IMG/VR virus record: IMGVR_UViG_3300025073_000608
Span: 41,076-105,075 of that record
Direction: 5' to 3' (one strand)
Source: a virus
Length of the DNA stretch: 64,000 nucleotides
The notes under the pieces are model-generated. The model did not search any database. It was not told where the DNA came from and was given only the letters and a program-made list of their open reading frames with translations. How positions within the stretch are numbered: position 1 is the stretch's first letter; each line of letters opens with the position of its first letter. The position numbers and the translations under genes were made by a program. Below, one piece after another: positions 1-64,000 of this stretch.

Positions 1-3000
1 GATTTGTCCCTAACCTAGCTTTAGACCCAGAGCAAGCTGCCGCTAGGTCATTAGGATATTTTGCCGGAAGAACATTGTCTACTCAGGTAAAAGTAGGGAG
101 TTCTTCGTTGAGAGTATTGGCTAATGCTAATGAAAGTAAATCAACTGTCATTGGACCTAATGGAATGGCTTATGATTATATTCATCCACCAGAGGGGACT
201 AAAGCTTGGGACTTACATAGAGCTAATTCTATAGCGACCAATGGCATAGACCCAAAATTGTTAGCTAGAAGACCCGTAGCTGGGGGTTTTGTTCCTAATT
301 TGGCAATTCCAAAATCAGCCCGAAGTTTGGGTTCTGGTTCTTATGGGGAGTTTTTTGATTATAGAAAAAATATTGGTGGTTATAGTATTGGCGCAAAAAA
401 ATTTAATACATCTTATTTAGATGATGGTTCTGTCGATGAAATGATGTTGCATGAATCTGTTTCAAAAGAATATACTACCGGAAAAAAATTAGAAGCTCTA
501 AATAAAGAGGGTTCGTTATTTACTTATCCCAAAATATTTGGTGGATTATCGGGGTCAATGAGGGCTGGAAGAGTTGGTAAAGAAGTTCTTCCTGGAAGAA
601 ATCTATGGGATGCTTCTAAAAGTTCTATTCAAAGAAGTAGGCAGTTTGGTCGATATGAAGATTTAATGTCAGCTTTACAATTGTCTGCATTTCGAGAGAT
701 GATGAGTGTCGGAGTCCATGCTAATGATTTTATTGGTCATCCAGGAAATACTGTTTTTAATGATAGAGCATTAGATATTTTTGATAAAATTAATAAAAAT
801 CCTAATAAAGCTGGTAAACTATCCGATAGATTAAGAAAGAACCCACGACTTCAGTCTCAAGTGGGAGCGTCAATGGCAAGACAAGGGGCTAGACTTGGTG
901 TTGTAGACCCTGTTTATGCTGGTGGTTTTATTCCTAATTTAGCTTTTGAAGATAATTTCTTTCAACCGAATGATTTATCTGAAGCCGCAAAACAATTCTT
1001 ACCTGGACCTCAATATGATTTATTCATGAAAAGAGCCCAGAAAAAAGGGCTAATTCCAAAAAGCAAAGAAGATTTAAGAAAATGGCTAGGTGGTGTCGCC
1101 GTGGGCAAAACTGGATTTGAAGGATTTTCCTCAGAATCGGCAGACGCTTTCGCAAGTATCATGACCCGAAGTAATATAGCTGGAGAAAGAATGGCCAAAC
1201 AGTCAGCTATTAATACTAAAATTAATCCTGCCGATGCCCAAGAAATGCTCTCTTGGCTAGCACCGCAATTTCCCATGATTGCTGCCTATGCCCAATCTAG
1301 TAATGTTAAACCTTTTAAGAATTATTCCTATGTAACCCCATTTCAAGCTGGAGAAAATTCTTTTAGAGTTCCTTTGAAATTTTTATCTCATTCTCAAGGA
1401 CCAGCTTTATACGAAAAATTAATGGCAGACGCAAAGACGATGGGTTTTCCTCTTCCGAAAGAATCAATGGGGAGCGTGTTTGGAAATATATTCGATGCCT
1501 CAATGAAGAACTTCTTTCAGGAGCGCGGAGTGCCTGTTGGGGGTAAAAACGCAGCATTAGATATTATGGGATATCATCCTGATATCGCCCAATATATTGG
1601 AACAAACGAAAAATTCTCTGGGGCAGAAATTAAAGCTAGTATCGAAGAGGGTATAACTTCAATGCCTGGAAAGATTTTTAGAACTTTAGTAGGCGATGAC
1701 GCTGGAAGATTAGTCGGTCCATCTTCAAAAGTTCCTCCTATTTTGGGGGTTAATACTTTTAATGAAAAAAGAGGTAATATTGGAATTTTAGATAGGGATA
1801 CTTTTCAATCATCGGCTTCTCGTAGCACTAACTCTTTTGAATCATTGTTATATGGAGCAATGGCTACTCGTAGACCTTTAATGGTCCAAACTGGACCAAT
1901 GGGAGCGGGGAAATTGGCGGCGGCTAAGGGTATGGGTGGTAAAATGATTTTATCCCAAGCCGACTTGGCAGGAGTAGAACAACTCTTATTAAATACTACC
2001 TCTCAAGCTGATACTGGAGTTTATGGATTAGCTTATGGACTTGCGTCTAAGATTAAAGCATTTAGGGGTTCTATTCCTTCTCTTAGAGCCAGAATGATTT
2101 CAGAAGGACGAAAAGAAAATCCTAATGCTACTATTCACGAGGGAACAATGCAAGAATTTGAGGCTTTATTTGCTCGTTTAGAAAAGGAAATGGGGCCGTT
2201 AGGTCGATTATCTTATATGTCTGCTGCTGGAGGATTTATTTCTCCACTTGGGGAAGCTTTAAGGGCAGAAAATTCCATGACGGGGGGAAGAGGTCGAGTT
2301 GGTTCTCATCCCTTATTAGTTTCTCCATCTAATCCGATGGGTTTAGCTGCTTTTGATTCTAATCAGGGGACTGTTGGTAATGCAATTAATCAACATTCTT
2401 CTCGACAAAGTTTAGGACAAATTAAGCGACAACGAAGTTCTGCGGGAGGATTTATTCCTAATTTAGCAGAAGGAGAAATTTTTGGAACAAATTTAGGTAA
2501 TTCTGTAATGTTAAGTTTAGTTGGATTTGCCTCTCAATTAAATTATTCTCGGGATATCATGTCTAAGGTAAATAGCAAATATGGATTCTTTTTAAATTCT
2601 CACGATAAAGAATTGCAAAAAATGAATCTCGTCACCCAAGAATATTCCAGATTACATAAATCCTTATTAAAACAAGAAACTGCACAAGTGTTCTTTACTT
2701 CTTCGTTAGATAAAAGTGCTGAAAAAGTTAGATTTACATCTCCAAAAGAAATGGAAGATAAATTTGGGGCATCCATTCAAGGATATTCTGAGGCTTTAAA
2801 TAAAGAAAAATCAAGACTAGAAACATCAAAACAATCAACTTTTAAAGCAGGACTTTTCACTAGTTTCGGTGGAGCTATGCTTGGGGGAATGGCATCTTCT
2901 ATCGCGGGAAAATTTAGTCCTACTGCTGGGGCAGCTTTTGATAATTTAACTACTGCTGCCACTAATGCTGGACAGGCACTAGTGACATTTCCAAATAGAA

Positions 3001-6000
3001 TAGGCAAAACAATTGCTGGCGGTATTGCTGGGGCAGGAATAACACAGTCTTTAGATACCTGGATGAAAGGATTAGAGGGTTCTCGTTTTCAATTAGAGTT
3101 ACAAACATCTAAAACTCAAAAATTTATATCAAAACTTGATGCTCTTACCAGAACATTAGGAGAATATGATACTCTTGTTCATGATTCTGCTGTTCCTCTT
3201 CGGGTTTTAAATCAAGAAACAGTTAAATATATTAATCTTCTTTCCGAACTTAAAACTTCATCGGCTACGACTAATGGAGAAGGAAAGGTTTTGGCCGCAA
3301 GAATTGAATCGGCACCTACAAGTGCCGCAAAAATAGGACTATTACAAGAAGCAAGAGCCCTTAAGGAAAAAGAATTAGAAAAAGCTCAACTTGGACAATT
3401 AATTATGGAGTTGTCGGGAAAAAGGTCTGGATTAGGAATGAGTAGCGGAACCTTTAGTTATAATTCGGAATTAGAAAAAAGTTCTGTAGAACAAAATATC
3501 TCGTCTATCGCTGGGGGTATTGTTAATCAATTATCTGAAGAGGTTAAAACTTCATTAAAAAATAACGTTACACAAGCGGGAACTTTTAGAAATATTTTAA
3601 ATAACGATAAGACATCTAGTTCTTTTATAAATTCTATAGGAGAAAGAGGAAAAGGAGAACAAGATATTCAGGTTATTGTTCAAAAAATGAGGAATATCAT
3701 GGCTCAACAACAGATGTCCTCATTGCCTGAAGCTGTTTCCGCACGAGAAACTCTTACTCAACAGAATTCTGTCCGACAACAAAGACTAGAAATGGTTACT
3801 CAACGAGAGCAATCACTTAGAAGATTATATATTAATCAGGGGTCGTTTGCTACAGATAATGCGTTGGGATTAAGGGGTCTTGCAGCAAAACAATCATATG
3901 GAAAAACCACTTTAGAGGCCGAAAAGACTAACGCCCTTATGCCATTATTGCAACAACAATTTGGGGAAAGGTCTATAAGAAGTTTAAGAACCTCTATGGA
4001 ACTTAACCAGGTTTCTAATGAGGGACAATTTAAAGAGGGAGAAATAGCTAGAGACGTTCAGGGCTCTTTAAAAAATATTTATGTTCAATCTTTCGATAGC
4101 ATGGCTAAAAATCTTACCGCAACTCAATTGGGCGCTAAAGGATTACAATCTACTATTAATCCTAGTTCTCAAGTGCTAATTGAAGGACTCAATACTGGTT
4201 TAGCTAAAGTATTGGGCCAAGGAAATATTTTAAAAGACTTTAAGACTCCAACTGGTGGGTTTAATTTTGAAGCTTTTGAAAAAATGGTCGCTGCTTCTTC
4301 TGGCACATCTATTGGTGACCAATCAAAAATACAAAAATACATGGAATCGAATAGGTCACCAGAAGTATTAAAAGCTATTCAACAGGGAGTATTTTTAACA
4401 GCTAATAACACCCTAGATACCGCTGAAAAATCAGACAAAATCGTGGCCGGATTTGAAGCTTTTAGACAAGAAATGAATTTCAAACAGTTAGCAAATTTCA
4501 TGGGCGGAATGAAAAATTTCATGGATAGAGATTCTCGTCGCACTTTTAGACAAGATATCGTGCGCGGGCTCTCTCTCATGGAAAAGGGAACTAATCCAGA
4601 AATTAAAGGCCAAGGGGCAATGTTATTTTTAAATAAAATGAAGGAAAGTAATGTTGCTATTGATTTAAGTGGCAAAAATCCTCTTTCTAAATTAATGTCA
4701 AGAGCTTTTTCTACAGCCCAATCGGGAATATCGTTTTCTCAAGATAAGTCATTTAATGAAATGTCGGGGATGTTACAACGACTTGGTTTATCTAAAGAAA
4801 CAGTGAGCGGTTTTAAAGGATATAAACAGGCAGGCTCAGAGATGTCTGCTTTAGCTTCATTACAGCTCCAACTACAACCAGAAAACGCAAAAATGTTACA
4901 GGCTGGAGATAAAGATATTTCGACTATCCCAAAACAACTTAATGAAGCATTTTCCCAAACCTCTAAAGAAATTAAGGGATTTGGAGAATCTTTAGTTACC
5001 ACAGGTAAGCAAGTAAAATCCGCTTTACAAGATATTACGGATGTCAGAAAACTAAATGCTGCTTCTGAAGCAACCGATTTAAAACGTTTTACTGATGTTA
5101 TGGAAAAGATTGCTAAACGTTTTGAGGGGGCGACACAGGAACCAGAGCTTAAAAAACAATGGAACATCGCTGGTTCCTTACCAAGTGTTGGTGGGGCTGT
5201 GGCTGGAGCAGCCATTACTGGGGCCATACAATTATTTGCCTATAATAGATTAGGAAAACTATTAGCTCAACAAGCAGCTTATAAACCTCAAGCACAATAT
5301 TCTTCTTCTAAATATTATCCAGTTAATTTTGATGATGATGTTGGTGTTCCTAGAGGCCAAGGTCCATATCGTCCTTATAATCCTGTTAGTCGTCCAGGAA
5401 CACCTATATTTATGCCGGGGGTCGGTGGAGAAGAAGCTAGAAGGAAAATGTCATTTTTCCAAAATATGAAAAATAGGGCGGGAAAGATGAATTGGAAAGG
5501 AATAGGAAAAGGAGGAATGATAGCTTCGGCAATGATGCTTCCTATGATGTTACAAGCAGGAGAAGAATCAGGGGGAACTTCAGCTCTTGGAACTGCCGCT
5601 TCTTACGGAGGATTAGCTTCTATGGGAATGGCTGCTGCTAATATTGGGTCGAAATTTGCTGGTCCGGTTGGACTAGGAACCTCTGTGGCTTATGGAAGTT
5701 TCTCTGCCGGTCAAGCCCTTTATAAATCAAGAATGGGAGATGTAAATCTTAGTAGTCGAGGGTTTGAAATCGAGCAATATGTTCAATCTAGATTGATGAA
5801 GGGGGACAGTAACGAAAAAATGACCCAATATTTAGACAAACTTATTAAAACTAATGATGAAAGCGCAAAATCACTAGATGGATGGCAAAAAGCATTTAGT
5901 CCTACAGCAAATGGACAATTGGGAAGTTTACAATCATCTACTCAAGAATTAAAGGCTATCCGAGCTAATTTAGACGTTATTAAACAAAATGGAGAACAAC

Positions 6001-6218
6001 AAAAAGCCTTAGAAAACGCTGCTAAAACTGGAGAACCAGCCACAGTTAACTCTAATATGAAAGTCGAGATTTCATTAAAAGACGCCGCTAATGTTCCAGA
6101 CATGATTATGAAAACATTTATTGAGCCATTAAAGGCTAAATTAGCTGAGTTACAAGCTCAAGTTGTTAATCTTCAATCAATAAATAATGTTACCGTAGCT
6201 CCCGCTGCCATAGAATAA
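1..6218 (+). CDS. Giant tape-measure-like virion protein, 5'-truncated by window edge
   Basis: The frame is open from base 3 with no stop and no convincing start, so the gene begins upstream; 2071 residues are visible. The best reading is a tail tape-measure or ejected virion protein: extreme length, long helical Gln/Lys/Glu-rich stretches, and Gly/Ala-rich hydrophobic segments near nt 2850-3060, 5185-5290 and 5515-5720. The N-terminal 800 residues carry GGF[IV]PNLA motifs separating blocks of different composition. One block (nt 312-800) resembles a small-molecule or protein kinase: Gly-rich loop LGSGSYGE, a following GAKKF lysine, HAND...HPGN and DIFD. Another (nt 1893-1916) has a Walker-A-like GPMGAGKL lacking the usual Ser/Thr. 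It is followed at once by six virion-type genes on the same strand. The tape-measure role is inferred from length, composition and position; a polyprotein of ejected effectors is an alternative. Confidence 0.7.
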   Translation, partial: FVPNLALDPEQAAARSLGYFAGRTLSTQVKVGSSSLRVLANANESKSTVIGPNGMAYDYIHPPEGTKAWDLHRANSIATNGIDPKLLARRPVAGGFVPNLAIPKSARSLGSGSYGEFFDYRKNIGGYSIGAKKFNTSYLDDGSVDEMMLHESVSKEYTTGKKLEALNKEGSLFTYPKIFGGLSGSMRAGRVGKEVLPGRNLWDASKSSIQRSRQFGRYEDLMSALQLSAFREMMSVGVHANDFIGHPGNTVFNDRALDIFDKINKNPNKAGKLSDRLRKNPRLQSQVGASMARQGARLGVVDPVYAGGFIPNLAFEDNFFQPNDLSEAAKQFLPGPQYDLFMKRAQKKGLIPKSKEDLRKWLGGVAVGKTGFEGFSSESADAFASIMTRSNIAGERMAKQSAINTKINPADAQEMLSWLAPQFPMIAAYAQSSNVKPFKNYSYVTPFQAGENSFRVPLKFLSHSQGPALYEKLMADAKTMGFPLPKESMGSVFGNIFDASMKNFFQERGVPVGGKNAALDIMGYHPDIAQYIGTNEKFSGAEIKASIEEGITSMPGKIFRTLVGDDAGRLVGPSSKVPPILGVNTFNEKRGNIGILDRDTFQSSASRSTNSFESLLYGAMATRRPLMVQTGPMGAGKLAAAKGMGGKMILSQADLAGVEQLLLNTTSQADTGVYGLAYGLASKIKAFRGSIPSLRARMISEGRKENPNATIHEGTMQEFEALFARLEKEMGPLGRLSYMSAAGGFISPLGEALRAENSMTGGRGRVGSHPLLVSPSNPMGLAAFDSNQGTVGNAINQHSSRQSLGQIKRQRSSAGGFIPNLAEGEIFGTNLGNSVMLSLVGFASQLNYSRDIMSKVNSKYGFFLNSHDKELQKMNLVTQEYSRLHKSLLKQETAQVFFTSSLDKSAEKVRFTSPKEMEDKFGASIQGYSEALNKEKSRLETSKQSTFKAGLFTSFGGAMLGGMASSIAGKFSPTAGAAFDNLTTAATNAGQALVTFPNRIGKTIAGGIAGAGITQSLDTWMKGLEGSRFQLELQTSKTQKFISKLDALTRTLGEYDTLVHDSAVPLRVLNQETVKYINLLSELKTSSATTNGEGKVLAARIESAPTSAAKIGLLQEARALKEKELEKAQLGQLIMELSGKRSGLGMSSGTFSYNSELEKSSVEQNISSIAGGIVNQLSEEVKTSLKNNVTQAGTFRNILNNDKTSSSFINSIGERGKGEQDIQVIVQKMRNIMAQQQMSSLPEAVSARETLTQQNSVRQQRLEMVTQREQSLRRLYINQGSFATDNALGLRGLAAKQSYGKTTLEAEKTNALMPLLQQQFGERSIRSLRTSMELNQVSNEGQFKEGEIARDVQGSLKNIYVQSFDSMAKNLTATQLGAKGLQSTINPSSQVLIEGLNTGLAKVLGQGNILKDFKTPTGGFNFEAFEKMVAASSGTSIGDQSKIQKYMESNRSPEVLKAIQQGVFLTANNTLDTAEKSDKIVAGFEAFRQEMNFKQLANFMGGMKNFMDRDSRRTFRQDIVRGLSLMEKGTNPEIKGQGAMLFLNKMKESNVAIDLSGKNPLSKLMSRAFSTAQSGISFSQDKSFNEMSGMLQRLGLSKETVSGFKGYKQAGSEMSALASLQLQLQPENAKMLQAGDKDISTIPKQLNEAFSQTSKEIKGFGESLVTTGKQVKSALQDITDVRKLNAASEATDLKRFTDVMEKIAKRFEGATQEPELKKQWNIAGSLPSVGGAVAGAAITGAIQLFAYNRLGKLLAQQAAYKPQAQYSSSKYYPVNFDDDVGVPRGQGPYRPYNPVSRPGTPIFMPGVGGEEARRKMSFFQNMKNRAGKMNWKGIGKGGMIASAMMLPMMLQAGEESGGTSALGTAASYGGLASMGMAAANIGSKFAGPVGLGTSVAYGSFSAGQALYKSRMGDVNLSSRGFEIEQYVQSRLMKGDSNEKMTQYLDKLIKTNDESAKSLDGWQKAFSPTANGQLGSLQSSTQELKAIRANLDVIKQNGEQQKALENAAKTGEPATVNSNMKVEISLKDAANVPDMIMKTFIEPLKAKLAELQAQVVNLQSINNVTVAPAAIE
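279..305 (+). repeat. GGFVPNLA motif copy in tape-measure-like protein
   Basis: Encodes AGGFVPNLA. Further copies lie at nt 1-20 (FVPNLA, cut by the window edge), 918-944 (AGGFIPNLA) and 2442-2468 (AGGFIPNLA). A degenerate copy at 2223-2252 reads AAGGFISPLG. The copies punctuate the N-terminal third of the protein and sit between blocks of unlike sequence. Spacing is irregular (about 640-1500 nt), so this is a scattered linker-type motif and not a tandem repeat. Confidence 0.85.
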
Positions 6219-6220
6219 AT

Positions 6221-7921
6221 ATGCCAATTAACCTATCAGGAATTACAACAGGACTACTAGGTTATACTCTTAAAAAAGAACTTTTAGGAGACTCTACATT
6301 TTGGCGAGAAACACAAATATTTGACTACGAATTACTTTCATTAAATCTTACTGGTGGAAATTTTAATTCTTCGGCAGTTCATTCATATTTTCTTAATGAT
6401 TTTAAAAATAGATTTTCTGGAGATATAAGTGTTAAAGTTCTTCAAACCCAAGCTGATTATTCTTTTCCCAGCGATTCTTTACGAGGACTAAAGTATAATG
6501 TCCAAATAGAGGTTAAAACGTCTCCATTGTCAGTAGGACAAACCCAACCAGAATTAAGTGGAGCTTTTTATACTGGAGTAAATCCCTCTTTCTTTACCCA
6601 ATATTCTTCTGGACTTAACGACTTTAAAGAAGAGTTTTCGTTAGAGCGAAGCGAAGCTGGCATTAAAAGTTTTCTCCATAATGTCTCTTTTGGATTAGCG
6701 ACCGGAAATAGAACCGCGGCTTTAACGATTGCCTCTGGAATTTTTAGCGTTGATTATTATTCTAATTTAGGGTCGATAGGTGTTTCTGGTGGAGAATCTT
6801 TGGGGGATACTGGATATTTTAGAGATTATTATAGTGAAACATTTGATACTTTTAGACATACCTATAGTTTTAGCAAACGAAGAGAAGTTTTTCCTTTTTC
6901 TGGGTCGCAAGCGGCATCTCCTCGTTCGTATAATCTAAAACATAAATTAGAATTAAGAGATAATGGTATTATTGACGTGGTAGAATCCTCTAATATTAAA
7001 GGATATATGTCTTTTGCTCAATCAAGAGATGCTTGCAATAGCCTTCTTTCTTCTGCATATTCTAGATGCAATGATGTATATAATAAATTTAAAAATTTTT
7101 CGTCGCAATATAATATCACTGATATTTTAATAACTGGCGCAAAACGAACGAGCATTACATATAATCATTTGGCAATGACCTCTGATTATGAAATAGAATT
7201 TACTAATGATGCTCAGTTTTCAGCTAGTGGCGTGTCCACGAATGAAACCATGGAAATGAATGTTGACGAAAAAAACCTAATAGACATTAAACATTCTTTT
7301 GATTATGTTTTTAATAGAAAATCGCCCCCACAAGGAAATATTATTTATACTTTGTCTGGGGTTAATATTTCGTCTCCGAAAACAGTAACAGGCTATTATT
7401 TAAATAGTCAATTTTATAATGCCGCTTTACCTATCAAATGGATTCAATCATCATTTTCTTGGCCATCTAAAAAAAATAAGGCTACGGCCACATTCCAATA
7501 TTCTAATCATCCAAGATTTTTTGTTACGATTAATAATGTATTTTTCTATTTTTTAGATACAAAAGTTCAGGACACTCGACCAGTAGATATAGTTACAGAA
7601 TATAAAGTGGTCAATAGACCATCAAAGTTAAGTGTCATTAATTATGCTTATCAAACACAAAGAGGACAAATTCAAATAACCTTAGACGGTGGAGCGGGAT
7701 ATAATCCTAATGAATTTTTGACGACATTTAGAAGTAATACGTCTACATATTTAACGGCCTTATATAGACATGGAATAGAATTATTTATGAAACAATTTGT
7801 TAATATAATTCCCATAGCTTTTACTTATCAATTATCTGACATAAAATATACAATTAATTCAGAGGGGATTATTCAATTGGTTATGACCGTTGATTATACA
7901 GTAAAGAAATATACATCTTAA
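6221..7921 (+). CDS. Putative baseplate/tail protein (566 aa)
   Basis: I do not recognise the family. The protein is beta-rich with many short Ser/Thr/Gly/Asn/Tyr stretches, has no signal peptide or membrane segment, and starts 2 nt after the tape-measure-like gene, so it is translationally linked to it. Position directly behind a tape-measure gene suggests a distal tail or baseplate component. A segment near residues 245-265 (DNGIIDVVESSNIKG) resembles one in the next gene product (DDGIVSLSHKISAKG), so the two may be divergent paralogues; this is by eye only. No Shine-Dalgarno sequence is evident before the ATG. Confidence 0.5.
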   Translation: MPINLSGITTGLLGYTLKKELLGDSTFWRETQIFDYELLSLNLTGGNFNSSAVHSYFLNDFKNRFSGDISVKVLQTQADYSFPSDSLRGLKYNVQIEVKTSPLSVGQTQPELSGAFYTGVNPSFFTQYSSGLNDFKEEFSLERSEAGIKSFLHNVSFGLATGNRTAALTIASGIFSVDYYSNLGSIGVSGGESLGDTGYFRDYYSETFDTFRHTYSFSKRREVFPFSGSQAASPRSYNLKHKLELRDNGIIDVVESSNIKGYMSFAQSRDACNSLLSSAYSRCNDVYNKFKNFSSQYNITDILITGAKRTSITYNHLAMTSDYEIEFTNDAQFSASGVSTNETMEMNVDEKNLIDIKHSFDYVFNRKSPPQGNIIYTLSGVNISSPKTVTGYYLNSQFYNAALPIKWIQSSFSWPSKKNKATATFQYSNHPRFFVTINNVFFYFLDTKVQDTRPVDIVTEYKVVNRPSKLSVINYAYQTQRGQIQITLDGGAGYNPNEFLTTFRSNTSTYLTALYRHGIELFMKQFVNIIPIAFTYQLSDIKYTINSEGIIQLVMTVDYTVKKYTS

Positions 7922-7922
7922 T

Positions 7923-9518
7923 ATGGGAGACTTATCTGTAACATATAATAATAGCACTCTTAGCCCAACCCCGCTAGTTAGGTTTTCTCAACAGTTTATT
8001 GATTACAATCAACGATGGGGACAAGTAGCCCAAATAACTTTAGATGGATTTATCACAGGCATTAACGGTTCTGGGGCCATTAACACTCTAACTAATATTT
8101 TTACTGGACAATTTGGGAGATTGACTGTATCTGAAATCGGTGGTTCTACTTTATATGATTGGACAAATGTTGTTATTGATAATTTAAGTTTCAGTAATAA
8201 TTATTTTTATTCTGGAGGGCAAGTTCCATATTCTATTTCTTTAAAGTCTTATACTATTCCAAGCGGGGTCATTGAACCGATTAATGAATATTCTTTTAGT
8301 CAAGGTGATGACGGAATAGTTTCTTTATCTCATAAAATATCAGCCAAGGGTATTAAAAATTCTTCCTCAGCCTTTAATAATGCTGTAACATTTGTAAAAT
8401 TTTTCACGGGGGCTAATTCAACGTCATTTTTTATTCCCACTGGAAAGCCTGTTTTATTTAATGTTGTTGAGGTGATTGATAGATTAAGTTCTTCTTTTTC
8501 AGTTACAGAAACCTATAAATATGTTACTGGTTCGACCGACACTTATTTAGAGACATTTTCTGCGACTATTAATAATCCAGTAGACGCTATTTATCCGACG
8601 ATTGAAACTAATTTAAAAATTCAGGGTTCTCCATATAACGACTCGGCTGGAAATTTAAGTTCTTCGGTCACAGGGATTAATATTCTTTCTCGTATACAAA
8701 ATCTTGGTATATTAACTGGCTTTTTGGGTATTAGTAACTTTTCGTTAAATCAGGATTCAGGAACAAATACTTTTGAAATAAGAAGTAATTATATTTCTGG
8801 TTTAACGTCTGGAGATATTACAGGATATTTTGATTATAATATTTCTGTAGATGTAGATAGAGTCTTACCAAAAAATGTTTGGAAAATAGAAGGGGAATTT
8901 TTTTGTTTGGGACCATTGGATTATAAATTAAATCAATTATCTCTTTTTAAATCTCAAATAAGCAATTGGAGAACTTATCTTTCAGGATTAATAGTAAGTT
9001 CTCCGTTGTTCTCTGGAATTGCAACCCCAGGAAATTTTCTTTCTGCCAATCTTCCAATTTCTATTCAAGAGAATTCTGGTGTTGGTAATTTTAAAATTAA
9101 CATGTCCATGCCTGAAGGGGGAGATTTATTAGGAGCTAATCAAAAATATAATGTTTCTGTCCAACCATCTTTATGGAAATTTGATACGTTAGCTGCTGGA
9201 AATATTGAAGGACATTATGTAGTTCAAGATTCTCAAATGAGAAATAGGGCTAAAATTTCTATTGATGTTACTGCTGATTCTTTGAATCCTAAAACTCTTA
9301 CAAGTATTGCTTCTGGCATTTTGGATAGATTAAGAGACATTTATGTGTCAGATGGAGTGGTAATTAATGATAATTTATCAACGGGTTTGTCTGATATCTC
9401 TTATAATAAAGAGTGGATAGGTATGGATACACAAAGTTCTGGCGTATTATATACTAAACTAGTAGGTTCCACGTCTAGAAGTTTTACGAGAATTCCTGGC
9501 TACTCTTTTGGTTATTAA
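7923..9518 (+). CDS. Putative baseplate/tail protein (531 aa)
   Basis: Family not recognised. It begins one base after the previous stop (TAATATG) and has the same style: Ser/Thr/Asn/Gly-rich beta-strand pattern, no membrane segment, no signal peptide. The N-terminus contains NQRWGQVAQITLDG-type short strands typical of tail ring or baseplate proteins. The C-terminal part (about residues 430-480) repeats the IDVTADSLN type of segment also seen in the upstream protein. The location in the virion operon supports a structural role; the exact role is not supported. Confidence 0.5.
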   Translation: MGDLSVTYNNSTLSPTPLVRFSQQFIDYNQRWGQVAQITLDGFITGINGSGAINTLTNIFTGQFGRLTVSEIGGSTLYDWTNVVIDNLSFSNNYFYSGGQVPYSISLKSYTIPSGVIEPINEYSFSQGDDGIVSLSHKISAKGIKNSSSAFNNAVTFVKFFTGANSTSFFIPTGKPVLFNVVEVIDRLSSSFSVTETYKYVTGSTDTYLETFSATINNPVDAIYPTIETNLKIQGSPYNDSAGNLSSSVTGINILSRIQNLGILTGFLGISNFSLNQDSGTNTFEIRSNYISGLTSGDITGYFDYNISVDVDRVLPKNVWKIEGEFFCLGPLDYKLNQLSLFKSQISNWRTYLSGLIVSSPLFSGIATPGNFLSANLPISIQENSGVGNFKINMSMPEGGDLLGANQKYNVSVQPSLWKFDTLAAGNIEGHYVVQDSQMRNRAKISIDVTADSLNPKTLTSIASGILDRLRDIYVSDGVVINDNLSTGLSDISYNKEWIGMDTQSSGVLYTKLVGSTSRSFTRIPGYSFGY

Positions 9519-9546
9519 AAAGTGTAATTAAAAATGGAAAAAGGTA

Positions 9547-12003
9547 ATGAATATTGGCCCATTTCTAACATGTATAAGTTATTATAATATTTCTACTGGA
9601 GCTTCAAATGCTTTAGAAGGAGTATATTCTTTTAATAGTGGAACAACGGGAATAATATATAATCAACTTTATACTACTGGTCAACACTTTATAAGTGGAG
9701 AAATCTCTTCTCAAGCAGTCCCATTAATTAATCTTTCCCCTTTTCCTTTTACAGGAAATCAATTTTCAGGAAATAACGGATATAGCATTGGATATAAACA
9801 TACAGGAAATTTCGGTATTATCTTAGATATTGCCTCGAATGGATGTTCTAAAAGAAGTGGGGCATTTTTAGGTAAAAATCAAATTATAATATCTACAGTT
9901 GATAATATCAGCGGATTATCTAGTGGTTTTTATTTGGGAATTACTGATTCAAATAGACTATTTCTTCAAACATCTGGTAAATTAGAAACATTAAATAAAG
10001 AACTTAGTGTTAGAGATTTAATATACGTTGGATTAGTAGATAATAGATATATAGATTTTGGTATTGTTAATATGGCCGATAATAGTTATTTTAATGCTTC
10101 TTTGTATTTTTCTGGAGCATTTTTAAATACTTCAAATTTATATTTAGGTGAATTTTTTAATAATAACAATACTGGGGCAACGGGATTCTTTGGTAATATT
10201 TATCATGCTATTTTATTTAAAGATTCTATTTTACCGTATGATATTTCTGTGTGTGCTGATTGTTCTTTTGTTTCTGGATATAATACGGTTACAGGATACT
10301 ATGCTAGTAGTGGATATCAAATAACAGGAACGTATTTTTCAGGAATTCAAGAAGTGGCGGTTACTGGACTATCATATATAACAGGGACAATGACTAGAAC
10401 TAATGGACAAGTAGTTAATGTTATTGTCCAATCTGGATTATCTGGATTAGTGACAACTGGTGAAATTGTTTTTCCTTTATTTTCTGGTATTCCATTTACA
10501 GGAACACGAAACGATACTGCATTTTTATATGATTTGGCGACGTTAAGTTCTTTTTCTCAGTATTCTATAGATTTTGATTTATCTTTAACTTCTGGAGATG
10601 TTGTAGAAATTTATACTTATTCTAGAGAAATTCCCTATCTAAGTAGAAAAATTACCGGCAACATGTGGCCTCAAGATACAGGATTTATTCAATTATTTGG
10701 TAATGGTTTAGCTGAAACAAATGGGGTGGATTATTATGTATCCAGAAATAGTATTAGTGGTTTTTTTGATGACGATAATTTAACGTATGATATTTTAAAG
10801 AAAAATTCAACCGTTATCCCATATAGTGGTTATTGGTATCAAAGTAGAATAGCTGTTAGTGGCGGAGGATTTTTTCCTCCATCATCGCAGTTTAATGAAC
10901 CTACTGGAATAACTGGGGCGATTTTTATTACTGGGCTATCTGGTATTTGTACTGGAAATAATACTTATCCGTTCTTTGGATATGATTTATATTTAAATGG
11001 TCAGAAATTAGTATCGGGATATCAATATTCTATTTCTGGTTCTGGGACTAATGGTTTTGTGGTTATATTAACTGGAACAGGATTACCATATTTTTCTGCC
11101 GACCAAATTCCAGAGACAGGAATTCCGTCTGGATTTTCGGATATACAAGATAATGAGTTGTCTTTTATTCCTCAATATAGTGGTTTTTATCGTTATCTTT
11201 TTAATATTACTGGTTCCCAAGTGAATCTTACTAATATTACTGGATTTTCAGAACAGGTATGGTTAAATGGAATTCGTCAATATTATCAACGAGATTATCG
11301 TCGTTTTGTTCCCTGCTCTTTTGTTAGCGGAATTATTGATATTCCAATTTTAGAATATGTTTTGTATTCTTCTTTAAATTTAGATACTACTGGATATTGG
11401 AATTTTGTATTTCCAACAACATATCATGTATCTGGGGCGACAGGAATGTGGGTAAGCGGTTCTACAGGATATTCGATTGGATGGACTGGTGGCATTAATT
11501 ATTATCCAACAGGATTATTTGTCGAATTATATAGCAAATTGACTTATCCAGATGGTTCATCAGATGAATATTTTATTCCTTCGGGAATGGTTAGCACTCA
11601 AGCCACAGGTATAACTGGATGGTTACCATCTAGTAGAAACCACCGAGGTTTTGTTCAGGCAAGGTATCATAGCGGAAATGTTTTTGGACCATTTGGGGTA
11701 ACTAAAGCTATTAGTGGAATGCCCCAGGCACCAAATAAAACCGGAGAAACAATAAACTATAATGGACCATCAACATCTTTTACGGGAAGTTTCGACACTT
11801 CATCAGCGTTTAGTAATTATTATTTACAAACTGAGAGAAATACTGGAAATGGATTTTCTGGTTTTTCTACTTCTGGTTATCCAAATTTTAATGTCGTAGA
11901 TACGGTTCCAATTACTTTAACATATAATTATCGAGCCAAATTTATTGATGGGACAACGGCAAGTCCATATTATACTTGGTATTGGTATTCAGAGATTCCT
12001 TAA
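9547..12003 (+). CDS. Tail fibre-like protein with LamG/concanavalin-like domain and TG/SG repeats
   Basis: The 818-aa product has an N-terminal region (about residues 75-235) shaped like a LamG/concanavalin A lectin-like sandwich: NGYSIGYKHTGNFGIILDI, then LYLGEFF, then TGFFGNIYHAILFKDSILP. The remainder is dominated by TG and SG dipeptides every 5-15 residues (for example VTGYYASSGYQITGTYFSG). Such composition is common in phage fibre or receptor-binding proteins, so adhesion to a surface glycan is inferred. The start is chosen at the ATG preceded by GGAAAAAGGTA, a usable ribosome-binding site, after a 28-nt gap. The family is not identified with certainty. Confidence 0.55.
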   Translation: MNIGPFLTCISYYNISTGASNALEGVYSFNSGTTGIIYNQLYTTGQHFISGEISSQAVPLINLSPFPFTGNQFSGNNGYSIGYKHTGNFGIILDIASNGCSKRSGAFLGKNQIIISTVDNISGLSSGFYLGITDSNRLFLQTSGKLETLNKELSVRDLIYVGLVDNRYIDFGIVNMADNSYFNASLYFSGAFLNTSNLYLGEFFNNNNTGATGFFGNIYHAILFKDSILPYDISVCADCSFVSGYNTVTGYYASSGYQITGTYFSGIQEVAVTGLSYITGTMTRTNGQVVNVIVQSGLSGLVTTGEIVFPLFSGIPFTGTRNDTAFLYDLATLSSFSQYSIDFDLSLTSGDVVEIYTYSREIPYLSRKITGNMWPQDTGFIQLFGNGLAETNGVDYYVSRNSISGFFDDDNLTYDILKKNSTVIPYSGYWYQSRIAVSGGGFFPPSSQFNEPTGITGAIFITGLSGICTGNNTYPFFGYDLYLNGQKLVSGYQYSISGSGTNGFVVILTGTGLPYFSADQIPETGIPSGFSDIQDNELSFIPQYSGFYRYLFNITGSQVNLTNITGFSEQVWLNGIRQYYQRDYRRFVPCSFVSGIIDIPILEYVLYSSLNLDTTGYWNFVFPTTYHVSGATGMWVSGSTGYSIGWTGGINYYPTGLFVELYSKLTYPDGSSDEYFIPSGMVSTQATGITGWLPSSRNHRGFVQARYHSGNVFGPFGVTKAISGMPQAPNKTGETINYNGPSTSFTGSFDTSSAFSNYYLQTERNTGNGFSGFSTSGYPNFNVVDTVPITLTYNYRAKFIDGTTASPYYTWYWYSEIP

Positions 12004-12005
12004 TT

Positions 12006-15000
12006 ATGGCATATCAAATATTACAAGGTATAACAATTTCTCCAAAGGGTAATTATAATTCATTACGCTTTGGAAAAAATTTGGTCAGGGGTTCGTGGCC
12101 AACTGCATTTGCTTTTGGTGGATGGATTTATAATGCTTCTTGTGAGATTGGTTATAGTTCTTCTCCCACAGAGATAAAATTAAGTATCGTATTAGAGGTT
12201 GAAAATAGAGCACAAAATTATGCCGTATTTGATATTAAAGATGACGATTTAAAATGCGGAGCTGGAGACGGAGGGAAAGAAAATTTATATGATATTGATT
12301 TCAATGGGGTAACATTTACAGATTTCATTTTATATCAATATGATATTGAAATACAAAATGAAACTAAAATCCTCAATGTAGTTTTTAAAGATTATTCTTT
12401 AATATTAGATAAGATTTATGTTGGTTTAATAAAAAAACAAGGAAATCAATTTGTTTATACGTTAAATGCAAATATGGAATTTTCTGTAGTTTGTCCAGAT
12501 TGTTTGCTAGCTGGGGATAGTATTACCATGCTGGGACGAGCTAGTAGAGATTTAGCATTTGGTTCCTATGTTGGAATTAACGGTAAAGTATACGATAACT
12601 TCGCTTCTACGCTAAAAGTCTCTCATATTTATCGTCAATGGGAACAACTGTTTGAATTGAAAACTGAAAAGGTTACATTTGATTTGAATGGAGGATATTT
12701 AATATTAGGAACGGAAGAGGCTAGTGAAGAAAGATGTGGTGATTTAGCTGGGGTTAGTTATAATTTTAATCAATTATTGGCATCTTTAAGACTAAGAGGA
12801 TTAAAATTTGATGGTGTATTTCCCGTTGCTGTAAACGATGCTGATTATATTTATCGTCAAAATTATATAGGTTCATTAAGAGAGGTGTTACAACAATGGT
12901 GCTCTGATTTAGGATATGATTTTTATTGTAGGGGTAAGTCATTTATTGGCATCAATTTAAATAGAGCTATAGATATCTCTAACATTGTCAATATCGCTGA
13001 CCCAACAACCGCACTGGGTTCCCAGTTTGCCATTAATCAAAATACAGCCATTCTTTCTTATAAAGCATCAACTAGTTTAGATAACACATTCAAACAATCT
13101 GTTATTACTACAAATACTAGAGCAAAACAATCAAAAACCCATTCTAAAGCCCCTAAAAGATATATAGGAATTTTGCCGTTACATCCAATTGATTTTAATA
13201 AAAAATCAAACACGCCAGTATTAAGAACAGATGTTTTTGGAACTTGGTTTTGGGATGTTGCGTGGACAAATAGTTTCGAAATTGGACATAATGACCGAGA
13301 GAAAACTTTATCCGAACTAGACGGAAGAACGTTTGGTGACATTGATACTTCTATAGCTTTATCAAGATATGATGAAACGTTACGAGATTTATATTGTCAA
13401 GACCAAGCTATTTATGGGATGACAGAGGAAATAAGGGCTTCTAATTTTAGAGCATTAGGGATGGTTCCATTAGTAGAGTTAACTGGCGTAGATAAATCCG
13501 CTGTTATTCAAAAAATTGTTGGTGGTGGTAATGGGGATGAAATATCTAATATCTGTTTGGACCAAAGATTTTATAAGGTTTATGTTGGATATTATTATTC
13601 AAGTTTTAAAGAGGATATTCAGCGTTGGGAACAAGACGCCGCTAGTTCCATGTATAAATATGGGATAGTTACCCAAGGACTTTTAAATAGATTCCCTTAT
13701 ATGTCGGCTAATCAATTGAAAGATTTAAGCCCAAGTGAAGGGTTTTATGGAGAAGAGGGAACTTCTTTATTAAGAATTTCCCATAATTGTGAGCCCTCTA
13801 TCACCCAATATTATCAGTTGAAATTTGCTCCATTTAAAGATTTAATTTTATATTCAGGATTGTTAACCCCAATATCAGAAGCATTACCAATTGCGGTTGA
13901 CCAAATTGGAACGGGGGTTTTTCCTGCTGGATTATTTTATTCAGATATAGACAATGAGTGGGGAACGAGCGTAGAAGAATTTAAACGAACTATGTCATTA
14001 AATCTTGGAGACGCATGTGTTCAAGAGTTTAGTTCAGAAGATAATTTTACTAATATTAATAATGCTATTTCAAAAAAATATCAAGATTGGAATTTAGAGT
14101 TATTTAAACCAAAAGCATCTCCTAATTTAACTGAATTTAGGGGCGAAGTAGCTTTTGCATTGAACAACTTGCCAGTAGTAAGTGATTTGGATAGGCATAT
14201 TGAATCTTATTATGATTTACATTATATTTCGCAACAAACTTGTTCGAAATTACATTTATTAGTATTAACAGATACAAGAAGCCATCCAAATGTTTATCTA
14301 TCTTTTAATGCTCGGGGGACTAATTTTATAAACGGAACAGTTCTTCAACAATTTATTGATAAAGAAAGAGAAGCAACAAAACGAAGAATAGAGACTAAAA
14401 CACAAAGCATTTGTGACTTATCATTACTACAAGAAATGTGCAATAATCTTTTATCTGGCAAATGGGTAGAAGGAGGAAATACTGACCCGAGATATGGTTG
14501 TATTATTGATGAAAATAAAGTAAATTATTTTACAGAAGGCTTCCCATGGGAATATTTAATTCAACCAAACTCTAGGGGTCTTCAAATAAAAATTGTAAAA
14601 AATCCTGTCAGAAATACGGAAATTGATAAACTTATTCAAGCTGGGGCAAACTCTGACGTTTATGGAAATCTTTATTGGGCCGATGTTACATCTAATAGTT
14701 TATCTTATACGTCTGCCGAAGCAAATATGACTATTATTTATCCAGTTTCGACTAATGCTTTGGGGGGATATCGTGGGGTTTTGCAATCACAGGTTGATTT
14801 AGAGCTTCGTTCCCCAGAAATTAACGAAATATATGGAGAACCAGTTAATACTGATAATAATGGAACATCATCTATTAAAATATTAAATAATAGTGTTGAC
14901 CCAGACCTTCCCCCACAATTAGACCCATATTCTATGAGATTTTTATCTTATATGACAGTTATTACTGGCGAAACACAAGTTCTAACTACTGTTGAATCTT

Positions 15001-15254
15001 ATCATAATTTTATTAAACAAATTAATGGATATGAACTAACTACTCCAATGAAATCAGTAGAATTATCTTTAGCTGGTGGTCCAAGTGATTTTGGGGAATT
15101 TGTTTCTTATCTTAGTCCCGATTATGGATTAAACAGTTTATCCTTAAGTGTAAGTGATAATGGATTAACAACCTCTTTGTCGTTTTCAGATAGACCAAAA
15201 GTGCTACCTCGACAAGAGGCGATTTTAAATAAAATAATACCAAGGATAAAATAA
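12006..15254 (+). CDS. Putative baseplate hub/tail tip protein (1082 aa)
   Basis: The start is placed at ATG 12006 (MAYQILQG), 2 nt after the upstream stop; an in-frame upstream extension would begin at a TTG inside the preceding gene. The protein is large with a mixed alpha/beta pattern. Around residues 290-370 it has a segment (FNQLLASLRLRGLKF..., LREVLQQWCSDLGYDFY) reminiscent of tail hub proteins that place a helix before a short strand; this is weak. It has several Cys residues (CPDC near residue 160) and few TG/SG dipeptides, unlike its neighbours. Its position between fibre-like proteins supports a tail-tip or hub role by inference only. Confidence 0.45.
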   Translation: MAYQILQGITISPKGNYNSLRFGKNLVRGSWPTAFAFGGWIYNASCEIGYSSSPTEIKLSIVLEVENRAQNYAVFDIKDDDLKCGAGDGGKENLYDIDFNGVTFTDFILYQYDIEIQNETKILNVVFKDYSLILDKIYVGLIKKQGNQFVYTLNANMEFSVVCPDCLLAGDSITMLGRASRDLAFGSYVGINGKVYDNFASTLKVSHIYRQWEQLFELKTEKVTFDLNGGYLILGTEEASEERCGDLAGVSYNFNQLLASLRLRGLKFDGVFPVAVNDADYIYRQNYIGSLREVLQQWCSDLGYDFYCRGKSFIGINLNRAIDISNIVNIADPTTALGSQFAINQNTAILSYKASTSLDNTFKQSVITTNTRAKQSKTHSKAPKRYIGILPLHPIDFNKKSNTPVLRTDVFGTWFWDVAWTNSFEIGHNDREKTLSELDGRTFGDIDTSIALSRYDETLRDLYCQDQAIYGMTEEIRASNFRALGMVPLVELTGVDKSAVIQKIVGGGNGDEISNICLDQRFYKVYVGYYYSSFKEDIQRWEQDAASSMYKYGIVTQGLLNRFPYMSANQLKDLSPSEGFYGEEGTSLLRISHNCEPSITQYYQLKFAPFKDLILYSGLLTPISEALPIAVDQIGTGVFPAGLFYSDIDNEWGTSVEEFKRTMSLNLGDACVQEFSSEDNFTNINNAISKKYQDWNLELFKPKASPNLTEFRGEVAFALNNLPVVSDLDRHIESYYDLHYISQQTCSKLHLLVLTDTRSHPNVYLSFNARGTNFINGTVLQQFIDKEREATKRRIETKTQSICDLSLLQEMCNNLLSGKWVEGGNTDPRYGCIIDENKVNYFTEGFPWEYLIQPNSRGLQIKIVKNPVRNTEIDKLIQAGANSDVYGNLYWADVTSNSLSYTSAEANMTIIYPVSTNALGGYRGVLQSQVDLELRSPEINEIYGEPVNTDNNGTSSIKILNNSVDPDLPPQLDPYSMRFLSYMTVITGETQVLTTVESYHNFIKQINGYELTTPMKSVELSLAGGPSDFGEFVSYLSPDYGLNSLSLSVSDNGLTTSLSFSDRPKVLPRQEAILNKIIPRIK

Positions 15255-17224
15255 TGTTTTTTACTGGGAATAATACATTAAGATTACAAAGGGCAAATGA
15301 ATTTTCTTTTGCTTTTAATAATATTCGTGTGTCTGACTGGGGAGAATGTCGTTTTATTTTTTCAGGTTTATCTTTCGAAAAGAATATTTTTTTAAGAAGT
15401 GGTTTTATTTTATCTTCTAACAAACAAACTGTTTTGTCTTCGTATAATACTGGAGAACCATTTTCGTTGTCTGGCTGGTTTATAAATGATGCCAGTAATA
15501 ATACTGGAAATATTTGTTACATATTAGCAAATAGTGTTCCGTTTGTAGAAAGAAATTGCTTAAGACAGACATTAGATGCTATTGGAATAAATGTTGGGGC
15601 CGAGAATTTACAATGTGATGTTGAAGTCTCATCAAGCCCATTTTCATATTCTTTGTCGATGCCAGAAACATTTCGCATTAATGGGACTTTAACAGGAATA
15701 TATTCTAGTGATATAGTATCTTGGGTTTATGGACATAGAGCAGAATTTTATAATTCTTTGGAAGAGTCGTTAACTGGAAATCAGATTATTGGATGTTTGG
15801 GGACAGGTCAAGAAAGATTAATATTTAATGACAATGATAGTTCTCAATTAAATAATGAAATTTCATGGAAATTATCTTTATTTGCTAATGAGGGAGAGCA
15901 AAATTTAGAATCTTCAACTGAGAGAAGCGGATTATTCGATGTTTCTATAGAAAATTTAACTGGATTTAATAATTCAAATATTGCTTTTGTTCCTTTTGAG
16001 GGAACTTGGTCAGGAAATAATTTTCTTCATAGTGGGACTAACAGTTCGATTACATTATCTTATTATGCATCTAAAATAGATGGATTAGGAAATATTGATT
16101 CTTCGGGTATTCATATTACCGGAAGAATATCTGGTATCCGTCCTATTGATGGTAATACTTATAGTGGGGTGTATATTACTGGTTTTACTTTAACGAGTAG
16201 TGGAGAATATTTAGATATTCCTTTCGTTAAATTTAGCGGATATTATTATGTTACCGGCATCCAACAAAATTTTAATACTCTTTTATTTAGTAGTGGTTGT
16301 ACTGGAAATTTGGGTATAAATTTTTCTGGTATTGGCAATTTTGGGACGGGGGCCACGGGAAAATTACTAACAACAAGAGTTTTATTTCAAGATGTGTATG
16401 GTTCGGGTAATCAATACTTTTATGTAGTTAATGGTTATTCAGGAATAGGTGTTGGTTCTGGATATACTCAGGCTCCAAGAGCAATTATTAATACGGGGGA
16501 ATGGGGAACTGGATGTTTTGATATTCCATTAAAATCTGGATATAATGAGGGTTGGTTTTCCCCATTTAATACTTATGGAGCTATTGATATTGCTGCGGGC
16601 TATTTAACTGGAGAAGTATTATATACTACTGGCACTTTTGGAACAGGAATAACGGGTTATAAAGTAACAGGTATTGATATTACAAATTTAGGTTCGGGAT
16701 ATTCTTCTGGTTTACGACCAATCATGAATTTCGAACGAAATTCATTGACAGATACTTATACTGGACAAAATGCCTCTGGGACTCTTCAGATGAGGTTTAC
16801 AGGGTCAGGGGGTGCTTATAATTTTTGGAATAAGTGGTCTATTTTTACAGGATTAATGGGAGAAACCCCACAATTATATTATTCTGTTGCCTCTCCCATA
16901 TTATTTGCTTTTGAACTCCCCCCAGAGGAAAATTATTTTAATATCAAATTAGTATTTAATGGATTAGATATTACAGAAGAAATGGGTATTAATTTATCAT
17001 TAGGATTTAATTCAAATTCTATTACAAACGTTATATCCGGTTTACGTTCTTATTCAACAGACCCGTATAGCTTAAAAAAAAAGCGTAATGATTTAACAGG
17101 AATTTATTCAGAAGGAAATGACCTCGGATTTTTATTAACACAAGGAGAACTCGATTCGGTTTATAGTTCTGAGGCTTATACAAATAATCCTTGGACTGTC
17201 TCTTTGGGAGATTTAGATTTTTAA
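15254..17224 (+). CDS. Fibre-like TG/SG-rich structural protein (656 aa)
   Basis: The ATG overlaps the last base of the upstream TAA (TAATG) and is preceded by AAGGA, a good ribosome-binding site. No family is recognised. The central part (about residues 280-500) has dense TG/SG units (HITGRISG, YSGVYITG, VKFSGYYYVTG, NFGTGATG), the same signature as in the LamG-containing protein. No coiled coil, membrane segment or signal peptide is evident. A fibre, fibre-adaptor or decoration protein is inferred from composition and from its place in the virion operon. Confidence 0.5.
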   Translation: MFFTGNNTLRLQRANEFSFAFNNIRVSDWGECRFIFSGLSFEKNIFLRSGFILSSNKQTVLSSYNTGEPFSLSGWFINDASNNTGNICYILANSVPFVERNCLRQTLDAIGINVGAENLQCDVEVSSSPFSYSLSMPETFRINGTLTGIYSSDIVSWVYGHRAEFYNSLEESLTGNQIIGCLGTGQERLIFNDNDSSQLNNEISWKLSLFANEGEQNLESSTERSGLFDVSIENLTGFNNSNIAFVPFEGTWSGNNFLHSGTNSSITLSYYASKIDGLGNIDSSGIHITGRISGIRPIDGNTYSGVYITGFTLTSSGEYLDIPFVKFSGYYYVTGIQQNFNTLLFSSGCTGNLGINFSGIGNFGTGATGKLLTTRVLFQDVYGSGNQYFYVVNGYSGIGVGSGYTQAPRAIINTGEWGTGCFDIPLKSGYNEGWFSPFNTYGAIDIAAGYLTGEVLYTTGTFGTGITGYKVTGIDITNLGSGYSSGLRPIMNFERNSLTDTYTGQNASGTLQMRFTGSGGAYNFWNKWSIFTGLMGETPQLYYSVASPILFAFELPPEENYFNIKLVFNGLDITEEMGINLSLGFNSNSITNVISGLRSYSTDPYSLKKKRNDLTGIYSEGNDLGFLLTQGELDSVYSSEAYTNNPWTVSLGDLDF

Positions 17225-17225
17225 T

Positions 17226-18140
17226 ATGTCAGACAATACAGAAAAAATTAAAACTAGAAATAACGAAAAAGCTGAAATAAAAGAAGCTCGCGTTATTGCT
17301 AATTATGGTGACCCTGGCCTTGATGAAGATTATCATTTTGACATTCTTAGCAGATATGTTATTGTAATGATTGAGTCTGTAGATAGAATTTTAACAGCCG
17401 ATTCCTGGCCATGGACATTAGCTGTCGTTAAGCGTCCAGAACATTTATGGATTAATGTAGAGGGAGCCCTTACTACCCCAACAGAGCAAAGAAGGTCTGA
17501 TGCACTTGGTAATGTAAGTATTGGATTAGCTGGAAACTATAGCACTTCATCTATAGCCAGAATAAATAATCCATATTATTTAGGGGAAACTATTAAAATT
17601 AAAAAACTTCCAAAAGCATTAACCCCAGCGAATAGTGATATTTTTTTATCTCGCGAAGCAGTTTTTTCCCCAAATATTACATATGGAACATGGCACTCAG
17701 AGGGTTCGACTCTTCCATATTTTGCCGGAAACAGCGATAGAATATTAGCTTTAAGACAAAAAACCATAGAACCATACGAGGGCTCTAATGGATATTATCG
17801 TTGTTTTTTGCAGAAGTATCAATATGAAGCATTTGCATTATCTATCAATTCTTCGAATAGTAGCAAAAGCGAAATATTAACGAAAGTGTTTTCGAGAACA
17901 TGGGGAGGGGTGACTCCGGTTTATTCTTCAAATGGGGGATATCTATTTTATAATTATCCATATATTACATTGGCGGCAATAGATTACGAAGATATTAATA
18001 TAGATAATAAACAACGAAGTGCTACTAATGAATGTATTCCTTTAGTTATTACTACTCCAAATCAGTTTCCGACAGCAAAAACAAGGGCTGTAGGAACTAT
18101 TTCCTACAACCCTACATATTCTAATATTGTTCGCGGATAG
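17226..18140 (+). CDS. Hypothetical protein, last gene of the virion operon (304 aa)
   Basis: Family not recognised. The N-terminus is charged (MSDNTEKIKTRNNEKAEIKEA), followed by a globular alpha/beta region with IESVDRILTADSWPW and a Tyr/Asn/Ser-rich C-terminus. There is no signal peptide or membrane segment. It starts one base after the upstream stop and ends one base before the convergent gene at 18142. Its last ~20 codons overlap, on the opposite strand, an intrinsic terminator of that convergent gene. The structural role is inferred from operon position only. Confidence 0.45.
   Translation: MSDNTEKIKTRNNEKAEIKEARVIANYGDPGLDEDYHFDILSRYVIVMIESVDRILTADSWPWTLAVVKRPEHLWINVEGALTTPTEQRRSDALGNVSIGLAGNYSTSSIARINNPYYLGETIKIKKLPKALTPANSDIFLSREAVFSPNITYGTWHSEGSTLPYFAGNSDRILALRQKTIEPYEGSNGYYRCFLQKYQYEAFALSINSSNSSKSEILTKVFSRTWGGVTPVYSSNGGYLFYNYPYITLAAIDYEDINIDNKQRSATNECIPLVITTPNQFPTAKTRAVGTISYNPTYSNIVRG
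18075..18112 (-). terminator. Intrinsic terminator of the 18142-18933 gene, inside the convergent CDS
   Basis: Read on the - strand, the arms GGGTTGTAGGAA and TTCCTACAGCCC (18112-18101 and 18096-18085) pair over 12 positions with one G-U wobble around an ATAG loop. A TTGTTTTT run follows. On the + strand the wobble becomes a C-A mismatch and no T-run follows, so the signal is directed at - strand transcripts. Confidence 0.6.
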
Positions 18141-18141
18141 A

Positions 18142-18933
18142 TTATTTTTTTTCTTCTGCTTGAGCTTCGGCAACTTTAGTTTTAATACGAGCTATTAATT
18201 CTAATTGCTTAAATTTTGGAATATCATAAATAGATTGAAATAATGATGCTCCCTCTACATTTTCAGCAACAAGTTTTTCTTTGACTTTTGCGAAGGAAAT
18301 TCCATATTTTTCCATAGTATCTTTTAAAAGAGTCGATGCTGGGTCTTCTTCAAAAGCGACTGTTCCACCGATTTCTTCTTGAGATACGATATTAATTTTA
18401 AGAAAATTTCTAACACAACGGACAAAAGCTCTATTTTCTGCTATAGGACCAAGAAAATTCTGCCCAAAATTGGTCGTATTTCTTGGATGAGCATCTCCAA
18501 TAGCAGAAAAAGTAATAGGTCGATTTTCTGTTTCATAATTTGCTATCCAATCAATGGAACAAACAGCAATAACATATTCTGGTGTTGGGCTGCTAACGAC
18601 ATATTTAACAGAAGTAAATCCTCGACATTGAGCTAATTCTTTAATTCCGCCTAATAGGATTAGAAGTTCTTTATCATCTAATCCTTCGATTGACGGTGGA
18701 ACTGGTTTATTTCGTTTTTCAAAAATTTGTTTGTTCGGAACCAGAAACTCTGGTTTTATCATTTTCCTCCAATTAATAGTATTATCAGGATTAAATATAT
18801 AGTTATTCCCAATAATTAGTCCAGCATCATTTCTTGAAATGACGGCTGGAGGAATCCAGCCTATGACTCTATCTGGTTTAAGAGGGTCTAAAACGGGGGC
18901 GTTTGTTAATTGATTATCTGGAGAATTATTCAT
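18142..18933 (-). CDS. Putative single-strand annealing (Rad52/Sak-like) recombination protein
   Basis: This 263-aa protein has a mostly beta central domain followed by the segment FSAIGDAHPRN...AENRAFVRCVRNFLKI (about residues 145-185). That pattern of GDA plus a Glu/Arg-Ala helix is the one seen in Rad52/Sak-type phage annealing proteins. The C-terminal 50 residues are Lys/Glu-rich and helical. A role would be annealing ssDNA during recombination-dependent replication, together with the RecA-like protein and nucleases at 36-42 kb. The assignment rests on one motif seen by eye; an unrelated DNA-binding protein is possible. It has its own promoter with the ATG at the predicted transcription start. 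Confidence 0.4.
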   Translation of the reverse strand: MNNSPDNQLTNAPVLDPLKPDRVIGWIPPAVISRNDAGLIIGNNYIFNPDNTINWRKMIKPEFLVPNKQIFEKRNKPVPPSIEGLDDKELLILLGGIKELAQCRGFTSVKYVVSSPTPEYVIAVCSIDWIANYETENRPITFSAIGDAHPRNTTNFGQNFLGPIAENRAFVRCVRNFLKINIVSQEEIGGTVAFEEDPASTLLKDTMEKYGISFAKVKEKLVAENVEGASLFQSIYDIPKFKQLELIARIKTKVAEAQAEEKK

Positions 18934-18939
18934 AGACTT

Positions 18940-18968
18940 ATGATATCAAGTAGTTATTGGAGTGTCAA
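18940..18968 (-). promoter_or_regulatory. Sigma70-type promoter giving a leaderless mRNA
   Basis: The -35 TTGACA (18968-18963), a 17-nt spacer and the -10 TATCAT (18945-18940) are followed by 6 nt and then the ATG at 18933, where transcription would be expected to start. The -35 box overlaps the coding end of the upstream glycosyltransferase. Confidence 0.65.
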
Positions 18969-20151
18969 GTTTTTCTACTATTGTATAGAAATCTAAATCT
19001 CTCCAAAATAATGGGGAATCTACAGCTTTTTGATATTCTTGATTATTTTGAGAAGGTGTATTATTATCTAAAGCTGAAAAGGAATAGAAAATTTGCCCTT
19101 GAGAAATAACAATTTTACTTGATTTAAAATATAATTTGTCTATTTTAGGAAGTAATTCTTGTCTGATTTTTTCATTAATTACCCCTGTTCTGGTAATTGG
19201 ACCAAATTCATAGTAATTAATTTTTTTAGGTAATAGTTTGTCATCTGGCAATTCAGAAGATAAAACTATTGGAATTCCGATAGATATAACGTTTCTTACG
19301 AATTCTATATCATCATATTCTGGAATCTTATATACTATTGTCGGAATATTTCCTTTAAAATAACGTAATAGGTTTAAATTTATTGGCTTATCTGTAACTA
19401 AAATTGCCTTTTTAAGATAATTTAAATGATGAGCAAGAAGCTGCTCATCTAAAAATTTATCTATTCGAACCTCTACTGGAGAATCAGGATTTCCTATATT
19501 TGATGGATGATTAGGAATTAGCTCTCGGATAAGAACATTAGAATACCTATCCCCTAAATGAACGGTCTGTATTGGTAAAACGAAATTAATATTTAATAAT
19601 TTTAATATTGCGTTAGCTATTTCTTCAGGTAAGATTTTATTAATTGATTTAGGATTCTCTTGTAATGCATAAGAGGGCTTTTTATTTCCAACTCTTTCAT
19701 AACATTTAAATAAAATCGTTTTATCTTTAGAACTAAAATATGGGCCAGCTATTTCTGGACGAGTTGAACTATATAATGCGACAATCGGAATATCATAATG
19801 AGAGCCCAAATGAATACCAAAACTATCAGGACCAAAATGTAATAAAGAACCCTTCATTAAATATGCTAATTGATTAATAGATGTCGCCCCTCTAAGGTCA
19901 ACTACTCTTCCATAGGGAGCTTCATAAGGAAGTCCAACTTGTAATATAGAAATATTATTCTTTAATAGGATAGGATAAATCATGTCAATGACATCTTGCC
20001 AATAAGAATAATTTTTAGCGTCTATATTTTGCTGGGATTGAGCCTGAAAAGTAATATATTTCTCTATCGGAATAGGAAAAAACGTTTCATAAATGAATGG
20101 TTTATGAATTTTAGCTCCACACTGTAAAGCGTATGTTTCTACAAGATGCAT
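18946..20151 (-). CDS. GT9 (heptosyltransferase-type) C-terminal half, separated from its N-terminal half by a stop
   Basis: The 401-aa product contains the C-terminal nucleotide-sugar domain of GT9 enzymes: VVDLRGATSINQLAYLMKGSLLHFGPDSFGIH, then IVALYSSTRPEIAGP (about residues 85-160). It lacks the N-terminal Rossmann half. That half is present at the end of the upstream gene, in the same reading frame, with only TAA and three sense codons between. The ATG is preceded by AAAGAAACCTT, a weak ribosome-binding site at best. About 200 extra C-terminal residues are unidentified. Either the two polypeptides associate, the stop is read through, or the stop is a mutation or sequence error. The enzyme would transfer a sugar, classically heptose, to a glycan acceptor. 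Confidence 0.6.
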   Translation of the reverse strand: MHLVETYALQCGAKIHKPFIYETFFPIPIEKYITFQAQSQQNIDAKNYSYWQDVIDMIYPILLKNNISILQVGLPYEAPYGRVVDLRGATSINQLAYLMKGSLLHFGPDSFGIHLGSHYDIPIVALYSSTRPEIAGPYFSSKDKTILFKCYERVGNKKPSYALQENPKSINKILPEEIANAILKLLNINFVLPIQTVHLGDRYSNVLIRELIPNHPSNIGNPDSPVEVRIDKFLDEQLLAHHLNYLKKAILVTDKPINLNLLRYFKGNIPTIVYKIPEYDDIEFVRNVISIGIPIVLSSELPDDKLLPKKINYYEFGPITRTGVINEKIRQELLPKIDKLYFKSSKIVISQGQIFYSFSALDNNTPSQNNQEYQKAVDSPLFWRDLDFYTIVEKLDTPITT

Positions 20152-20160
20152 AAGGTTTCT

Positions 20161-22083
20161 TTATTTTAAATTTAAATCAAGTTTATCTTCTCCACCATGA
20201 TAGTAGGCGATATATCTTTGAGTAAGAGCATGGGGTAAATATGCGACATTAAAATATCCATTATGAGAAGAGTTTCCCTCAAGCCAAGTTAAGTTTTCCA
20301 TCATAGGATGATAATCAAGGCATTTATCCACAAACGGATTAGCAATTAAAATATCTTTAAATTGGGGCTTTGTCGCAACATATAAGGCCCAATCTGGGTA
20401 ACGGTCCTTAATAGATTTAAAAATAGAAGTCGTTAAAAACACATCTCCAGCACTCTCGGGCATAACAACTAATACTCTTCCTTTATCTTCTTTATTTAAA
20501 AGACAATCAAAAGTAAGGGGAGCAATTTGATTTTTTTGATTTTCAACGGTAGCTGTATGTCTAAAGAATTTTTCTATTTCTATCCTTGGGACGCCTTCTT
20601 TTATGCGAGCTATCCAATGTAAAAAACCTGGGTCGTCTTTACCAATAGGCATCTTTAATATGTTGTGATACATATGAATTAGCCAATCCCCATCATCTTT
20701 AATCTCAGGGATGGCTGCCTCTGGATTTTTTGCAGGAACATCTTCGATAAAACAAGAATCTTCGGCAAATGGAGCTGATTCAATAAATTCTTCTATTTGT
20801 TTTCCAATTATCTCTGTTGCGAAATTATCTATCGCCCATTGCCTAGATTTCTTTTCTAGTTCTCTTTTATTTTGGGGTTTTAATTTAAATACTTTTTCTA
20901 ATTGTTTGGCTATTGAAGCTGGATATGTAGAAGCCTTAATAAATTGAGTTCCTGGTTCTCTATATTCCGACCATTCTAATGGAAAAGACCCAGATTCTTC
21001 TACGCACAAATCTTCTCCGCAACTATAATTAGTAACCAAAGTTATCAATTCAGCCAATTTTGCTTCTTGGACAGGGATTTCTTGTCCCCCACTAGTAAAT
21101 GGATGGCAGTAAACATCCATAAGATTATATACTTCATTTAATTCTTGCTCAGAAATACCAAATGAAGGATGAGTAGTTATTTGTGACTTAGCAGTTCGAC
21201 AATGAGGACAATCTTGTTCTGTTGCTAATGGAGATTTTATTTCGTATTTTTTACAAGAACGACAAACAAAAGTCGTAAGAACGTTTTCTTTTTTAATTTC
21301 GTTTTCGTCTAAAAGTTTTGGAATATCCCAACCCTCTGTCCAGTTCGTATGTAATAAGAGTTTAGTTTTAATTTGAGGGTTTCTGTCAATAAATAATTTA
21401 TAACCCTGTAAAAGGTTAGGAACCGATTTCCTTAATTGGTTTCTAAACACAAAACCAATAACCCAAGTATTTTCATTAATATTATGTTGTTTTCGAAGAC
21501 TTTTCCTATTTTCCTCAGATAATCTATAAAATAATTTCGTAGCTAACGCTCCACGAATTGTTTTGACATGTTTATGTCCCATTTTGTGAAGGTCTTGCGT
21601 AGCGAAGTCAGCCCAAGACCAAAAATGTTTAATTTTAGAAGCTACTTCAACAGCTTTTGGAAGAATAGGGCGAGAATCTAACGTCGTCCATAAAGCGGCA
21701 GTAATTTTAGGAAACCATGCTTTTTCGGCGCAGAAATCAATTCCCCAAATATCTTGAATAGCAATAAATACATCTGGTTTTTCGCTTTTAACCGCAGCGT
21801 CTACCGAGAAAGCTCCGTATCCAGCCATTCTATCTATATTTTCCCAAGCCCTTGGGTCATTTTGCTTTTTTATTTCTTCTAATTGTGGCGGGAAAACAGT
21901 TGGGAGAGTTTTCCATGGGGTGCGCGATAAATCTGGAGAATTAACTGCGCCAACAGCCAAATTAACTAATTCATATTTATTGGTTAAATATAAATACTCC
22001 AATAAAGCTCTTGCATTTCTTCCAAAACCTGTTTTAGCTAACGGGTGGTCCGTTAGGATTAGAACCTTTTTTTTGCGACTCAT
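20161..22083 (-). CDS. GT4 glycosyltransferase with zinc ribbon, DUF4214 and GT9 N-terminal domain
   Basis: The 640-aa product starts with a GT-B fold (VLILTDHPLAKTGFGRNARAL). Its second half (VIGFVFRNQLRKSVPNLLQGY ... EVYNLMDVYCHPFTSGGQEIPVQEA, about residues 205-360) is typical of GT4. A CxxC...CxxC zinc ribbon (about residues 274-295) is inserted in that domain. Next comes a DUF4214-like segment (MYHNILKMPIGKDDPGFLHW...EIEKFF, about 475-515). A GT9 N-terminal Rossmann region (GRVLVVMPESAGDVFLTTSIF) then runs to the C-terminus and stops mid-domain at TAA. The remainder of GT9 continues in frame in the next gene. It starts 2 nt after the upstream stop with no Shine-Dalgarno sequence, implying coupling. 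Confidence 0.75.
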   Translation of the reverse strand: MSRKKKVLILTDHPLAKTGFGRNARALLEYLYLTNKYELVNLAVGAVNSPDLSRTPWKTLPTVFPPQLEEIKKQNDPRAWENIDRMAGYGAFSVDAAVKSEKPDVFIAIQDIWGIDFCAEKAWFPKITAALWTTLDSRPILPKAVEVASKIKHFWSWADFATQDLHKMGHKHVKTIRGALATKLFYRLSEENRKSLRKQHNINENTWVIGFVFRNQLRKSVPNLLQGYKLFIDRNPQIKTKLLLHTNWTEGWDIPKLLDENEIKKENVLTTFVCRSCKKYEIKSPLATEQDCPHCRTAKSQITTHPSFGISEQELNEVYNLMDVYCHPFTSGGQEIPVQEAKLAELITLVTNYSCGEDLCVEESGSFPLEWSEYREPGTQFIKASTYPASIAKQLEKVFKLKPQNKRELEKKSRQWAIDNFATEIIGKQIEEFIESAPFAEDSCFIEDVPAKNPEAAIPEIKDDGDWLIHMYHNILKMPIGKDDPGFLHWIARIKEGVPRIEIEKFFRHTATVENQKNQIAPLTFDCLLNKEDKGRVLVVMPESAGDVFLTTSIFKSIKDRYPDWALYVATKPQFKDILIANPFVDKCLDYHPMMENLTWLEGNSSHNGYFNVAYLPHALTQRYIAYYHGGEDKLDLNLK

Positions 22084-22085
22084 AA

Positions 22086-22631
22086 TTAAATATCTATTGT
22101 TTTAGACTTTGAATTATTGTTTTTATTCGCAGCTAAAGATGTTCTTTCTTCAAAGAAATGGTGAAGGGCAAACAATAGAAACTCTCTTAACAGTCTTGCT
22201 TCTCCAAAATTTAAACCTATATAGAAACTATTTTTATTAGTAGAGTCTTCCTTGTCAATTACAGAGATAGAGAAAGAAAATCCTTGCTGGCAGGCTTCTT
22301 TAATAACTGCTCCAGAGACATCTTTTTGAGCGGCTCCCATCCATGTAGTAAAAGATATATGTTTTGGTTTCAGTTCATTATCATGATATGTTTTGAAATC
22401 GCGATTTTTATCTAGACATTCTAAAATATGTCCGACTTCTATATCTGATAATTTAATATTAACGTGCTTTGTTGGGTCTTCTAAACTTGCTTTAAAAAGA
22501 CCGTTGTCTGCTTTTTCGTCCCATCCAGCTTGTTTAACAATAGTAGCAAAAACACACTTTTCTCTTATTGAAAACCAGAATGAACAGGCAAACCCCTTAT
22601 TAGTTTTAGTCGGATGGTATATATGAAACAT
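22086..22631 (-). CDS. Hypothetical protein, possibly ssDNA-binding
   Basis: The start is set at ATG 22631 (MFHIYHPTK), which has AAGG nine bases upstream and lies 22 nt from a good -10 box; a longer in-frame form would begin upstream of the promoter. The 181-aa product opens with FHIYHPTKTNKGFACSFWF, a beta-strand/basic pattern. It ends in an amphipathic helix (GEARLLREFLLFALHHFFE) and a Lys/Asn-rich tail. Strand-rich core, basic N-terminus and C-terminal helix resemble small phage ssDNA-binding proteins of PC4/Whirly type, but no diagnostic motif is visible. It is the first gene of the operon with the GT4/GT9 gene. Confidence 0.35.
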   Translation of the reverse strand: MFHIYHPTKTNKGFACSFWFSIREKCVFATIVKQAGWDEKADNGLFKASLEDPTKHVNIKLSDIEVGHILECLDKNRDFKTYHDNELKPKHISFTTWMGAAQKDVSGAVIKEACQQGFSFSISVIDKEDSTNKNSFYIGLNFGEARLLREFLLFALHHFFEERTSLAANKNNNSKSKTIDI

Positions 22632-22653
22632 AATGTATAACCTTGTGTAATTA

Positions 22654-22682
22654 ATAATATCATAAGATAAGGCAAAAGTCAA
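22654..22682 (-). promoter_or_regulatory. Sigma70-type promoter for the 22631-18946 operon
   Basis: The -35 TTGACT (22682-22677), a 17-nt spacer and the -10 TATTAT (22659-22654) lie in the 61-nt divergent gap. The predicted leader of about 16 nt includes AAGG before ATG 22631. No equally good promoter is seen for the divergent + strand gene at 22693. Confidence 0.65.
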
Positions 22683-22692
22683 ACAAAATTAC

Positions 22693-25600
22693 ATGAAAAT
22701 TGGAGAATTTCCTGGGGTTACAGTTGAAAATGATATCTTAACTGGATTTTATTTTAAAATTCATAATAGGGGTATCAGGGGAAAGATGTTTGAATTTTCA
22801 AGTCCTTCTTATCCAACCGAAAATTTTGAACCACCATTTGGAGCATATTTAGATAATAAAGTTCATAGAAAATCTGGCGTGGCTAGAAAATTTACTTCTT
22901 CAGAAGTAGCAGTAAGTGATAGGACTGGCGTTTTATATTATTATGATAAAGCTATTCTTTATGGTTCATGCCATGGGTTTGGGCATGACAAAGATTCGTT
23001 TTATGATGGATTTAATTTCTATAATGCTTTTTATCCAGGAGGATACTTTCTTCCTCCGTATGGAGAAAACATTAATATTTTTAATGCTAACCAAGATGCA
23101 ACTCAAGCATTAGACATGGGTTCTTGTTCTCCGTTAACTGTAACAGAATATAATGAGATGTTTGGTATTGTTTCTAAAAGTGCTTCAGATGTAACTTTAT
23201 CTACTAATACATTAAGCGCAAATTCTTTTTCCCCGATATACAGTCCAAAAGAAGTATGTCCACAAAGTACTGTTGCGGTTCAAGTTTATTATGATGAATT
23301 TCAATTTTCATTAATTCAAGGAACAACTAATGCTCTTGGGGCAACTACTCCATATAACCAGAATCCAATTCCAACTTCATTAGATAATTTCGATATTAAA
23401 GTTAACGGAAGATATTCTACTACTAGTGACGAAGATTATAATTACGTGTCTTTTGATAGTAGCGGAAAACCTATTCCTCAATATTCTTATTCTTCTCAAA
23501 CAAACAAATTAAATAACGCTCTTTGTTTAGCGAATTTAATGGAAACAGATACTAGCGTCGGGAAAGGGACCAATGGGGTTCAGTTAATTGAAGCTCCTGA
23601 TATTTTATATGGAAGTATTGGTGACCAAGTAAGTTTTGCTGGGGCTGACCCTTGGCATTATTGGCATTTTACATTTGAAGATAATGCTTCTACTATTCCA
23701 TTTTATAATAACTTCAACCAAATAAGAGAAGGTATAACTTATAGAAGTCCAAGTGAAGGAACATTACTTTTTCAACCAACATTATCTCATGAAAAATCTT
23801 ATTGGCAAAATCGTCAATGTCCAGATACGGTAGATTTTCTTCCTTGGACTGTCGGAGCTTCTATATATGCCTGCCCATCAACGCATTTTGATATTCCTTA
23901 TTATGCAGCTATTAGAAAATTTGGTTTTTATGGAACAAGATTTCTTAATAGTTGTAAAACTTTAGCTCTTGATTATCCATGGAGCGGAGTAGAAAATGCT
24001 TCAGAATTACCTCAACAAACAGAGCCCCTAGAGTTCGACAAAGAATCAACTGAACCTGATTCTTTAGATACCAATGGAAAATGGAGTTTTTCTGCTTATG
24101 ACAACTTATTAAGAACAGCGCAAATGGAAGAAAAGTATTCCAATATGTATGCTTTTAATAAAGGGTTTTTCTTATGGGCAAACTATTCTGGAATTACTGG
24201 TTCGGCAGAATATTCTTGGATTATTAGTCAATATCCTAGATTTGAATTTTCTATTAATCAACTTTATCGAAAATTTCAGGACATTTTTACTAGTGGATTA
24301 GCTTCTTTTAGTGGAAATGAACCTCAGATTATCGTTCAAGAGGGGTTAGCTAGTACTAAATTTGTCGTAACTAGTGGCAAAGTTTCTGATTTATTATTTA
24401 CAAATAATAGTTATAATCAATTTAGACAAAATTATATTCAAATTTTATCGGGAGCAGGATTGGATTGGTGGCAAGTTTTAGAAGATAGATATGGATATTA
24501 TATCAGGGACGATAATGGTATAAACGAATCTTTTTATCAATCAATTATTTCTGGACGAGAAAAACGGATGATGACAAGATACATGGAAAATTTCATTCAT
24601 GGAAATCCGATTGATTTATTCCCGCTAAATCATATTTATTTTTCATTTGATAAATCTAAAGATTATTTAGAGCATACAGGGTGGTCGAGAATGCCTTTTT
24701 CTTGGGGGACAAATTCAGAATTACCAGATGTAAAAAGAAGATTTTTTGAGGGGGCTTATGGAAGTAGAGGCGCGATTTCAGGTTTGATGGACACGTTGGC
24801 GACTTTATCCTTTTCCCAAAATACTTTTTATTATCCTGGATTTTTTAATGATATTAGATTTAATAAAATGATTCCGACTCCTTCGTATGAACCTGTTCTT
24901 AGCGGACTAATTTTAGATACTTTAGGAAGAAAATATTCTCCAAGCGGTTGGTTAGCAATTGGTTATAATGAAATAGGACAATTAGATAAAAATTTTTCTT
25001 GTTTTACTCCTATTTTCACTCAGCAACCATTACCTAAAGTTCATTGTAAAATAGGACAACATCCAACTTTAAGATGTTCAGCGGTAGATTATCATTCTAT
25101 TCCAGAAGATAAGATGACCACTAGATATCCAGAAATTGCCTTTTGGTGCGAAAAATTAAAGATATTTAATAAAAATAAACGCAACCTATATCCATTACAA
25201 TATAAATGGCATAGAGTTAAAAAAGATAAATATCCCGAATTTCTATCAAGTAGTAATTTTGAATTGACTGAACCATCTAATACGGGAGGAAATTGGTGTG
25301 CTTTAGAAGGAGATTCTAATACTTGCACCATTATTCATCCGTTAGATTGCTCTCCAGTTTATTCCCCAGAAAATAATAGTGAAGATGATTATTCTTTTAT
25401 TCAAGGGACTATAAAAGATGAAGATAGTGATTATTATTATTTTTGTTTAGCGTCAGGAAGATTTGGCATAAGAATGAGCAATCCTTCTGAATTAATAATA
25501 GAAGACTGGTTGAGATTTGATGTTTCTGTTAAAAATGCCTCGAATGCTAATGGAGACATTAGAGTAGACTTTGAAGTATTTGATAAAAATGATGAATTGC

Positions 25601-27435
25601 AAATTATATCTATTAGTCCAGAAGTATATTCTTTTATTGGTCCTTATTGTGGATATCAAGAAGACCCACATGCAATTCCTGAGAGTGTGATTGAGCAAAA
25701 AATTCCACCACCAAATGCAGGATGGGGAGATGTATCGGCTTATCGTTTTGTTGGAAGTATTGGTTATGTTGGGGCAACGAGAAGCTATAAACCATCCACT
25801 TTAACAGACACACGGGGATTAAGAGAATCGTGGGGACATCTTCTTGATTATGGTAGTCTTATTCCATTTAGCAAGCTTCTTAACCAACAAGAAGGTAATC
25901 TCTTGTATGGATATAAACATTTGCCAGAATGCGAAAACTATAGTATGCCTATTGGAAAACGTGGTATAAGAACAATGGTATATTTTAATAATTATCGAGT
26001 TACACATTGGACATTAAAACAAAAAGCTGTTGCTACAAAAGATACTAGAAAAGGAATGAAATTATCTAGTTTGTCAACTATTGCTGAATTATATCCTCCG
26101 GTTACGAATTATGGAGAATTAAATTATCCAAATAAGGGTATCGGTCATTGGCAATGGGGCAATAATTTGGGCTCTATTAAACGTTTTGGAAAAATATCTA
26201 CTGTAAAAGATAGAGATATTCAATTTATTGGGGCTGGAGCACCAAAAAATGAGGAAGCCTCAGAACGATTATTAGAAGAAGCGAAAGCTTTAATTCGTCC
26301 CACTGATTTAGCTGGATTGAATTGTGGATATACAAATAATGGATTTGGTAGAAATATGCTTTATTATATTGAAGCTTTTGATAGATTTTATATATTATGT
26401 GACCCAGTAAAAAAGAAAAATGTAAGAAATGAGACTTTTATTTGTCCTGGATTAAGAGCAATGAATTCTGCTATTCAATATTTTTGGTTGGGACAACCAA
26501 ACAATACATATTTGGAAAGAAGGCCGATGTATGGCCCATATGCCTATCAGTGGAAAGTAAAACGTCATAATAGAGATAGAAATGGAAATGGAATTTCTTT
26601 AGGATTCTATTCAATGGCATGGGGAAGAAGATTTAATATGATGTTTGATGCCCCATCAATATATGGATTATATGTAAAAAAAGAGTCTTCCGCTAACCAT
26701 GTTTCATTAGTCAATCAAATAAATGCTAAACGAAGCAATCTTGGTTTTATGGATTTACCGTCTATTAGAAATATTTGGTGGGGTAAACGGGGAACCGAGG
26801 GAACTTCTAAACCATATGGGGATATCTCTTTTTCCTGTGAGGAAAATTATCCAGGATTTAATTCTACAGTGTGTGATTATGTTATGACCGCTTCTCAATT
26901 GGCCGGAAGCCCAGATTTTTCAGCGTATAGTTGTCCTCCATCAAGATTGATGGCTGGAGATTGTTTTGACCCATGTTTAAGTATGAGATATGGGCAAGGA
27001 TTTTTCCCTGGAGGAAAAGCACAAAAATTATTTAATTATGTCGAAGAAAACGCAAATCGACAAAAAAAGAAATTAAGGCTTGTTCCCATTGCTAATGAAA
27101 AAAGTAACGGAAGTTTAATTATAACAGATGAACTATCTAGCAAAGATAGTGATGTTATATTTAGAAGTCCAATTAATACTCCTCACGCTAGGATTACTCG
27201 TGGAATGCTTAATGTTGGGACATCTTATTTCCCTGAGACAAATACCGATATAGTTGGAATATCTCCCTGCCAAGATGGAGGTTCTGAACATTGTAATTTT
27301 ATTACTCCGACTTTACACTTAGGGGCTGGACATATGAGTAGCGTATTAGTGGGTAATATTACGGCTTTTAATGATGCTCAGAATTATGCTTCAAATTTGT
27401 ATAGTCAGTTTAATATAAGAGGAGAAGAAGGATAA
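22693..27435 (+). CDS. Large unrecognised protein, probable virion component (1580 aa)
   Basis: No known family is recognised. The protein is rich in Tyr, Phe, Asn, Ser, Gly and Pro with scattered Cys (for example CPSTHFDIPYY, CFDPCLSMRYG), no signal peptide and no membrane segment. The N-terminus reads MKIGEFPGVTVENDILTGFYFKI. The size, the aromatic/Asn-rich composition and the immediate partner of nearly identical size downstream (3-nt spacing in a purine-rich ribosome-binding context) suggest a virion fibre, spike or surface protein. It heads a two-gene + strand operon between two - strand operons. No enzymatic motif was found by eye. Confidence 0.45.
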   Translation: MKIGEFPGVTVENDILTGFYFKIHNRGIRGKMFEFSSPSYPTENFEPPFGAYLDNKVHRKSGVARKFTSSEVAVSDRTGVLYYYDKAILYGSCHGFGHDKDSFYDGFNFYNAFYPGGYFLPPYGENINIFNANQDATQALDMGSCSPLTVTEYNEMFGIVSKSASDVTLSTNTLSANSFSPIYSPKEVCPQSTVAVQVYYDEFQFSLIQGTTNALGATTPYNQNPIPTSLDNFDIKVNGRYSTTSDEDYNYVSFDSSGKPIPQYSYSSQTNKLNNALCLANLMETDTSVGKGTNGVQLIEAPDILYGSIGDQVSFAGADPWHYWHFTFEDNASTIPFYNNFNQIREGITYRSPSEGTLLFQPTLSHEKSYWQNRQCPDTVDFLPWTVGASIYACPSTHFDIPYYAAIRKFGFYGTRFLNSCKTLALDYPWSGVENASELPQQTEPLEFDKESTEPDSLDTNGKWSFSAYDNLLRTAQMEEKYSNMYAFNKGFFLWANYSGITGSAEYSWIISQYPRFEFSINQLYRKFQDIFTSGLASFSGNEPQIIVQEGLASTKFVVTSGKVSDLLFTNNSYNQFRQNYIQILSGAGLDWWQVLEDRYGYYIRDDNGINESFYQSIISGREKRMMTRYMENFIHGNPIDLFPLNHIYFSFDKSKDYLEHTGWSRMPFSWGTNSELPDVKRRFFEGAYGSRGAISGLMDTLATLSFSQNTFYYPGFFNDIRFNKMIPTPSYEPVLSGLILDTLGRKYSPSGWLAIGYNEIGQLDKNFSCFTPIFTQQPLPKVHCKIGQHPTLRCSAVDYHSIPEDKMTTRYPEIAFWCEKLKIFNKNKRNLYPLQYKWHRVKKDKYPEFLSSSNFELTEPSNTGGNWCALEGDSNTCTIIHPLDCSPVYSPENNSEDDYSFIQGTIKDEDSDYYYFCLASGRFGIRMSNPSELIIEDWLRFDVSVKNASNANGDIRVDFEVFDKNDELQIISISPEVYSFIGPYCGYQEDPHAIPESVIEQKIPPPNAGWGDVSAYRFVGSIGYVGATRSYKPSTLTDTRGLRESWGHLLDYGSLIPFSKLLNQQEGNLLYGYKHLPECENYSMPIGKRGIRTMVYFNNYRVTHWTLKQKAVATKDTRKGMKLSSLSTIAELYPPVTNYGELNYPNKGIGHWQWGNNLGSIKRFGKISTVKDRDIQFIGAGAPKNEEASERLLEEAKALIRPTDLAGLNCGYTNNGFGRNMLYYIEAFDRFYILCDPVKKKNVRNETFICPGLRAMNSAIQYFWLGQPNNTYLERRPMYGPYAYQWKVKRHNRDRNGNGISLGFYSMAWGRRFNMMFDAPSIYGLYVKKESSANHVSLVNQINAKRSNLGFMDLPSIRNIWWGKRGTEGTSKPYGDISFSCEENYPGFNSTVCDYVMTASQLAGSPDFSAYSCPPSRLMAGDCFDPCLSMRYGQGFFPGGKAQKLFNYVEENANRQKKKLRLVPIANEKSNGSLIITDELSSKDSDVIFRSPINTPHARITRGMLNVGTSYFPETNTDIVGISPCQDGGSEHCNFITPTLHLGAGHMSSVLVGNITAFNDAQNYASNLYSQFNIRGEEG

Positions 27436-27437
27436 AA

Positions 27438-30400
27438 ATGGAAGATAATGGTCTAAGAACAATTTTTGGTTTAAGTATATCTGCCGTATATATTCGTTTA
27501 GCCGTTTTAAATAAAAAAGGGTTTAGGAATAAGATGTGCATGGCTATGGCGGCTGGTTTTAATCTTGGACAGGATGCCGGGGATGATTTTTATAATTATC
27601 TGCAAGAAGATTCTGATATTGAAAATACGGTGGGTTTTTCTCAGACCTCTACTTATAAAAATTATGAAAGTTCGATGGCATATATTATTAATAACTATCT
27701 GCCAGATAATACAGAAAATGAAAGAGAATTATTAAATATTGCTGCTCATGCTATTATTTTTGGTTACTGTATGATTGGGGCTGGTGGGGTCAAAATTTCA
27801 ACATTATCTAAAGTTATAGGACAAGTATTAAATAATATTGGAAGTATTGTTTTCGAGAATAGTCCATTCGAAACGACAAGAACAGGAGAAGTAATTCATC
27901 CATTTTCTATTAGTGCCGTGGAATCTTTATTGTCAAATGATTATTCTTCTACTATTGCATATATTGCTACGTCAGATAGAAATAAAGAATCAGAAGTATC
28001 AAATTATAATTGGTATGATACTAGTAAAATTTTTCATCAACCTAATCTCCAAATATTGAAAGACATAGAAAATCAGTATTATTATGTATCTGGAGAATTA
28101 CTTTATGATGCTATTGGGGATGATGTTAGTGATTGTGTAGAAGATAATGTTAATATTATAGGAGCTAATGGTCAGCCAATTTCCTTTACATATTTAAGAA
28201 CAGTGCCTTGTCGCGACCCAAAATCTTATATCGGACCAGTGCCTAATATAAAATTTCACAGGATTTTCAACGATGGACCGCCATCTTCTGGAGATTTTAA
28301 TTCTGACGTAAAAAATGCTTATATTCATTTCGACAAATCTGGAATGCCGGTTTCTGATTGGCATCATAATAGAAGAACACTTTATTCCTATGAAGTAGAT
28401 AATAATGGTAATAATGTGAAGGTTACTTCGTCTTCAGTTAGAACAGATAGTCCTGGAAGAATAGGGTTATACCAAGAATACGCTAAAAGTCCAGCATCTA
28501 TGGACTGCACCAATGTTGCCCAGTCAATGCACATAGGATTTACTGGGTCTGTTATCAAGTGCTCAGATGAAGTTAAATGTGTTACTTGTGCTTCTTCTAA
28601 TTTTACTGGATGGAAATTTTCTCCATTATTTGTTTCTGAAGAGGGTTTAAATAAAGAAGACTATCAATATTTCTTGGCAAATCCGGTTTGTAATACAGGA
28701 AATATATCCAAAAGAATGCTAACTATTGATTCTCATAATCCTATTCATAACGGAACTTTGGTTGGGGACGATTTACAAACCTGGAATGAAAGTTTTGGTA
28801 AACAATATTGGTATTTTGGTCCACCGCAACCCAGTGAATTTAGTTCTTTACCTGCTTTAGCTTTTTTTCAAACATTTGATAATCAAACATTTGGAAGTAG
28901 GGCAAAAATCGTTTTATTTCCATCTCAAACTTCATCCAAAGGGGCGAGCTATTCCTCAGAATCGTCTAGAAGTAATTCGGTTTCTTCTTTTCCTATTGCG
29001 ACGGGAGAAGATAATAATACTTATGGTTATTCTGAAAATGGGGCAAGGGCTAAATTTTATACCAAAATAGGTTCTGCTGAACTTAACAATAGAGACGAAA
29101 TAACTAAACAATTTTTTTCTATGGGTGATTTCTTTGAGGGAAAATATAGTTTGGTTTCTAAAGTTTTAAAAAATTCCCATTTTGAATATACTGGTTATTT
29201 ATTAAGTGGTGGTGGACAAATTATTGAATTAAATAATATTATTGATAGCTATCAAGAAGATATTATTGGTGACGACGTTAAGACAATTACATTTATTAGT
29301 GGATATTTAGTTAATGGGCAAACAGTTGGATTGGTGAAAAAAATAGCATTTGACGAATCAGGTATTCAAAGAGAATATTATTATTTGGACAATAGCTTCC
29401 CAGAAACAAGTAATATTAAATATACTGGATGGTCTTCATTTTCTCCATTGCCAGAAGATATGGAAAACGAATTTCCTAGAATCATGGCCACTCAGTCATC
29501 AGACAACTATCTTCCAAGATTTACTAGTGGTCCATTTAATACGGAAAATCGTAAGTTTTTATATCCACAAGCATTAGGAGCTAATGCTTTATATGTAGGA
29601 AAACTTAGAGGATTTCCTTATAAAGTAAAATTTAATTTAGAGGTAAGAGAAGAAGTGGTAAAAGAAATTTTTGGGGTATATCATATCAATTCTGATGGAA
29701 CAGTCTCATCTAATATTAAATATATTCCAGTAAAACGTCCAGATGGATTAGGGGGATTAGCATATCCAAATAATGCCCCTATCATGACCAAAATATTCGA
29801 AACAAATGATGTCGGATGGTCATCTCTAGATATTAATAATAAAAAAGTTGACCAACCATTTCAAAAACGACTAGGAATTAATTTGGTTAATAATCAATGG
29901 GCTCCACTTTATAAAGGATTTGTTCCTTCTGGAAAAAATAATACTACCTTTAATTTAGATGCAGATATAAATACCTATTTTGAAAACGGATATTATCTTA
30001 CAGGATATGATGTTTGGACTCATAAATGGTTTACAGGTTTAGATTCAGAACATTATATTTATACATATGATTTGCGGCCATTATCTTTGGGACTATTTCA
30101 TGCTTACGATGCGTTTACTGATGAAGTAGAATTAATTTATACTCCTCCTATTTTTAATATTAATTCTGGTAGGTTGGGAATGACTCCTGGGATTAATTCT
30201 ACATTTGCTGATTATTACTCTCAGACCTGTCAAATTACAGATAATAATGACCAACGATTTGATATAGAGACAGGAAAAGACCCATTATTTTTTGAATATA
30301 TTGGGGGACGACAAGAAGAGTTATTAAATTATGGTTTATATTCTGCCTCTGGGCAGGGTGGATATCATTCTCGCGAAATAATTGGTGATGCTTGGTTGGG

Positions 30401-32189
30401 CTTTTCAGCTCAAACTTATAGTATTTATTGTCGAGATAGAAGTGATGATTATCCATGTTATGATTATCAGTGTTTTAGAACTCCAGAAGATGATGATGGA
30501 ATTTTATTATTTAATAGTTCTCCAACAGGGACAGTTATTTGGGCTTCTTCATTAAGATATAATCCACTGGGATATACTGGTTCGTTACCTCTACCGTTTA
30601 CTAGCAGCTCTGTTATTCAGTATGCAAAAATAGGATATACTGGGAATCTCATTACTACTTTTAGAAGTGGAATGTATTTAGAATTTGATTTATCAACTTT
30701 ATTCCCAATTATTAATAAAACCTCATCTATCGGCGAATGGTATGATTCTTCAGGTATAACTATTGGTCCGTTTGATAGAGATGTAGAAATCGGTTTAATG
30801 TATCCTAATAGTGTGCAAGGATTTACTGACCTATATGTAAATAATAGAAAAGTTTCACAGATGTATGCTGATAATCCTAATTGCACTGACGACCCTACGA
30901 AAGAAAGTCAGTATATTATTAGTGGACTAAAATTAGAAGAAGGTGGAAGATATGCTAATTACTCTATTGTTTCAGTTATTAAGGCTGGTTATCCATTACA
31001 TATAAATGTTTATTCCAATCCAACGGTGGGTGGAGATGGATATATTGAAGATGGACATTTGGCAGAAACAAAAAAGGGAGTTCCTTCGGGCAAATTAACA
31101 CTTAAAGCAAGAAAAACCCTAAATGGAGAAAACTATCATCTTAATTTCCATAAAGGAGAACGTGATTGGTTAAATATCCATAATTTTCCTAATAATGGAC
31201 TAGAATTAAAATTTGTTATTCCACATTCTAATGGTTTTGAGGGACTCAAGGGTTCTCATACTTTTGTTACTTTTTCTAGAACAGGTAAACTTTATCCTCA
31301 ACCAGACGACGAAAGTCGGTTTACAGGCTATGGAAGAATAGACTCTTTTGATAATTTTATATATGATTCTTCAGATACCGTAGAAGAATATTGGTCTAAA
31401 AGATGTAGACAAAGACGACAGGGAATGGATATTAGCGGATATAGAGAGGGAGTAAGAATTTCATTTACTTTTAAAAATGTTTCTATAGAATATAAAGCTA
31501 TTCCATATGAAGATTTACATATTATTAATCCTTCTGGTTATTGTGTCGTCTCTGGAGAAATGGGGTATTTAGGTCAAGCCGATACAGCTATATTCACCGA
31601 GGGAATTATATTAGAAAATATTTCTTCGGGAGACGAACTCAAACCACTATATGACCCAGTATATATGTCCCCAGTTTTATCAAGATTAAACCCCAAATTT
31701 TTTATTGAACCAACTTCTACTACTAATCGTCCAGTATTAGAAGCGCCATCAATCATGAAACAAAGAAAACCAGGACTTAGAATTACAGATTACCAAGAAT
31801 ATAGTGGAATGTTTATGACATATCCAGAAAATTACAACAAACTTTTATGGCCAGCATTTAGTTCAATTGAGATTTTAAATCCTGGAGAAACCATAGAAAT
31901 AATGCCCCCTGACGACGGATTAACCTTTACTAATAGTGCTATGATTTTTTCCGCATCTAGGGGACAACCGTTACCTAATGGTTTAAAAAATCCAGATATA
32001 TCTAAACAATATGGAATATCTAATCAGTTTCAGATGTATGATTCTGTTTCAACTGATGCTATTATAAATAGTGGAAAATGTATAACTTCAGGAAGAGGAA
32101 CAAGGGTAACCCTTCAAGAAGATTTATTAAATAGTGCTTTCGCGACAGAAGGATTACCTATATGTTTAGTATCAAAAAATTTGATTTAA
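27438..32189 (+). CDS. Large unrecognised protein, probable virion component (1583 aa)
   Basis: It is preceded by GAGGAGAAGAAGGATAAAA, one of the strongest ribosome-binding sites in the window. The N-terminal ~130 residues are helical (ISAVYIRLAVLNKKGFRNKM; NIAAHAIIFGYCMIGAGGVKIS). The rest is beta-rich with Tyr/Asn/Gly/Ser strands and occasional TG/SG units (YTGYLLSGGG, TGSLPLP). No family, signal peptide or catalytic motif is recognised. It is only three residues longer than the upstream neighbour and has a similar aromatic/Asn-rich composition, so the pair may act together in the particle. Its TAA overlaps the stop of the convergent polymerase gene by 4 nt. Confidence 0.45.
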   Translation: MEDNGLRTIFGLSISAVYIRLAVLNKKGFRNKMCMAMAAGFNLGQDAGDDFYNYLQEDSDIENTVGFSQTSTYKNYESSMAYIINNYLPDNTENERELLNIAAHAIIFGYCMIGAGGVKISTLSKVIGQVLNNIGSIVFENSPFETTRTGEVIHPFSISAVESLLSNDYSSTIAYIATSDRNKESEVSNYNWYDTSKIFHQPNLQILKDIENQYYYVSGELLYDAIGDDVSDCVEDNVNIIGANGQPISFTYLRTVPCRDPKSYIGPVPNIKFHRIFNDGPPSSGDFNSDVKNAYIHFDKSGMPVSDWHHNRRTLYSYEVDNNGNNVKVTSSSVRTDSPGRIGLYQEYAKSPASMDCTNVAQSMHIGFTGSVIKCSDEVKCVTCASSNFTGWKFSPLFVSEEGLNKEDYQYFLANPVCNTGNISKRMLTIDSHNPIHNGTLVGDDLQTWNESFGKQYWYFGPPQPSEFSSLPALAFFQTFDNQTFGSRAKIVLFPSQTSSKGASYSSESSRSNSVSSFPIATGEDNNTYGYSENGARAKFYTKIGSAELNNRDEITKQFFSMGDFFEGKYSLVSKVLKNSHFEYTGYLLSGGGQIIELNNIIDSYQEDIIGDDVKTITFISGYLVNGQTVGLVKKIAFDESGIQREYYYLDNSFPETSNIKYTGWSSFSPLPEDMENEFPRIMATQSSDNYLPRFTSGPFNTENRKFLYPQALGANALYVGKLRGFPYKVKFNLEVREEVVKEIFGVYHINSDGTVSSNIKYIPVKRPDGLGGLAYPNNAPIMTKIFETNDVGWSSLDINNKKVDQPFQKRLGINLVNNQWAPLYKGFVPSGKNNTTFNLDADINTYFENGYYLTGYDVWTHKWFTGLDSEHYIYTYDLRPLSLGLFHAYDAFTDEVELIYTPPIFNINSGRLGMTPGINSTFADYYSQTCQITDNNDQRFDIETGKDPLFFEYIGGRQEELLNYGLYSASGQGGYHSREIIGDAWLGFSAQTYSIYCRDRSDDYPCYDYQCFRTPEDDDGILLFNSSPTGTVIWASSLRYNPLGYTGSLPLPFTSSSVIQYAKIGYTGNLITTFRSGMYLEFDLSTLFPIINKTSSIGEWYDSSGITIGPFDRDVEIGLMYPNSVQGFTDLYVNNRKVSQMYADNPNCTDDPTKESQYIISGLKLEEGGRYANYSIVSVIKAGYPLHINVYSNPTVGGDGYIEDGHLAETKKGVPSGKLTLKARKTLNGENYHLNFHKGERDWLNIHNFPNNGLELKFVIPHSNGFEGLKGSHTFVTFSRTGKLYPQPDDESRFTGYGRIDSFDNFIYDSSDTVEEYWSKRCRQRRQGMDISGYREGVRISFTFKNVSIEYKAIPYEDLHIINPSGYCVVSGEMGYLGQADTAIFTEGIILENISSGDELKPLYDPVYMSPVLSRLNPKFFIEPTSTTNRPVLEAPSIMKQRKPGLRITDYQEYSGMFMTYPENYNKLLWPAFSSIEILNPGETIEIMPPDDGLTFTNSAMIFSASRGQPLPNGLKNPDISKQYGISNQFQMYDSVSTDAIINSGKCITSGRGTRVTLQEDLLNSAFATEGLPICLVSKNLI

Positions 32190-34759
32190 ACTGTTGGGTC
32201 TTTTAATTCTGAAAGTTTTGTATAAATTACATTTTGTTGAACAGCAATTAAGCGGGCGAAAATAGTATCATCCCCCTTTTTCCTTCCGCTTACAATTACG
32301 ATATCTTCTTGTTTAGGAAGAACTCCATTTAAAGTTTTACATTCTTCAAGAGAATCATTAAAAATCATGACTTTAACGGTCCCTGTTTCGTCACTGATTT
32401 GATATTTGGCATATTTGCTTTTTCTAGCTGTCCTAGAAGTTCCAAGCGTAGGATTTTCATCAATATGACCAATAAAATCAACGTAAGAATCCTCTGGCAA
32501 TTCTAATATTTCATTAATGGGGGATAATGAACTTTTTTTGGATAAGAATATATCAATTAAGTGCTTGTCGGAAACATAACCCAATAATCGTTTTTCATAC
32601 CACCAGTTAGCGAAATCAGCACATACATCATTTAGTTCAAAAATATTTTTATATCTTTCTGAACCCTTTTTTATAGTTGCCATTCTTGAATCCTTGATTA
32701 AAGGTCGTCCTTTTTCATCTTTATGAACCTGATTTAACGCTTTAACAATGGGAATTAATTTATAATCATACTTTAAAGCTAAAGAAATAGCGTTTTGTTT
32801 TTCTTTCGGTTTAAGAAGGTTCCATAATTGAGCCTCATAGACTAAATATGCTCTTTTATCGCCAAATTTAGACAGTGTTCCAGCCTGAATAAGAGCGGAG
32901 AGGACTCCGATTGTTAGACCGGCTTCTTTCGCAGATTCAAATAATTCAAATTTATTGGCATGTTCTCGTTTAAAATTATTAAGTTTTTCAATTGTTTTTT
33001 CGGCAATGCCCTTAATAGAAGAAAGACCGAAACGAATATCTTTTCCTTCAATAGTAAATTTAATTTGGGAATAAGATAAGCTTGGAGAAAGCAATTTAAT
33101 ATTAAAATATTGCATTTCTTTATGGATTTTAGCTATTTCTCCTATGGGGTCAGGTTCATGTTGACTCATAGAAAGAAGAGACAAGAAGAAATTTGTTGGA
33201 TATTTGAATTTTAAGTAGACTGTTAAAGCAGCCAATGCAGCATAACTTACACTATGGCTCTTGTTGAATGAATAACTTGCCGAATCTTCCAAAATCTTCC
33301 ATAAGATTTCTCCTATTTCTTTATCAAGTCCTTGCTCTTTTACTTTTTCTTCAATTTTACTTTTCCATTTTTTAACTTCGTCAACTTTCTTTTTTCCTAC
33401 AATTCTCCTTAAAATTTCGGCTTCATCCAAGGTGAAACCAATTTTATTAGCCATTTTCATTAACTGCTCCTGATATAGGGCAACCCCACCAGTTTCTATT
33501 AAAATATCTTCAAAAAATGGATGAATACTGTCAATAGTTCCAGTTGTTGTATACAGAGCGAGCTTGTCAATAAATTGCATCGCACCAGGACGGGCGACAG
33601 CAAGAATAGCACTTAATTCTTGCATATTCTTTGGTTTAACTTTTTGGGTTGTTTTAAAGCATAGGTCAGCCTCTAATTGGAATAGACCTTGTGGGTATTT
33701 CAAACTTTGTAGGCTCTGATATATAATTGGGTCATTTAAATCTATGTCTTCGACCTTAATTCCTAATTGTTTACATATATCATCTACGACCGACACTCCA
33801 CGTAAACCCAAAGCATCTAACTTAACAGAAAATAATGACACCCAGTTCATGTCATAGGAAGAAACAATTTCCTTTTCTGAAGAAAGTTCTGTGGGGCAAG
33901 AATCTAGTAGGTTTCCATGAGTAATCATAATTCCTGATGGATGAACCCCCTTATTTTTAATAAGGTCTTTTAATTTTAAAGCTACAGAATAAACAAGACT
34001 ATGAGTATCACACCATTCTTTAAATTCTCCCACTTTTTCATAGGCAACATCTAAATCCTCCAAGATTCCATGCTGTTTAGGAATCATACTTGTAACATGA
34101 GTCATTTCTTCTTCTGGAACTCCACCTAGAATCTTACCGACCTCTTTAATAACCAATTTAGCTGATAAAGTATTAAATGTAAGAATCTTAGATGTTTTTC
34201 CGGCAAATTTCTTATCCAAATAAGCTAATACTTTTGGACGATTATAGTAGCAGATATCCAAATCCACATCGCACATTAACGAACCGTCTAAATAGGTAAT
34301 TCCGTCAAAGATTTGTTTTTTAGCTCTAATTTTAGACACGAATCTTTCAAAATAGAGTCCGTATTTAATAGGGTCTATTTTAGTGACACCAATAAGATAA
34401 AGGACAAGACTTCCTGCCGCGCTTCCTCGACCCAAACCAGTCGGAATATCATTTTCTTTACAATAATTAATGACATCCCATACTAATAATAGGTAATCAA
34501 CAAATCCTAATTCGGAAAGAATTCCAAGTTCGTGTTTAACTCTATCTCCATAAATTTGATAATTTGGGTTAGATTTAGATATTTTTAGTTTCTTAAACCC
34601 CTCAATACATAAAGCTCGAAGAAAATCATAATTAGATGTTCCTAATTTTAAACCAACTGCTTTTAAATATTTCTCTTCAATAGCGAATTCTGGAAGTCGA
34701 ACCCCAAGAATGGGAACCTCCATTGATTCAAAATCGTTTATAAATTCATTTACTTGCAT
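32186..34759 (-). CDS. dnaE: DNA polymerase III alpha, polymerase part (PHP domain encoded separately)
   Basis: The 857-aa protein is a bacterial C-family polymerase lacking its N-terminal PHP domain. GLGRGSAAGS (residues 108-117) is the DnaE palm signature. CDVDLDI (163-169) supplies the catalytic aspartates corresponding to the PDFDVDF motif, and KLDALGL (313-319) matches the third catalytic Asp region. A finger/HhH region follows (ILRRIVGKKK; SYSFNKSHSVSYA) and an OB-fold occupies about 755-845 (YVDFIGHI ... GTVKVMIFNDS). Full-length DnaE is about 1150 residues; the missing ~260 are encoded at 36294-37073, three genes upstream. It replicates the phage genome. It overlaps the upstream YopX-like gene by 10 nt. 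Confidence 0.92.
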   Translation of the reverse strand: MQVNEFINDFESMEVPILGVRLPEFAIEEKYLKAVGLKLGTSNYDFLRALCIEGFKKLKISKSNPNYQIYGDRVKHELGILSELGFVDYLLLVWDVINYCKENDIPTGLGRGSAAGSLVLYLIGVTKIDPIKYGLYFERFVSKIRAKKQIFDGITYLDGSLMCDVDLDICYYNRPKVLAYLDKKFAGKTSKILTFNTLSAKLVIKEVGKILGGVPEEEMTHVTSMIPKQHGILEDLDVAYEKVGEFKEWCDTHSLVYSVALKLKDLIKNKGVHPSGIMITHGNLLDSCPTELSSEKEIVSSYDMNWVSLFSVKLDALGLRGVSVVDDICKQLGIKVEDIDLNDPIIYQSLQSLKYPQGLFQLEADLCFKTTQKVKPKNMQELSAILAVARPGAMQFIDKLALYTTTGTIDSIHPFFEDILIETGGVALYQEQLMKMANKIGFTLDEAEILRRIVGKKKVDEVKKWKSKIEEKVKEQGLDKEIGEILWKILEDSASYSFNKSHSVSYAALAALTVYLKFKYPTNFFLSLLSMSQHEPDPIGEIAKIHKEMQYFNIKLLSPSLSYSQIKFTIEGKDIRFGLSSIKGIAEKTIEKLNNFKREHANKFELFESAKEAGLTIGVLSALIQAGTLSKFGDKRAYLVYEAQLWNLLKPKEKQNAISLALKYDYKLIPIVKALNQVHKDEKGRPLIKDSRMATIKKGSERYKNIFELNDVCADFANWWYEKRLLGYVSDKHLIDIFLSKKSSLSPINEILELPEDSYVDFIGHIDENPTLGTSRTARKSKYAKYQISDETGTVKVMIFNDSLEECKTLNGVLPKQEDIVIVSGRKKGDDTIFARLIAVQQNVIYTKLSELKDPTV

Positions 34760-35145
34760 AATTGTGGATTTTCGAAAATATTACCAATGATAGTTATCGG
34801 TTTGGATAATTTATTTCCAGCATAAGATTTTTTCTCTATTTCTTTTGTAAATCCTCTCCATCCTACGTGAATTGGGCACCATTTTACCATGTTGATAACA
34901 TCGAATCCTTCATTATCATCCCAATCATCATAATGATGAGTGGTTACAATATCTCCTTCGTAAATTTCTTTTCCATTTTTATCTACTAGGCCAGTAAATT
35001 GCTGGATACAAATAGATTTATTAAACTGTAAGTTTTTAAGATAACTATTTAAAGTTTGAGAATAAATGAATCCTAAATTCTCAAGAAATAAATCGTTTAT
35101 CCATCCTTTTAGATTAAAAGACCATATTCTAAATTTAATATTCAT
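34750..35145 (-). CDS. YopX-like protein
   Basis: The 131-aa product has the YopX-domain signature: IQQFTGLVDKNGKEIYEGDIV (about residues 49-68) and a C-terminal ITIIGNIFENPQL. YopX proteins are common in phages and prophages and have no established biochemical function. The start ATG overlaps the upstream exonuclease stop (ATGA), and the end overlaps the polymerase gene by 10 nt. It is one of three genes lying between the two parts of DNA polymerase III alpha. A role in replication is suggested only by that placement. Confidence 0.8.
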   Translation of the reverse strand: MNIKFRIWSFNLKGWINDLFLENLGFIYSQTLNSYLKNLQFNKSICIQQFTGLVDKNGKEIYEGDIVTTHHYDDWDDNEGFDVINMVKWCPIHVGWRGFTKEIEKKSYAGNKLSKPITIIGNIFENPQLCK

Positions 35146-35789
35146 AAATCCAATTGATATTTTAACTTATCCCAGACTTTTAAATTTAATAGCAAATCAT
35201 TAATCGCATGATGGAGTTGTTCGTAATCATGTTCTATTCCATATTCTTTTCCAAGAGCGGTAAGATTAGTTTTAATTCCCTTAACAACTGCATTTGCCAT
35301 TCTATATTGATACTCCAAAAAAGTTCCATCTGCTTTTCTATAAGGAATATTCATTTTAATTCCCTGAGCAACAGATTTAGTATCAATCACCTTGTTCATT
35401 ATGAATTTCCAATCGACACCCATCATTTCCGCGAATCCCTTTAATAAATATAAATCAAACCTAAGACCATTATGCATAATAATATAATCAGAATTTACAA
35501 GCATTGGCCAAAATATTTTAAAAGCCTCTTCTGGCAAGATAGCTAATTTTTCATGTTCTTCTGGATTGAATCTAGTAATTACTGCCGCCTCTCTGCCTAT
35601 AGATAAATGGGGGGAATCTGGCCATTTAACTCTAATATCTTGGGAGTCAATAATTTTATCTCCCTTAACCTGAATAATCCCAACTTGCCAAGGGCGATTA
35701 AATATAAAGTTAAGACATAAATTAAATGTCTCTAAATCAATAAAAGTAAATACTGATTTTTTATCATATCGTAATAGGTTATCTTCCAT
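35142..35789 (-). CDS. DnaQ-like 3'-5' exonuclease (DEDDh)
   Basis: The fold shows all DEDDh elements: FIDLETF (Exo I Asp/Glu), HNGLRFDLYLL (Exo II Asp) and HHAINDLLLN (Exo III His...Asp). I prefer the start at ATG 35789 (MEDNLLRYDKKS), one base after the upstream stop. A start at 35834 would add 15 poorly conserved-looking residues and overlap the upstream gene by 44 nt. At 215 residues it matches the catalytic part of the epsilon proofreading subunit. Lying between the PHP and polymerase genes of a C-family polymerase, proofreading for that polymerase is the likely job. Confidence 0.85.
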   Translation of the reverse strand: MEDNLLRYDKKSVFTFIDLETFNLCLNFIFNRPWQVGIIQVKGDKIIDSQDIRVKWPDSPHLSIGREAAVITRFNPEEHEKLAILPEEAFKIFWPMLVNSDYIIMHNGLRFDLYLLKGFAEMMGVDWKFIMNKVIDTKSVAQGIKMNIPYRKADGTFLEYQYRMANAVVKGIKTNLTALGKEYGIEHDYEQLHHAINDLLLNLKVWDKLKYQLDL

Positions 35790-35790
35790 A

Positions 35791-36297
35791 TTAAAAGGGT
35801 GGGTTGGAGTCGTCTGGGTCTGTTTTTGGTTCATTCGAAGGAACTACATCTAATTGACATATTACATTTTTTAATAAATCTCTATTTATGAGATATCCTT
35901 GGGTAGTCCATCCCTTATTACTGATAGCCTTTAATTTTAAATTAAATTGAGCAATAATATTTTCTAAGGCATTACATAATTCTTGCGTTTTAAACCAAAA
36001 AAATGTTCCATTGGAAATATAAAAATAAACAAAATATTCAACCCCATCAGAAAGGGCTCTCCATGGACCGCCTAAAGTTCCCTTATCTGAATCACTATAT
36101 AATTCCATAAAAAAGTTTTCAGTAGCTTCCATATTATATGTGTCGGTTTTTAACTCAATTTTGATTTTATCACCAAGTTCAAAATCCCACCGTTTATCTT
36201 CTGATAATTTGATATTTAAATTCTTATAAATTTGAGAAAAGATTAATTCTCCTGTTTTCCCAATAGGTAATTGTTCATTAAAGTCGAATATTTTCAT
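35791..36297 (-). CDS. Putative PD-(D/E)XK nuclease
   Basis: The 168-aa product contains GKTGELIFSQIYKNL (Glu on the first helix), then RWDFELG and IKIELKTD, which form the D...(D/E)XK core, within residues 13-52. That arrangement is typical of small phage and archaeal resolvase/endonuclease folds. The C-terminus is Pro/Asp/Ser-rich and unstructured (EPKTDPDDSNPPF). The ATG overlaps the stop of the PHP gene (ATGA). It is the first gene interrupting the split polymerase. A recombination or repair nuclease, or a Holliday-junction resolvase-like enzyme, is inferred; a homing-type nuclease is an alternative given the location. Confidence 0.55.
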   Translation of the reverse strand: MKIFDFNEQLPIGKTGELIFSQIYKNLNIKLSEDKRWDFELGDKIKIELKTDTYNMEATENFFMELYSDSDKGTLGGPWRALSDGVEYFVYFYISNGTFFWFKTQELCNALENIIAQFNLKLKAISNKGWTTQGYLINRDLLKNVICQLDVVPSNEPKTDPDDSNPPF

Positions 36298-37073
36298 GCG
36301 GTTTGATTATTTTTTAACCATCTTTTAAAATTAAATGTATTACTTCCCATGTGGTCTAGTTCAGGTCTTTCTACGGTCGATTTGGAAGAATGGCCTCGAT
36401 TATGGATACATCTAAAAGTGATATAAGCCAAAAAATCATCTTCATTTTTATAATAGATACTTTGAGCTGGCATGATTGGGAATTTCTTCGATGTAGTAAA
36501 GTCTATCACTCTATTTAATAATAGCGAATCAAAAGGCAAATTATTATCTTCTTGGAGAAAAACGGGAGAAGTAAAAGAAAAATCTGGAACGTGTTGGTGC
36601 GAATAAAAAGTATTTAAATAAAGAAAAGAATCATAAAATGGAACCACCAAAGAAAGATTATCTGTCCATAATTTTTTCAATTGTTTAAAATCTAAACATG
36701 GAGTATAATAAAATCCATCTTTCGCTGCAAAAGACCAAAGACGAAGTAGGTCTTTATAGCCATTTGGATTTTTAGCAAATATTATATATCTTGCCCGCTT
36801 TTTAAGCGAATCCTCATTTTGATTTAAACAATCTTCGGTAAAGAAGAGTCTTAAACCAAACATTAGTTTAATTTTATTTTCTTTGGCGTTTTTACTCGCT
36901 TGTAGTAAGCCACTAATATTATCATCAACCAATGGAAGAATTTTTAATTTATTAGCTACGAGAAGGTCAAAAATAGAAACAGGATAAGATTCTTTACAAG
37001 TCGGAGCTTCTAAAGTTAGGATACTTTTACCCAAACTAAAGTGACTTTTAAACAACGGCAATGTAGAATACAT
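36294..37073 (-). CDS. Stand-alone PHP domain of DNA polymerase III alpha
   Basis: The 259-aa protein matches the DnaE N-terminal PHP domain in order: HFSLGKSILTLEAP, ILPLVDDNISGLLQASKNAKENKIKLMFG, then ARYIIFAKNPNGYKDLLRLWSFA and FPIMPAQSIYYKNEDDF. Most metal-binding His/Asp residues of an active PHP site are missing (the usual HxH is reduced to SH, and TDH is VDD), so it is probably structural. It ends where the polymerase gene at 34759 would continue, after a gap of three genes. It starts at or next to the predicted transcription start of its own promoter, so the mRNA would be leaderless. Confidence 0.8.
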   Translation of the reverse strand: MYSTLPLFKSHFSLGKSILTLEAPTCKESYPVSIFDLLVANKLKILPLVDDNISGLLQASKNAKENKIKLMFGLRLFFTEDCLNQNEDSLKKRARYIIFAKNPNGYKDLLRLWSFAAKDGFYYTPCLDFKQLKKLWTDNLSLVVPFYDSFLYLNTFYSHQHVPDFSFTSPVFLQEDNNLPFDSLLLNRVIDFTTSKKFPIMPAQSIYYKNEDDFLAYITFRCIHNRGHSSKSTVERPELDHMGSNTFNFKRWLKNNQTA

Positions 37074-37079
37074 ATGTAT

Positions 37080-37108
37080 ATGTTAAGTTTTTCTTATCCA
37101 AAAGTCAA
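37080..37108 (-). promoter_or_regulatory. Sigma70-type promoter for PHP/polymerase operon, leaderless
   Basis: The -35 TTGACT (37108-37103), a 17-nt spacer and the -10 TAACAT (37085-37080) are followed by 6 nt to ATG 37073. It lies in a 38-nt gap within a - strand gene array. The -10 matches the consensus at only 4 of 6 positions. Confidence 0.5.
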
Positions 37109-37111
37109 GAG

Positions 37112-38164
37112 TTAAAAGTTGAAATCGTCCAAAACATTTCTTTTTATAACAGGGGGTTGAGGTTTAATATTTATGTCTAACGCTGGAGAGAAAAAGGCTG
37201 GACAACCAGCATATTGTTCTAGTTTAATTTCTAATGCTATATCTTTTGGAATTTCTTCTATGGTAAAAAACGTCTTTTCTTTCCCGTCTTTCATTTTTAC
37301 ACGATAATATTGAAATGGAAATTTATATGGACAATGCCACATTTTTGTTCCATCTTTTTTTAATTGTCCTGGTTTTTTAGCATAGCCACAAACCACCTTT
37401 CCTTTAAATTCATTTGGAGAGGGTTCAATGTGAGCGGCAAAATTTTTCATGGCATCATATTTATTAAAAAATAATACCTTTTTTTCTATTTCTTCTAAAT
37501 AAAACTCTAGTCCTTTTAAAGCATTGTCAGTAAATTTTAATTCCATAATCGGACTATCTGGATACTGTAGAAAAATAAATCTGACTCTTGGCGATAGATG
37601 TGGCCAAAGTTTTTTCGCTGCAAGACTATAAATTAGTGCTTGAAGATTAGATTCTTGGTCTTCTCCTTCAAATTTTTTCTTAGAAGATTTAAAATCATCT
37701 ATAATTATTTCATTACCGACAATAACTGGCTTATCCATAAATCCTTTAATTCTATAACAAGGTGATTCGTTGGATAAATCAAATTCAAATTCTGGAGCTA
37801 CTAATTTCCCATTTTTAATAAAAAAATCATTTTTTAGTCCGACCATAATCATTTGGTCTATCATAACTAATAATTCTTTAGTTAGAGAAAGTTTTAATTT
37901 TCTTATATGGTGAAGAACCATTCGATAAACAGCTTTACTTCCAATAATAGAATTTTCTTTAATTATCTGTTTATAATGTTTTTTATGTTTCTTTTTTAAC
38001 AAGACCTCAAAAACAGAATGACAAATAGAACCCTTTTTTGCTCCTTCATTTTGAATTTGAGGTAGTTGAATATGGTAATTTGCCCAATATTGCCAAGAAC
38101 ATTGGTCTAAAAGTTTTGTTCGAGAAGCGGATAATCCTATTAAAGGGGTAGGTTTGTCTTCCAT
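37112..38164 (-). CDS. PD-(D/E)XK exonuclease, Cas4/AddB-like
   Basis: The 350-aa protein starts with GLSASRTKLLDQCSWQYWANY, the Cys-containing helix of the Cas4/RecB-nuclease family. GAKKGSICHSVFEVLL follows, then the nuclease core (about residues 150-175: IIIDDFKSSKK, with Asp and the QALIYSLAAKKLW Gln motif). C-terminal cysteines (VVCGYAKK...MWHCPYKF) with the first Cys could hold an iron-sulphur cluster, as in AddB/Cas4. It probably resects DNA ends for recombination. It overlaps the primase gene by 25 nt and is followed by the leaderless promoter of the PHP gene. Confidence 0.75.
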   Translation of the reverse strand: MEDKPTPLIGLSASRTKLLDQCSWQYWANYHIQLPQIQNEGAKKGSICHSVFEVLLKKKHKKHYKQIIKENSIIGSKAVYRMVLHHIRKLKLSLTKELLVMIDQMIMVGLKNDFFIKNGKLVAPEFEFDLSNESPCYRIKGFMDKPVIVGNEIIIDDFKSSKKKFEGEDQESNLQALIYSLAAKKLWPHLSPRVRFIFLQYPDSPIMELKFTDNALKGLEFYLEEIEKKVLFFNKYDAMKNFAAHIEPSPNEFKGKVVCGYAKKPGQLKKDGTKMWHCPYKFPFQYYRVKMKDGKEKTFFTIEEIPKDIALEIKLEQYAGCPAFFSPALDINIKPQPPVIKRNVLDDFNF

Positions 38165-39039
38165 AAATTTATTTCTTCGACAGTCATATCTCCAAAATCT
38201 TTTAAAGTAGGTAATGAAATTAGAATTTGAGATTCATCAAAAAACTTAGAAAGAAATTTTTTACCGTTTTCACTAGCTATATTTCCTATAAAGTTATTAT
38301 CTTTGTCGTTATTTAACGCTAAAACGATTTTATTAACATCTAATTTAATAAGAGAGGTAACAATACTAGAACTAATATCTATACCAAATAACACTAAAAC
38401 ATTTTTTATTTCAGCCTCCCACAAAGCTAACATATCCCCGATACTCTCTACTAAAATTACATATTTATTTTTGATGATTTCTGGTTTATTAAATATTAAA
38501 GGGTAACTCCATTTTGATTTACTCCCTAGAAGTTTCCATTTAGGATTAAAATTTTGTAGGGCTCTGCCGCTAAATCCTACTAGGTCATGTCTTTCATTAA
38601 AAATAGGAAAAACATACCTATTCATAAGTTTGCCCTTTATTGCTACTCCCCCACTGAAAATTTCCAAAGTCTCATTACTTATTCCTCGATTATTCCAATA
38701 AGAATTATCTTTTAATAATCTAACCAGACAATCCTTAGAGAATATTTCTTGTTCTTGAATTTCGACTTGATGACTAACTACTGGTTGAAAAGATTGGACT
38801 TTATTTAAATCATCTACGGACAAAATAGAAGTGCCGGTAGAATGAAGGTGAATAAACTGAAGAAGCTTTCCCCCAGTATTTGTCCCAAAATCATACCAAT
38901 CACCAGTAGTTTTATCTATAGATAGAGATGTCGGGTTATCTGAATCTCTATATAATGGTTTTGTGCGAAAATATTGACCATTATCTATTAATTGAGAATA
39001 ACCAATTTTATGAAGAACATCCTTAATACTTTCAATCAT
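38140..39039 (-). CDS. DNA primase (DnaG-type, TOPRIM)
   Basis: The 299-aa product has an N-terminal region like the primase zinc-binding/RNAP-basal part (FRTKPLYRDSDNPTSLSIDKTTGDWYDFG...GGKLLQFIHL) but without zinc cysteines. Next comes LMNRYVFPIFNERHDLVGFSGRAL, the DnaG catalytic core signature. A TOPRIM domain follows (YVILVESIGDMLALWEA, about residue 190, and IVLALNNDKDNN). It is shorter than cellular DnaG (about 580 aa), lacking the helicase-binding C-terminus. It lies directly after DnaB with an ATGA overlap, as expected for a primase-helicase pair making lagging-strand primers. Confidence 0.88.
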   Translation of the reverse strand: MIESIKDVLHKIGYSQLIDNGQYFRTKPLYRDSDNPTSLSIDKTTGDWYDFGTNTGGKLLQFIHLHSTGTSILSVDDLNKVQSFQPVVSHQVEIQEQEIFSKDCLVRLLKDNSYWNNRGISNETLEIFSGGVAIKGKLMNRYVFPIFNERHDLVGFSGRALQNFNPKWKLLGSKSKWSYPLIFNKPEIIKNKYVILVESIGDMLALWEAEIKNVLVLFGIDISSSIVTSLIKLDVNKIVLALNNDKDNNFIGNIASENGKKFLSKFFDESQILISLPTLKDFGDMTVEEINLWKTNLPL

Positions 39040-40520
39040 AATGTTTCTTCTCTAATACCAACACTATCCGTTACCAGAAATTGAGAATTTTGTCTTTGAA
39101 TAGCATCGTGGACAGTTCCTCGTTCTTCAATATTAAAATTACTTATCTCAAAATTAAGGTAATTTCTTACATATTTTCTGCTTCCATCTGGGAATTCTCG
39201 TAATACTAAGTCCCTATGTCCAGCAGCCTCTCTTCCTTGATATCGAGCTTTAATTTCTACGAGTTTATGGGTTCCGCTATCCAGAGTATCTAATACTATT
39301 TCATCTTCTGTTTTTCTTCTCAAAATAGCTAAGTATGTAGCAAACCACGCTAATCTATCAGAAATGGCAATAGCAGAAGCATCATCAACTACATTTGCCG
39401 ATGTTCTTCCAGAATTCTCTCCAGTTCTATTAATTTGAATAGCGGAAAAAATGGGTAAATCTAATTCTAGGGCTATTCTTTTTAATTTATCTACCTTTTC
39501 TCCTAACACTTGATATTCAGCCCAATTTTGTCCTACCTTTTCCGTTGTGAGTTTTAAATAATCGTAAATAATAATAGCCTTGTTACCTCTACCAACGATT
39601 TTATAATACCATCTTCTCATAATGGCCATTACTTCATCTATATGCTTATTGCCAACATGATAATGATAAGTCTTATATTTACTTTTTAGAGATGGAAGAA
39701 TTTTTCTTACTTTTTCTACCATATCTGCATTTTTTCTCCAATTTCCGGTTTCTAGATACCATAATGGGACACCAGAGAATGCTGCGGCTGTTCTTAATTT
39801 AATTTCTTTAGAAACCATTTCTGTATCTAATATTAGGGCTGGAACATTATTAATTCTGCCCGTTTCACAGGCTAAATGGTTGAGCCAAGTAGTTTTTCCT
39901 TGCCCAGCTCTAGATGCCACGGCATATACATTTCCGCCTCTAAGGCCACCATACATTCGGTTAAAATCATTAAATGGAGTTAATAGTCCTATTTCTTCGT
40001 TAGGATTATTCCCTAATGATTCAATCATTTCATAAACATCAGAAAATAAATCATCTGGCTCGTCTTCAATAGAAAAAGAAGATACTTTATCTCCGTATAA
40101 AGCATCAACTTCGGCAATAGTTTGTTCTAGAGGATTATTAGATGATTTTTCTAAGTGTTGTTGAATCTTATTACAGGTATGACTTAATTCTCTAAGAGCT
40201 TTTAATTTGGATAATTCTTGACAAGCTTTGAATGTTGCTTTTGGAGTAATACTAGAGAATGATATAGCATCAATATAATCAAAGATATTAATTTTGTCTT
40301 TGAAAGAGATTCCCAATCCTGTTATTTTTTGGGCAAGAAGAACTTTATCGACATTTTCACTAGCAAGGATAATCTGTTTTAAGCAGGAAAAAATAACTCC
40401 ATGAGGTTCAGCTACGAAATCTTTTTCTGAAATAAATCCGATAACATCTATCATGATGTTTGGATTCTGAATTAAACCTCCTAAAACGTGTTTTTCTATT
40501 TGAAGAGAATGAAGGGCCAT
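39036..40520 (-). CDS. dnaB: Replicative DNA helicase, DnaB type
   Basis: The 494-aa protein has the DnaB N-terminal helical domain (SLQIEKHVLGGLIQNP...EKDFVAEPHGVIF). The RecA-like motor domain follows: Walker A SRAGQGKTTW (Lys near residue 209), Walker B AIIIYDYLKL, and the H3-like IFSAIQINRTGENSGRTSANVVDDASAIAISD region. It unwinds the template ahead of the C-family polymerase and recruits the adjacent primase. The start ATG is within a few bases of the predicted transcription start of a strong-looking promoter, so translation may be leaderless. Length matches the family. Confidence 0.93.
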   Translation of the reverse strand: MALHSLQIEKHVLGGLIQNPNIMIDVIGFISEKDFVAEPHGVIFSCLKQIILASENVDKVLLAQKITGLGISFKDKINIFDYIDAISFSSITPKATFKACQELSKLKALRELSHTCNKIQQHLEKSSNNPLEQTIAEVDALYGDKVSSFSIEDEPDDLFSDVYEMIESLGNNPNEEIGLLTPFNDFNRMYGGLRGGNVYAVASRAGQGKTTWLNHLACETGRINNVPALILDTEMVSKEIKLRTAAAFSGVPLWYLETGNWRKNADMVEKVRKILPSLKSKYKTYHYHVGNKHIDEVMAIMRRWYYKIVGRGNKAIIIYDYLKLTTEKVGQNWAEYQVLGEKVDKLKRIALELDLPIFSAIQINRTGENSGRTSANVVDDASAIAISDRLAWFATYLAILRRKTEDEIVLDTLDSGTHKLVEIKARYQGREAAGHRDLVLREFPDGSRKYVRNYLNFEISNFNIEERGTVHDAIQRQNSQFLVTDSVGIREETL

Positions 40521-40525
40521 AGTAG

Positions 40526-40557
40526 ATTATACTAGAATAAGACTGCCTCATTGTCAA
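40526..40557 (-). promoter_or_regulatory. Promoter for helicase-primase genes, near-leaderless
   Basis: The -35 TTGACA is at 40557-40552. A TAGTAT box (40534-40529) at 17-nt spacing and a perfect TATAAT (40531-40526) at 20-nt spacing overlap. Either places the transcription start within about 2 nt of ATG 40520. The gap between genes here is only 39 nt. Confidence 0.55.
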
Positions 40558-40559
40558 GG

Positions 40560-40823
40560 TTATTCGTCTTCTTCGTCTTCTTCTCCCTCACTTAATGCTT
40601 GGATTGAGTGTTTAGAAGCTTCAATAGACGCTTGTTTTAAACCCTCACTCCAATCTCCAATATATTTTTGTAATGCTAAACAGTGGGCTGGACTTTCAAA
40701 AAACATAATATGTTCTGGATGTCCATTTTCGCTATTAAAATAATATAAAACAAATCCACCAAGAGCATGTTCATTTATTAAATTTAATACATGTTTCGGC
40801 ATGGAGCCTTGTCGATTTGTCAT
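40560..40823 (-). CDS. Small hypothetical protein with acidic tail (87 aa)
   Basis: Family not recognised. The body contains PKHVLNLINEHALGGFVLYYFN and PEHIMFFESPAHCLALQKYIGDW, a compact alpha/beta pattern. The C-terminus is a run of Glu/Asp (EGEEDEEDE), as in some phage ssDNA-binding or DNA-mimic proteins. It lies between the RecA/nuclease genes and the helicase-primase genes, 25 nt after the upstream nuclease. A replication or recombination accessory role is suggested only by context and acidity. Confidence 0.5.
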   Translation of the reverse strand: MTNRQGSMPKHVLNLINEHALGGFVLYYFNSENGHPEHIMFFESPAHCLALQKYIGDWSEGLKQASIEASKHSIQALSEGEEDEEDE

Positions 40824-40848
40824 AATTGTATTTACACAGATATTTTAT

Positions 40849-41262
40849 TTAGAGAATAAGATTAAATTTTTGTCTAAACCATTCTTTTGATAGTGTATCT
40901 ACTTCATTATACATAATTTCTATTAATTGAAAACCATTTCTTTCTAACCATTCCATTTTTTTGCAGTCTCTTTTAACGGAATCTAAGAATAATTCTGGTT
41001 TTCCATCATGGAAATAATGAAACTCATTATGTTGTGGCCCTTGAACTTCTATAGCCACTTTTAATGAAGCGTTTAATATATCGACTTTTAAAAGTGTTCC
41101 ATAAACCGGAAATTCTTCATAAACAATAAATGGACGCCAAAAAGGTCTAAGAAATTTTTTAACTTTAAATTGGAGTTTAGATTTACATGCTTTATCCCAT
41201 TTAATTAAATATCTGGTAACGTTTTTGGTAACTAATTTTCCATTAATATTAAATAGCCTCAT
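40849..41262 (-). CDS. PD-(D/E)XK/Vsr-fold endonuclease
   Basis: The 137-aa product contains GTLLKVDILNASLKVAIEVQGPQHNEF (about residues 72-98): the Asp and the E-x-Q of a PD-(D/E)XK core. Next comes KRDCKKMEWLERNGFQLIEIMYNE, the helix-strand typical of Vsr/DUF559-type nucleases. The ATG overlaps the RecA-like gene stop (ATGA), so the two are co-translated. A role in recombination intermediates, repair or host DNA degradation is inferred from the fold and neighbours; specificity cannot be read. Confidence 0.65.
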   Translation of the reverse strand: MRLFNINGKLVTKNVTRYLIKWDKACKSKLQFKVKKFLRPFWRPFIVYEEFPVYGTLLKVDILNASLKVAIEVQGPQHNEFHYFHDGKPELFLDSVKRDCKKMEWLERNGFQLIEIMYNEVDTLSKEWFRQKFNLIL

Positions 41263-42476
41263 GAGTAAAGAGTTTTAATTTTGTTAATTAAAATATTTAA
41301 TGTAGGAGGATTAGCCTCAAAATATTCAGAAAATTGAACAAGTCCTTGATGCTTAGACTTATATTCAATTAATGGTTTAAGTGGTAATTTTTCTGCTTCT
41401 TTAGCTTTTTCATTATGTTTTTGAATTTCTTCATTTTCAGCAATAATGGGAAGATTAACTTCTTCAATCCACTTCGTCACAATATCAGAAAGTTCAATCC
41501 AAGCCCCTTTCTTTGATACTAGTCCTAATAAAAATAATGAATCAAAAAGTTCTTTTTCTACCCAAATAGCATTACCCACTTTTCCCTTTTTAATAGGAAT
41601 TTCAATGGTGTATCCAGTATTATCTGAAGCTGATTTTTTAATTTCAATTTTAACATTAATACCAAGAATAGGATTTTTAATTGGGTCTGGTCTTTCCCCT
41701 TCTGTTTCTAAAATATAATGACTAGCGGCTCTTGGTCGATAGTATAAAGCATATGAGGCTTGATGATTTAGAGCGTGGGTTTGATTACCATCCATGATAT
41801 TTGGGGCTTCTTTCTCATACATACTCATGGTAAAAGTAGCACTATATTGAGTAATCATTATCATGAAACCATTATAATTAGTTATCATGTGAGATAAACG
41901 ACGAAGAAGTTCTTTCGTTAGGAAATTAATGCCTGCCGGTTTTTTAGATTCAGACATCTTTTTATCTAAAGATGATGCTAACATTAACATGTCTACACTG
42001 TCGATAACACAAGCCAAATGTTCTCCAGCTTCATGAGTTTGTTTATAAAGACCATGTAAAACATCACAAATTGTATCTAAACAGTTAGAATTAAGAACGA
42101 AAACTGTTCCATATTCCCATTCGTTAGGGTCAGTAACAAATTTTAAAGATGTCCTTTTTCTTAGTTCTTCGCTTAGTTTAGCTTCGGCATTAATATAAAT
42201 AGTCTTAGCTTTAGGCAAAGACTTCATATAATTATCTGCAAAAAGTAAAGATTGAGAGGTCTTTCCTGTTTCGGCTGGGCCACCCATCCTTAATATCATA
42301 CCCGATTTTACTTTAATATAGTTATCTAATTTTAATGAACCAGAACTAATAATAACTGGATTTTGACAATCAAAATTAAAATGAGAATCTTTATACCCAT
42401 TCAGCATAGCTGATAGGAAATTCTTGGATAATTGAGATGTATCTACTGGTTGTTCAATTTTATCTTTCTTTGCCAT
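41259..42476 (-). CDS. RecA-like recombinase
   Basis: The 405-aa protein has a RecA/UvsX-type core: Walker A GGPAETGKTS (Lys72), Walker B LACVIDSVDMLM, and a MITQYSATFTMSMY strand-loop like the L2 region. A Lys/Glu-rich C-terminal extension (residues 320-405) follows. It would form nucleoprotein filaments for strand exchange in recombination-dependent replication. It overlaps the upstream 140-aa gene by 17 nt and the downstream nuclease by 4 nt. Whether it is a true strand-exchange protein or a RadA/Sak4-like ATPase cannot be settled by eye; the length favours UvsX-like. Confidence 0.8.
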   Translation of the reverse strand: MAKKDKIEQPVDTSQLSKNFLSAMLNGYKDSHFNFDCQNPVIISSGSLKLDNYIKVKSGMILRMGGPAETGKTSQSLLFADNYMKSLPKAKTIYINAEAKLSEELRKRTSLKFVTDPNEWEYGTVFVLNSNCLDTICDVLHGLYKQTHEAGEHLACVIDSVDMLMLASSLDKKMSESKKPAGINFLTKELLRRLSHMITNYNGFMIMITQYSATFTMSMYEKEAPNIMDGNQTHALNHQASYALYYRPRAASHYILETEGERPDPIKNPILGINVKIEIKKSASDNTGYTIEIPIKKGKVGNAIWVEKELFDSLFLLGLVSKKGAWIELSDIVTKWIEEVNLPIIAENEEIQKHNEKAKEAEKLPLKPLIEYKSKHQGLVQFSEYFEANPPTLNILINKIKTLYS

Positions 42477-42882
42477 AATTTAAAAATTCTTTAAGAGTTT
42501 TGGGTTTTTTATCTAATATAATATCTTCGCCGAGTTTAGTTTCTTTTAGGTCAACCTTTATGGGGTCAATAGATAGATTAGTATTTTGTTTACTATATTC
42601 AAGTAATTGGTCTGACAAAAAATGTTTCCCTTCTTCTGTGAGAAACCAAACCATAGAAGTAATTTTATAATTGTTAGGTTTAGGACACCAAAATAGAAAT
42701 TCTAATCCATATTTTTTAATTAAACCATTAACAATCTTCATCTGTCCCGCCCAAAAGGAGGGAGTTTTGGGCAAGAATTCACACGTTAAAAATTTACTGC
42801 TTAATTTTTGTTGATTGCTGAGTTTCCTGGGAGCTTTTTTCTTGCTTTGTATTATTTCTTTGTGGTTGGAGTCCTGCTTCAT
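42460..42882 (-). CDS. Hypothetical protein overlapping the GMD gene (140 aa)
   Basis: Family not recognised. The N-terminal ~30 residues are Lys/Gln/Ser-rich and probably disordered. The core FLPKTPSFWAGQMKIVNGLIKKYGLEFLFWCPKPNNYKI looks like a small folded domain. The first 89 nt overlap the end of the GMD gene in another frame. A start at Met48 (42741) would avoid the overlap but cut the conserved-looking TPSFWAGQ segment. Its end overlaps the RecA-like gene by 17 nt, so a recombination accessory role is possible. Confidence 0.5.
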   Translation of the reverse strand: MKQDSNHKEIIQSKKKAPRKLSNQQKLSSKFLTCEFLPKTPSFWAGQMKIVNGLIKKYGLEFLFWCPKPNNYKITSMVWFLTEEGKHFLSDQLLEYSKQNTNLSIDPIKVDLKETKLGEDIILDKKPKTLKEFLNYGKER

Positions 42883-44026
42883 ATAAGTCCCATGATACCA
42901 TGCGTTTTACTAATGAGTCAAATGAAATTTTTGGCTTCCATCCTAATTCGGATTTTGCTTTATTTGGATTTCCGAGTAAAAGTTCTACTTCGTTGGGTCG
43001 ATAAAATTCTTTACTAATATTAACTAAAAACGGATATACCCCATTTGGTTGACGAATGCCGCAGTTACTTTTTAATGGGTCAAAAGATATTCCTTTGAAA
43101 CAATCTTCGACAGTTGTTCCATTTACCCATAAAGCATCTATTCCCGCATGTTTAAAAGCCAAAGTAACAAATTCTTCAATAGTATGAGTTTCTCCAGAAG
43201 CTAAAACATATTCTTTAAGGTTTTTAATTAAATATATCCATACGGTTTTTTTATCACCAATTACATATTTTAATTCGTCATTAAGTTCAATATTATATCT
43301 GTCTTGATTTAGCATTCTCCAGACACCATCCATGAAATCTTCAGCGTGTGACCAATCCCTTTTAGTATAAACATTTCCAAGTTCGATTGGTTTAAAAGGT
43401 TCATTATTTAGTAATGCTTTTTTAATACGAGCAACCCCTTGCGTTATTTTTCGAGTGACGAATTGAGAACCCCTTCTTTCGCTTTCGTGATTAAAAAGAT
43501 AGCCTTGGACAGCATACAAACCATAAGATTCTCTATAGACTTTGACCAGATGCCTAGCGGCACACTTAGCTGCCCCGTAGGGCGACCTTGGCCGCATGGG
43601 ATGAGTTTCGTCTTGTGGGGAGAATAGAACGTCTCCAAACTCTTCTGAGGAACCAGCATTATAAAAACGACATAAAGGAGCATATTTTCTAATAGCTTCT
43701 AAACATTTTAAGACTCCAACTGCCCCGACCATAAATGTCTCTTCTGGGATAGTCCAACTGTCTGCTACAAAAGATTGAGCCGCTAAATTAATAAAATAAT
43801 CTGGCCTATATTTTGACACTATGTTATCAAGAGAAGAACTGTCTGTTAAATCTCCCCTTTCCACCTTAAATAAGGGATTATTTAATAAATGACCGTAATT
43901 TTTATCATTCATCTGAGAGGTTCGTCTAACCATACCAATTACTCTATGTCCCAAATTAAGACAATATTCTGCCATATATGACCCATCCTGACCACTTACA
44001 CCCGTAATAATAACTGTTTTTTCCAT
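42794..44026 (-). CDS. gmd: GDP-mannose 4,6-dehydratase
   Basis: The 410-aa SDR enzyme converts GDP-D-mannose to GDP-4-keto-6-deoxy-D-mannose. It shows TGVSGQDGSYMAEY (NADP-binding Gly motif of GMD), the NLAAQSFV segment, AGSSEEFG (catalytic Ser/Glu), SPYGAAK (Tyr/Lys pair), FNHESERRG and the KRDWSHAEDFM/GETHTIEEF signatures. The catalytic core ends near residue 382 (ELGWKPKISFDSLVKRMV...). The last ~28 residues are a Gln/Lys/Ser/Thr-rich tail, exactly the part overlapping the next gene. It sits near ColD- and ColC-like genes, so its product probably feeds GDP-colitose. It uses host GDP-mannose; no ManC is in the window. Confidence 0.92.
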   Translation of the reverse strand: MEKTVIITGVSGQDGSYMAEYCLNLGHRVIGMVRRTSQMNDKNYGHLLNNPLFKVERGDLTDSSSLDNIVSKYRPDYFINLAAQSFVADSWTIPEETFMVGAVGVLKCLEAIRKYAPLCRFYNAGSSEEFGDVLFSPQDETHPMRPRSPYGAAKCAARHLVKVYRESYGLYAVQGYLFNHESERRGSQFVTRKITQGVARIKKALLNNEPFKPIELGNVYTKRDWSHAEDFMDGVWRMLNQDRYNIELNDELKYVIGDKKTVWIYLIKNLKEYVLASGETHTIEEFVTLAFKHAGIDALWVNGTTVEDCFKGISFDPLKSNCGIRQPNGVYPFLVNISKEFYRPNEVELLLGNPNKAKSELGWKPKISFDSLVKRMVSWDLYEAGLQPQRNNTKQEKSSQETQQSTKIKQ

Positions 44027-44031
44027 AAATT

Positions 44032-44175
44032 TTATTGAAAACTAACTGATAAATGTTTAAATAACCAAATAATAATATCTACCATTTTCCATAATCCTAA
44101 TGGAACAAAAACAACCAATAGCACTACAAATAATTTATAAATAACCTCGAATCCGCGAAATATTGAGCCATCCAT
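44032..44175 (-). CDS. Small membrane protein (47 aa)
   Basis: A short gene fills the gap between the sugar kinase and GMD. It reads MDGSIFRGFEVIYKLFVVLL, then a continuous hydrophobic stretch to IIIWLF and a short polar end (KHLSVSFQ). The ATG has AAAGGAT seven bases upstream, one of the better ribosome-binding sites here, and the stop is 5 nt before GMD. One or two membrane segments (about residues 13-29 and 31-40) are likely. The function is unknown; a membrane anchor or lysis-type role is speculation. Confidence 0.6.
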   Translation of the reverse strand: MDGSIFRGFEVIYKLFVVLLVVFVPLGLWKMVDIIIWLFKHLSVSFQ

Positions 44176-44178
44176 ATA

Positions 44179-44925
44179 TTATCCTTTTATAGTTCCAATT
44201 CCCAGTTTTTGGACTACTTTCGTAGCAACACTATTCGCGAATGGAATAGCAATATTCATATTCTCTGTTTTTACGAAACTAACAGCTAATCCAGCTAAGA
44301 ATGAATCTCCTGCTCCTGATAAATTTTTAATTTCAACAAGTTTAACTGGAAAAATTTGTTCTAAATACTTACATCCATCAGCTCCTAATGTTTCAATAAT
44401 TTTTAATTGAAGTCTTGGGGTTAAACATTTTAATGAAGCTCTATATTCTTTTCGATTAATCTTAATAAAAGTAATATCATTAGCCCACTCTCCAAGAACC
44501 TTCTTAGTATCTAAAAATGTCAGAGGATGATGTTCAGCAATATATTGAATGTCTTTTTCACTCAAGAATCCCTTATCATAATCAGAAATAACTACAGCCG
44601 AACAATGGTCCCACGGAAGGGCTTCTAAAGTTTGACGGTCTATAGGAGAGTATTCTGCTTGGGAATCTATTCTTATAAACATGTGGTTTGTTTTAATATC
44701 CACATATCTAGTTTTAGTAATCTCATGATAATTATTATTAGTAACTATCTCACAAGGAAAATCTAAATCTATAATATTTCGATAGACATTTCCAGCCATC
44801 CCTAAAGTTTTTTCTTGCTTAACTATATCTAAAACTGGGACTGGTGAATCGGGAGCTAGCCTTTCGCAAGTCCCATAAAAAAATACATCTGAGCAAGTAT
44901 CTCCAATAACAAGAATCGGTTTCAT
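44179..44925 (-). CDS. PfkB-family sugar kinase, HldE N-terminal type
   Basis: The 248-aa product resembles the kinase half of HldE/RfaE: GDTCSDVFFYGTCERLAPDSPVPVLD matches the HldE opening motif (Gly-Asp...Asp...Pro-Glu/Asp-x-Pro-Val-Pro). NLSGAGDSFLAGLA (about residues 208-221) is the PfkB catalytic GAGD motif. HldE kinase phosphorylates D-glycero-D-manno-heptose-7-phosphate at C1. Here the chain is shorter than that domain (about 315 aa), the middle is reduced, and no adenylyltransferase domain follows, so the true substrate is uncertain. It lies one base after the ColD-like gene, in the glycan operon. Confidence 0.75.
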   Translation of the reverse strand: MKPILVIGDTCSDVFFYGTCERLAPDSPVPVLDIVKQEKTLGMAGNVYRNIIDLDFPCEIVTNNNYHEITKTRYVDIKTNHMFIRIDSQAEYSPIDRQTLEALPWDHCSAVVISDYDKGFLSEKDIQYIAEHHPLTFLDTKKVLGEWANDITFIKINRKEYRASLKCLTPRLQLKIIETLGADGCKYLEQIFPVKLVEIKNLSGAGDSFLAGLAVSFVKTENMNIAIPFANSVATKVVQKLGIGTIKG

Positions 44926-44926
44926 A

Positions 44927-46105
44927 TCACTTAATATTATTGAGAATATTAAGTAGATTGTCTATTTTTTCTTTAGTTAAAGAAGGATAATTTCCGATAT
45001 ACCATGAAAAATGATGGATAAATTCCATTCGGGGAAAATCTTCCTCGTTTATTTTAACGATAGATTTTAAATATGGTTGTTTTAATTGACTCCCGCCGCC
45101 AGAAAGTCCCCTTCTAAATTCTATACCATTTTTATTTAATGTTTTTTCTATCTTATCTCTTAATTTAAAACTTCCATTTCTTAGGATAACAATAAAAGCA
45201 TAATTACATTGTCCTTGTAAATTTAACTCTTTATGATATAAATCTGGTCTTAAACCATCATAAAAGTATTTAAAGTTTTCTTGTCTTAGTTTATTATTTG
45301 AGTCTAATTTTTTAAGTTGAGATAATCCTAATACTGCATTAATTTCTGTACTTCTAAAATTATGAGATGGAGCAATGAATACAAAGTCTTGATTAAGAGT
45401 AGGATTTTCTTTTAGTATTTGTTTTTTAAATACTTCATGTGTTGATTCCCTTAACATCCCATGGGAACGCAAACACCTTAATACTTCATAGAATTTACGA
45501 TTATTAGTACAAACCATTCCTCCCTCAATGGTGGACATATGATGAGCAAAATAAAAACTAAAATTACTAGCAAATCCAAAAGAACCACATTTTTTATTCT
45601 TAAATGTTGTTCCATGACTTTCACATACATCTTCTATTAATAAAATATCGTTTTCTTTACATATATCTAAAATCCGTTGAGATAGTCCGTTTATACCCAA
45701 AACATGAGTTAGGAAAATAGCTTTGGTAGAAGGGGTAATTAATTTAAAAAGTTTTTGCTCGTCAAAAGAAAGATTTCCAAAATTAATATCACAAAAAACG
45801 GGCTTCATATTCGCATGAATAACCGCAGAAATATCGCTGACCCACGTTAACGGAGGAACAATAACCTCTCCAACCCCATAAAGATATTTAATAGCTAACA
45901 TTGTTAACTCATTTGCTGAACTTCCAGAATTAACAAATAAGCTGTATTTCACCCCAAGCCACTTAGACCATTCTTTTTCAAATTCTAATACTTTTGGGCC
46001 ATTAGTAAGTTTCGGTATAGGTCTTTGAGAGAGAAATTCTTGAATACATTGAATATCTTGTTCGTCAATATTTTCCGCCATTAATGGATGATTAATTTGA
46101 TTCAT
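44927..46105 (-). CDS. ColD-like GDP-4-keto-6-deoxymannose 3-dehydratase
   Basis: The 392-aa protein is of the DegT/StrS PLP fold (VNSGSSANEL, VIVPPLTWVSD, IEDVCESHG). The Schiff-base lysine is replaced: the motif reads SFYFAHHMSTIEGG with His188/His189. The His replacement is the hallmark of 3-dehydratases such as ColD (GDP-sugar) and E1/RfbH (CDP-sugar). The GDP version is favoured because GMD and an Fcl/ColC-type enzyme flank it, and I see no E1-type iron-sulphur cysteine pattern. It would remove the C3 hydroxyl from GDP-4-keto-6-deoxy-D-mannose using PLP and glutamate. Length matches ColD. Confidence 0.82.
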   Translation of the reverse strand: MNQINHPLMAENIDEQDIQCIQEFLSQRPIPKLTNGPKVLEFEKEWSKWLGVKYSLFVNSGSSANELTMLAIKYLYGVGEVIVPPLTWVSDISAVIHANMKPVFCDINFGNLSFDEQKLFKLITPSTKAIFLTHVLGINGLSQRILDICKENDILLIEDVCESHGTTFKNKKCGSFGFASNFSFYFAHHMSTIEGGMVCTNNRKFYEVLRCLRSHGMLRESTHEVFKKQILKENPTLNQDFVFIAPSHNFRSTEINAVLGLSQLKKLDSNNKLRQENFKYFYDGLRPDLYHKELNLQGQCNYAFIVILRNGSFKLRDKIEKTLNKNGIEFRRGLSGGGSQLKQPYLKSIVKINEEDFPRMEFIHHFSWYIGNYPSLTKEKIDNLLNILNNIK

Positions 46106-46106
46106 A

Positions 46107-47009
46107 TTATTTTCTGATATTAGGATAATTATTTAAATACCATTCAATGGTTTTTTCTATTCCATTTTCAATTGACGTAAATGGGAAGTCATTTAATGAT
46201 AATAGCTTATTTCCGCTTAAACGTCTAATTTTCTGTCCAGATGGTTTAGTGGTATCAAACTCTAATTTATTTTCTATTCCGAACGCACGAGCTATTAAAG
46301 TTGCAATATATTTTATTTTAATAGTCTGATTATTACAAAAGATTAATGGTTCTTTATCGTTATAATATTCTAAAGCCCATTCAGTTAATTTTGCCACGTC
46401 ATCTACATATAAAAATTCTCGTTCTTGTTCTCCATCACCCCAAACAGAAAAAGAGGTATCATTTAATTTCGCTTGATGAGCTTTATATATTAATACTCCT
46501 ATTACATGTCCGGTTTCTAGATTAAAATCATCATTTGGGCCATAAATATTAGTTGGAATAATACAATTATAAATTAATCCATGTTCTTCATAGCAAATAC
46601 GACTTTGTATTTCTAGCATTCTTTTCGCGAATCCATAAGGATAATGGACTTGCGCCGGAAATCCAATATGTAAATCTTCTTCTTTATAAGGTCTATTTAT
46701 TTCTTCTGAAAAAATACATGAAGATAAAAACGATAATACTCTTGGGACATGCATGTTTTTACATGCTTCCAAAACATTAGTATTAATTAAAATATTATCG
46801 TAGAATAACTTATATTTTTGTTCGATATGAAATTTTAATCCCCCAACCTTTGCAGCACAATGAACAACCGCATCTGGGCGATGAGACATAAACAAGAGGT
46901 TGCATTGGTCTTTATCTCTTAAATCATATTCGTGAGAAGAAAAACCTATTCCAAAGTTTAAGTTCTGACCAACTGTTCCAGTTTTTCCAGTTATTAGTAT
47001 TTTTTTCAT
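46107..47009 (-). CDS. GDP-L-fucose synthase family, probable GDP-L-colitose synthase (ColC-like)
   Basis: The 300-aa extended SDR has TGKTGTVGQNL (nucleotide-binding), HCAAKVGGL, the YPYGFAKRMLE Tyr/Lys pair, IPTNIYGPNDDFNLETGHVI, GDGEQEREFLYVDD and KPSGQKIRRL. These are all signatures of the Fcl/WcaG 3,5-epimerase-4-reductase. Adjacent to a ColD-like dehydratase it probably acts as ColC, performing the 5-epimerisation and 4-reduction that yield GDP-L-colitose. If the neighbour is not ColD, GDP-L-fucose would be the product. It overlaps the SGNH gene by 4 nt (ATGA) and ends one base before the ColD-like start. Confidence 0.82.
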   Translation of the reverse strand: MKKILITGKTGTVGQNLNFGIGFSSHEYDLRDKDQCNLLFMSHRPDAVVHCAAKVGGLKFHIEQKYKLFYDNILINTNVLEACKNMHVPRVLSFLSSCIFSEEINRPYKEEDLHIGFPAQVHYPYGFAKRMLEIQSRICYEEHGLIYNCIIPTNIYGPNDDFNLETGHVIGVLIYKAHQAKLNDTSFSVWGDGEQEREFLYVDDVAKLTEWALEYYNDKEPLIFCNNQTIKIKYIATLIARAFGIENKLEFDTTKPSGQKIRRLSGNKLLSLNDFPFTSIENGIEKTIEWYLNNYPNIRK

Positions 47010-47647
47010 GATTTTAATGCTTTTTTAATTTTTCTCACGATAAAATTATGACCAGCGTCATTATAGTGAATTCCTGCATCCATAGTATATTTTAATTTAA
47101 ATTTTTCGTCTTGTGGCAGAAAAATTGTTTCGTCGGCCAGTTTAGATATTCTATTAATATTATTTAGGTTTAGTTGTCTATAGTCCTCTCCAAAATGAAT
47201 CACTTTATTTTCGAAAACTGATAAATATATACCATGAGGACTTAAAAAAACTATTTTTTTGCAATATTTCCTAAACGTTTTAAAACAATCTTTTTCTTCT
47301 TGTTCGTTTTGATAAAAAAACAAATTTGTATTCATGAACGGTGGACGTTGATACAAAAAAGCTTTTTCAAATCTTCTATATTTGGTATTTAAATAATATT
47401 CCCATATCGTTTTAGGCCAAGGCAAAACTCCATTATCATGTATTCCAACTTGAATTATTAATATATCAAATTTCTTATTTAAATCAATAACAAACTCTTC
47501 TAGTTTATTTAGGGTATTAATATGAAATTGAGAACCAATATTAAAATAAGTAAAAGAAAAATTCGGTAATAGACGTATTAATTTATTTATGTATGAGTTT
47601 CCTTGTGGGACAGTTCCACGAGAATCAGATAAAATCAAAACATTCAT
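47006..47647 (-). CDS. SGNH/GDSL-type hydrolase (213 aa)
   Basis: The protein begins LILSDSRG, the block I Ser motif at Ser9. It continues with IIQVGIHDNG (block III-like) and ends with the DAGIHYNDAGH Asp/His block. SGNH enzymes are esterases, deacetylases or acetyltransferase-type domains that act on glycans or lipids. Sequence and layout closely resemble the N-terminal domain of the next-door SGNH-FAAL-ACP fusion (shared LxDSR, KTFR, FLSPHG/FINMHS patterns), so the two are probably paralogues. No signal peptide, hence cytoplasmic. It starts 12 nt after the fusion gene. Confidence 0.65.
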   Translation of the reverse strand: MNVLILSDSRGTVPQGNSYINKLIRLLPNFSFTYFNIGSQFHINTLNKLEEFVIDLNKKFDILIIQVGIHDNGVLPWPKTIWEYYLNTKYRRFEKAFLYQRPPFMNTNLFFYQNEQEEKDCFKTFRKYCKKIVFLSPHGIYLSVFENKVIHFGEDYRQLNLNNINRISKLADETIFLPQDEKFKLKYTMDAGIHYNDAGHNFIVRKIKKALKS

Positions 47648-47659
47648 ACTTCATATCTT

Positions 47660-50017
47660 TTATATTGGTAATACTGCTATAATTCCATCAATATTATCAA
47701 TTTTGTCTAAATCAATACGAAAACTATCTTTGGTTAATAATTCTTTATTTAAAGATACCCCTGATTTTTCTAAGAATAGAATTAATTCAAACAGTTCCAA
47801 ACTATCCAATAAACCAGAGGTATATAATCTGTCGCTTATTCTAATACTCGGTTTATTTTTTTCAGCCAAGAATTTATTAATGATATTTAATATTCCTATT
47901 TTTTTAATTAGTTTTTCCCCAGAACGAAAACGGCTTATTTTACCACTGGAAGTTTTGATTAAAAACGATGGATTTTCTATAAATACAGTAGGGGAGACTT
48001 CGTATAAATTTTTAACAGTTAAAGATATTTCTTTAGAGATAACGTCAGCAAGAGATAAGTCGTTTGTTTCAGCAATAATAAATGTTCTACATGTTCCTAG
48101 TTCATTATCTTGGATTCCAATACAAGCTATTCTTCCTGGGGTAATTCCTTTGATACCATCAAGACTTTTTTCAACTAATTCTGGATAAATATTAATTCCA
48201 AAAGAAACAAAATTGTCTTTATTTCTTCCAGCTACAAAAATTTCTCCATTATATATTAATCCTAAATCTCCAGTATCATAATATCCATATTTATTTAGAG
48301 TCTTAGTTGTAATAGTATTACTTTTAATATAAATTTTACCAACAACTGGTTCCCCAGTAATATCTTCTTCGTTATCATTTAAAATTAAAACAGAAATCCC
48401 CTGCATAGCTCTACCGCAACTTGTTAATGAAAAACCATTAGCTAGTGTTATTGAAGATAGAGAATTAGATTGACTGACGGCAAATACATTTTCCGCTAGG
48501 GCATAACAATTAGCTATCTGACAATTAAGTTTATTATTTTTATATTTTTCAATAAATTTATTAATATCTTTATTGAATGAAAGCTCAGAACAACTAATTA
48601 AAAATTGTAAAGAAGATAAATCTATTTTAGATATATCGTCTTTTTGATTAGCCAAAAACGAAAAAACAAAATTCGGCCACCAAACATGAGTAGCTTTATA
48701 TTTCTCAATCATTTCTAATATTAACACTGGGCGAGAAAGCCATAAAAATGTATCTATATATGCAACTGAACAATCCATAACAACAGGAATAATAACCGAA
48801 GTAATTAATCCCATATCGTGATATAATGGTAGCCAAGAAACAATAGAACTATACTGATTGATGTTAGAAATAAGAGCATATTCTTCGACATTCTCTATTG
48901 CTTGCTTATGTGTTACTTCTAATATTTTAACGTCACCAGTGGTTCCTGATGATAATTGCAAAAAGGCGACATCATCAGAAGAATAATCAATCAAATCTAA
49001 TTCATATCTATCATTGTGAGGATTATTTATAGTAAATGCCGCGTTAAAAAATGTCTTAAGCGACGAAAAATATTTTTCCGAACAAAAACAAAATGATGGA
49101 TTTACTATTTCTTTTATTCTTTGTAACTTTTTATGAAATTCTGAAGAATGAACTTTAACTGAAGGATGTTGTATAATCAATGGAATACGATTATAAAGAA
49201 TACATCCCCAAAAAGCAGCAATTAAATTGGAAGTCAAATCATCGCACAAAATTACTTTATCTCGTTCCTGTGTATTATTTGCAATAAATGAACCTATTCT
49301 TTTGGATTCTTCAAAAAGAGATTTGTGTTTAGATGAATCTGCTAATAGGTTGGGTAATATTTTGTGTGCTCGTTGAATATATCTGGCTAAATAAGTAGCA
49401 ATATAATTAATTCCATGAAACATATAATGCAACCTATCAGGTAAACAACAATTAGATATCCATTCATTGTCTTGTGGTAAAGAAAAAGAATCGCAATCAA
49501 CAGGAGAAAATCTAAAATTAGCTTCTAGTTGTTTATATTGATGAGTCATTCCAAGACCATACTCTTTATTTAAATCGTTTGGTGGCCGAACAGAATGCAT
49601 ATTAATAAAAATAACATTTCTTCCTCTTGACCTAAATGTTTTAAAAACAGATTTTTCTTCTTTTTCGTCTTTATATAAAAATTTAGATTTACCATTATTT
49701 TCTATTTTATCAATAAGAGAAGATTGGTTAAATTCTCTGGTTTTGGTATTTATAATCTCTTTCCACGTTTCTTCGGGCCAGAAGCATGGTCCTCCCTCAT
49801 GCCATCCCGCTTGAATAATGATAATATCGAATACTTTATCTGGGAATTTGTCCAAAAGAAATTCTTCCATCATATTAATAGATGCAAGCCATTTATCTAT
49901 TCCGCTAATATAAGACGTGATATTATATCCTTTACCAAGCATCTGTTGTAATACATTAGGCCAACTATATTCTCTCGGCCACATAGCTCTAGAGTCTGCT
50001 AAAATAAGGATTTCCAT
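47660..50017 (-). CDS. SGNH hydrolase - fatty acyl-AMP ligase - acyl carrier protein fusion
   Basis: The start is set at ATG 50017 (MEILILADSRAMWP), 4 nt after the upstream stop, giving 785 aa. Residues 1-230 form an SGNH-like domain (ADSR with Ser9; DRLHY with Asp194/His197). Residues 240-700 are an adenylate-forming ligase: LSSGTTGD, WLPLYHDMGLI (a FAAL signature), YDTGDLG, GRNKDNFVSFGINIYP and TSSGKISR. Residues 700-785 resemble an ACP, with LLDSLEL placing the phosphopantetheine Ser near 739. The protein would activate an acyl acid as acyl-AMP, load it on its own carrier domain and possibly pass it to a sugar through the SGNH domain. The acyl substrate is unknown. Confidence 0.8.
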   Translation of the reverse strand: MEILILADSRAMWPREYSWPNVLQQMLGKGYNITSYISGIDKWLASINMMEEFLLDKFPDKVFDIIIIQAGWHEGGPCFWPEETWKEIINTKTREFNQSSLIDKIENNGKSKFLYKDEKEEKSVFKTFRSRGRNVIFINMHSVRPPNDLNKEYGLGMTHQYKQLEANFRFSPVDCDSFSLPQDNEWISNCCLPDRLHYMFHGINYIATYLARYIQRAHKILPNLLADSSKHKSLFEESKRIGSFIANNTQERDKVILCDDLTSNLIAAFWGCILYNRIPLIIQHPSVKVHSSEFHKKLQRIKEIVNPSFCFCSEKYFSSLKTFFNAAFTINNPHNDRYELDLIDYSSDDVAFLQLSSGTTGDVKILEVTHKQAIENVEEYALISNINQYSSIVSWLPLYHDMGLITSVIIPVVMDCSVAYIDTFLWLSRPVLILEMIEKYKATHVWWPNFVFSFLANQKDDISKIDLSSLQFLISCSELSFNKDINKFIEKYKNNKLNCQIANCYALAENVFAVSQSNSLSSITLANGFSLTSCGRAMQGISVLILNDNEEDITGEPVVGKIYIKSNTITTKTLNKYGYYDTGDLGLIYNGEIFVAGRNKDNFVSFGINIYPELVEKSLDGIKGITPGRIACIGIQDNELGTCRTFIIAETNDLSLADVISKEISLTVKNLYEVSPTVFIENPSFLIKTSSGKISRFRSGEKLIKKIGILNIINKFLAEKNKPSIRISDRLYTSGLLDSLELFELILFLEKSGVSLNKELLTKDSFRIDLDKIDNIDGIIAVLPI

Positions 50018-50021
50018 AATT

Positions 50022-50801
50022 TTAATTAAATCTTTCTTTCCAAACATTGGGATATTTTTTCCAATTTAATCTATCAATACAACTAACTAAATCGTCAAGT
50101 GGTTCGCTATATTTTAATCTAAATTTTGGGTCATCTTTCAATATTTGGGTAAAATGTATGGGTGCATGGTCGCCACTGGTTCCAGGCATATGGCCACATT
50201 TTAATAATGGAAAAGACGATAAAATAGCTTTAATACCAACGTGTTGACTTCTTATAGCTAAATCTGCATGAGCCATTGGGCAGGTTTCAAAATGACAATC
50301 AAATCCCCCAATTCTATCAAAAGTTGTTCTATACCAAATAACAGAATTAAAAATTAACCAATGACTAGGAATTACCATTGGATTTACTGGATAAGCATTA
50401 ACAATTTTATAATAATCATCGTTTTGATAATCATTTTCTCTGGATAAATTTTCGCTTTCTGAATACTTACAAACAACTACATGTTCATCGTTATATTTAG
50501 AAAGGATATCAATATTATTATCCAAAGAATCTTGAATTAAAAAACAATCATCTGCATGAGTGGGATATATAAATGTTCCTTCACACAAAAGACTTCCTAT
50601 AGCAGATGCTCTTACTGGAGAACCGAAATCTCTAACATATTTAATATTTTTATATTGTAAAAGATTTTCTGGTAATTGGTGTGGTCCCACAATAACTAAT
50701 TCAAAAGAACGCCTTGTTGAAGACAAAATAGATTCATATACTTTTGTCCAGTTCTGCGGACGAATAGCTGGCATTAAGATTGAAATTTCTGGTTTTGTCA
50801 T
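50022..50801 (-). CDS. GT2-like glycosyltransferase
   Basis: The 259-aa protein has a GT-A-type start (ISILMPAIRPQNWTKVYESI...FELVIVGP), HADDC in the metal-binding DxD position (about residue 88), and GGFDCHFET near the acceptor site. It ends WKKYPNVWKERF. It is clearly paralogous to the product of 52884-53720: both share SIRP/AIRP, GGFDC, HMPG/HLPG...GDHAP/GDHGP and the terminal W..FPN(I/V)W..RF. It overlaps the methyltransferase gene by ATGA. Substrates are unknown; it probably adds a residue of the phage glycan. Confidence 0.7.
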   Translation of the reverse strand: MTKPEISILMPAIRPQNWTKVYESILSSTRRSFELVIVGPHQLPENLLQYKNIKYVRDFGSPVRASAIGSLLCEGTFIYPTHADDCFLIQDSLDNNIDILSKYNDEHVVVCKYSESENLSRENDYQNDDYYKIVNAYPVNPMVIPSHWLIFNSVIWYRTTFDRIGGFDCHFETCPMAHADLAIRSQHVGIKAILSSFPLLKCGHMPGTSGDHAPIHFTQILKDDPKFRLKYSEPLDDLVSCIDRLNWKKYPNVWKERFN

Positions 50802-51376
50802 ATAGATAGAGCTTTTACCGCTTCAATATTTAGACTAACTAGTTTTCCTTTTATTTCATCAGTTAGTCTTCTAGATTTATATTCAATACTTGGCAAATAA
50901 CATTGAGAGTAATCATCAATATAAAAATGTTCTGTTTCCCTCCAATCATAACGATGGATATTTACGAAATCTAATCCTTTTAATAAACTAGTTAAATACT
51001 TTTCATTAAAACCAATATAATGAAAATCATAAGCATGTTTTTGGGAACCAAACATTAAATTTGTAATGGCTTCTAAATCTCTTGTTTGAATATAATATTC
51101 ACACAAAGCCTCAAAATCTGGGACAGAAATCCTTAAAATACCACCTGGTTTTAATATCTCATTCCAGCGGATTAATATTGGAAGAACTTCGTCTCTTTTG
51201 CAATGTTCAAGCATATGACAAGTATAAATAACATCAACACTATTATTTTTAAACGAAGATAATAGGAAGCAGTCTTCTACTAGGTCTGGAGAGCATTCTG
51301 GACGGATATCTATGTTAATATATCCATGTATTTTCCGATGGTAACACCCCAAATGTAATTTGATAAGTTCTGACAT
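50798..51376 (-). CDS. SAM-dependent methyltransferase
   Basis: The 192-aa class I methyltransferase shows LHLGCYHRKIHGYINIDI (SAM-binding motif I, with INIDI as the acidic end of beta2), VDVIYTCHMLEHCKRDEV (motif II) and EILKPGGILRISVPD (motif III), typical of the predicted methyltransferases in sugar clusters. It probably methylates a sugar hydroxyl or carboxylate. It starts 2 nt after the upstream radical SAM gene and overlaps the GT2-like gene downstream by 4 nt. The acceptor is not determinable. Confidence 0.8.
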   Translation of the reverse strand: MSELIKLHLGCYHRKIHGYINIDIRPECSPDLVEDCFLLSSFKNNSVDVIYTCHMLEHCKRDEVLPILIRWNEILKPGGILRISVPDFEALCEYYIQTRDLEAITNLMFGSQKHAYDFHYIGFNEKYLTSLLKGLDFVNIHRYDWRETEHFYIDDYSQCYLPSIEYKSRRLTDEIKGKLVSLNIEAVKALSI

Positions 51377-51378
51377 AA

Positions 51379-52887
51379 TTAGTCTCCTAATATTTTTCTT
51401 TTTAATCTAATATTTAACATGTTTTGTATTTCTGTTTTAAAATTAGGTCCAAATTTTAATGTCATTTTTTCCAAATAAGATGGGTTACTAAAATATTTAA
51501 TTACCGCTTCGTCACGAAATTTAAGAATTTCATGATTTTTTAATACTTCTGTCGGAAGATTAAACGTTTCGTAAGCGTGTTGAGAATATCCTATCCATCC
51601 GACGCCATTGTTTTCTGGTAAAACAGATGGATTATGTTGAGAAAAATCTCTGTGTAATTGACTTCCAGGATAACCCATAGCACAATACATATTAGCATAT
51701 TCGCCATTTAAGTTCATAGCTAAATCTAACGTTGATTGCATTGTTTCAATGGTGTCTGTTGGTAACCCAAATATAAAATTATTCATAGAACAAATTCCAT
51801 GATTTTGAATTTTAGAAACAATATCATGAATATTTAATTCTTGAAATTTACCCTTAATGACTTCTTGCCTTACTTTAATATTACCAGATTCAATACCTAG
51901 TGCTAGCCAATTTACTCCAGCTTTTTTAAGAATATCTAAATATTGTTCTCTTACGGTGTCTATTCTTGCGTAAGCCCAAAAATTAAATTTCATCCCGCTA
52001 TCAATAACACCCTTACAAATTTCAAGAAAATGGGGTGGTTTTAAGACAAACATTTCATCAGCTATTTTAACATTAGTAACCCCCTTATCAGTAAAACCCC
52101 TTAAAATCCTTAATGTATGAGCGGGCGACCAAGTGCGGAAAGTATTATTTTTATTATCCCCATTATTAAATGGAGAATTAATCATACAAAAAGAACACTG
52201 AAAAGGACATCCCAAACTGGTATATAAAGATAAAAATGGTTGAGTTTTATTTTCATTAGTCCAACTATGCCAATTAGAAGTTCTATACTGTTCTAAAGGA
52301 AGAAGGTCAAGAGGCAAATTCGGAATATCATTATCTAAGTCTCGTAATAAAGGAGCAGAGCAATTTCCCTCTATCTTTCCAGAAATATAATTAAAATACC
52401 ACAATCCAGGAACTTTTTTCCTATCGCTAATATCTTTGTGATTTTTTTGTTTTAATAATATATCCAATGTAATTGGACCTTCCCCCTGACAAACCAATGC
52501 TCCTGGGTCGTCTTCTATAGTTCTTATCGGTAACGAAGAGGGGTGCGGACCAATATAGATACGAGTAATATCTAAATCAGCCAATTTATGCATAATGTCG
52601 ATTGCCCCTGTCATATTTTGTGTCGAGGCTGATGGCTGTTGCCCATAAACAACCATACCAATTACTTTTGGAGATTTATTTTTAACGATTGTATATACTT
52701 CTTTTGGATTTAACCTTAAAGCTTCGCAGTCGAGTATTTCTACATTCCACCCTTTATTTATAAGATAAGAAGCAATCATTAACGCCCAAATTGGGGGTTC
52801 TATAGCTGAAAAATTATTACTAAGGTCTTGATAGACTCTTTTAGCAGAATTCGGATGAATAAGTAGGATATCTAAATCGTTTTTCAT
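51379..52887 (-). CDS. B12-binding radical SAM enzyme
   Basis: The 502-aa protein has an N-terminal cobalamin-binding-type Rossmann region (residues 1-145: ILLIHPNSAKRV, GMVVYGQQPSAST, YIGPHPSSLP, VCQGEGPIT). The radical SAM core follows, with CPFQCSFC holding Cys227/231/234 for the 4Fe-4S cluster, then LALGIESGNIKVRQEV and NFIFGLPTDTIETMQ. The family catalyses radical methylation and other C-H chemistry. In this context the target may be a nucleotide sugar or a glycan. It overlaps the flanking GT2 gene by ATGA. It is one of two such enzymes here, not close paralogues by eye. Confidence 0.82.
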   Translation of the reverse strand: MKNDLDILLIHPNSAKRVYQDLSNNFSAIEPPIWALMIASYLINKGWNVEILDCEALRLNPKEVYTIVKNKSPKVIGMVVYGQQPSASTQNMTGAIDIMHKLADLDITRIYIGPHPSSLPIRTIEDDPGALVCQGEGPITLDILLKQKNHKDISDRKKVPGLWYFNYISGKIEGNCSAPLLRDLDNDIPNLPLDLLPLEQYRTSNWHSWTNENKTQPFLSLYTSLGCPFQCSFCMINSPFNNGDNKNNTFRTWSPAHTLRILRGFTDKGVTNVKIADEMFVLKPPHFLEICKGVIDSGMKFNFWAYARIDTVREQYLDILKKAGVNWLALGIESGNIKVRQEVIKGKFQELNIHDIVSKIQNHGICSMNNFIFGLPTDTIETMQSTLDLAMNLNGEYANMYCAMGYPGSQLHRDFSQHNPSVLPENNGVGWIGYSQHAYETFNLPTEVLKNHEILKFRDEAVIKYFSNPSYLEKMTLKFGPNFKTEIQNMLNIRLKRKILGD

Positions 52888-53720
52888 ATTTTATTAACTA
52901 ACAAATTATTTTTATCAAATCTTCTTTCCCATATATTAGGAAAATTCTTCCAATCGTCATAATTTAAATTAATTCTTTGTTTTATATCTAGGGTTGAGTT
53001 TCCGTAGATAGAATTAAATCTTGTAATGTCTGGTCCTAATTGAGCATCATTTACTGGTCCATGGTCGCCCTGCTGGCCAGGAAGATGAGAACAATAAAAA
53101 GCAACCACAGGAAGACTTACAATTTGTCCTCCATCTGATTGAACTCTAAAAGCTAAATCGTGTAAAGCATGATTGCTATATTCATAATTACAATCAAATC
53201 CACCAAGCCAAAGAAAATAGTTCTTCTTAATAAAGAAATGCATACATAATTTATAATTAACGGGAATTCCCGGTAATCTTAAATCAGCATGAGAATGGGC
53301 AATCCAATAATATGGAGAGAAATGTTCATGATTTTCTTTTAAAGGTAAAAGAGTTATCGGGTCTAATACTCCTTCATCATACCTCATATTTATCATATCT
53401 TTGAATGTCAATGCTTCTCTATGAAGGTCAACAGCAATATCAATAACATTGGGTTGTAATAATCCATCATCTGTTGTATTATAAATAAATTCCCCCCTAG
53501 CTAAAAGAGCCGCCATTTGAAAACAAATAGTTGGATTAGCGTAAGTATGAATAAATACAACATTTCCTTTTTTCATTAATTCTTCTGGAATTAGATATGG
53601 ACCAGGAATTATAATTTCAAAAGAATATCTCTGACAAGCATTTTGAGCTGATTCATAAAATTTAATCAGATTTTCTGGGCGAATAGACGGTAAAATAATA
53701 GATACGTCTGGACTTTTCAT
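52884..53720 (-). CDS. GT2-like glycosyltransferase (paralogue of 50022-50801)
   Basis: The 278-aa product begins VSIILPSIRPENLIKFYESA and has FEIIIPGP, TTDDG in the DxD position (about residue 88) and LGGFDCNYEYSNHALHDLAFR. It ends WKNFPNIWERRF. The match to the 50022-50801 product extends over the whole length, so the pair arose by duplication or by import of related genes. It is flanked by two radical SAM genes, with ATGA overlaps on both sides, indicating tight co-expression. Donor and acceptor are unknown. Confidence 0.7.
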   Translation of the reverse strand: MKSPDVSIILPSIRPENLIKFYESAQNACQRYSFEIIIPGPYLIPEELMKKGNVVFIHTYANPTICFQMAALLARGEFIYNTTDDGLLQPNVIDIAVDLHREALTFKDMINMRYDEGVLDPITLLPLKENHEHFSPYYWIAHSHADLRLPGIPVNYKLCMHFFIKKNYFLWLGGFDCNYEYSNHALHDLAFRVQSDGGQIVSLPVVAFYCSHLPGQQGDHGPVNDAQLGPDITRFNSIYGNSTLDIKQRINLNYDDWKNFPNIWERRFDKNNLLVNKI

Positions 53721-55501
53721 ATTAATTGAAATCCTATTGGATTTCTTTGTTTTTTAGTTGAGTTACTTTTTCTTCCATGTAAGACTACTTTGGTAGCAAA
53801 CTCTTTAGTAGAACTATAATCGTAAGGAGAAGGGAGATTATCTTGTTGAACAGAAAAAACTGTCAATAACTCCGCAAACTTACTTTTTATGTCTATACCT
53901 TTAGACATCAAAAATCCCACAGTTATTTGAAATAATTTTTGAAAGAATTTATTAGGATTTAAGCATAACAATAAAAAAACAAATTCTTCTGGGTCATAAT
54001 ATATTGACCCAAATCTAGCATCATGTTGACATCTCCTTTCCCCATCTGTAATGTCGTTTGCTACTCTCCATAATAATTTTACTTCATCCATATCGCATTT
54101 AGAGATAAATTCAAAATAATCTGTAAATTTGATTTTATATTCTTTAATAAGAAAATTAATAATTTCTTCGGCAGCTTTAAGCCCATATAAAGATTGAGCT
54201 AACCAAGAAATAACGGCACACTTTTTCCATTCTTCTTGGGACATTGAATTAGTTCCAATAACTATTTCCTCAAATTCTTGAACGATAGAATTATCTCGAA
54301 CACTACCATGAACTTCCGCTAGTGGGATTTTAACAGTTTTTAAACCATATTTTGAAATATAATCTTTTTCTGCCATCGCTGTATTTGGAAGAACTTGACA
54401 ATGATAAATAAATACCTGATTATTAATAACAGATTCTAGGGTTTCTTCTAGTCCAGACAAAAATGAAGAATATGTTTCTCCTGGAAGACCTAATATTAAT
54501 TCGGTATAAGTAGGGATTCCCGCTTCTGTATATTTTATTTGTAATTGTTTAAATGTTTTAGTATTAATATTCGAACGATGAATATTGGCTAATACAGATT
54601 TATCGTTAGATTGTTTCGCTAGCGTTACTGTTTTAGCTAAATTAGCTTTAGATAATATTAAAGCTGTATTAAATATATTTTCTGTTGTATTTTTCCCATA
54701 ACAAACGCGAAACTTATCTGGATATCCATATTCTAATTTAATATCTGAAAATAGTTGGGCTACATCAATATCTCTTTTATACATTCCAAAATTTGCGTCT
54801 GCACAGAAGATATATTCTACTTGATTTTTTGCAAGCCATAAGGCTTCTTGCTTTGTATATTCAAGAGAATGGAAGACAATCTTCTTATTTAAGTCTGATT
54901 GTCCCCAAAAACAAAAATCACAAGAGAATGGACACGAACGATTTGTTTCTACTATTGCTTTAAATTTAATATCTTGATTATCTTTAATTAATTGGTCAAA
55001 TAGTCCTAATGAATATGGTGACGGAAAAACATCTATTTCTTTAGTTGTAACATCATTCTTTAATGTAATATGATGGGGAAAATTATTCTCCCTTTTTAAA
55101 TATTTAATTAATAAATCTCGGAATATAATTTCTCCCTCCCCAAATATTCCTATATCTATAAAGGGATTTTCAATATAAAAATTACTGTTTAATGGAACTT
55201 GTGGTCCACCAAAGATAATTAGACAATTAGGAAATCTATTTTTAATTTCTTTCGCAACCGCCAAGTTTAACTGATGATTCCAAATTGATGATGAAAAACA
55301 AGCTATATCTGGATTTTCATATCTAGATAAAATATTTAATAATGGTTCCCTTCGAAACAAAAATTCTTGAAAATCAAAATTAAGTCTAACATCTTCGTCC
55401 TGAAGACAATATGCTAATAACAATCCTGACGAATAGGGAAAATAAACAGTGTTATCTGTTGGAATGTTAAACTCATTAAAATAAACTTTAATTTTTTTCA
55501 T
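53717..55501 (-). CDS. B12-binding radical SAM enzyme (594 aa)
   Basis: The N-terminal ~170 residues resemble a B12-binding Rossmann domain (VYFPYSSGLLLAYCL, IACFSSSIWNHQLNLAVAKEI, IIFGGPQVPLN, GEGEIIFRDLL). The canonical DxHxxG is not evident, as in base-off members. The radical SAM cluster motif CPFSCDFC (Cys190/194/197) follows, with TYTELILGLPGETYSSFL further on. A C-terminal ~200-residue extension is unassigned. The enzyme is probably a radical SAM methylase or other sugar-modifying enzyme. It overlaps the next gene by ATGA and starts 5 nt after the SDR gene. The substrate is unknown. Confidence 0.8.
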   Translation of the reverse strand: MKKIKVYFNEFNIPTDNTVYFPYSSGLLLAYCLQDEDVRLNFDFQEFLFRREPLLNILSRYENPDIACFSSSIWNHQLNLAVAKEIKNRFPNCLIIFGGPQVPLNSNFYIENPFIDIGIFGEGEIIFRDLLIKYLKRENNFPHHITLKNDVTTKEIDVFPSPYSLGLFDQLIKDNQDIKFKAIVETNRSCPFSCDFCFWGQSDLNKKIVFHSLEYTKQEALWLAKNQVEYIFCADANFGMYKRDIDVAQLFSDIKLEYGYPDKFRVCYGKNTTENIFNTALILSKANLAKTVTLAKQSNDKSVLANIHRSNINTKTFKQLQIKYTEAGIPTYTELILGLPGETYSSFLSGLEETLESVINNQVFIYHCQVLPNTAMAEKDYISKYGLKTVKIPLAEVHGSVRDNSIVQEFEEIVIGTNSMSQEEWKKCAVISWLAQSLYGLKAAEEIINFLIKEYKIKFTDYFEFISKCDMDEVKLLWRVANDITDGERRCQHDARFGSIYYDPEEFVFLLLCLNPNKFFQKLFQITVGFLMSKGIDIKSKFAELLTVFSVQQDNLPSPYDYSSTKEFATKVVLHGRKSNSTKKQRNPIGFQLI

Positions 55502-55506
55502 TGGAA

Positions 55507-56469
55507 TTAACGATATAGATTATTTACATCTATCCAAAAATCATTAATACTTTGACTTAATGTTTTTTTGGGGGTCCATCCGGTCGCTGCTTGAAATTTG
55601 TGGATATTTGGAATTTGTCTATCTATATCAGATGGACGCATTAAACCAGAGATTTGCTTTGTTGGTATATTTTTACCAGATTTTTTAATTAATGCTTCTA
55701 AAACTCCACCAACAGAAATTGGTTCTATTCCACCAATGTTATAAACCTCTCCAATTTTCCCGTTACAGGTTATTAACCAATAACATTCAGCAGCTTCCAT
55801 TGGGTCGATAATTGTTCGTATCGAAGAAAGATTTCCGTGCTCAACCGTTTCTTTTTTACCATTGGAAACATCTATAATTTGTCTGGCAAAATGAGTAGCA
55901 AATAAATCTGGTCGTCGAGGATTGAAATAAGAGAACATTCTTGTTCTGATTACATTTAATTTAAAATTAAGAAAATAAACGTAACCAAGACTATCTTGCA
56001 TCAATTTAGATGATGCATATGGATTAATTGGAAGAAGTGGACAATTTTCGTCAATAGGAATAAATTCTTTACTAGGATTTCCGTATACTTCAGAAGTGCT
56101 ACATAGTTGAATAATTGGATTATAATTATCCTTATCTTTTAAAAGTCTAACGGCTTCTAATATATGAAGAGTGATATTAACATTATTATTAACAACAACA
56201 CAAGGAGAATCAAAAGAATTCCTTACGTTGGCCATAGAAGCAATATGAAAAATAACATCTGGACGATACTTGTCTAGAGTTTTTAACAAAGAGGGAAAAT
56301 CCATTAAATCAACATAAATAATTGAAACTTTATCTTTGATATTTTGAATATTAGATAGTCCATTATGATTCCTAACAGTTCCAAATATTTGATGATTAGT
56401 AGTATTTACCAAAAATTCTCCAAGATAACTACCTGCACTTCCATTAATACCCGTAATTAAAATTTTCAT
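55507..56469 (-). CDS. SDR sugar reductase/dehydratase, GMD/RMD-like
   Basis: The start is set at ATG 56469 (MKILITGINGSAG), overlapping the upstream TGA. The 320-aa extended SDR has LITGINGSAGSYLGEFL, CSTSEVYGNP (catalytic Ser), NPYASSK (Tyr/Lys), RRPDLFATHFARQI and GNLSSIRTIIDPMEAAECYWL...GEVYNIGG. The last two are typical of GDP-4-keto-6-deoxymannose reductase (RMD) and its GMD relatives. If RMD, it would make GDP-D-rhamnose from the GMD product, branching from the colitose route. The exact reaction is inferred; a second 4,6-dehydratase is possible. Confidence 0.75.
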   Translation of the reverse strand: MKILITGINGSAGSYLGEFLVNTTNHQIFGTVRNHNGLSNIQNIKDKVSIIYVDLMDFPSLLKTLDKYRPDVIFHIASMANVRNSFDSPCVVVNNNVNITLHILEAVRLLKDKDNYNPIIQLCSTSEVYGNPSKEFIPIDENCPLLPINPYASSKLMQDSLGYVYFLNFKLNVIRTRMFSYFNPRRPDLFATHFARQIIDVSNGKKETVEHGNLSSIRTIIDPMEAAECYWLITCNGKIGEVYNIGGIEPISVGGVLEALIKKSGKNIPTKQISGLMRPSDIDRQIPNIHKFQAATGWTPKKTLSQSINDFWIDVNNLYR

Positions 56470-57428
56470 ATAGAATTCATTGTCTTTAATATCGCCTCCC
56501 AATATTTATAAGAAGAGTATTTAGATAAACAAGTTTTATGTCCTTGCAGAGCTATCTTTTCTCTATCATCTTTATTATTAAGATAATAGGAGATTTTGTT
56601 AATTAAATCTTCAATATTCACAAATTCTATAAAATCTTCACCTGGAGTAAAAAAATCTTTTGTTGATGGATTGGCTAAATCTAATAATAAAGCTCCGCTC
56701 ATAGTATATTCGAATATTCGGCCTTTTGCTTGCCAAAATACCCCTGTTTGGCTAAGAGCAAAATTAATTCCTATTTTGCTTCTTCGTGTAATATCAGCGT
56801 ATTGTTCTGGAGAAAGACGTTTATCTCTCTGTCCACCGCTAATATAAATGTTAGCAAACTTTTTCAGATGATTCAAGAAAAATAATCTATCGTGATATTT
56901 ATCTGTGCTTCCAAGAAAACTTACATCAATATCTTTCTTGTCAAAATCTAAAAATCTAAATAGAGTATTGTCTTCTGGAGTCCACAAATTTAAATAATTA
57001 CTAACTCTAGGTGTATTATCATGAAACTGAGAGCGAGGATTATCCCAAGAAACATGAAGACTAACTTTTTCCCCAATAGCTGCCATCGTTTGCATACCCC
57101 AAGTTGGACCCGTGTCGGGCCAAATAATGCATACTTTATATCCAAGATTTTTAAGTTGAGCTAATAACTCAATAGACGGATTTAAATGACTGTTACCCAT
57201 CAACGAAACAATTATGGTGGTGACGTTATTTTTTTCACAATAGTTCAATAGTATATCATTTATATGAGAAGAATATGTAATTAAGCATTCATCATAAAAT
57301 AAAATATCATATTGAATTTCTGAAAAACTCTGTCTAAAACTATTAAATACATTATGAAAATCATTTGAAAGTCCTAAGCTAGGATTTCCGTCGCACCATT
57401 TAGCACTTAACATTAAAACTTTAGTCAT
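56466..57428 (-). CDS. CgeB-like glycosyltransferase A
   Basis: The 320-aa product has an N-terminal GT-B half (VLMLSAKWCDGNPSLGLSNDF) and the C-terminal signature of the CgeB/Glyco_trans_1_2 family. That signature reads ISGGQRDKRLSPEQYADITRRSKIGINFA, KGRIFEYTMSGALLLDLANP, then FFTPGEDFIEF and a terminal helix. It is a tandem paralogue of the next upstream gene (57421-58371): same length, the same KW.DGNP start, the same S.EQYA/S.EEYA and KGR.FE patterns. It overlaps that gene by 8 nt. It probably transfers a sugar in building the phage glycan. Confidence 0.75.
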   Translation of the reverse strand: MTKVLMLSAKWCDGNPSLGLSNDFHNVFNSFRQSFSEIQYDILFYDECLITYSSHINDILLNYCEKNNVTTIIVSLMGNSHLNPSIELLAQLKNLGYKVCIIWPDTGPTWGMQTMAAIGEKVSLHVSWDNPRSQFHDNTPRVSNYLNLWTPEDNTLFRFLDFDKKDIDVSFLGSTDKYHDRLFFLNHLKKFANIYISGGQRDKRLSPEQYADITRRSKIGINFALSQTGVFWQAKGRIFEYTMSGALLLDLANPSTKDFFTPGEDFIEFVNIEDLINKISYYLNNKDDREKIALQGHKTCLSKYSSYKYWEAILKTMNSI

Positions 57429-58371
57429 TGTTTAAATATGATTCTGCGCGAGACATTATTTTATTCCAAAAAATTGTAATGTTAAAACGCTGTTGATAAG
57501 CTTCATGTCCCGATTGAGCTATCTTTAATCTTTCCTCCTCGTTCTCTAAATAGTAATTGACTTTATCTAATAAATCTTTAGGGGAAATAAATGGAACATA
57601 TTCTTTATTGGGAATGAATAATTTTTCGGTTGCTGGATTATCTGACTCTAATAGTAAACAATTACTAGCTGTGGCCTCAAATACTCTTCCTTTTACTTGG
57701 TGATAACCAAGTGGGTGATATGAAAAATTTACTATTATTTGCGATTCTCTAGTGATTTGGGCGTATTCCTCGAAAGACAAACGATGTTCTCTTTGCCCAC
57801 TTTTCACTATAGCTTTAGGATAAACTTCTGAAAGCATAGACATTGATGCCTCTCTGTATGGATAAAGGCGTCCTACGAATGAGACTTCTCTAGTTTTATC
57901 ATCTGGATAAAAAAGATTTGAATCAAGCGGGGTCCATAATACTAAATCGTTTTCTTCATATTTTCTTTCGGGAATATAAGAAGCATCCATGAAAACATTA
58001 ATGTCTGTAATTGGTCTTAAATAATTAATGAGAGCCAAATCATTTGGGTTACTATCGCACCATAAGAAGCAAATAAAAATTCCTAATTGTTTAAGTTTTT
58101 GAAAGCATTCCAGAGAAGGATTCATTGGGGAGTTCCCCAAAAGAGAAACAATAACTATTTTTATATCCCAACTAAGGCAATAGCGAGGAAGGATATCATC
58201 TACATGCTTTCCAAAAACAACTCCAGCTTCGTCAATATGAAGGGTGTTAAAATTATAGTTTCTTTGGGTTTGACTGAATGTATTAAAAATATCAGTCATT
58301 GTATGAGTAAATCCAAAATTAGGATTACCATCGGCCCATTTTTCGGTTACAAATAAGACATTATTTTTCAT
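57421..58371 (-). CDS. CgeB-like glycosyltransferase B
   Basis: The start is placed at ATG 58371 (MKNNVLFVTEKWADGNP), aligning with the paralogue; an in-frame ATG 15 nt earlier is less likely. The 316-aa product shows VSFVGRLYPYREASM, KSGQREHRLSFEEYAQITRESQIIVNFS, KGRVFEATASNCLLLESDNP and LFIPNKEYVPFISP, the CgeB/Glyco_trans_1_2 pattern. It overlaps the preceding E1-beta gene end by 11 nt. With its tandem copy it presumably adds two related sugars in sequence, or one enzyme is a diverged spare. Donor unknown. Confidence 0.75.
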   Translation of the reverse strand: MKNNVLFVTEKWADGNPNFGFTHTMTDIFNTFSQTQRNYNFNTLHIDEAGVVFGKHVDDILPRYCLSWDIKIVIVSLLGNSPMNPSLECFQKLKQLGIFICFLWCDSNPNDLALINYLRPITDINVFMDASYIPERKYEENDLVLWTPLDSNLFYPDDKTREVSFVGRLYPYREASMSMLSEVYPKAIVKSGQREHRLSFEEYAQITRESQIIVNFSYHPLGYHQVKGRVFEATASNCLLLESDNPATEKLFIPNKEYVPFISPKDLLDKVNYYLENEEERLKIAQSGHEAYQQRFNITIFWNKIMSRAESYLNND

Positions 58372-58891
58372 TATAAAAATCTCCATATTCTACTAAAATA
58401 GTAGATTTTCCGTCTTCTCTTTCTAGAGCCTTTTTATATGATAGAAATATCTGTTCTGGTTCATCTAATCGAATAACCTCAATGTTAGGACACATTAATC
58501 TAAAGGCATCTGAAAAATCTCCAACATGTTGATACTGAGGATGTAATGGTCTTTCAGAGCCAATACTTGTTCTTATAATAACCTTGGTTTTATATCCAGA
58601 AAAAATAGGAAATTTATCAAGATGATTGACTATTTGATTTGTGGCAAGAAGTAGGAAATTCCATCTTGGAAATATACTAACAGGAATAAGTCCGGCTAAA
58701 GCTAAACCATTAGAAACACCAGCTTGCAATTCTTCATTTACCGGAAATTCTATTCGTTTATATTCAGGAATATCTTTTAATGTGTTACTTATCGCAGTTC
58801 CAGCATAAATAACAGCCTGCCCCAAAAATATGGTTTTTGGGTTATCGGCTAAAAACTCCATTGATTTTTTTAATTCGTTGAAATATCTCAT
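58361..58891 (-). CDS. Thiamine-diphosphate E1-type enzyme, beta-like subunit (short)
   Basis: The 176-aa protein resembles the pyrimidine-binding (transketolase-central) domain of E1 beta subunits. FPVNEELQAGVSNGLALAGLIPVSIFPRWNFLLLATNQIVNHLDKF contains the Glu that activates thiamine diphosphate (about residue 53). RTSIGSERPLHPQYQH follows. It lacks the C-terminal transketolase domain of full-length beta chains (about 325 aa). It is encoded one gene after the alpha-like subunit, with a GT2 gene between. The reaction may be a decarboxylation or ketol transfer giving an unusual sugar precursor. Confidence 0.65.
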   Translation of the reverse strand: MRYFNELKKSMEFLADNPKTIFLGQAVIYAGTAISNTLKDIPEYKRIEFPVNEELQAGVSNGLALAGLIPVSIFPRWNFLLLATNQIVNHLDKFPIFSGYKTKVIIRTSIGSERPLHPQYQHVGDFSDAFRLMCPNIEVIRLDEPEQIFLSYKKALEREDGKSTILVEYGDFYNEK

Positions 58892-58892
58892 A

Positions 58893-59663
58893 TTAAGGAT
58901 TGACGTAAAGTTGTTGTCCTGCCATAAAGTCTTCTGCTAGCTGGGCGACAATTTTCATGTCATAGTTATTAGTTGACCAATCATAAGGAAAAGAGTATTT
59001 AGTATTTACTTGATATTGAACCGTTGGGCATCTCCATTTAAATGGTTCGAATGGTTCTTGTTTAGATATAAAAAATCCTAACCAATGGTCTGGAAAATGA
59101 TGTTTAATTTTGGGATGAAAAAGATATCCTTGGAGTTCTTTCTCAACAGTTTCTCTTAAAAAAAATGGAAGAGGAATTACAGCATATGGAGTATAAGCAG
59201 GATTAATACATAAATGTGGAGCAGTAATTGGCCATCTAAATCTTTCGTCTCCATCAATGGCGTTTGGGTCATGATGTCCATACATTAATAATCCAGGGCC
59301 AGCATCCCATAATGTATTAGATATTTTGAAACGTTTTTGTTTCATAAAATCCGATTCCATCCAAGCTTGCATATCTAAATAATTAGGAGGAAGGATTATA
59401 TCTTCTATCATCATAGCTATATAATCTCCATCAGTAAACGAATATGCGTAATTAAATGCGAAAATGCTTCCAGAACATTCTTTGTCTATAATTATTTTTA
59501 TATTATATCGTTTTAAAAAATCTTCGTGTTGTGGATGTATAGACGATTGTGGACAACAGACTATTAGTTCCATATCGTGTTTTGGTAACGATAAAATAGA
59601 AATAATTGTATCTTGACTAAATCCCAAGTCTTTGTTAGTTGCTAAAATATATGAAGTTTTCAT
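58893..59663 (-). CDS. GT2-like glycosyltransferase between the two E1-type subunits
   Basis: The start is set at ATG 59663 (MKTSYILATNKDLGF), whose A overlaps the upstream TAA (TAATG); the longer in-frame version would run backwards through the E1-alpha coding end. The 256-aa product has a GT-A-like fold: TIISILSLPKHDMELIVCCP, CSGSIFAFNYAYSFTDGDYIAMMIEDIILP (MIEDI in the DxD position, about residue 92) and a C-terminal YDMKIVAQLAEDFMAGQQLY. The substrate is unknown. It is unusual in lying between the alpha- and beta-like E1 genes. Confidence 0.6.
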   Translation of the reverse strand: MKTSYILATNKDLGFSQDTIISILSLPKHDMELIVCCPQSSIHPQHEDFLKRYNIKIIIDKECSGSIFAFNYAYSFTDGDYIAMMIEDIILPPNYLDMQAWMESDFMKQKRFKISNTLWDAGPGLLMYGHHDPNAIDGDERFRWPITAPHLCINPAYTPYAVIPLPFFLRETVEKELQGYLFHPKIKHHFPDHWLGFFISKQEPFEPFKWRCPTVQYQVNTKYSFPYDWSTNNYDMKIVAQLAEDFMAGQQLYVNP

Positions 59664-60286
59664 TAAAATTGAATTCGTGACCCAGAACCGGCATGTGGCC
59701 ATTTGTTTTTGTATTTATAATATCTTATGTATTTTTTAGAAGACTTTGGAAGCTGATATTCAAAAGTAAGGATTTCCATATTCCAAGTTTTTCTTGTATC
59801 AGTGCATACAGAAAGTCCATTATCTTCCACAATAAACACAATAGGTAAATCGTAAGAAATACTATATTTTAAGCTCTCCCACATAATACCTGTCTCAGAA
59901 GTCATATCTCCCACAAAACAATAAACTTTTTCATCTAATCCTTGTCTTTTAATAGCTAGGGCTGTTCCGACAGCAATGGGAACCGAGCCCCCAACTATAG
60001 CAGAACAGAATATCTTATAAGATGGAAAGGATAAAGAAATAGATTTTCCATCAAGAATAGCTTGTTTTAATTGTTCTGGGGGAACTCCTTTTAATAAACA
60101 TTGATAATGACTTCGCCAAGCAGAAAAAACCCAATCTTGAGGACGAATTTCTTGAAAAACGTTAATCATTTCTTCTTCGTTATTTGAATAAAGATGAATG
60201 GGAGCTTTAATCATCTTCTGATTAAAACATTGAGCAATGTCTTCCTCAAAATCTATGAGGTTTTGTTTTGTTAAATTTGTTATCAT
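59663..60286 (-). CDS. Thiamine-diphosphate E1-type enzyme, alpha-like subunit (short)
   Basis: The 207-aa product has the E1-alpha pattern: WVFSAWRSHYQCLLKGVPPEQL (substrate-channel region), IVGGSVPIAVGTALAIKRQG, and the thiamine-diphosphate motif GDMTSETG...EDN with Gly126-Asp127 and Asn156. It is shorter than metabolic E1-alpha chains (320-400 aa) and ends PHAGSGSRIQF, which looks like a natural C-terminus. No lipoyl E2 or E3 gene is nearby, so this is not a dehydrogenase complex. It pairs with the beta-like subunit at 58361-58891. A C-C bond reaction in sugar-precursor synthesis is inferred. Confidence 0.72.
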   Translation of the reverse strand: MITNLTKQNLIDFEEDIAQCFNQKMIKAPIHLYSNNEEEMINVFQEIRPQDWVFSAWRSHYQCLLKGVPPEQLKQAILDGKSISLSFPSYKIFCSAIVGGSVPIAVGTALAIKRQGLDEKVYCFVGDMTSETGIMWESLKYSISYDLPIVFIVEDNGLSVCTDTRKTWNMEILTFEYQLPKSSKKYIRYYKYKNKWPHAGSGSRIQF

Positions 60287-60289
60287 ATT

Positions 60290-61252
60290 TTATAAATTCG
60301 TATATGTTGTAAGACCAGAATTTATTAATACTGGATAAGCTTTTATAAGTTCTTGAATACCATCATCTAAGCTATTAAGAGCAGTCCATCCGGCATTTTC
60401 AAGCTTCTTATTGGAGACGATATAGTTTCTTTTATCTTTATCTTTAGCGAAATCATCTTGTTTAATAACAAAATCTGGAATGTGTTTTTTTATAGCTTCA
60501 CATAATTCTAATTTTGACAAATTAGCAGAAGATAATCCAAGATTAAAAACTTCATTTTTAAATAAATCCCAATTCATCATTGCCCGAATAAAAGCATGAG
60601 CCACATCTCTTATGTGAATAAAATTTCTTTTAAAATGACTTTCAAATAAAACAATATATTTATCAGTCATCGCTTTTAAGACAAAATCGTTAACTAATAA
60701 ATCTTTACGAAACCTATATGATGTTCCAAAAACAGTAGCTAATCTAAAAGCACATCCATGTCCAGATTCCATAACCGCTTTTTCTCCATTACATTTAGTA
60801 ACACCATATACCGATAATGGACGTAAAGGACTTTTTTCGGAACAGGGCTGTCCATCTTTAGTCGCCCCATATCCAGAATTAGTATTTGGAACAATGATTC
60901 TTGAGTGATAAGGACAATTTTGAGAAATATAATAGAGTTGTCTGTAATTAATTTCTTCTGCAAGTTTTGGGTCATTATCACAAGCAGGGGCTCCAACTAT
61001 AGCCGCCAAAGGAATAATATAATCTGCTTCCTGTATATATCCTTGAAGTTTAGTATAATCTCTAACATCACCCAATACGAATTCTACGGAAGAATCAGAC
61101 AATAATGGAAATATACCATCTTGTTTATACAGTAAATTGTCGTAAACTACTATTTTTTTAAAACTTATTAATCCTATATTTCTATAATTTAATAGTGTTT
61201 CTATTAAGATAGTTCCTAAATATCCAGCTCCGCCAGTTATTAAAATAATCAT
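60290..61252 (-). CDS. NAD-dependent epimerase/dehydratase (SDR)
   Basis: The 320-aa extended SDR shows ILITGGAGYLGTILIETLL (NAD-binding), VVYDNLLYKQDG, LGDVRDYTKL, PLAAIVGAPACD, PNTNSGYG (catalytic Ser region), YGVTKCNGEKAV (Tyr/Lys) and RNFIHIRDVAHAF. This is a nucleotide-sugar epimerase, dehydratase or reductase, close to the groups found beside 3,5-epimerases. It starts directly after the RmlC-like stop with no intergenic base. Together they may carry out epimerisation and reduction of one nucleotide sugar; the base carrier is not determinable. Confidence 0.8.
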   Translation of the reverse strand: MIILITGGAGYLGTILIETLLNYRNIGLISFKKIVVYDNLLYKQDGIFPLLSDSSVEFVLGDVRDYTKLQGYIQEADYIIPLAAIVGAPACDNDPKLAEEINYRQLYYISQNCPYHSRIIVPNTNSGYGATKDGQPCSEKSPLRPLSVYGVTKCNGEKAVMESGHGCAFRLATVFGTSYRFRKDLLVNDFVLKAMTDKYIVLFESHFKRNFIHIRDVAHAFIRAMMNWDLFKNEVFNLGLSSANLSKLELCEAIKKHIPDFVIKQDDFAKDKDKRNYIVSNKKLENAGWTALNSLDDGIQELIKAYPVLINSGLTTYTNL

Positions 61253-61780
61253 TTATTTGTCTCTTTCTGATAATATAAAATCTTTTGAGTTACCAATCCA
61301 TGAAATATTATAGTTTGGAGAGTTCCATTTAACATGAATTTGTTCTGCTATTGGAACATAACCATAAGTTAGTTTATAAAAAAATATACATTCTTCGCTT
61401 AAACATAAGTGAGCATTTAATACTCCAGGAGGTAGAATAAAAGCTTTCGGTAAAGCTCCAGAAATCACCCCAATATCTAATGTCTTTCCATAAGACGAAC
61501 TATTAGGTCTTGCATCTAATAGTATTAATTGAATTCTTCCAGAAAGGCATTGAACTAATTTATGATTTTGTTTGTCTCCATGGAAACCTCTTAATGTCCA
61601 TTTTCGGGATTTTGAAAAAGAATCAACTTTAAATACTAAATCTAAAGCAGGTATCCTTTTTAAGTAATTATGATTAAATCCTTCAAAATTATAACCACGC
61701 TCATCTTTGAAAGAATCAAATTCTAATCCAAAAACCCCTTTAATATAAAAGTCATAATTAACTATTCGTGGTTGATTCAT
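61253..61780 (-). CDS. RmlC-like sugar 3,5-epimerase
   Basis: The start is set at ATG 61780 (MNQPRIVNYDFY); an earlier alternative start would give a deep overlap with the upstream gene. The 175-aa cupin has RGFHGDKQNHKLVQCLSGRIQLILLDARPNSSSYGK, matching RmlC RGLH (catalytic His) through the D-x-R-x-x-S-x-x-Y-G segment. It also has LPPGVLNAHLCLSE and FYKLTYGYVP (active-site Tyr region). It epimerises a 4-keto-6-deoxy nucleotide sugar, classically dTDP-4-keto-rhamnose. It still overlaps the upstream gene by 23 nt. The absence of RmlA/B suggests it acts on another 4-keto sugar or uses host dTDP sugars. Confidence 0.75.
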   Translation of the reverse strand: MNQPRIVNYDFYIKGVFGLEFDSFKDERGYNFEGFNHNYLKRIPALDLVFKVDSFSKSRKWTLRGFHGDKQNHKLVQCLSGRIQLILLDARPNSSSYGKTLDIGVISGALPKAFILPPGVLNAHLCLSEECIFFYKLTYGYVPIAEQIHVKWNSPNYNISWIGNSKDFILSERDK

Positions 61781-62216
61781 TATTAAATAAGTTCCAATTT
61801 TGGAAATCAGTTTGTAATTCTGCGGCGAGACAATCAACTTTTAAGTCTAATCTTTCACCCATCTCTTTAGACAATACATTTCTCGCAGTATTTCGAACTC
61901 CATTGATTGAGTGTGTAATTTTTAATAAAGAAAAGTCTTGATTTTCCCCAGCTCTACATTTACTCTCATTTTCCCAAATAAATCGGTTGGAAAGCATTAG
62001 GATTTGTATGGCTCTTACCGATTCTGCATTAAGAGTAACATTTTTTTGTGAGATAATCAAGTCGATATCGTGCATTATGTCTTGAATTTCCGCATCATAA
62101 GCTTTCTTATTTGATGGAATAAAAATACTTTTTAGAATACATATACTTAGTCTATCGACCAAATCAGCAAATGTATGGGTATATCTTCTGTCGCAATTTA
62201 ATGATTGTTCAGTCAT
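61758..62216 (-). CDS. Hypothetical all-helical protein in the glycan operon (152 aa)
   Basis: Family not recognised with certainty. The product is entirely helical in appearance: HTFADLVDRLSICILKSIFIPSNKKAYDAEIQDIMHDI and RAIQILMLSNRFIWENESKCR, then ITHSINGVRNTARNVL. Small helical proteins of this style (Asn/Trp-Glu helix followed by an Ile/Asn-Arg helix) often sit next to glycosyltransferases in polysaccharide clusters. It starts 2 nt after the GT2-like gene stop and overlaps the RmlC-like gene. The function is unknown. Confidence 0.5.
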   Translation of the reverse strand: MTEQSLNCDRRYTHTFADLVDRLSICILKSIFIPSNKKAYDAEIQDIMHDIDLIISQKNVTLNAESVRAIQILMLSNRFIWENESKCRAGENQDFSLLKITHSINGVRNTARNVLSKEMGERLDLKVDCLAAELQTDFQNWNLFNNESTTNS

Positions 62217-62218
62217 AT

Positions 62219-62950
62219 TTATTTGTTGGTAGCTTTAATAAAATCTTGTAGTTTTTTAACATCATCTGATACATCAAAAGAAAATGGGTCAACTGGATTA
62301 ACGGCAGAATTCATTCTCATCTCAGCAGCAGTTTTATCTGGAGCCATTACTTTATAAATAGTATTATGGTAAATATGGTCTACTACTATTGCGGTCATAT
62401 CTACTAATCGTTGAGACTCTTGATATACGCGATAAATAGAACTATCTCCACCTAAACCAACAAAATTATCGTGCATAAAAAATCCAAGAACGTTTACTGC
62501 TTGTTTACTAATAATTGGAAAAGATGGGTATTCTTTTGTGTGGGCCTTATCGACACTTGTATCAGAAGTAACGCCAAAAATTATATCATCTTTAATATTT
62601 TTTTCTTTTTTAAAGTCGGAAATTTTCTTTAATGCAATTTCATCCCAACCCATAGTCAATATTTCAGCATCATCGTTCATTACAAATAGATATTTCCCGC
62701 TAGCTCTATTTGCCATATTATTATATGAGCCGCATAAACTTTTTGGTCTATCTCCGATTATGGGATTAAAAATAAGAGTTTTTCTAGAATTTAGAGAATT
62801 TAAAAATTCTACGGTTTCTTGGTCATCATTATCGCCTGTAATTATTAATTCTGTTTCTGCTAAATTAATTGTAACATTTTCGACCACTTCAATAAATCTT
62901 TTAAGCTGCTCAACTCTTCCTCTGGAATTTAAAAATAAAGTAAAATTCAT
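62219..62950 (-). CDS. GT2-like glycosyltransferase, first gene of the glycan operon
   Basis: The start is set at ATG 62950 (MNFTLFLNSRGRVEQ); a TTG 15 nt earlier lies inside a terminator hairpin. The 243-aa GT-A-type enzyme has ELIITGDNDDQETVEFL, PIIGDRPKSLCGSYNNMANRASGKYLFVMNDDAEI (DDAE is the metal-binding DxD, about residue 99) and MGWDEIALKKI. GAGG in the 3' arm of the hairpin upstream could serve as a ribosome-binding site nine bases before the ATG. It heads the ~20-kb - strand glycan array. The acceptor is unknown. Confidence 0.72.
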   Translation of the reverse strand: MNFTLFLNSRGRVEQLKRFIEVVENVTINLAETELIITGDNDDQETVEFLNSLNSRKTLIFNPIIGDRPKSLCGSYNNMANRASGKYLFVMNDDAEILTMGWDEIALKKISDFKKEKNIKDDIIFGVTSDTSVDKAHTKEYPSFPIISKQAVNVLGFFMHDNFVGLGGDSSIYRVYQESQRLVDMTAIVVDHIYHNTIYKVMAPDKTAAEMRMNSAVNPVDPFSFDVSDDVKKLQDFIKATNK

Positions 62951-62952
62951 AA

Positions 62953-62985
62953 CAAAAAACCTCAAACTATTATAGTAGTTTGAGG
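62953..62985 (-). terminator. Intrinsic terminator after the 63020-63808 gene
   Basis: On the - strand, CCTCAAACTA (62985-62976) and TAGTTTGAGG (62969-62960) form a perfect 10-bp stem around a 6-nt loop and are followed by TTTTTTGTT. The loop/stem junction also holds a TATAAT-like string, but no -35 box is seen 17 nt upstream. The downstream ATG lies only 3 nt past the T-run. Confidence 0.75.
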
Positions 62986-63019
62986 GAAATCTGATGATAT
63001 TTATTCAATAATATGTAAA

Positions 63020-63808
63020 TTATCGTGGAGGTTTACAAAAACGAGCCGGAAAAGGGTTAGGAAATGAAACATGGACTTCTTTTGTAAGAGGAATCCCCAT
63101 CTCTTCCAAACTATGATAAGATGCGTAATAAAGAACAATTGTCTCGTCTAAATTACCTGTCTCAAATAGAACCTCTTTAACTGGACTATTGACTACTCGT
63201 TTAGAAAACTCTGTTCCCATATCAAAATTACAGCATCGAACATTATCTGGATAAACAATATCGTTATTTAAAGAACTACATGAAGCTTGACCGTATGTTG
63301 TAATATCTGATTGGTATTGTGGATTTGAAGATGCTACGGCACTTGACGAACAACTACCGCATAAAGTTGTATCTAAACCTAAATGTGATGAAATAAGAGT
63401 ATATAATGGAACTTCTTCTATCTTTTCCCAATAAGATTCTACCCCAATAACACCGCAATTACTTGTATCTCCTTTGGTTTCATCTGACTTTGCGGCGTAA
63501 CTTTTTTCTTTATAATTGAATTTAAATGGATGAATGTCTTGTAGAGATGTTCTAAATCCAGTAATAACTGATGAAGAATATCCATTAATAACATATCCAA
63601 CTTTGGAAGCTCCAGCGGCTAGACCATCCACAACATTTATCCCATCTACTGCAATCACTACTAATTTACGATTCCAGCTATTATTTTTTATTCTAATAGA
63701 ATATTCAACATTTTTTGGTGAAACGACGAATACTTTATTTTGATGGGCATATTTCTTGATGGGTTTTGAGTTGACAAGAATATCAACTTCTAATGAATGA
63801 GAACTCAT
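63020..63808 (-). CDS. Hypothetical beta-rich protein (262 aa)
   Basis: The N-terminal ~100 residues (LEVDILVNSKPIKKYAHQNKVFVVSPKNVEYSIRIKNNSW, LVVIAVDGINVVDGLAAGASKVGYVINGYSSSVITGFR, FKFN...SYAAKS) look like a beta-sandwich seen in other phage and bacterial proteins of unknown role, probably virion-associated. The middle (residues 135-190) is Cys/Ser-rich (TTLCGSCSSSAVASS, QASCSSL). The C-terminus has VLYYASYHSLEEMGIPL and ends FPNPFPARFCKPPR. AAAAGGAAAAT precedes the ATG, a good ribosome-binding site. It has its own promoter and terminator, so it is monocistronic. Confidence 0.5.
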   Translation of the reverse strand: MSSHSLEVDILVNSKPIKKYAHQNKVFVVSPKNVEYSIRIKNNSWNRKLVVIAVDGINVVDGLAAGASKVGYVINGYSSSVITGFRTSLQDIHPFKFNYKEKSYAAKSDETKGDTSNCGVIGVESYWEKIEEVPLYTLISSHLGLDTTLCGSCSSSAVASSNPQYQSDITTYGQASCSSLNNDIVYPDNVRCCNFDMGTEFSKRVVNSPVKEVLFETGNLDETIVLYYASYHSLEEMGIPLTKEVHVSFPNPFPARFCKPPR

Positions 63809-63843
63809 ATTTTCCTTTTTGCCTCAATTTGAGGACTTTTAAT

Positions 63844-63897
63844 GATTGAATATTATGTTCAATCAATATATGATATTTAATAATCTTTATTTTTCAA
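63844..63897 (-). promoter_or_regulatory. Promoter and structured leader of the 63020-63808 gene
   Basis: The -35 TTGAAA (63897-63892), a 16-nt spacer and the -10 TATCAT (63875-63870) lie at the end of the upstream gene. The predicted ~55-nt leader opens with the hairpin GATTGAA/TTCAATC (63864-63844). It also carries the palindrome CCTCAA-A-TTGAGG (63834-63822) before the ribosome-binding site. Confidence 0.55.
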
Positions 63898-64000
63898 GAA
63901 TTTTTAAATACTAAAACGTCTTTAACTATTTCTCCTTCTCTATTAGTATATTCAATATGAATTCTAGAGAAAGTTCTAGGAAGGTTCTTACATTCAGATA
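63894..64000 (-). CDS. C-terminal end of an unidentified gene, cut by the window edge
   Basis: Reading in from the right edge on the - strand, one frame stays open for 34 codons and ends in TGA at 63896-63894. The visible end reads LPRTFSRIHIEYTNREGEIV followed by KDVLVFKNS. The other two frames are closed early. The codon use and residue mix look genuine, but the piece is too short to name a family. Its stop overlaps the -35 box of the next gene's promoter, the same arrangement as at 18963-18968. Confidence 0.6.
   Translation of the reverse strand, partial: SECKNLPRTFSRIHIEYTNREGEIVKDVLVFKNS

What the first reader, a model, noticed from the sequence alone, without database searches (positions are those of the whole stretch)
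32186..37073. DNA polymerase III alpha split by three inserted genes
The PHP domain (36294-37073) and the polymerase body (32186-34759) are separate genes. They break between PHP and palm with little missing, and are separated by a PD-(D/E)XK nuclease, a DEDDh exonuclease and a YopX gene. The exonuclease looks like the matching proofreader. The PHP piece has lost most metal ligands and has its own leaderless promoter. This suggests a trans-assembled C-family phage replicase.
Basis: partly seen in the sequence, partly recalled or inferred. Interest (0 to 1): 0.72.

Follow-up and report, generated by a model that had tools for sequence, protein, structure and literature searches.

The report
Phage DNA polymerase in two genes
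A widespread, uncultured group of phages encodes its copying enzyme (a bacterial-type DNA polymerase III) as separate genes, with an inactive PHP domain as its own protein next to a proofreading nuclease, which could let the role of that puzzling domain be tested directly.

Summary
Window 36294-37073 (-) encodes a complete DnaE-type PHP domain and 32186-34759 (-) encodes the rest of a DnaE-type replicase up to the OB fold. Predicted structures map them onto E. coli Pol III alpha residues 3-251 and 255-910, so the cut is clean. No other family A, B or C polymerase was found in the 105-kb record.

The reading "split by three inserted genes" is wrong. In 106 of 106 distinct IMG/VR loci and 7 of 7 MAG contigs holding all three genes, PHP, exonuclease and polymerase are separate, in that order, on one strand. 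Only the DEDDh exonuclease is constant between them. The polymerases form one clade, so the split is old and maintained. The PHP has lost most metal ligands in all 64 sequences compared; exonuclease and polymerase active sites are intact.

Best explanation: a non-covalent replicase in which PHP is a dead scaffold joining polymerase and proofreader. Assembly is inferred, not shown. Splits near this junction exist elsewhere (Microbacterium cluster EF phages, already noted in print; Bacillus phage vB_BpsS-140), so this is a new variant of a known kind. The leaderless promoter is supported; it heads PHP-exo-pol, and a second one heads the helicase gene.

The parts
32186..34759 (-). DnaE-type polymerase chain without PHP (palm, thumb, fingers, HhH, OB; 857 aa); ends after the OB fold, no room for a tau-binding C-terminal domain
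   Evidence: Pfam and PHROG matches; model pLDDT 85 aligns to E. coli alpha 255-910; catalytic D164, D166, K313, D315 present in 33 of 33 aligned sequences
34750..35145 (-). YopX-family gene (131 aa), sporadic neighbour, not part of the conserved module
   Evidence: Pfam PF09643 9.5e-16; among 106 distinct loci found between exo and pol only here and in L012; in L008 it lies upstream of PHP
35142..35834 (-). DEDDh (DnaQ-like) 3'-5' exonuclease, 230 aa, likely proofreader
   Evidence: PHROG 192 1.2e-15; D33 E35 D127 H208 D213 in 109 of 109 sequences; PDB match PolC-type exonuclease 2p1j 7.6e-6
35791..36297 (-). 168-aa gene of unknown family with a conserved D..ELK motif, sporadic neighbour
   Evidence: no significant Pfam or PHROG match; alignment with two relatives; a blast cluster of 12 loci of 106 holds such relatives
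36294..37073 (-). stand-alone DnaE-type PHP domain (259 aa), degenerate metal site
   Evidence: Pfam PF02811; model pLDDT 89.8, Z 23.8 to DnaE chains against at most 12.2 for free PHP phosphoesterases; ligands lost across 64 of 64 sequences
37074..37108 (-). leaderless-type sigma70-like promoter: -35 TTGACT 37108-37103, 17-base spacer, -10 TAACAT 37085-37080, 6 bases to ATG
   Evidence: sequence, scan, conserved upstream of PHP in relatives
37112..38164 (-). PD-(D/E)XK superfamily nuclease, conserved gene upstream of PHP (context)
   Evidence: Pfam PF12705 8.6e-14; same place in relatives
38140..39039 (-). DnaG-type primase (context)
   Evidence: Pfam DNAG_N and Toprim_2, PHROG 47
39036..40520 (-). 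DnaB-type helicase (context)
   Evidence: Pfam DnaB_C, PHROG 19
40521..40557 (-). second leaderless-type promoter: TTGACA-20-TATAAT-5-ATG before the helicase
   Evidence: conserved at helicase starts, 45 of 68 with at most 3 mismatches

Best explanation
This is a DnaE-type DNA polymerase III alpha subunit encoded as two polypeptides. The PHP domain and the palm-to-OB body fold separately and bind non-covalently at the old PHP-palm interface. The PHP has lost its metal site and acts as a structural part of the polymerase and as the docking point for the separately encoded DEDDh exonuclease, which proofreads. Shown here: gene identities, the clean cut, separation and order across the clade, intact polymerase and exonuclease residues, degenerate PHP site, a conserved promoter ahead of PHP-exo-pol. 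Inferred: binding of PHP to the polymerase, binding of exonuclease to PHP (perhaps by its conserved aromatic C-terminal tail), use as the phage replicase, and co-transcription.
For: PHP maps to alpha 3-251 and pol to 255-910. In four fused gut-phage homologues, alignment places the end of PHP and the start of pol within about five residues of each other. PHP, exo and pol are separate ORFs in that order in 106 of 106 distinct IMG/VR loci and 7 of 7 MAG contigs. The 36 sampled pols are one side of a branch (100/99). 0 of 12 records have a family A or B polymerase; 8 of 8 have exactly one PF07733 match and exactly one PHP match. Exo DEDDh residues 109 of 109, pol acidic residues 33 of 33. PHP ligands replaced in a fixed way: E to R/K 64 of 64, H to K/R 64 of 64, C site deleted 64 of 64. 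Exo C-terminus is aromatic-Q-x-E-like (aromatic in 105 of 109); in E. coli epsilon, Trp241 of the C-terminal segment sits in a pocket of the PHP domain (PMC3919608, passages). In E. coli, mutations in the dead PHP site lower Pol III stability and activity, and PHP loss goes with a separate exonuclease (PMC3666897, abstract).
Against: No complex was predicted or measured. Distance correlations do not single out PHP-pol (0.939) from pol with helicase (0.949) or PD-(D/E)XK (0.944), so they give no support. A minimal split Pol III alpha without PHP is reported in other jumbo phages (PMC7824862, passages), so a pol without PHP may be workable. All contigs are uncultured and classed as linear, so an unseen second polymerase is possible. 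The exo tail resembles epsilon's only in having a C-terminal aromatic. No clamp (PF02768) or clamp-loader (PF13177) gene was found in 12 records and no clear clamp motif was seen in pol, so how processivity is gained is open.
Confidence: 0.72

Rival explanations
1. The PHP protein has left the polymerase and serves only the exonuclease or another partner; the 857-aa chain replicates without it.
For: Clade-specific invariant residues such as PFYDS at 145-149 replace the old ligand region, which could mark a new surface; PHP-less Pol III cores are reported in other jumbo phages (PMC7824862).
Against: Full-length PHP with the whole DnaE-type fold is kept. In the 106 loci and 7 MAG contigs it keeps its place beside exo and pol, though loci were taken as having all three genes, so losses would not show in that count.
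Confidence: 0.15
2. The PHP gene is a decaying relic of a former fused polymerase.
For: Metal ligands are lost.
Against: Median identity 54 percent over the whole length across 61 loci, fixed replacement residues, an own conserved promoter.
Confidence: 0.05
3. The pieces are rejoined into one chain by an intein, trans-splicing or frameshifting.
For: Split inteins do seem to occur elsewhere in the pol of some relatives; naturally split DnaE inteins exist in cyanobacteria (recalled).
Against: Neither the end of PHP nor the start of pol carries intein-like sequence (read by eye); the exonuclease gene lies between.
Confidence: 0.03
4. It is a broken-up PolC gene, whose exonuclease lies inside PHP.
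For: Gene order PHP-exo-pol; the exo profile's only PDB hit is a PolC-type exonuclease.
Against: PHP and pol fit DnaE better than PolC (Z 23.8 against 19.7; 39.8 against 28.6); the OB fold is C-terminal as in DnaE, whereas PolC has it N-terminal (PMC3919608, passages); PHP is not interrupted.
Confidence: 0.03

Closest known systems
Bacterial DnaE1 (Pol III alpha) with separate DnaQ epsilon, as in E. coli
   Same: Same fold and domain order for PHP, palm-thumb-fingers, HhH, OB; degenerate PHP with separate DEDDh proofreader
   Different: PHP is a separate gene; no tau-binding C-terminal domain; exonuclease gene lies between the pieces
Microbacterium cluster EF phages (AnnaSerena, Krampus) and their relative Tedro
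   Same: Two adjacent genes related to Pol III alpha, PHP piece 345 aa and pol piece 766 aa in Tedro; two genes noted for cluster EF in PMC7302621
   Different: No exonuclease between them; Tedro's pol groups with the fused one of Mycobacterium phage Gumball (100/100), so a separate fission; cut about 25 residues further on
Bacillus phage vB_BpsS-140 (one record, region left unannotated)
   Same: PHP and pol in separate ORFs of 363 and 852 aa
   Different: ORFs overlap, no exo between; may be a sequencing frameshift; lies elsewhere in the tree, on a long branch
Jumbo phage group 2.2 minimal split Pol III alpha (PMC7824862)
   Same: Pol III alpha encoded as more than one protein
   Different: Split inside the catalytic core, distant genes, no PHP, accompanies a family B polymerase (passages)
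Pbunavirus and Wifcevirus DnaE with adjacent exonuclease gene
   Same: DnaQ-like exonuclease gene next to DnaE
   Different: Pol chain long enough to hold the N-terminal part; exo lies upstream of the whole gene

Membership tests
DnaE-type C-family DNA polymerase | catalytic acidic residues of the palm | tested here: met
   D164, D166, D315 in 33 of 33
DnaE-type C-family DNA polymerase | PHP, palm, thumb, fingers, HhH in one chain | tested here: not met
   PHP is a separate ORF here and in 106 of 106 loci; all these domains are present in total
DnaE-type C-family DNA polymerase | OB fold C-terminal to HhH | tested here: met
   residues 744-845 match OB folds (Z 13.0); Pfam PF01336 1.3e-4, below cut-off
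DnaE-type C-family DNA polymerase | C-terminal tau-binding domain | tested here: not met
   chain ends at residue 857; the OB fold ends about 845
DnaE-type C-family DNA polymerase | clamp-binding motif | tested here: inconclusive
   no QxxLF-like motif seen by eye between HhH and OB in alignment A2; no assay or profile run
PHP family (PF02811) | match above gathering score and fold | tested here: met
   34.3 bits against 26.4; Z 23.8
PHP family, active metal site | HHDHEH[C/H]DH ligands (signature from PMC12926913) | tested here: not met
   only the first H (60 of 64) and an acidic residue at the D position (64 of 64) kept
DnaQ-like DEDDh exonuclease | D, E, D, H, D active residues | tested here: met
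   109 of 109
Pol III epsilon subunit | binds alpha through a C-terminal segment | not testable with these tools
   conserved aromatic-Q-x-E-like tail is only suggestive
PolC | exonuclease inserted in PHP, OB at the N-terminus | tested here: not met
   separate intact PHP, C-terminal OB
Split-intein DnaE | intein halves at the break | tested here: not met
   none seen at the PHP/pol break (by eye)

The most novel reading that the evidence does not exclude
In a large, so far uncultured phage clade the PHP domain of the replicase is a permanent, detachable subunit: a metal-free scaffold that links a free DEDDh proofreader to the polymerase in trans, so that proofreading could be loaded or withheld at the fork. 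Some members go further and build the replicase from three polymerase-derived genes, two of them predicted to be spliced by a split intein.
Probability: 0.4. Interest if true: 0.72.

Novelty: new variant of a known kind. Interest (0 to 1): 0.55.

Why it matters
PHP is strictly kept in bacterial replicases even where it is catalytically dead, and why is not fully understood (PMC3666897, abstract). A natural system in which PHP is a separate protein would let it be added, left out or swapped in a polymerase assay without cutting a protein. It also shows that the PHP-palm junction tolerates fission and that the arrangement has been kept through wide divergence.

Tried and rejected
Broken PolC: rejected, DnaE fits better and the OB fold is C-terminal. 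Rejoining by intein at the PHP/pol break: no intein sequence seen there. Second polymerase: none of family C, A or B in the records searched, though all are possibly fragments. Phage-coded clamp or clamp loader: 0 of 12 for PF02768 and PF13177. Mirror-tree correlation: does not discriminate. Isolates carrying this exonuclease: none at E 0.01 in 50,697 phage records. Link between the window's 87-aa gene and the 75-aa exo-pol ORF family: no profile match at a useful E-value. P1201: first noted as a PHP/pol split because gp60 is annotated phosphoesterase; the profile search placed PHP in the gp59 pol ORF, so that note was wrong. Papers: searches gave no description of this clade's PHP-exo-pol arrangement; subscription papers and preprints are not in that library.

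Limits of sampling: only the best 80 of 508 PHP hits and 80 of 154 pol hits were fetched, all chosen by likeness to this clade. The phage survey covers 23 hand-picked loci, most of them from the 1293 records matching the pol query.

Full report
What is there. The window is part of a 105,075-base IMG/VR virus record (window = 41076-105075). On the minus strand a replication block runs helicase (39036-40520), primase, PD-(D/E)XK nuclease, PHP (36294-37073), a 168-aa gene, a DnaQ-like exonuclease, a YopX gene, polymerase (32186-34759). A large-terminase gene is in the part of the record to the left of the window, so this is a tailed phage. Of ten genes tested on the left side of the window, nine have no PHROG match.

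The cut is clean. The PHP model (pLDDT 89.8, pTM 0.89) aligns over residues 1-259 to DnaE chains: E. coli alpha 3-251 in 2hnh, Z 22.9; Thermus DnaE 5-262 in 3e0d, Z 23.8. Free PHP phosphoesterases reach Z 12.2 at most. The polymerase model (pLDDT 85.2, pTM 0.79) aligns from residue 1 to E. coli alpha 255-910 in 2hnh, Z 35.1. In four fused gut-phage homologues (L170, L171, L172, L175) the aligned end of PHP and start of pol lie within about five residues of each other.

The split is old and general in this clade. Searches of IMG/VR found 508 PHP relatives and 154 pol relatives; the best 80 of each were kept, after 8 from a first search. Of 106 distinct loci holding PHP, exo and pol, 106 have three separate ORFs in that order on one strand. 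Fused PHP-pol ORFs appeared only in three gut-phage records fetched from the phage collection. Seven contigs binned in bacterial or archaeal MAGs, at 33-42 percent PHP identity, show the same order, 7 of 7. In 50 pol cores, the 36 sampled clade members form one side of a branch with 100/99 support; some outgroup branches are long and the root is unknown.

Three inserted genes? No. Among the 106 loci, PHP and exo are within 60 bases in 44, exo and pol in 26, both in 9. The ORFs in the gaps vary: between PHP and exo, small families in 19, 12, 12, 6 and fewer loci (one of the 12-locus clusters holds relatives of the 168-aa gene); between exo and pol, a 75-aa family in 67. YopX lies between exo and pol only here and in L012. 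The exonuclease alone is constant.

State of the active sites. The exonuclease keeps D33, E35, D127, H208 and D213 in 109 of 109 sequences; the polymerase keeps D164, D166, K313 and D315 in 33 of 33. At the PHP ligand positions, 64 clade sequences against four fused homologues give: first H kept in 60; second H to S in 64; D to E or D in 64; H to D in 58; E to R or K in 64; H to K or R in 64; C position deleted in 64; D to S or T in 64; H to Y or F in 64. This depends on one alignment, least sure at the N-terminal motif. Positive residues at two former ligand positions suggest a metal-free, charge-balanced core (inference). A dead PHP with a separate exonuclease is the pattern described for bacteria (PMC3666897, abstract).

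Promoter. Upstream of PHP, 76 of 109 starts have a TTGACA/TATAAT-like site ending 3-9 bases before the start codon with at most 3 mismatches, against 10.9 in simple two-base block shuffles; helicase starts 45 of 68 against 5.8; primase 2 of 89, PD-(D/E)XK 3 of 99, exo 12 of 106, pol 3 of 98. So there are probably two leaderless units, helicase-primase-nuclease and PHP-exo-pol. In this window alone the PHP site has 3 mismatches, no better than several other starts. Start codons were chosen by profile, and no transcripts were seen.

How it most likely works. PHP and pol bind at the former intramolecular interface; PHP stabilises pol and holds the exonuclease. The exonuclease ends in a conserved aromatic (105 of 109), usually followed by Q (88 of 109), with E or D next to last (101 of 109). 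In E. coli, epsilon Trp241 of the C-terminal segment sits in a PHP pocket (PMC3919608, passages). That likeness is a lead, not a test.

Comparison. Of 23 phage loci examined, 20 have PHP (or an N-terminal stretch of its size) joined to the start of the palm, some of them broken further downstream; 2 are split near the PHP-palm junction (Tedro; vB_BpsS-140); 1 (Listeria phage contig) starts inside the gene and cannot be judged. [quoted passage not shown] Tedro's pol groups with the fused one of Gumball at 100/100, so the fission happened more than once. PMC7824862 describes a different split without PHP (passages). What is new here, within the papers searched, is a large clade that keeps the split with the proofreader gene between the pieces.

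A further break in some relatives. In four contigs (L008/L013, L022, L077, L197) the pol is also cut at FNK|SHS, with an intein-like N half ahead of the break and an intein-like C half of about 37 residues ending TSN after it (read by eye). In L008 the N piece carries NUMOD4 and HNH (Pfam); the intein splicing model matches only below cut-off. These would be split inteins of the kind already reported in phage genes (PolB of phage MIJ3, PMC6892783, passages). Splicing is inferred.

What is not shown. No binding, no activity, no host, no finished genome. The distance correlations were uninformative. The window's record and its relatives may be fragments.

Noticed in passing
L008:8001-12163, L022:7630-10632, L077:3726-6701, L197:7608-10592: Pol genes cut at FNK|SHS by what look like split intein halves; in L008 the N half carries NUMOD4/HNH endonuclease motifs.
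   Followed up: partly
between exo and pol in 67 of 106 loci, e.g. L032, L034, L036: A conserved ORF of about 75 aa with an acidic tail, no Pfam or PHROG match of note; could be a small replicase subunit. Absent at that place in this window.
   Followed up: partly
gap between PHP and exo, over 60 bases in 62 of 106 loci: Hotspot for varied small genes, several with nuclease-like motifs, two families matching PHROG 18407 of unknown function, and one cupin-like family (by eye) in 12 loci.
   Followed up: partly
window 35142-35834, C-terminus: Exonuclease family ends in aromatic-Q-x-E-hydrophobic; candidate PHP-binding tail.
   Followed up: partly
window 6221-22682 and the left part of the record: Most large genes, presumably many of them virion genes, match no PHROG or Pfam family; the terminase is recognisable, so the lineage is poorly described.
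   Followed up: no
window 44927-62965: Long run with nucleotide-sugar epimerases, aminotransferase, glycosyltransferase and dTDP-sugar epimerase genes, probably glycan modification.
   Followed up: no
L065:7021-9619 and L028:7716-9404: Other pol breaks: an overlapping two-ORF break near residue 142 in L065 and an early stop near residue 557 in L028; frameshift or contig error not excluded.
   Followed up: no
L188:4785-8392 (Bacillus phage vB_BpsS-140): Unannotated PHP and pol ORFs, overlapping; possible further natural fission or a sequencing frameshift.
   Followed up: partly

What the first reader, a model, noticed from the sequence alone, without database searches (positions are those of the whole stretch)
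47660..50017. SGNH - fatty acyl-AMP ligase - ACP fusion in a phage
One 785-aa chain carries an SGNH-like domain, a FAAL with the WLPLYHDMGLI signature, and a carrier domain with an LLDSLEL phosphopantetheine site. This is a self-contained acyl activating and carrying unit joined to a possible acyl transfer or release domain. I know of no standard phage protein with this architecture. It may acylate the phage glycan or a host lipid or sugar.
Basis: partly seen in the sequence, partly recalled or inferred. Interest (0 to 1): 0.8.

Follow-up and report, generated by a model that had tools for sequence, protein, structure and literature searches.

The report
Phage SGNH-like, acyl-AMP ligase, carrier fusion
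A large phage carries, inside a sugar-making gene cluster, one protein that appears to activate an acid, hold it on its own carrier arm and hand it on through an SGNH-like (esterase-fold) domain, most likely to decorate a phage-made sugar; the same three domains recur in a second phage and, in another order, in one class of bacteria.

Summary
Minus-strand ORF 47660-50017 (785 aa) encodes an N-terminal SGNH-like fold (residues 1-222), an acyl-AMP ligase of the fatty acyl-AMP ligase (FAAL) clade (223-705) and a C-terminal carrier domain (706-785). The ligase is certain, and keeps the residues that make FAALs refuse CoA and accept holo-ACP, though the FAAL-specific insertion is cut down. The SGNH fold is supported by a predicted structure (nearest: TesA, PatB, GDSL esterases) with Ser9/Asp194/His197, but the block III Asn is His73. 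The carrier call is weaker (no Pfam hit), but in a second phage the homologue is a separate 83-aa ACP-like gene. That phage shares at least twelve glycan genes with this one but no virion genes. The same three domains, ordered FAAL-SGNH-ACP, form a conserved protein in 22 of 48 species of one bacterial class. The phage records hold no MBOAT, AT3, hexapeptide or NRPS condensation acyltransferase and no phosphopantetheinyl transferase. Best reading: a one-chain acyl loading and transfer enzyme that works like DltA + DltC + DltD without a membrane step, decorating a phage-made glycan, with a host enzyme priming the carrier. Substrate and acceptor are unknown. New variant of a known kind.

The parts
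47660..50017 (-). Whole gene: SGNH-like fold, FAAL-like acyl-AMP ligase, carrier domain; 785 aa plus stop
   Evidence: full-length homologue L018 40% identical
49352..50017 (-). SGNH-like domain, residues 1-222; Ser9 (49991-49993), His73 in place of block III Asn (49799-49801), Asp194 (49436-49438), His197 (49427-49429)
   Evidence: AlphaFold model pLDDT 72, pTM 0.77; Foldseek to TesA, PatB, GDSL esterases; residues checked; alignment with paralogue and L018
47903..49351 (-). FAAL-like acyl-AMP ligase, residues 223-705; WLPLYHDMGL 395-404 (48806-48835), FAAL-specific helix 423-429, A10-motif Lys693 (47939-47941)
47663..47902 (-). Carrier (ACP-like) domain, residues 706-785; phosphopantetheine Ser739 in SGLLDSLEL (47801-47803)
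   Evidence: NCBIfam DltC E 0.0045 and OlsHI ACP E 0.0067; separate 83-aa ORF in L018, 37.5% identical, E 4.7e-8; hhalign to bacterial carrier domains prob 90.6
47006..47647 (-). Free SGNH-like paralogue, 213 aa, 33% identical to the N-terminal domain, next gene downstream
50022..50801 (-). Probable glycosyltransferase-like protein, directly upstream; homologous gene in the same place in L018 (43%)
   Evidence: no Pfam or NCBIfam hit; synteny; GT-A type is inference from sequence
50798..51376 (-). SAM methyltransferase
   Evidence: PF08241 E 5.3e-6; 46% to L018 cassette
51379..52887 (-). B12-binding radical SAM protein
   Evidence: PF04055 and PF02310; 49% to L018 cassette
42794..44026 (-). 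GDP-mannose 4,6-dehydratase-like protein
   Evidence: PF16363 E 3.7e-101, TIGR01472 E 2.1e-97
44179..44925 (-). HldE/RfaE domain I-like sugar kinase
   Evidence: TIGR02198 E 6.3e-32; 47% to L018, 51% to cyanophage S-SM2
44927..46105 (-). DegT-type sugar aminotransferase
   Evidence: PF01041 E 2.8e-68; L018 homologue 30%
46107..47009 (-). GDP-fucose-synthase-like epimerase/reductase
   Evidence: NF047922 E 6.7e-54
58361..58891 (-). Split TPP enzyme, E1-beta/transketolase pyrimidine-binding half
   Evidence: PF02779 E 6.4e-8; 63% to L018 cassette
59663..60286 (-). Split TPP enzyme, E1-alpha half
   Evidence: PF00676 E 8.7e-17; 56% to L018 cassette; cyanophage relatives

Best explanation
A one-chain acyl loading and transfer enzyme for a phage-made glycan. 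(1) A host phosphopantetheinyl transferase primes Ser739 [inferred: none in the phage records]. (2) The FAAL-like domain makes an acyl-AMP with Lys693 and passes the acyl to the carrier's phosphopantetheine arm, not to CoA [catalytic and CoA-excluding residues shown in sequence; activity inferred]. (3) Ser9 of the SGNH-like domain takes the acyl from the carrier and gives it to a hydroxyl (perhaps an amine) of the sugar or glycan made by the neighbouring genes [inferred]. It works like DltA + DltC + DltD in one soluble chain, without the membrane step. The acid and the acceptor are unknown.
For: FAAL identity by sequence and fold. FAAL hallmarks of PMC8460268 conserved when aligned with E. coli FAAL 3pbk: W224/M231/F279 are W395/M402/F450, the FAAL-specific helix T252-R258 is T423-R429, P107 is P285, P226 is P397. 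SGNH-like fold nearest to TesA, a thioesterase, and PatB, an SGNH O-acetyltransferase; Ser9, Asp194, His197 present, also in L018. Carrier is a separate ACP-like gene in L018. The same three domains recur in permuted order in bacteria with invariant GDSH, GEPECR and block V His-Leu and a conserved DS carrier motif, so the association is functional and not a chance fusion. In both phages the gene sits in a shared glycan cassette, 24-63% identical, while virion genes are not shared. No MBOAT, AT3, hexapeptide or NRPS condensation domain in the phage records, leaving the two SGNH-like domains as the only recognised candidates to take the acyl group. Dlt pathway description: PMC12148441.
Against: Nothing shows acyl transfer. 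The block III Asn of the oxyanion hole is His73, and block II Gly is absent in L018, so the domain may only hydrolyse or bind. The paralogue lacks Asp at the DxxH position. The carrier fold is not modelled with confidence and Pfam does not see it. The FAAL-specific insertion is truncated, so CoA exclusion is not certain. An unrecognised acyltransferase could be among the family-less cassette genes. The bacterial forms do not lie in an evident glycan operon, and the bacterial and phage SGNH domains align only weakly (hhalign prob 29.8).
Confidence: 0.5

Rival explanations
1. The SGNH-like domain is a built-in thioesterase (TesA-like) that clears wrongly loaded carriers or releases free acid; the acyl-carrier is used by another, unrecognised acyltransferase of the cassette.
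For: TesA, an acyl-CoA thioesterase, is among the nearest solved folds; a free SGNH-like paralogue lies next door, so one copy could transfer and one hydrolyse; several cassette genes have no family.
Against: No known acyltransferase family in the phage records. The domain is fused in both phages and in the bacterial class, more than housekeeping editing would need.
Confidence: 0.2
2. The acyl group is used on something other than the phage's own glycan: a host lipid, host surface polymer, signal molecule or protein.
For: FAALs usually feed lipids, polyketides and lipopeptides (PMC8460268); the bacterial homologues are not in an obvious glycan operon.
Against: The gene is embedded in a glycan cassette in both phages; there is no NRPS condensation partner; bacterial and prophage relatives adjoin or are fused to an FkbM methyltransferase in three loci (L039, L019, L068).
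Confidence: 0.15
3. The SGNH-like domain has lost catalysis and only binds the sugar or scaffolds; the protein just delivers acyl-carrier to a glycosyltransferase-like neighbour that makes the bond.
For: Block III Asn is His and block II is not conserved; the domain belongs to no Pfam family.
Against: Ser9 and the histidine at 197 are kept in all three phage-type copies, and DxxH is kept in the two fused ones; the bacterial counterpart keeps GDSH and an HL block V in all ten copies aligned.
Confidence: 0.12
4. The C-terminal 80 residues are not a working carrier; the ligase is an ordinary acyl-CoA ligase fused to an esterase.
For: No Pfam hit, low pLDDT, truncated FAAL-specific insertion.
Against: Best NCBIfam hits are two carriers; separate 83-aa homologue whose best hit is DltC; CoA-pocket-blocking residues kept.
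Confidence: 0.03

Closest known systems
Fatty acyl-AMP ligases (EcFAAL 3pbk, olefin synthase FAAL 7r7e, McyG A-PCP 4r0m)
   Same: Fold, core motifs, blocked CoA pocket residues, FAAL-specific helix, alternative-pocket prolines; pairing with a carrier
   Different: About 20 residues of the FAAL-specific insertion are missing; YALAENVFAV signature; fused to an SGNH-like domain; in a phage glycan cassette with no NRPS condensation domain
Dlt system (DltA, DltC, DltB, DltD)
   Same: AMP-forming ligase, carrier whose best model is DltC, and an SGNH-type protein acting on a cell-envelope-type polymer
   Different: One chain; no MBOAT partner found; the ligase is of the FAAL type, not DltA; acyl group unknown
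TesA and PatB type SGNH enzymes
   Same: Predicted fold; Ser and Asp-x-x-His positions
   Different: Block III Asn replaced by His; no sequence family; no signal peptide apparent (inference)
Bacterial FAAL-SGNH-ACP fusion (22 of 48 species of one unnamed class in the phylum of G003)
   Same: Same three domains; FAAL shares YA(L/M)AE(N/H)VFA
   Different: Domain order; longer insertion; SGNH sequence very diverged (GDSH, GEPECR); not in a phage
Cyanomyovirus surface-sugar clusters (S-SM2, P-TIM68)
   Same: Related HldE-like kinase (47-51%) and E1/transketolase-like TPP enzyme
   Different: No FAAL, SGNH or carrier detected in them

Membership tests
FAAL | AMP-binding (ANL) fold with core motifs and the A10 lysine | tested here: met
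   PF00501 E 1.8e-29; Foldseek E 1e-29 to 3e-32 to FAALs; SSGTTG, YALAE, TGD, TSSGK present
FAAL | Bulky residues blocking the canonical CoA pocket (W224, M231, F279 of EcFAAL) and the FAAL-specific helix T252-R258 | tested here: met
   W395, M402, F450 and T423-R429 in the phmmer alignment to 3pbk; definition from PMC8460268
FAAL | Proline-lined alternative pocket (P107, P226; T83, T252) | tested here: met
   P285, P397, T423 match; T83 is Leu261 (read by hand)
FAAL | FAAL-specific insertion (FSI) | tested here: not met
   23 residues between YALAE and SCG against 42-43 in other FAALs; PMC8460268 finds the FSI less important than the blocked pocket and helix. Hence filed as FAAL-like, of the FAAL clade
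FAAL | Transfers acyl from acyl-AMP to holo-ACP and rejects CoA | not testable with these tools
   needs enzyme assay
SGNH/GDSL | Alpha/beta/alpha SGNH topology | tested here: met
   model pLDDT 72, pTM 0.77; Foldseek prob 1.00 to TesA, PatB, GDSL esterases, TM 0.5-0.57
SGNH/GDSL | Block I Ser and block V Asp-x-x-His | tested here: met
   Ser9, Asp194, His197; also L018
SGNH/GDSL | Block II Gly | tested here: inconclusive
   Gly39 here and in the paralogue, not in L018
SGNH/GDSL | Block III Asn (GxND) | tested here: not met
   G71-W-H73-E here, GIHD in the paralogue, GWHE in L018. Hence SGNH-like, not filed as a canonical member
Acyl carrier protein | Phosphopantetheine Ser in a D/E-S-L motif | tested here: met
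   GLLDS739LEL; L018 GLLESIEM
Acyl carrier protein | Profile match over cut-off (PF00550) | tested here: not met
   no Pfam hit; weak NCBIfam DltC/OlsHI hits below cut-off. Hence ACP-like carrier, not filed as a Pfam member
Acyl carrier protein | Four-helix fold | tested here: inconclusive
   pLDDT below 50 for most of 723-741 and 749-785
Dlt D-alanylation system | MBOAT partner (DltB) | tested here: not met
   no PF03062 match in G000, G001, G004, controls ring; works-like claim kept, membership denied
NRPS/PKS loading module | Downstream condensation or ketosynthase domain | tested here: not met
   no PF00668 match in the records; ketosynthase not searched

The most novel reading that the evidence does not exclude
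A cytoplasmic, single-chain, carrier-dependent SGNH-type acyltransferase that decorates phage-made sugars: an adenylation-carrier-SGNH route without any membrane acyltransferase, encoded by phages in a shared glycan cassette and differently arranged in a bacterial class.
Probability: 0.4. Interest if true: 0.75.

Novelty: new variant of a known kind. Interest (0 to 1): 0.58.

Why it matters
FAALs were reported from bacteria, plants, fungi and animals; the text of the survey in PMC8460268 does not mention viruses or phages, and no paper on a phage-encoded FAAL turned up in the open literature held. A phage that brings its own acid-activating and carrying unit inside a glycan cassette suggests that phages acylate sugars themselves, which could mask virions or alter the host surface. 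The recurrence of the three domains in permuted order gives a compact, testable model for carrier-fed SGNH acyl transfer without a membrane partner.

Tried and rejected
Chance fusion or misassembly: rejected, since the DNA is identical in two more contigs and a 40% homologue keeps the SGNH-FAAL fusion. Hits in 'phages' such as Acinetobacter phage MD-2021a look like bacterial contigs (NRPS-type operon with lasI), and MT835562 is an NRPS with a PPTase-like gene beside it; not used as phage relatives. SGNH relatives among annotated phages: none. Phage-type SGNH in 200 genomes of the phylum: none, but with no positive control. The FAAL tree does not resolve whether phage and bacterial three-domain FAALs form one clade; long branches, so common origin of the fusion is not claimed. 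A DNA pattern for the WLPxYHDMG motif found nothing, not even this gene, because it was too strict. Host of the phage: not determined; nearest DNA polymerase 28%, no tRNA in the window or the left 40 kb.

Full report
What is there. The gene is on the minus strand, 47660-50017, 785 aa from the ATG at 50017. It starts 4 bases after the stop of the upstream gene and is followed after 12 bases by a 213-aa gene that is a 33% identical copy of its N-terminal domain. The window is part of a 105,075-base virus record; two other IMG/VR records carry the identical 19 kb around the gene. The viral nature is supported by DNA polymerase, a UvsX-like recombinase and ribonucleotide reductase.

Domain 2, the ligase. 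It is the secure part: PF00501 E 1.8e-29, NCBIfam fatty acyl-AMP ligase E 1.7e-53, PDB McyG A-PCP E 3.5e-38, and by fold McyG, olefin-synthase FAAL and E. coli FAAL at E 3e-32 to 2e-29. Against E. coli FAAL the features that PMC8460268 names as making FAALs refuse CoA and use holo-ACP are kept: W395, M402, F450, the seven-residue helix 423-429, and P285 and P397 of the alternative pocket (residue matching read by hand from the phmmer alignment). The FAAL-specific insertion is reduced to 23 residues between YALAE and SCG (22 in L018, 23 in L019) against 42-43 in other FAALs and 39-63 in the bacterial fusions. So it is FAAL-like with one classical feature reduced.

Domain 1, SGNH-like. No Pfam family matches (the L018 copy has a sub-threshold Lipase_GDSL hit, E 0.055). 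A three-sequence AlphaFold model has mean pLDDT 72 and pTM 0.77, and Foldseek places it with TesA, PatB and GDSL esterases, E 1e-5 to 1e-4, probability 1.00, TM about 0.5-0.57. Ser9, Asp194 and His197 are conserved in the L018 homologue, but block III reads GWHE, so the oxyanion-hole Asn is a His. The free paralogue has Ala where Asp194 is expected.

Domain 3, carrier. SGLLDSLELFEL is a good phosphopantetheine site, but Pfam gives nothing and the model is not confident there. The best two NCBIfam models are both carriers, DltC and an ornithine-lipid ACP, E about 0.005. In the second phage (L018) the corresponding stretch is a separate 83-aa gene, GLLESIEM, 37.5% identical, E 4.7e-8, whose best NCBIfam match is also DltC, E 0.0075. 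hhalign against the bacterial carrier domains gives probability 90.6.

Relatives. Of 2.9 million viral contigs one more lineage with SGNH-FAAL was found, L018 (40% over residues 1-780). At least twelve cassette genes of that phage have homologues in this window at 24-63% identity, the split TPP enzyme being the best conserved (56-63%), while no virion gene matches. A motif shared by both phages, YA[LM]AENVFAV, also marks L019, a 35.6-kb GC-rich IMG/VR record where a 982-aa protein has an unassigned N-terminal domain, a carrier (PF00550 E 0.007) and a FAAL, and two bacterial genomes. There the protein is FAAL-SGNH-carrier, about 815-900 aa; it is found in 22 of 48 species of that class (a 23rd match is only an 85-aa frame), and in a sample of 398 genomes of the phylum every full-length match falls in those same genomes. 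In ten aligned copies GDSH, GEPECR and a block V His-Leu are invariant; seven of the ten have LDSL in the carrier, one LDSV and two IDSL. In L068 an FkbM methyltransferase is fused after the carrier, and in L039 and L019 one is the neighbouring gene. The tree of FAAL domains does not settle whether all three-domain forms are one clade.

How it most likely works. Shown: anatomy, conserved catalytic positions, location in a glycan cassette with sugar kinase, dehydratase, epimerases, aminotransferase, methyltransferase, radical SAM and glycosyltransferase-like genes. Inferred: a host phosphopantetheinyl transferase primes Ser739, since PF01648 is absent from the records; the ligase loads the carrier; Ser9 moves the acyl to a sugar. 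The absence of MBOAT, AT3, hexapeptide and condensation domains makes the SGNH-like domains the only recognised takers of the acyl group. The records may be fragments, so these absences are not final. The Dlt pathway combines a ligase, a carrier, a membrane MBOAT and an SGNH protein (PMC12148441; the ligase DltA from general knowledge); here three of the four functions appear in one chain and the membrane step is missing. That is a working likeness, not membership.

Verdict. A real and uncommon phage protein, new variant of a known kind. The anatomy is about 90% secure for ligase plus SGNH-like fold and somewhat less for the carrier; the transfer mechanism is about even odds.

Noticed in passing
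window 58361-58891 and 59663-60286: A TPP enzyme split into E1-beta-like and E1-alpha-like genes, the best conserved part of the cassette shared with L018; relatives fused in cyanophages S-SM2 and P-TIM68, next to heptose-type kinase, nucleotidyltransferase and phosphoheptose isomerase genes.
   Followed up: partly
window 51379-52887 and 53717-55501: Two radical SAM-type proteins in the glycan cassette; the first has a B12-binding domain and matches HpnJ/BchE-type models; the second was judged by sequence only.
   Followed up: no
window 50022-50801 and 52884-53720: Two related proteins without any Pfam, NCBIfam or PHROG family, probably glycosyltransferases; both have homologues in L018.
   Followed up: partly
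L068:8400-11744: Bacterial FAAL-SGNH-carrier protein with an FkbM methyltransferase fused at the C-terminus, 1114 aa.
   Followed up: partly
L019:2429-5377: 982-aa protein in an IMG/VR record: unassigned N-terminal domain, carrier, FAAL; a third domain order.
   Followed up: partly
phages collection, CAKLQH020000009.1 (Acinetobacter phage MD-2021a), locus L014: The stretch read carries bacterial genes such as lasI, sdiA and an NRPS operon and does not look phage-like.
   Followed up: partly
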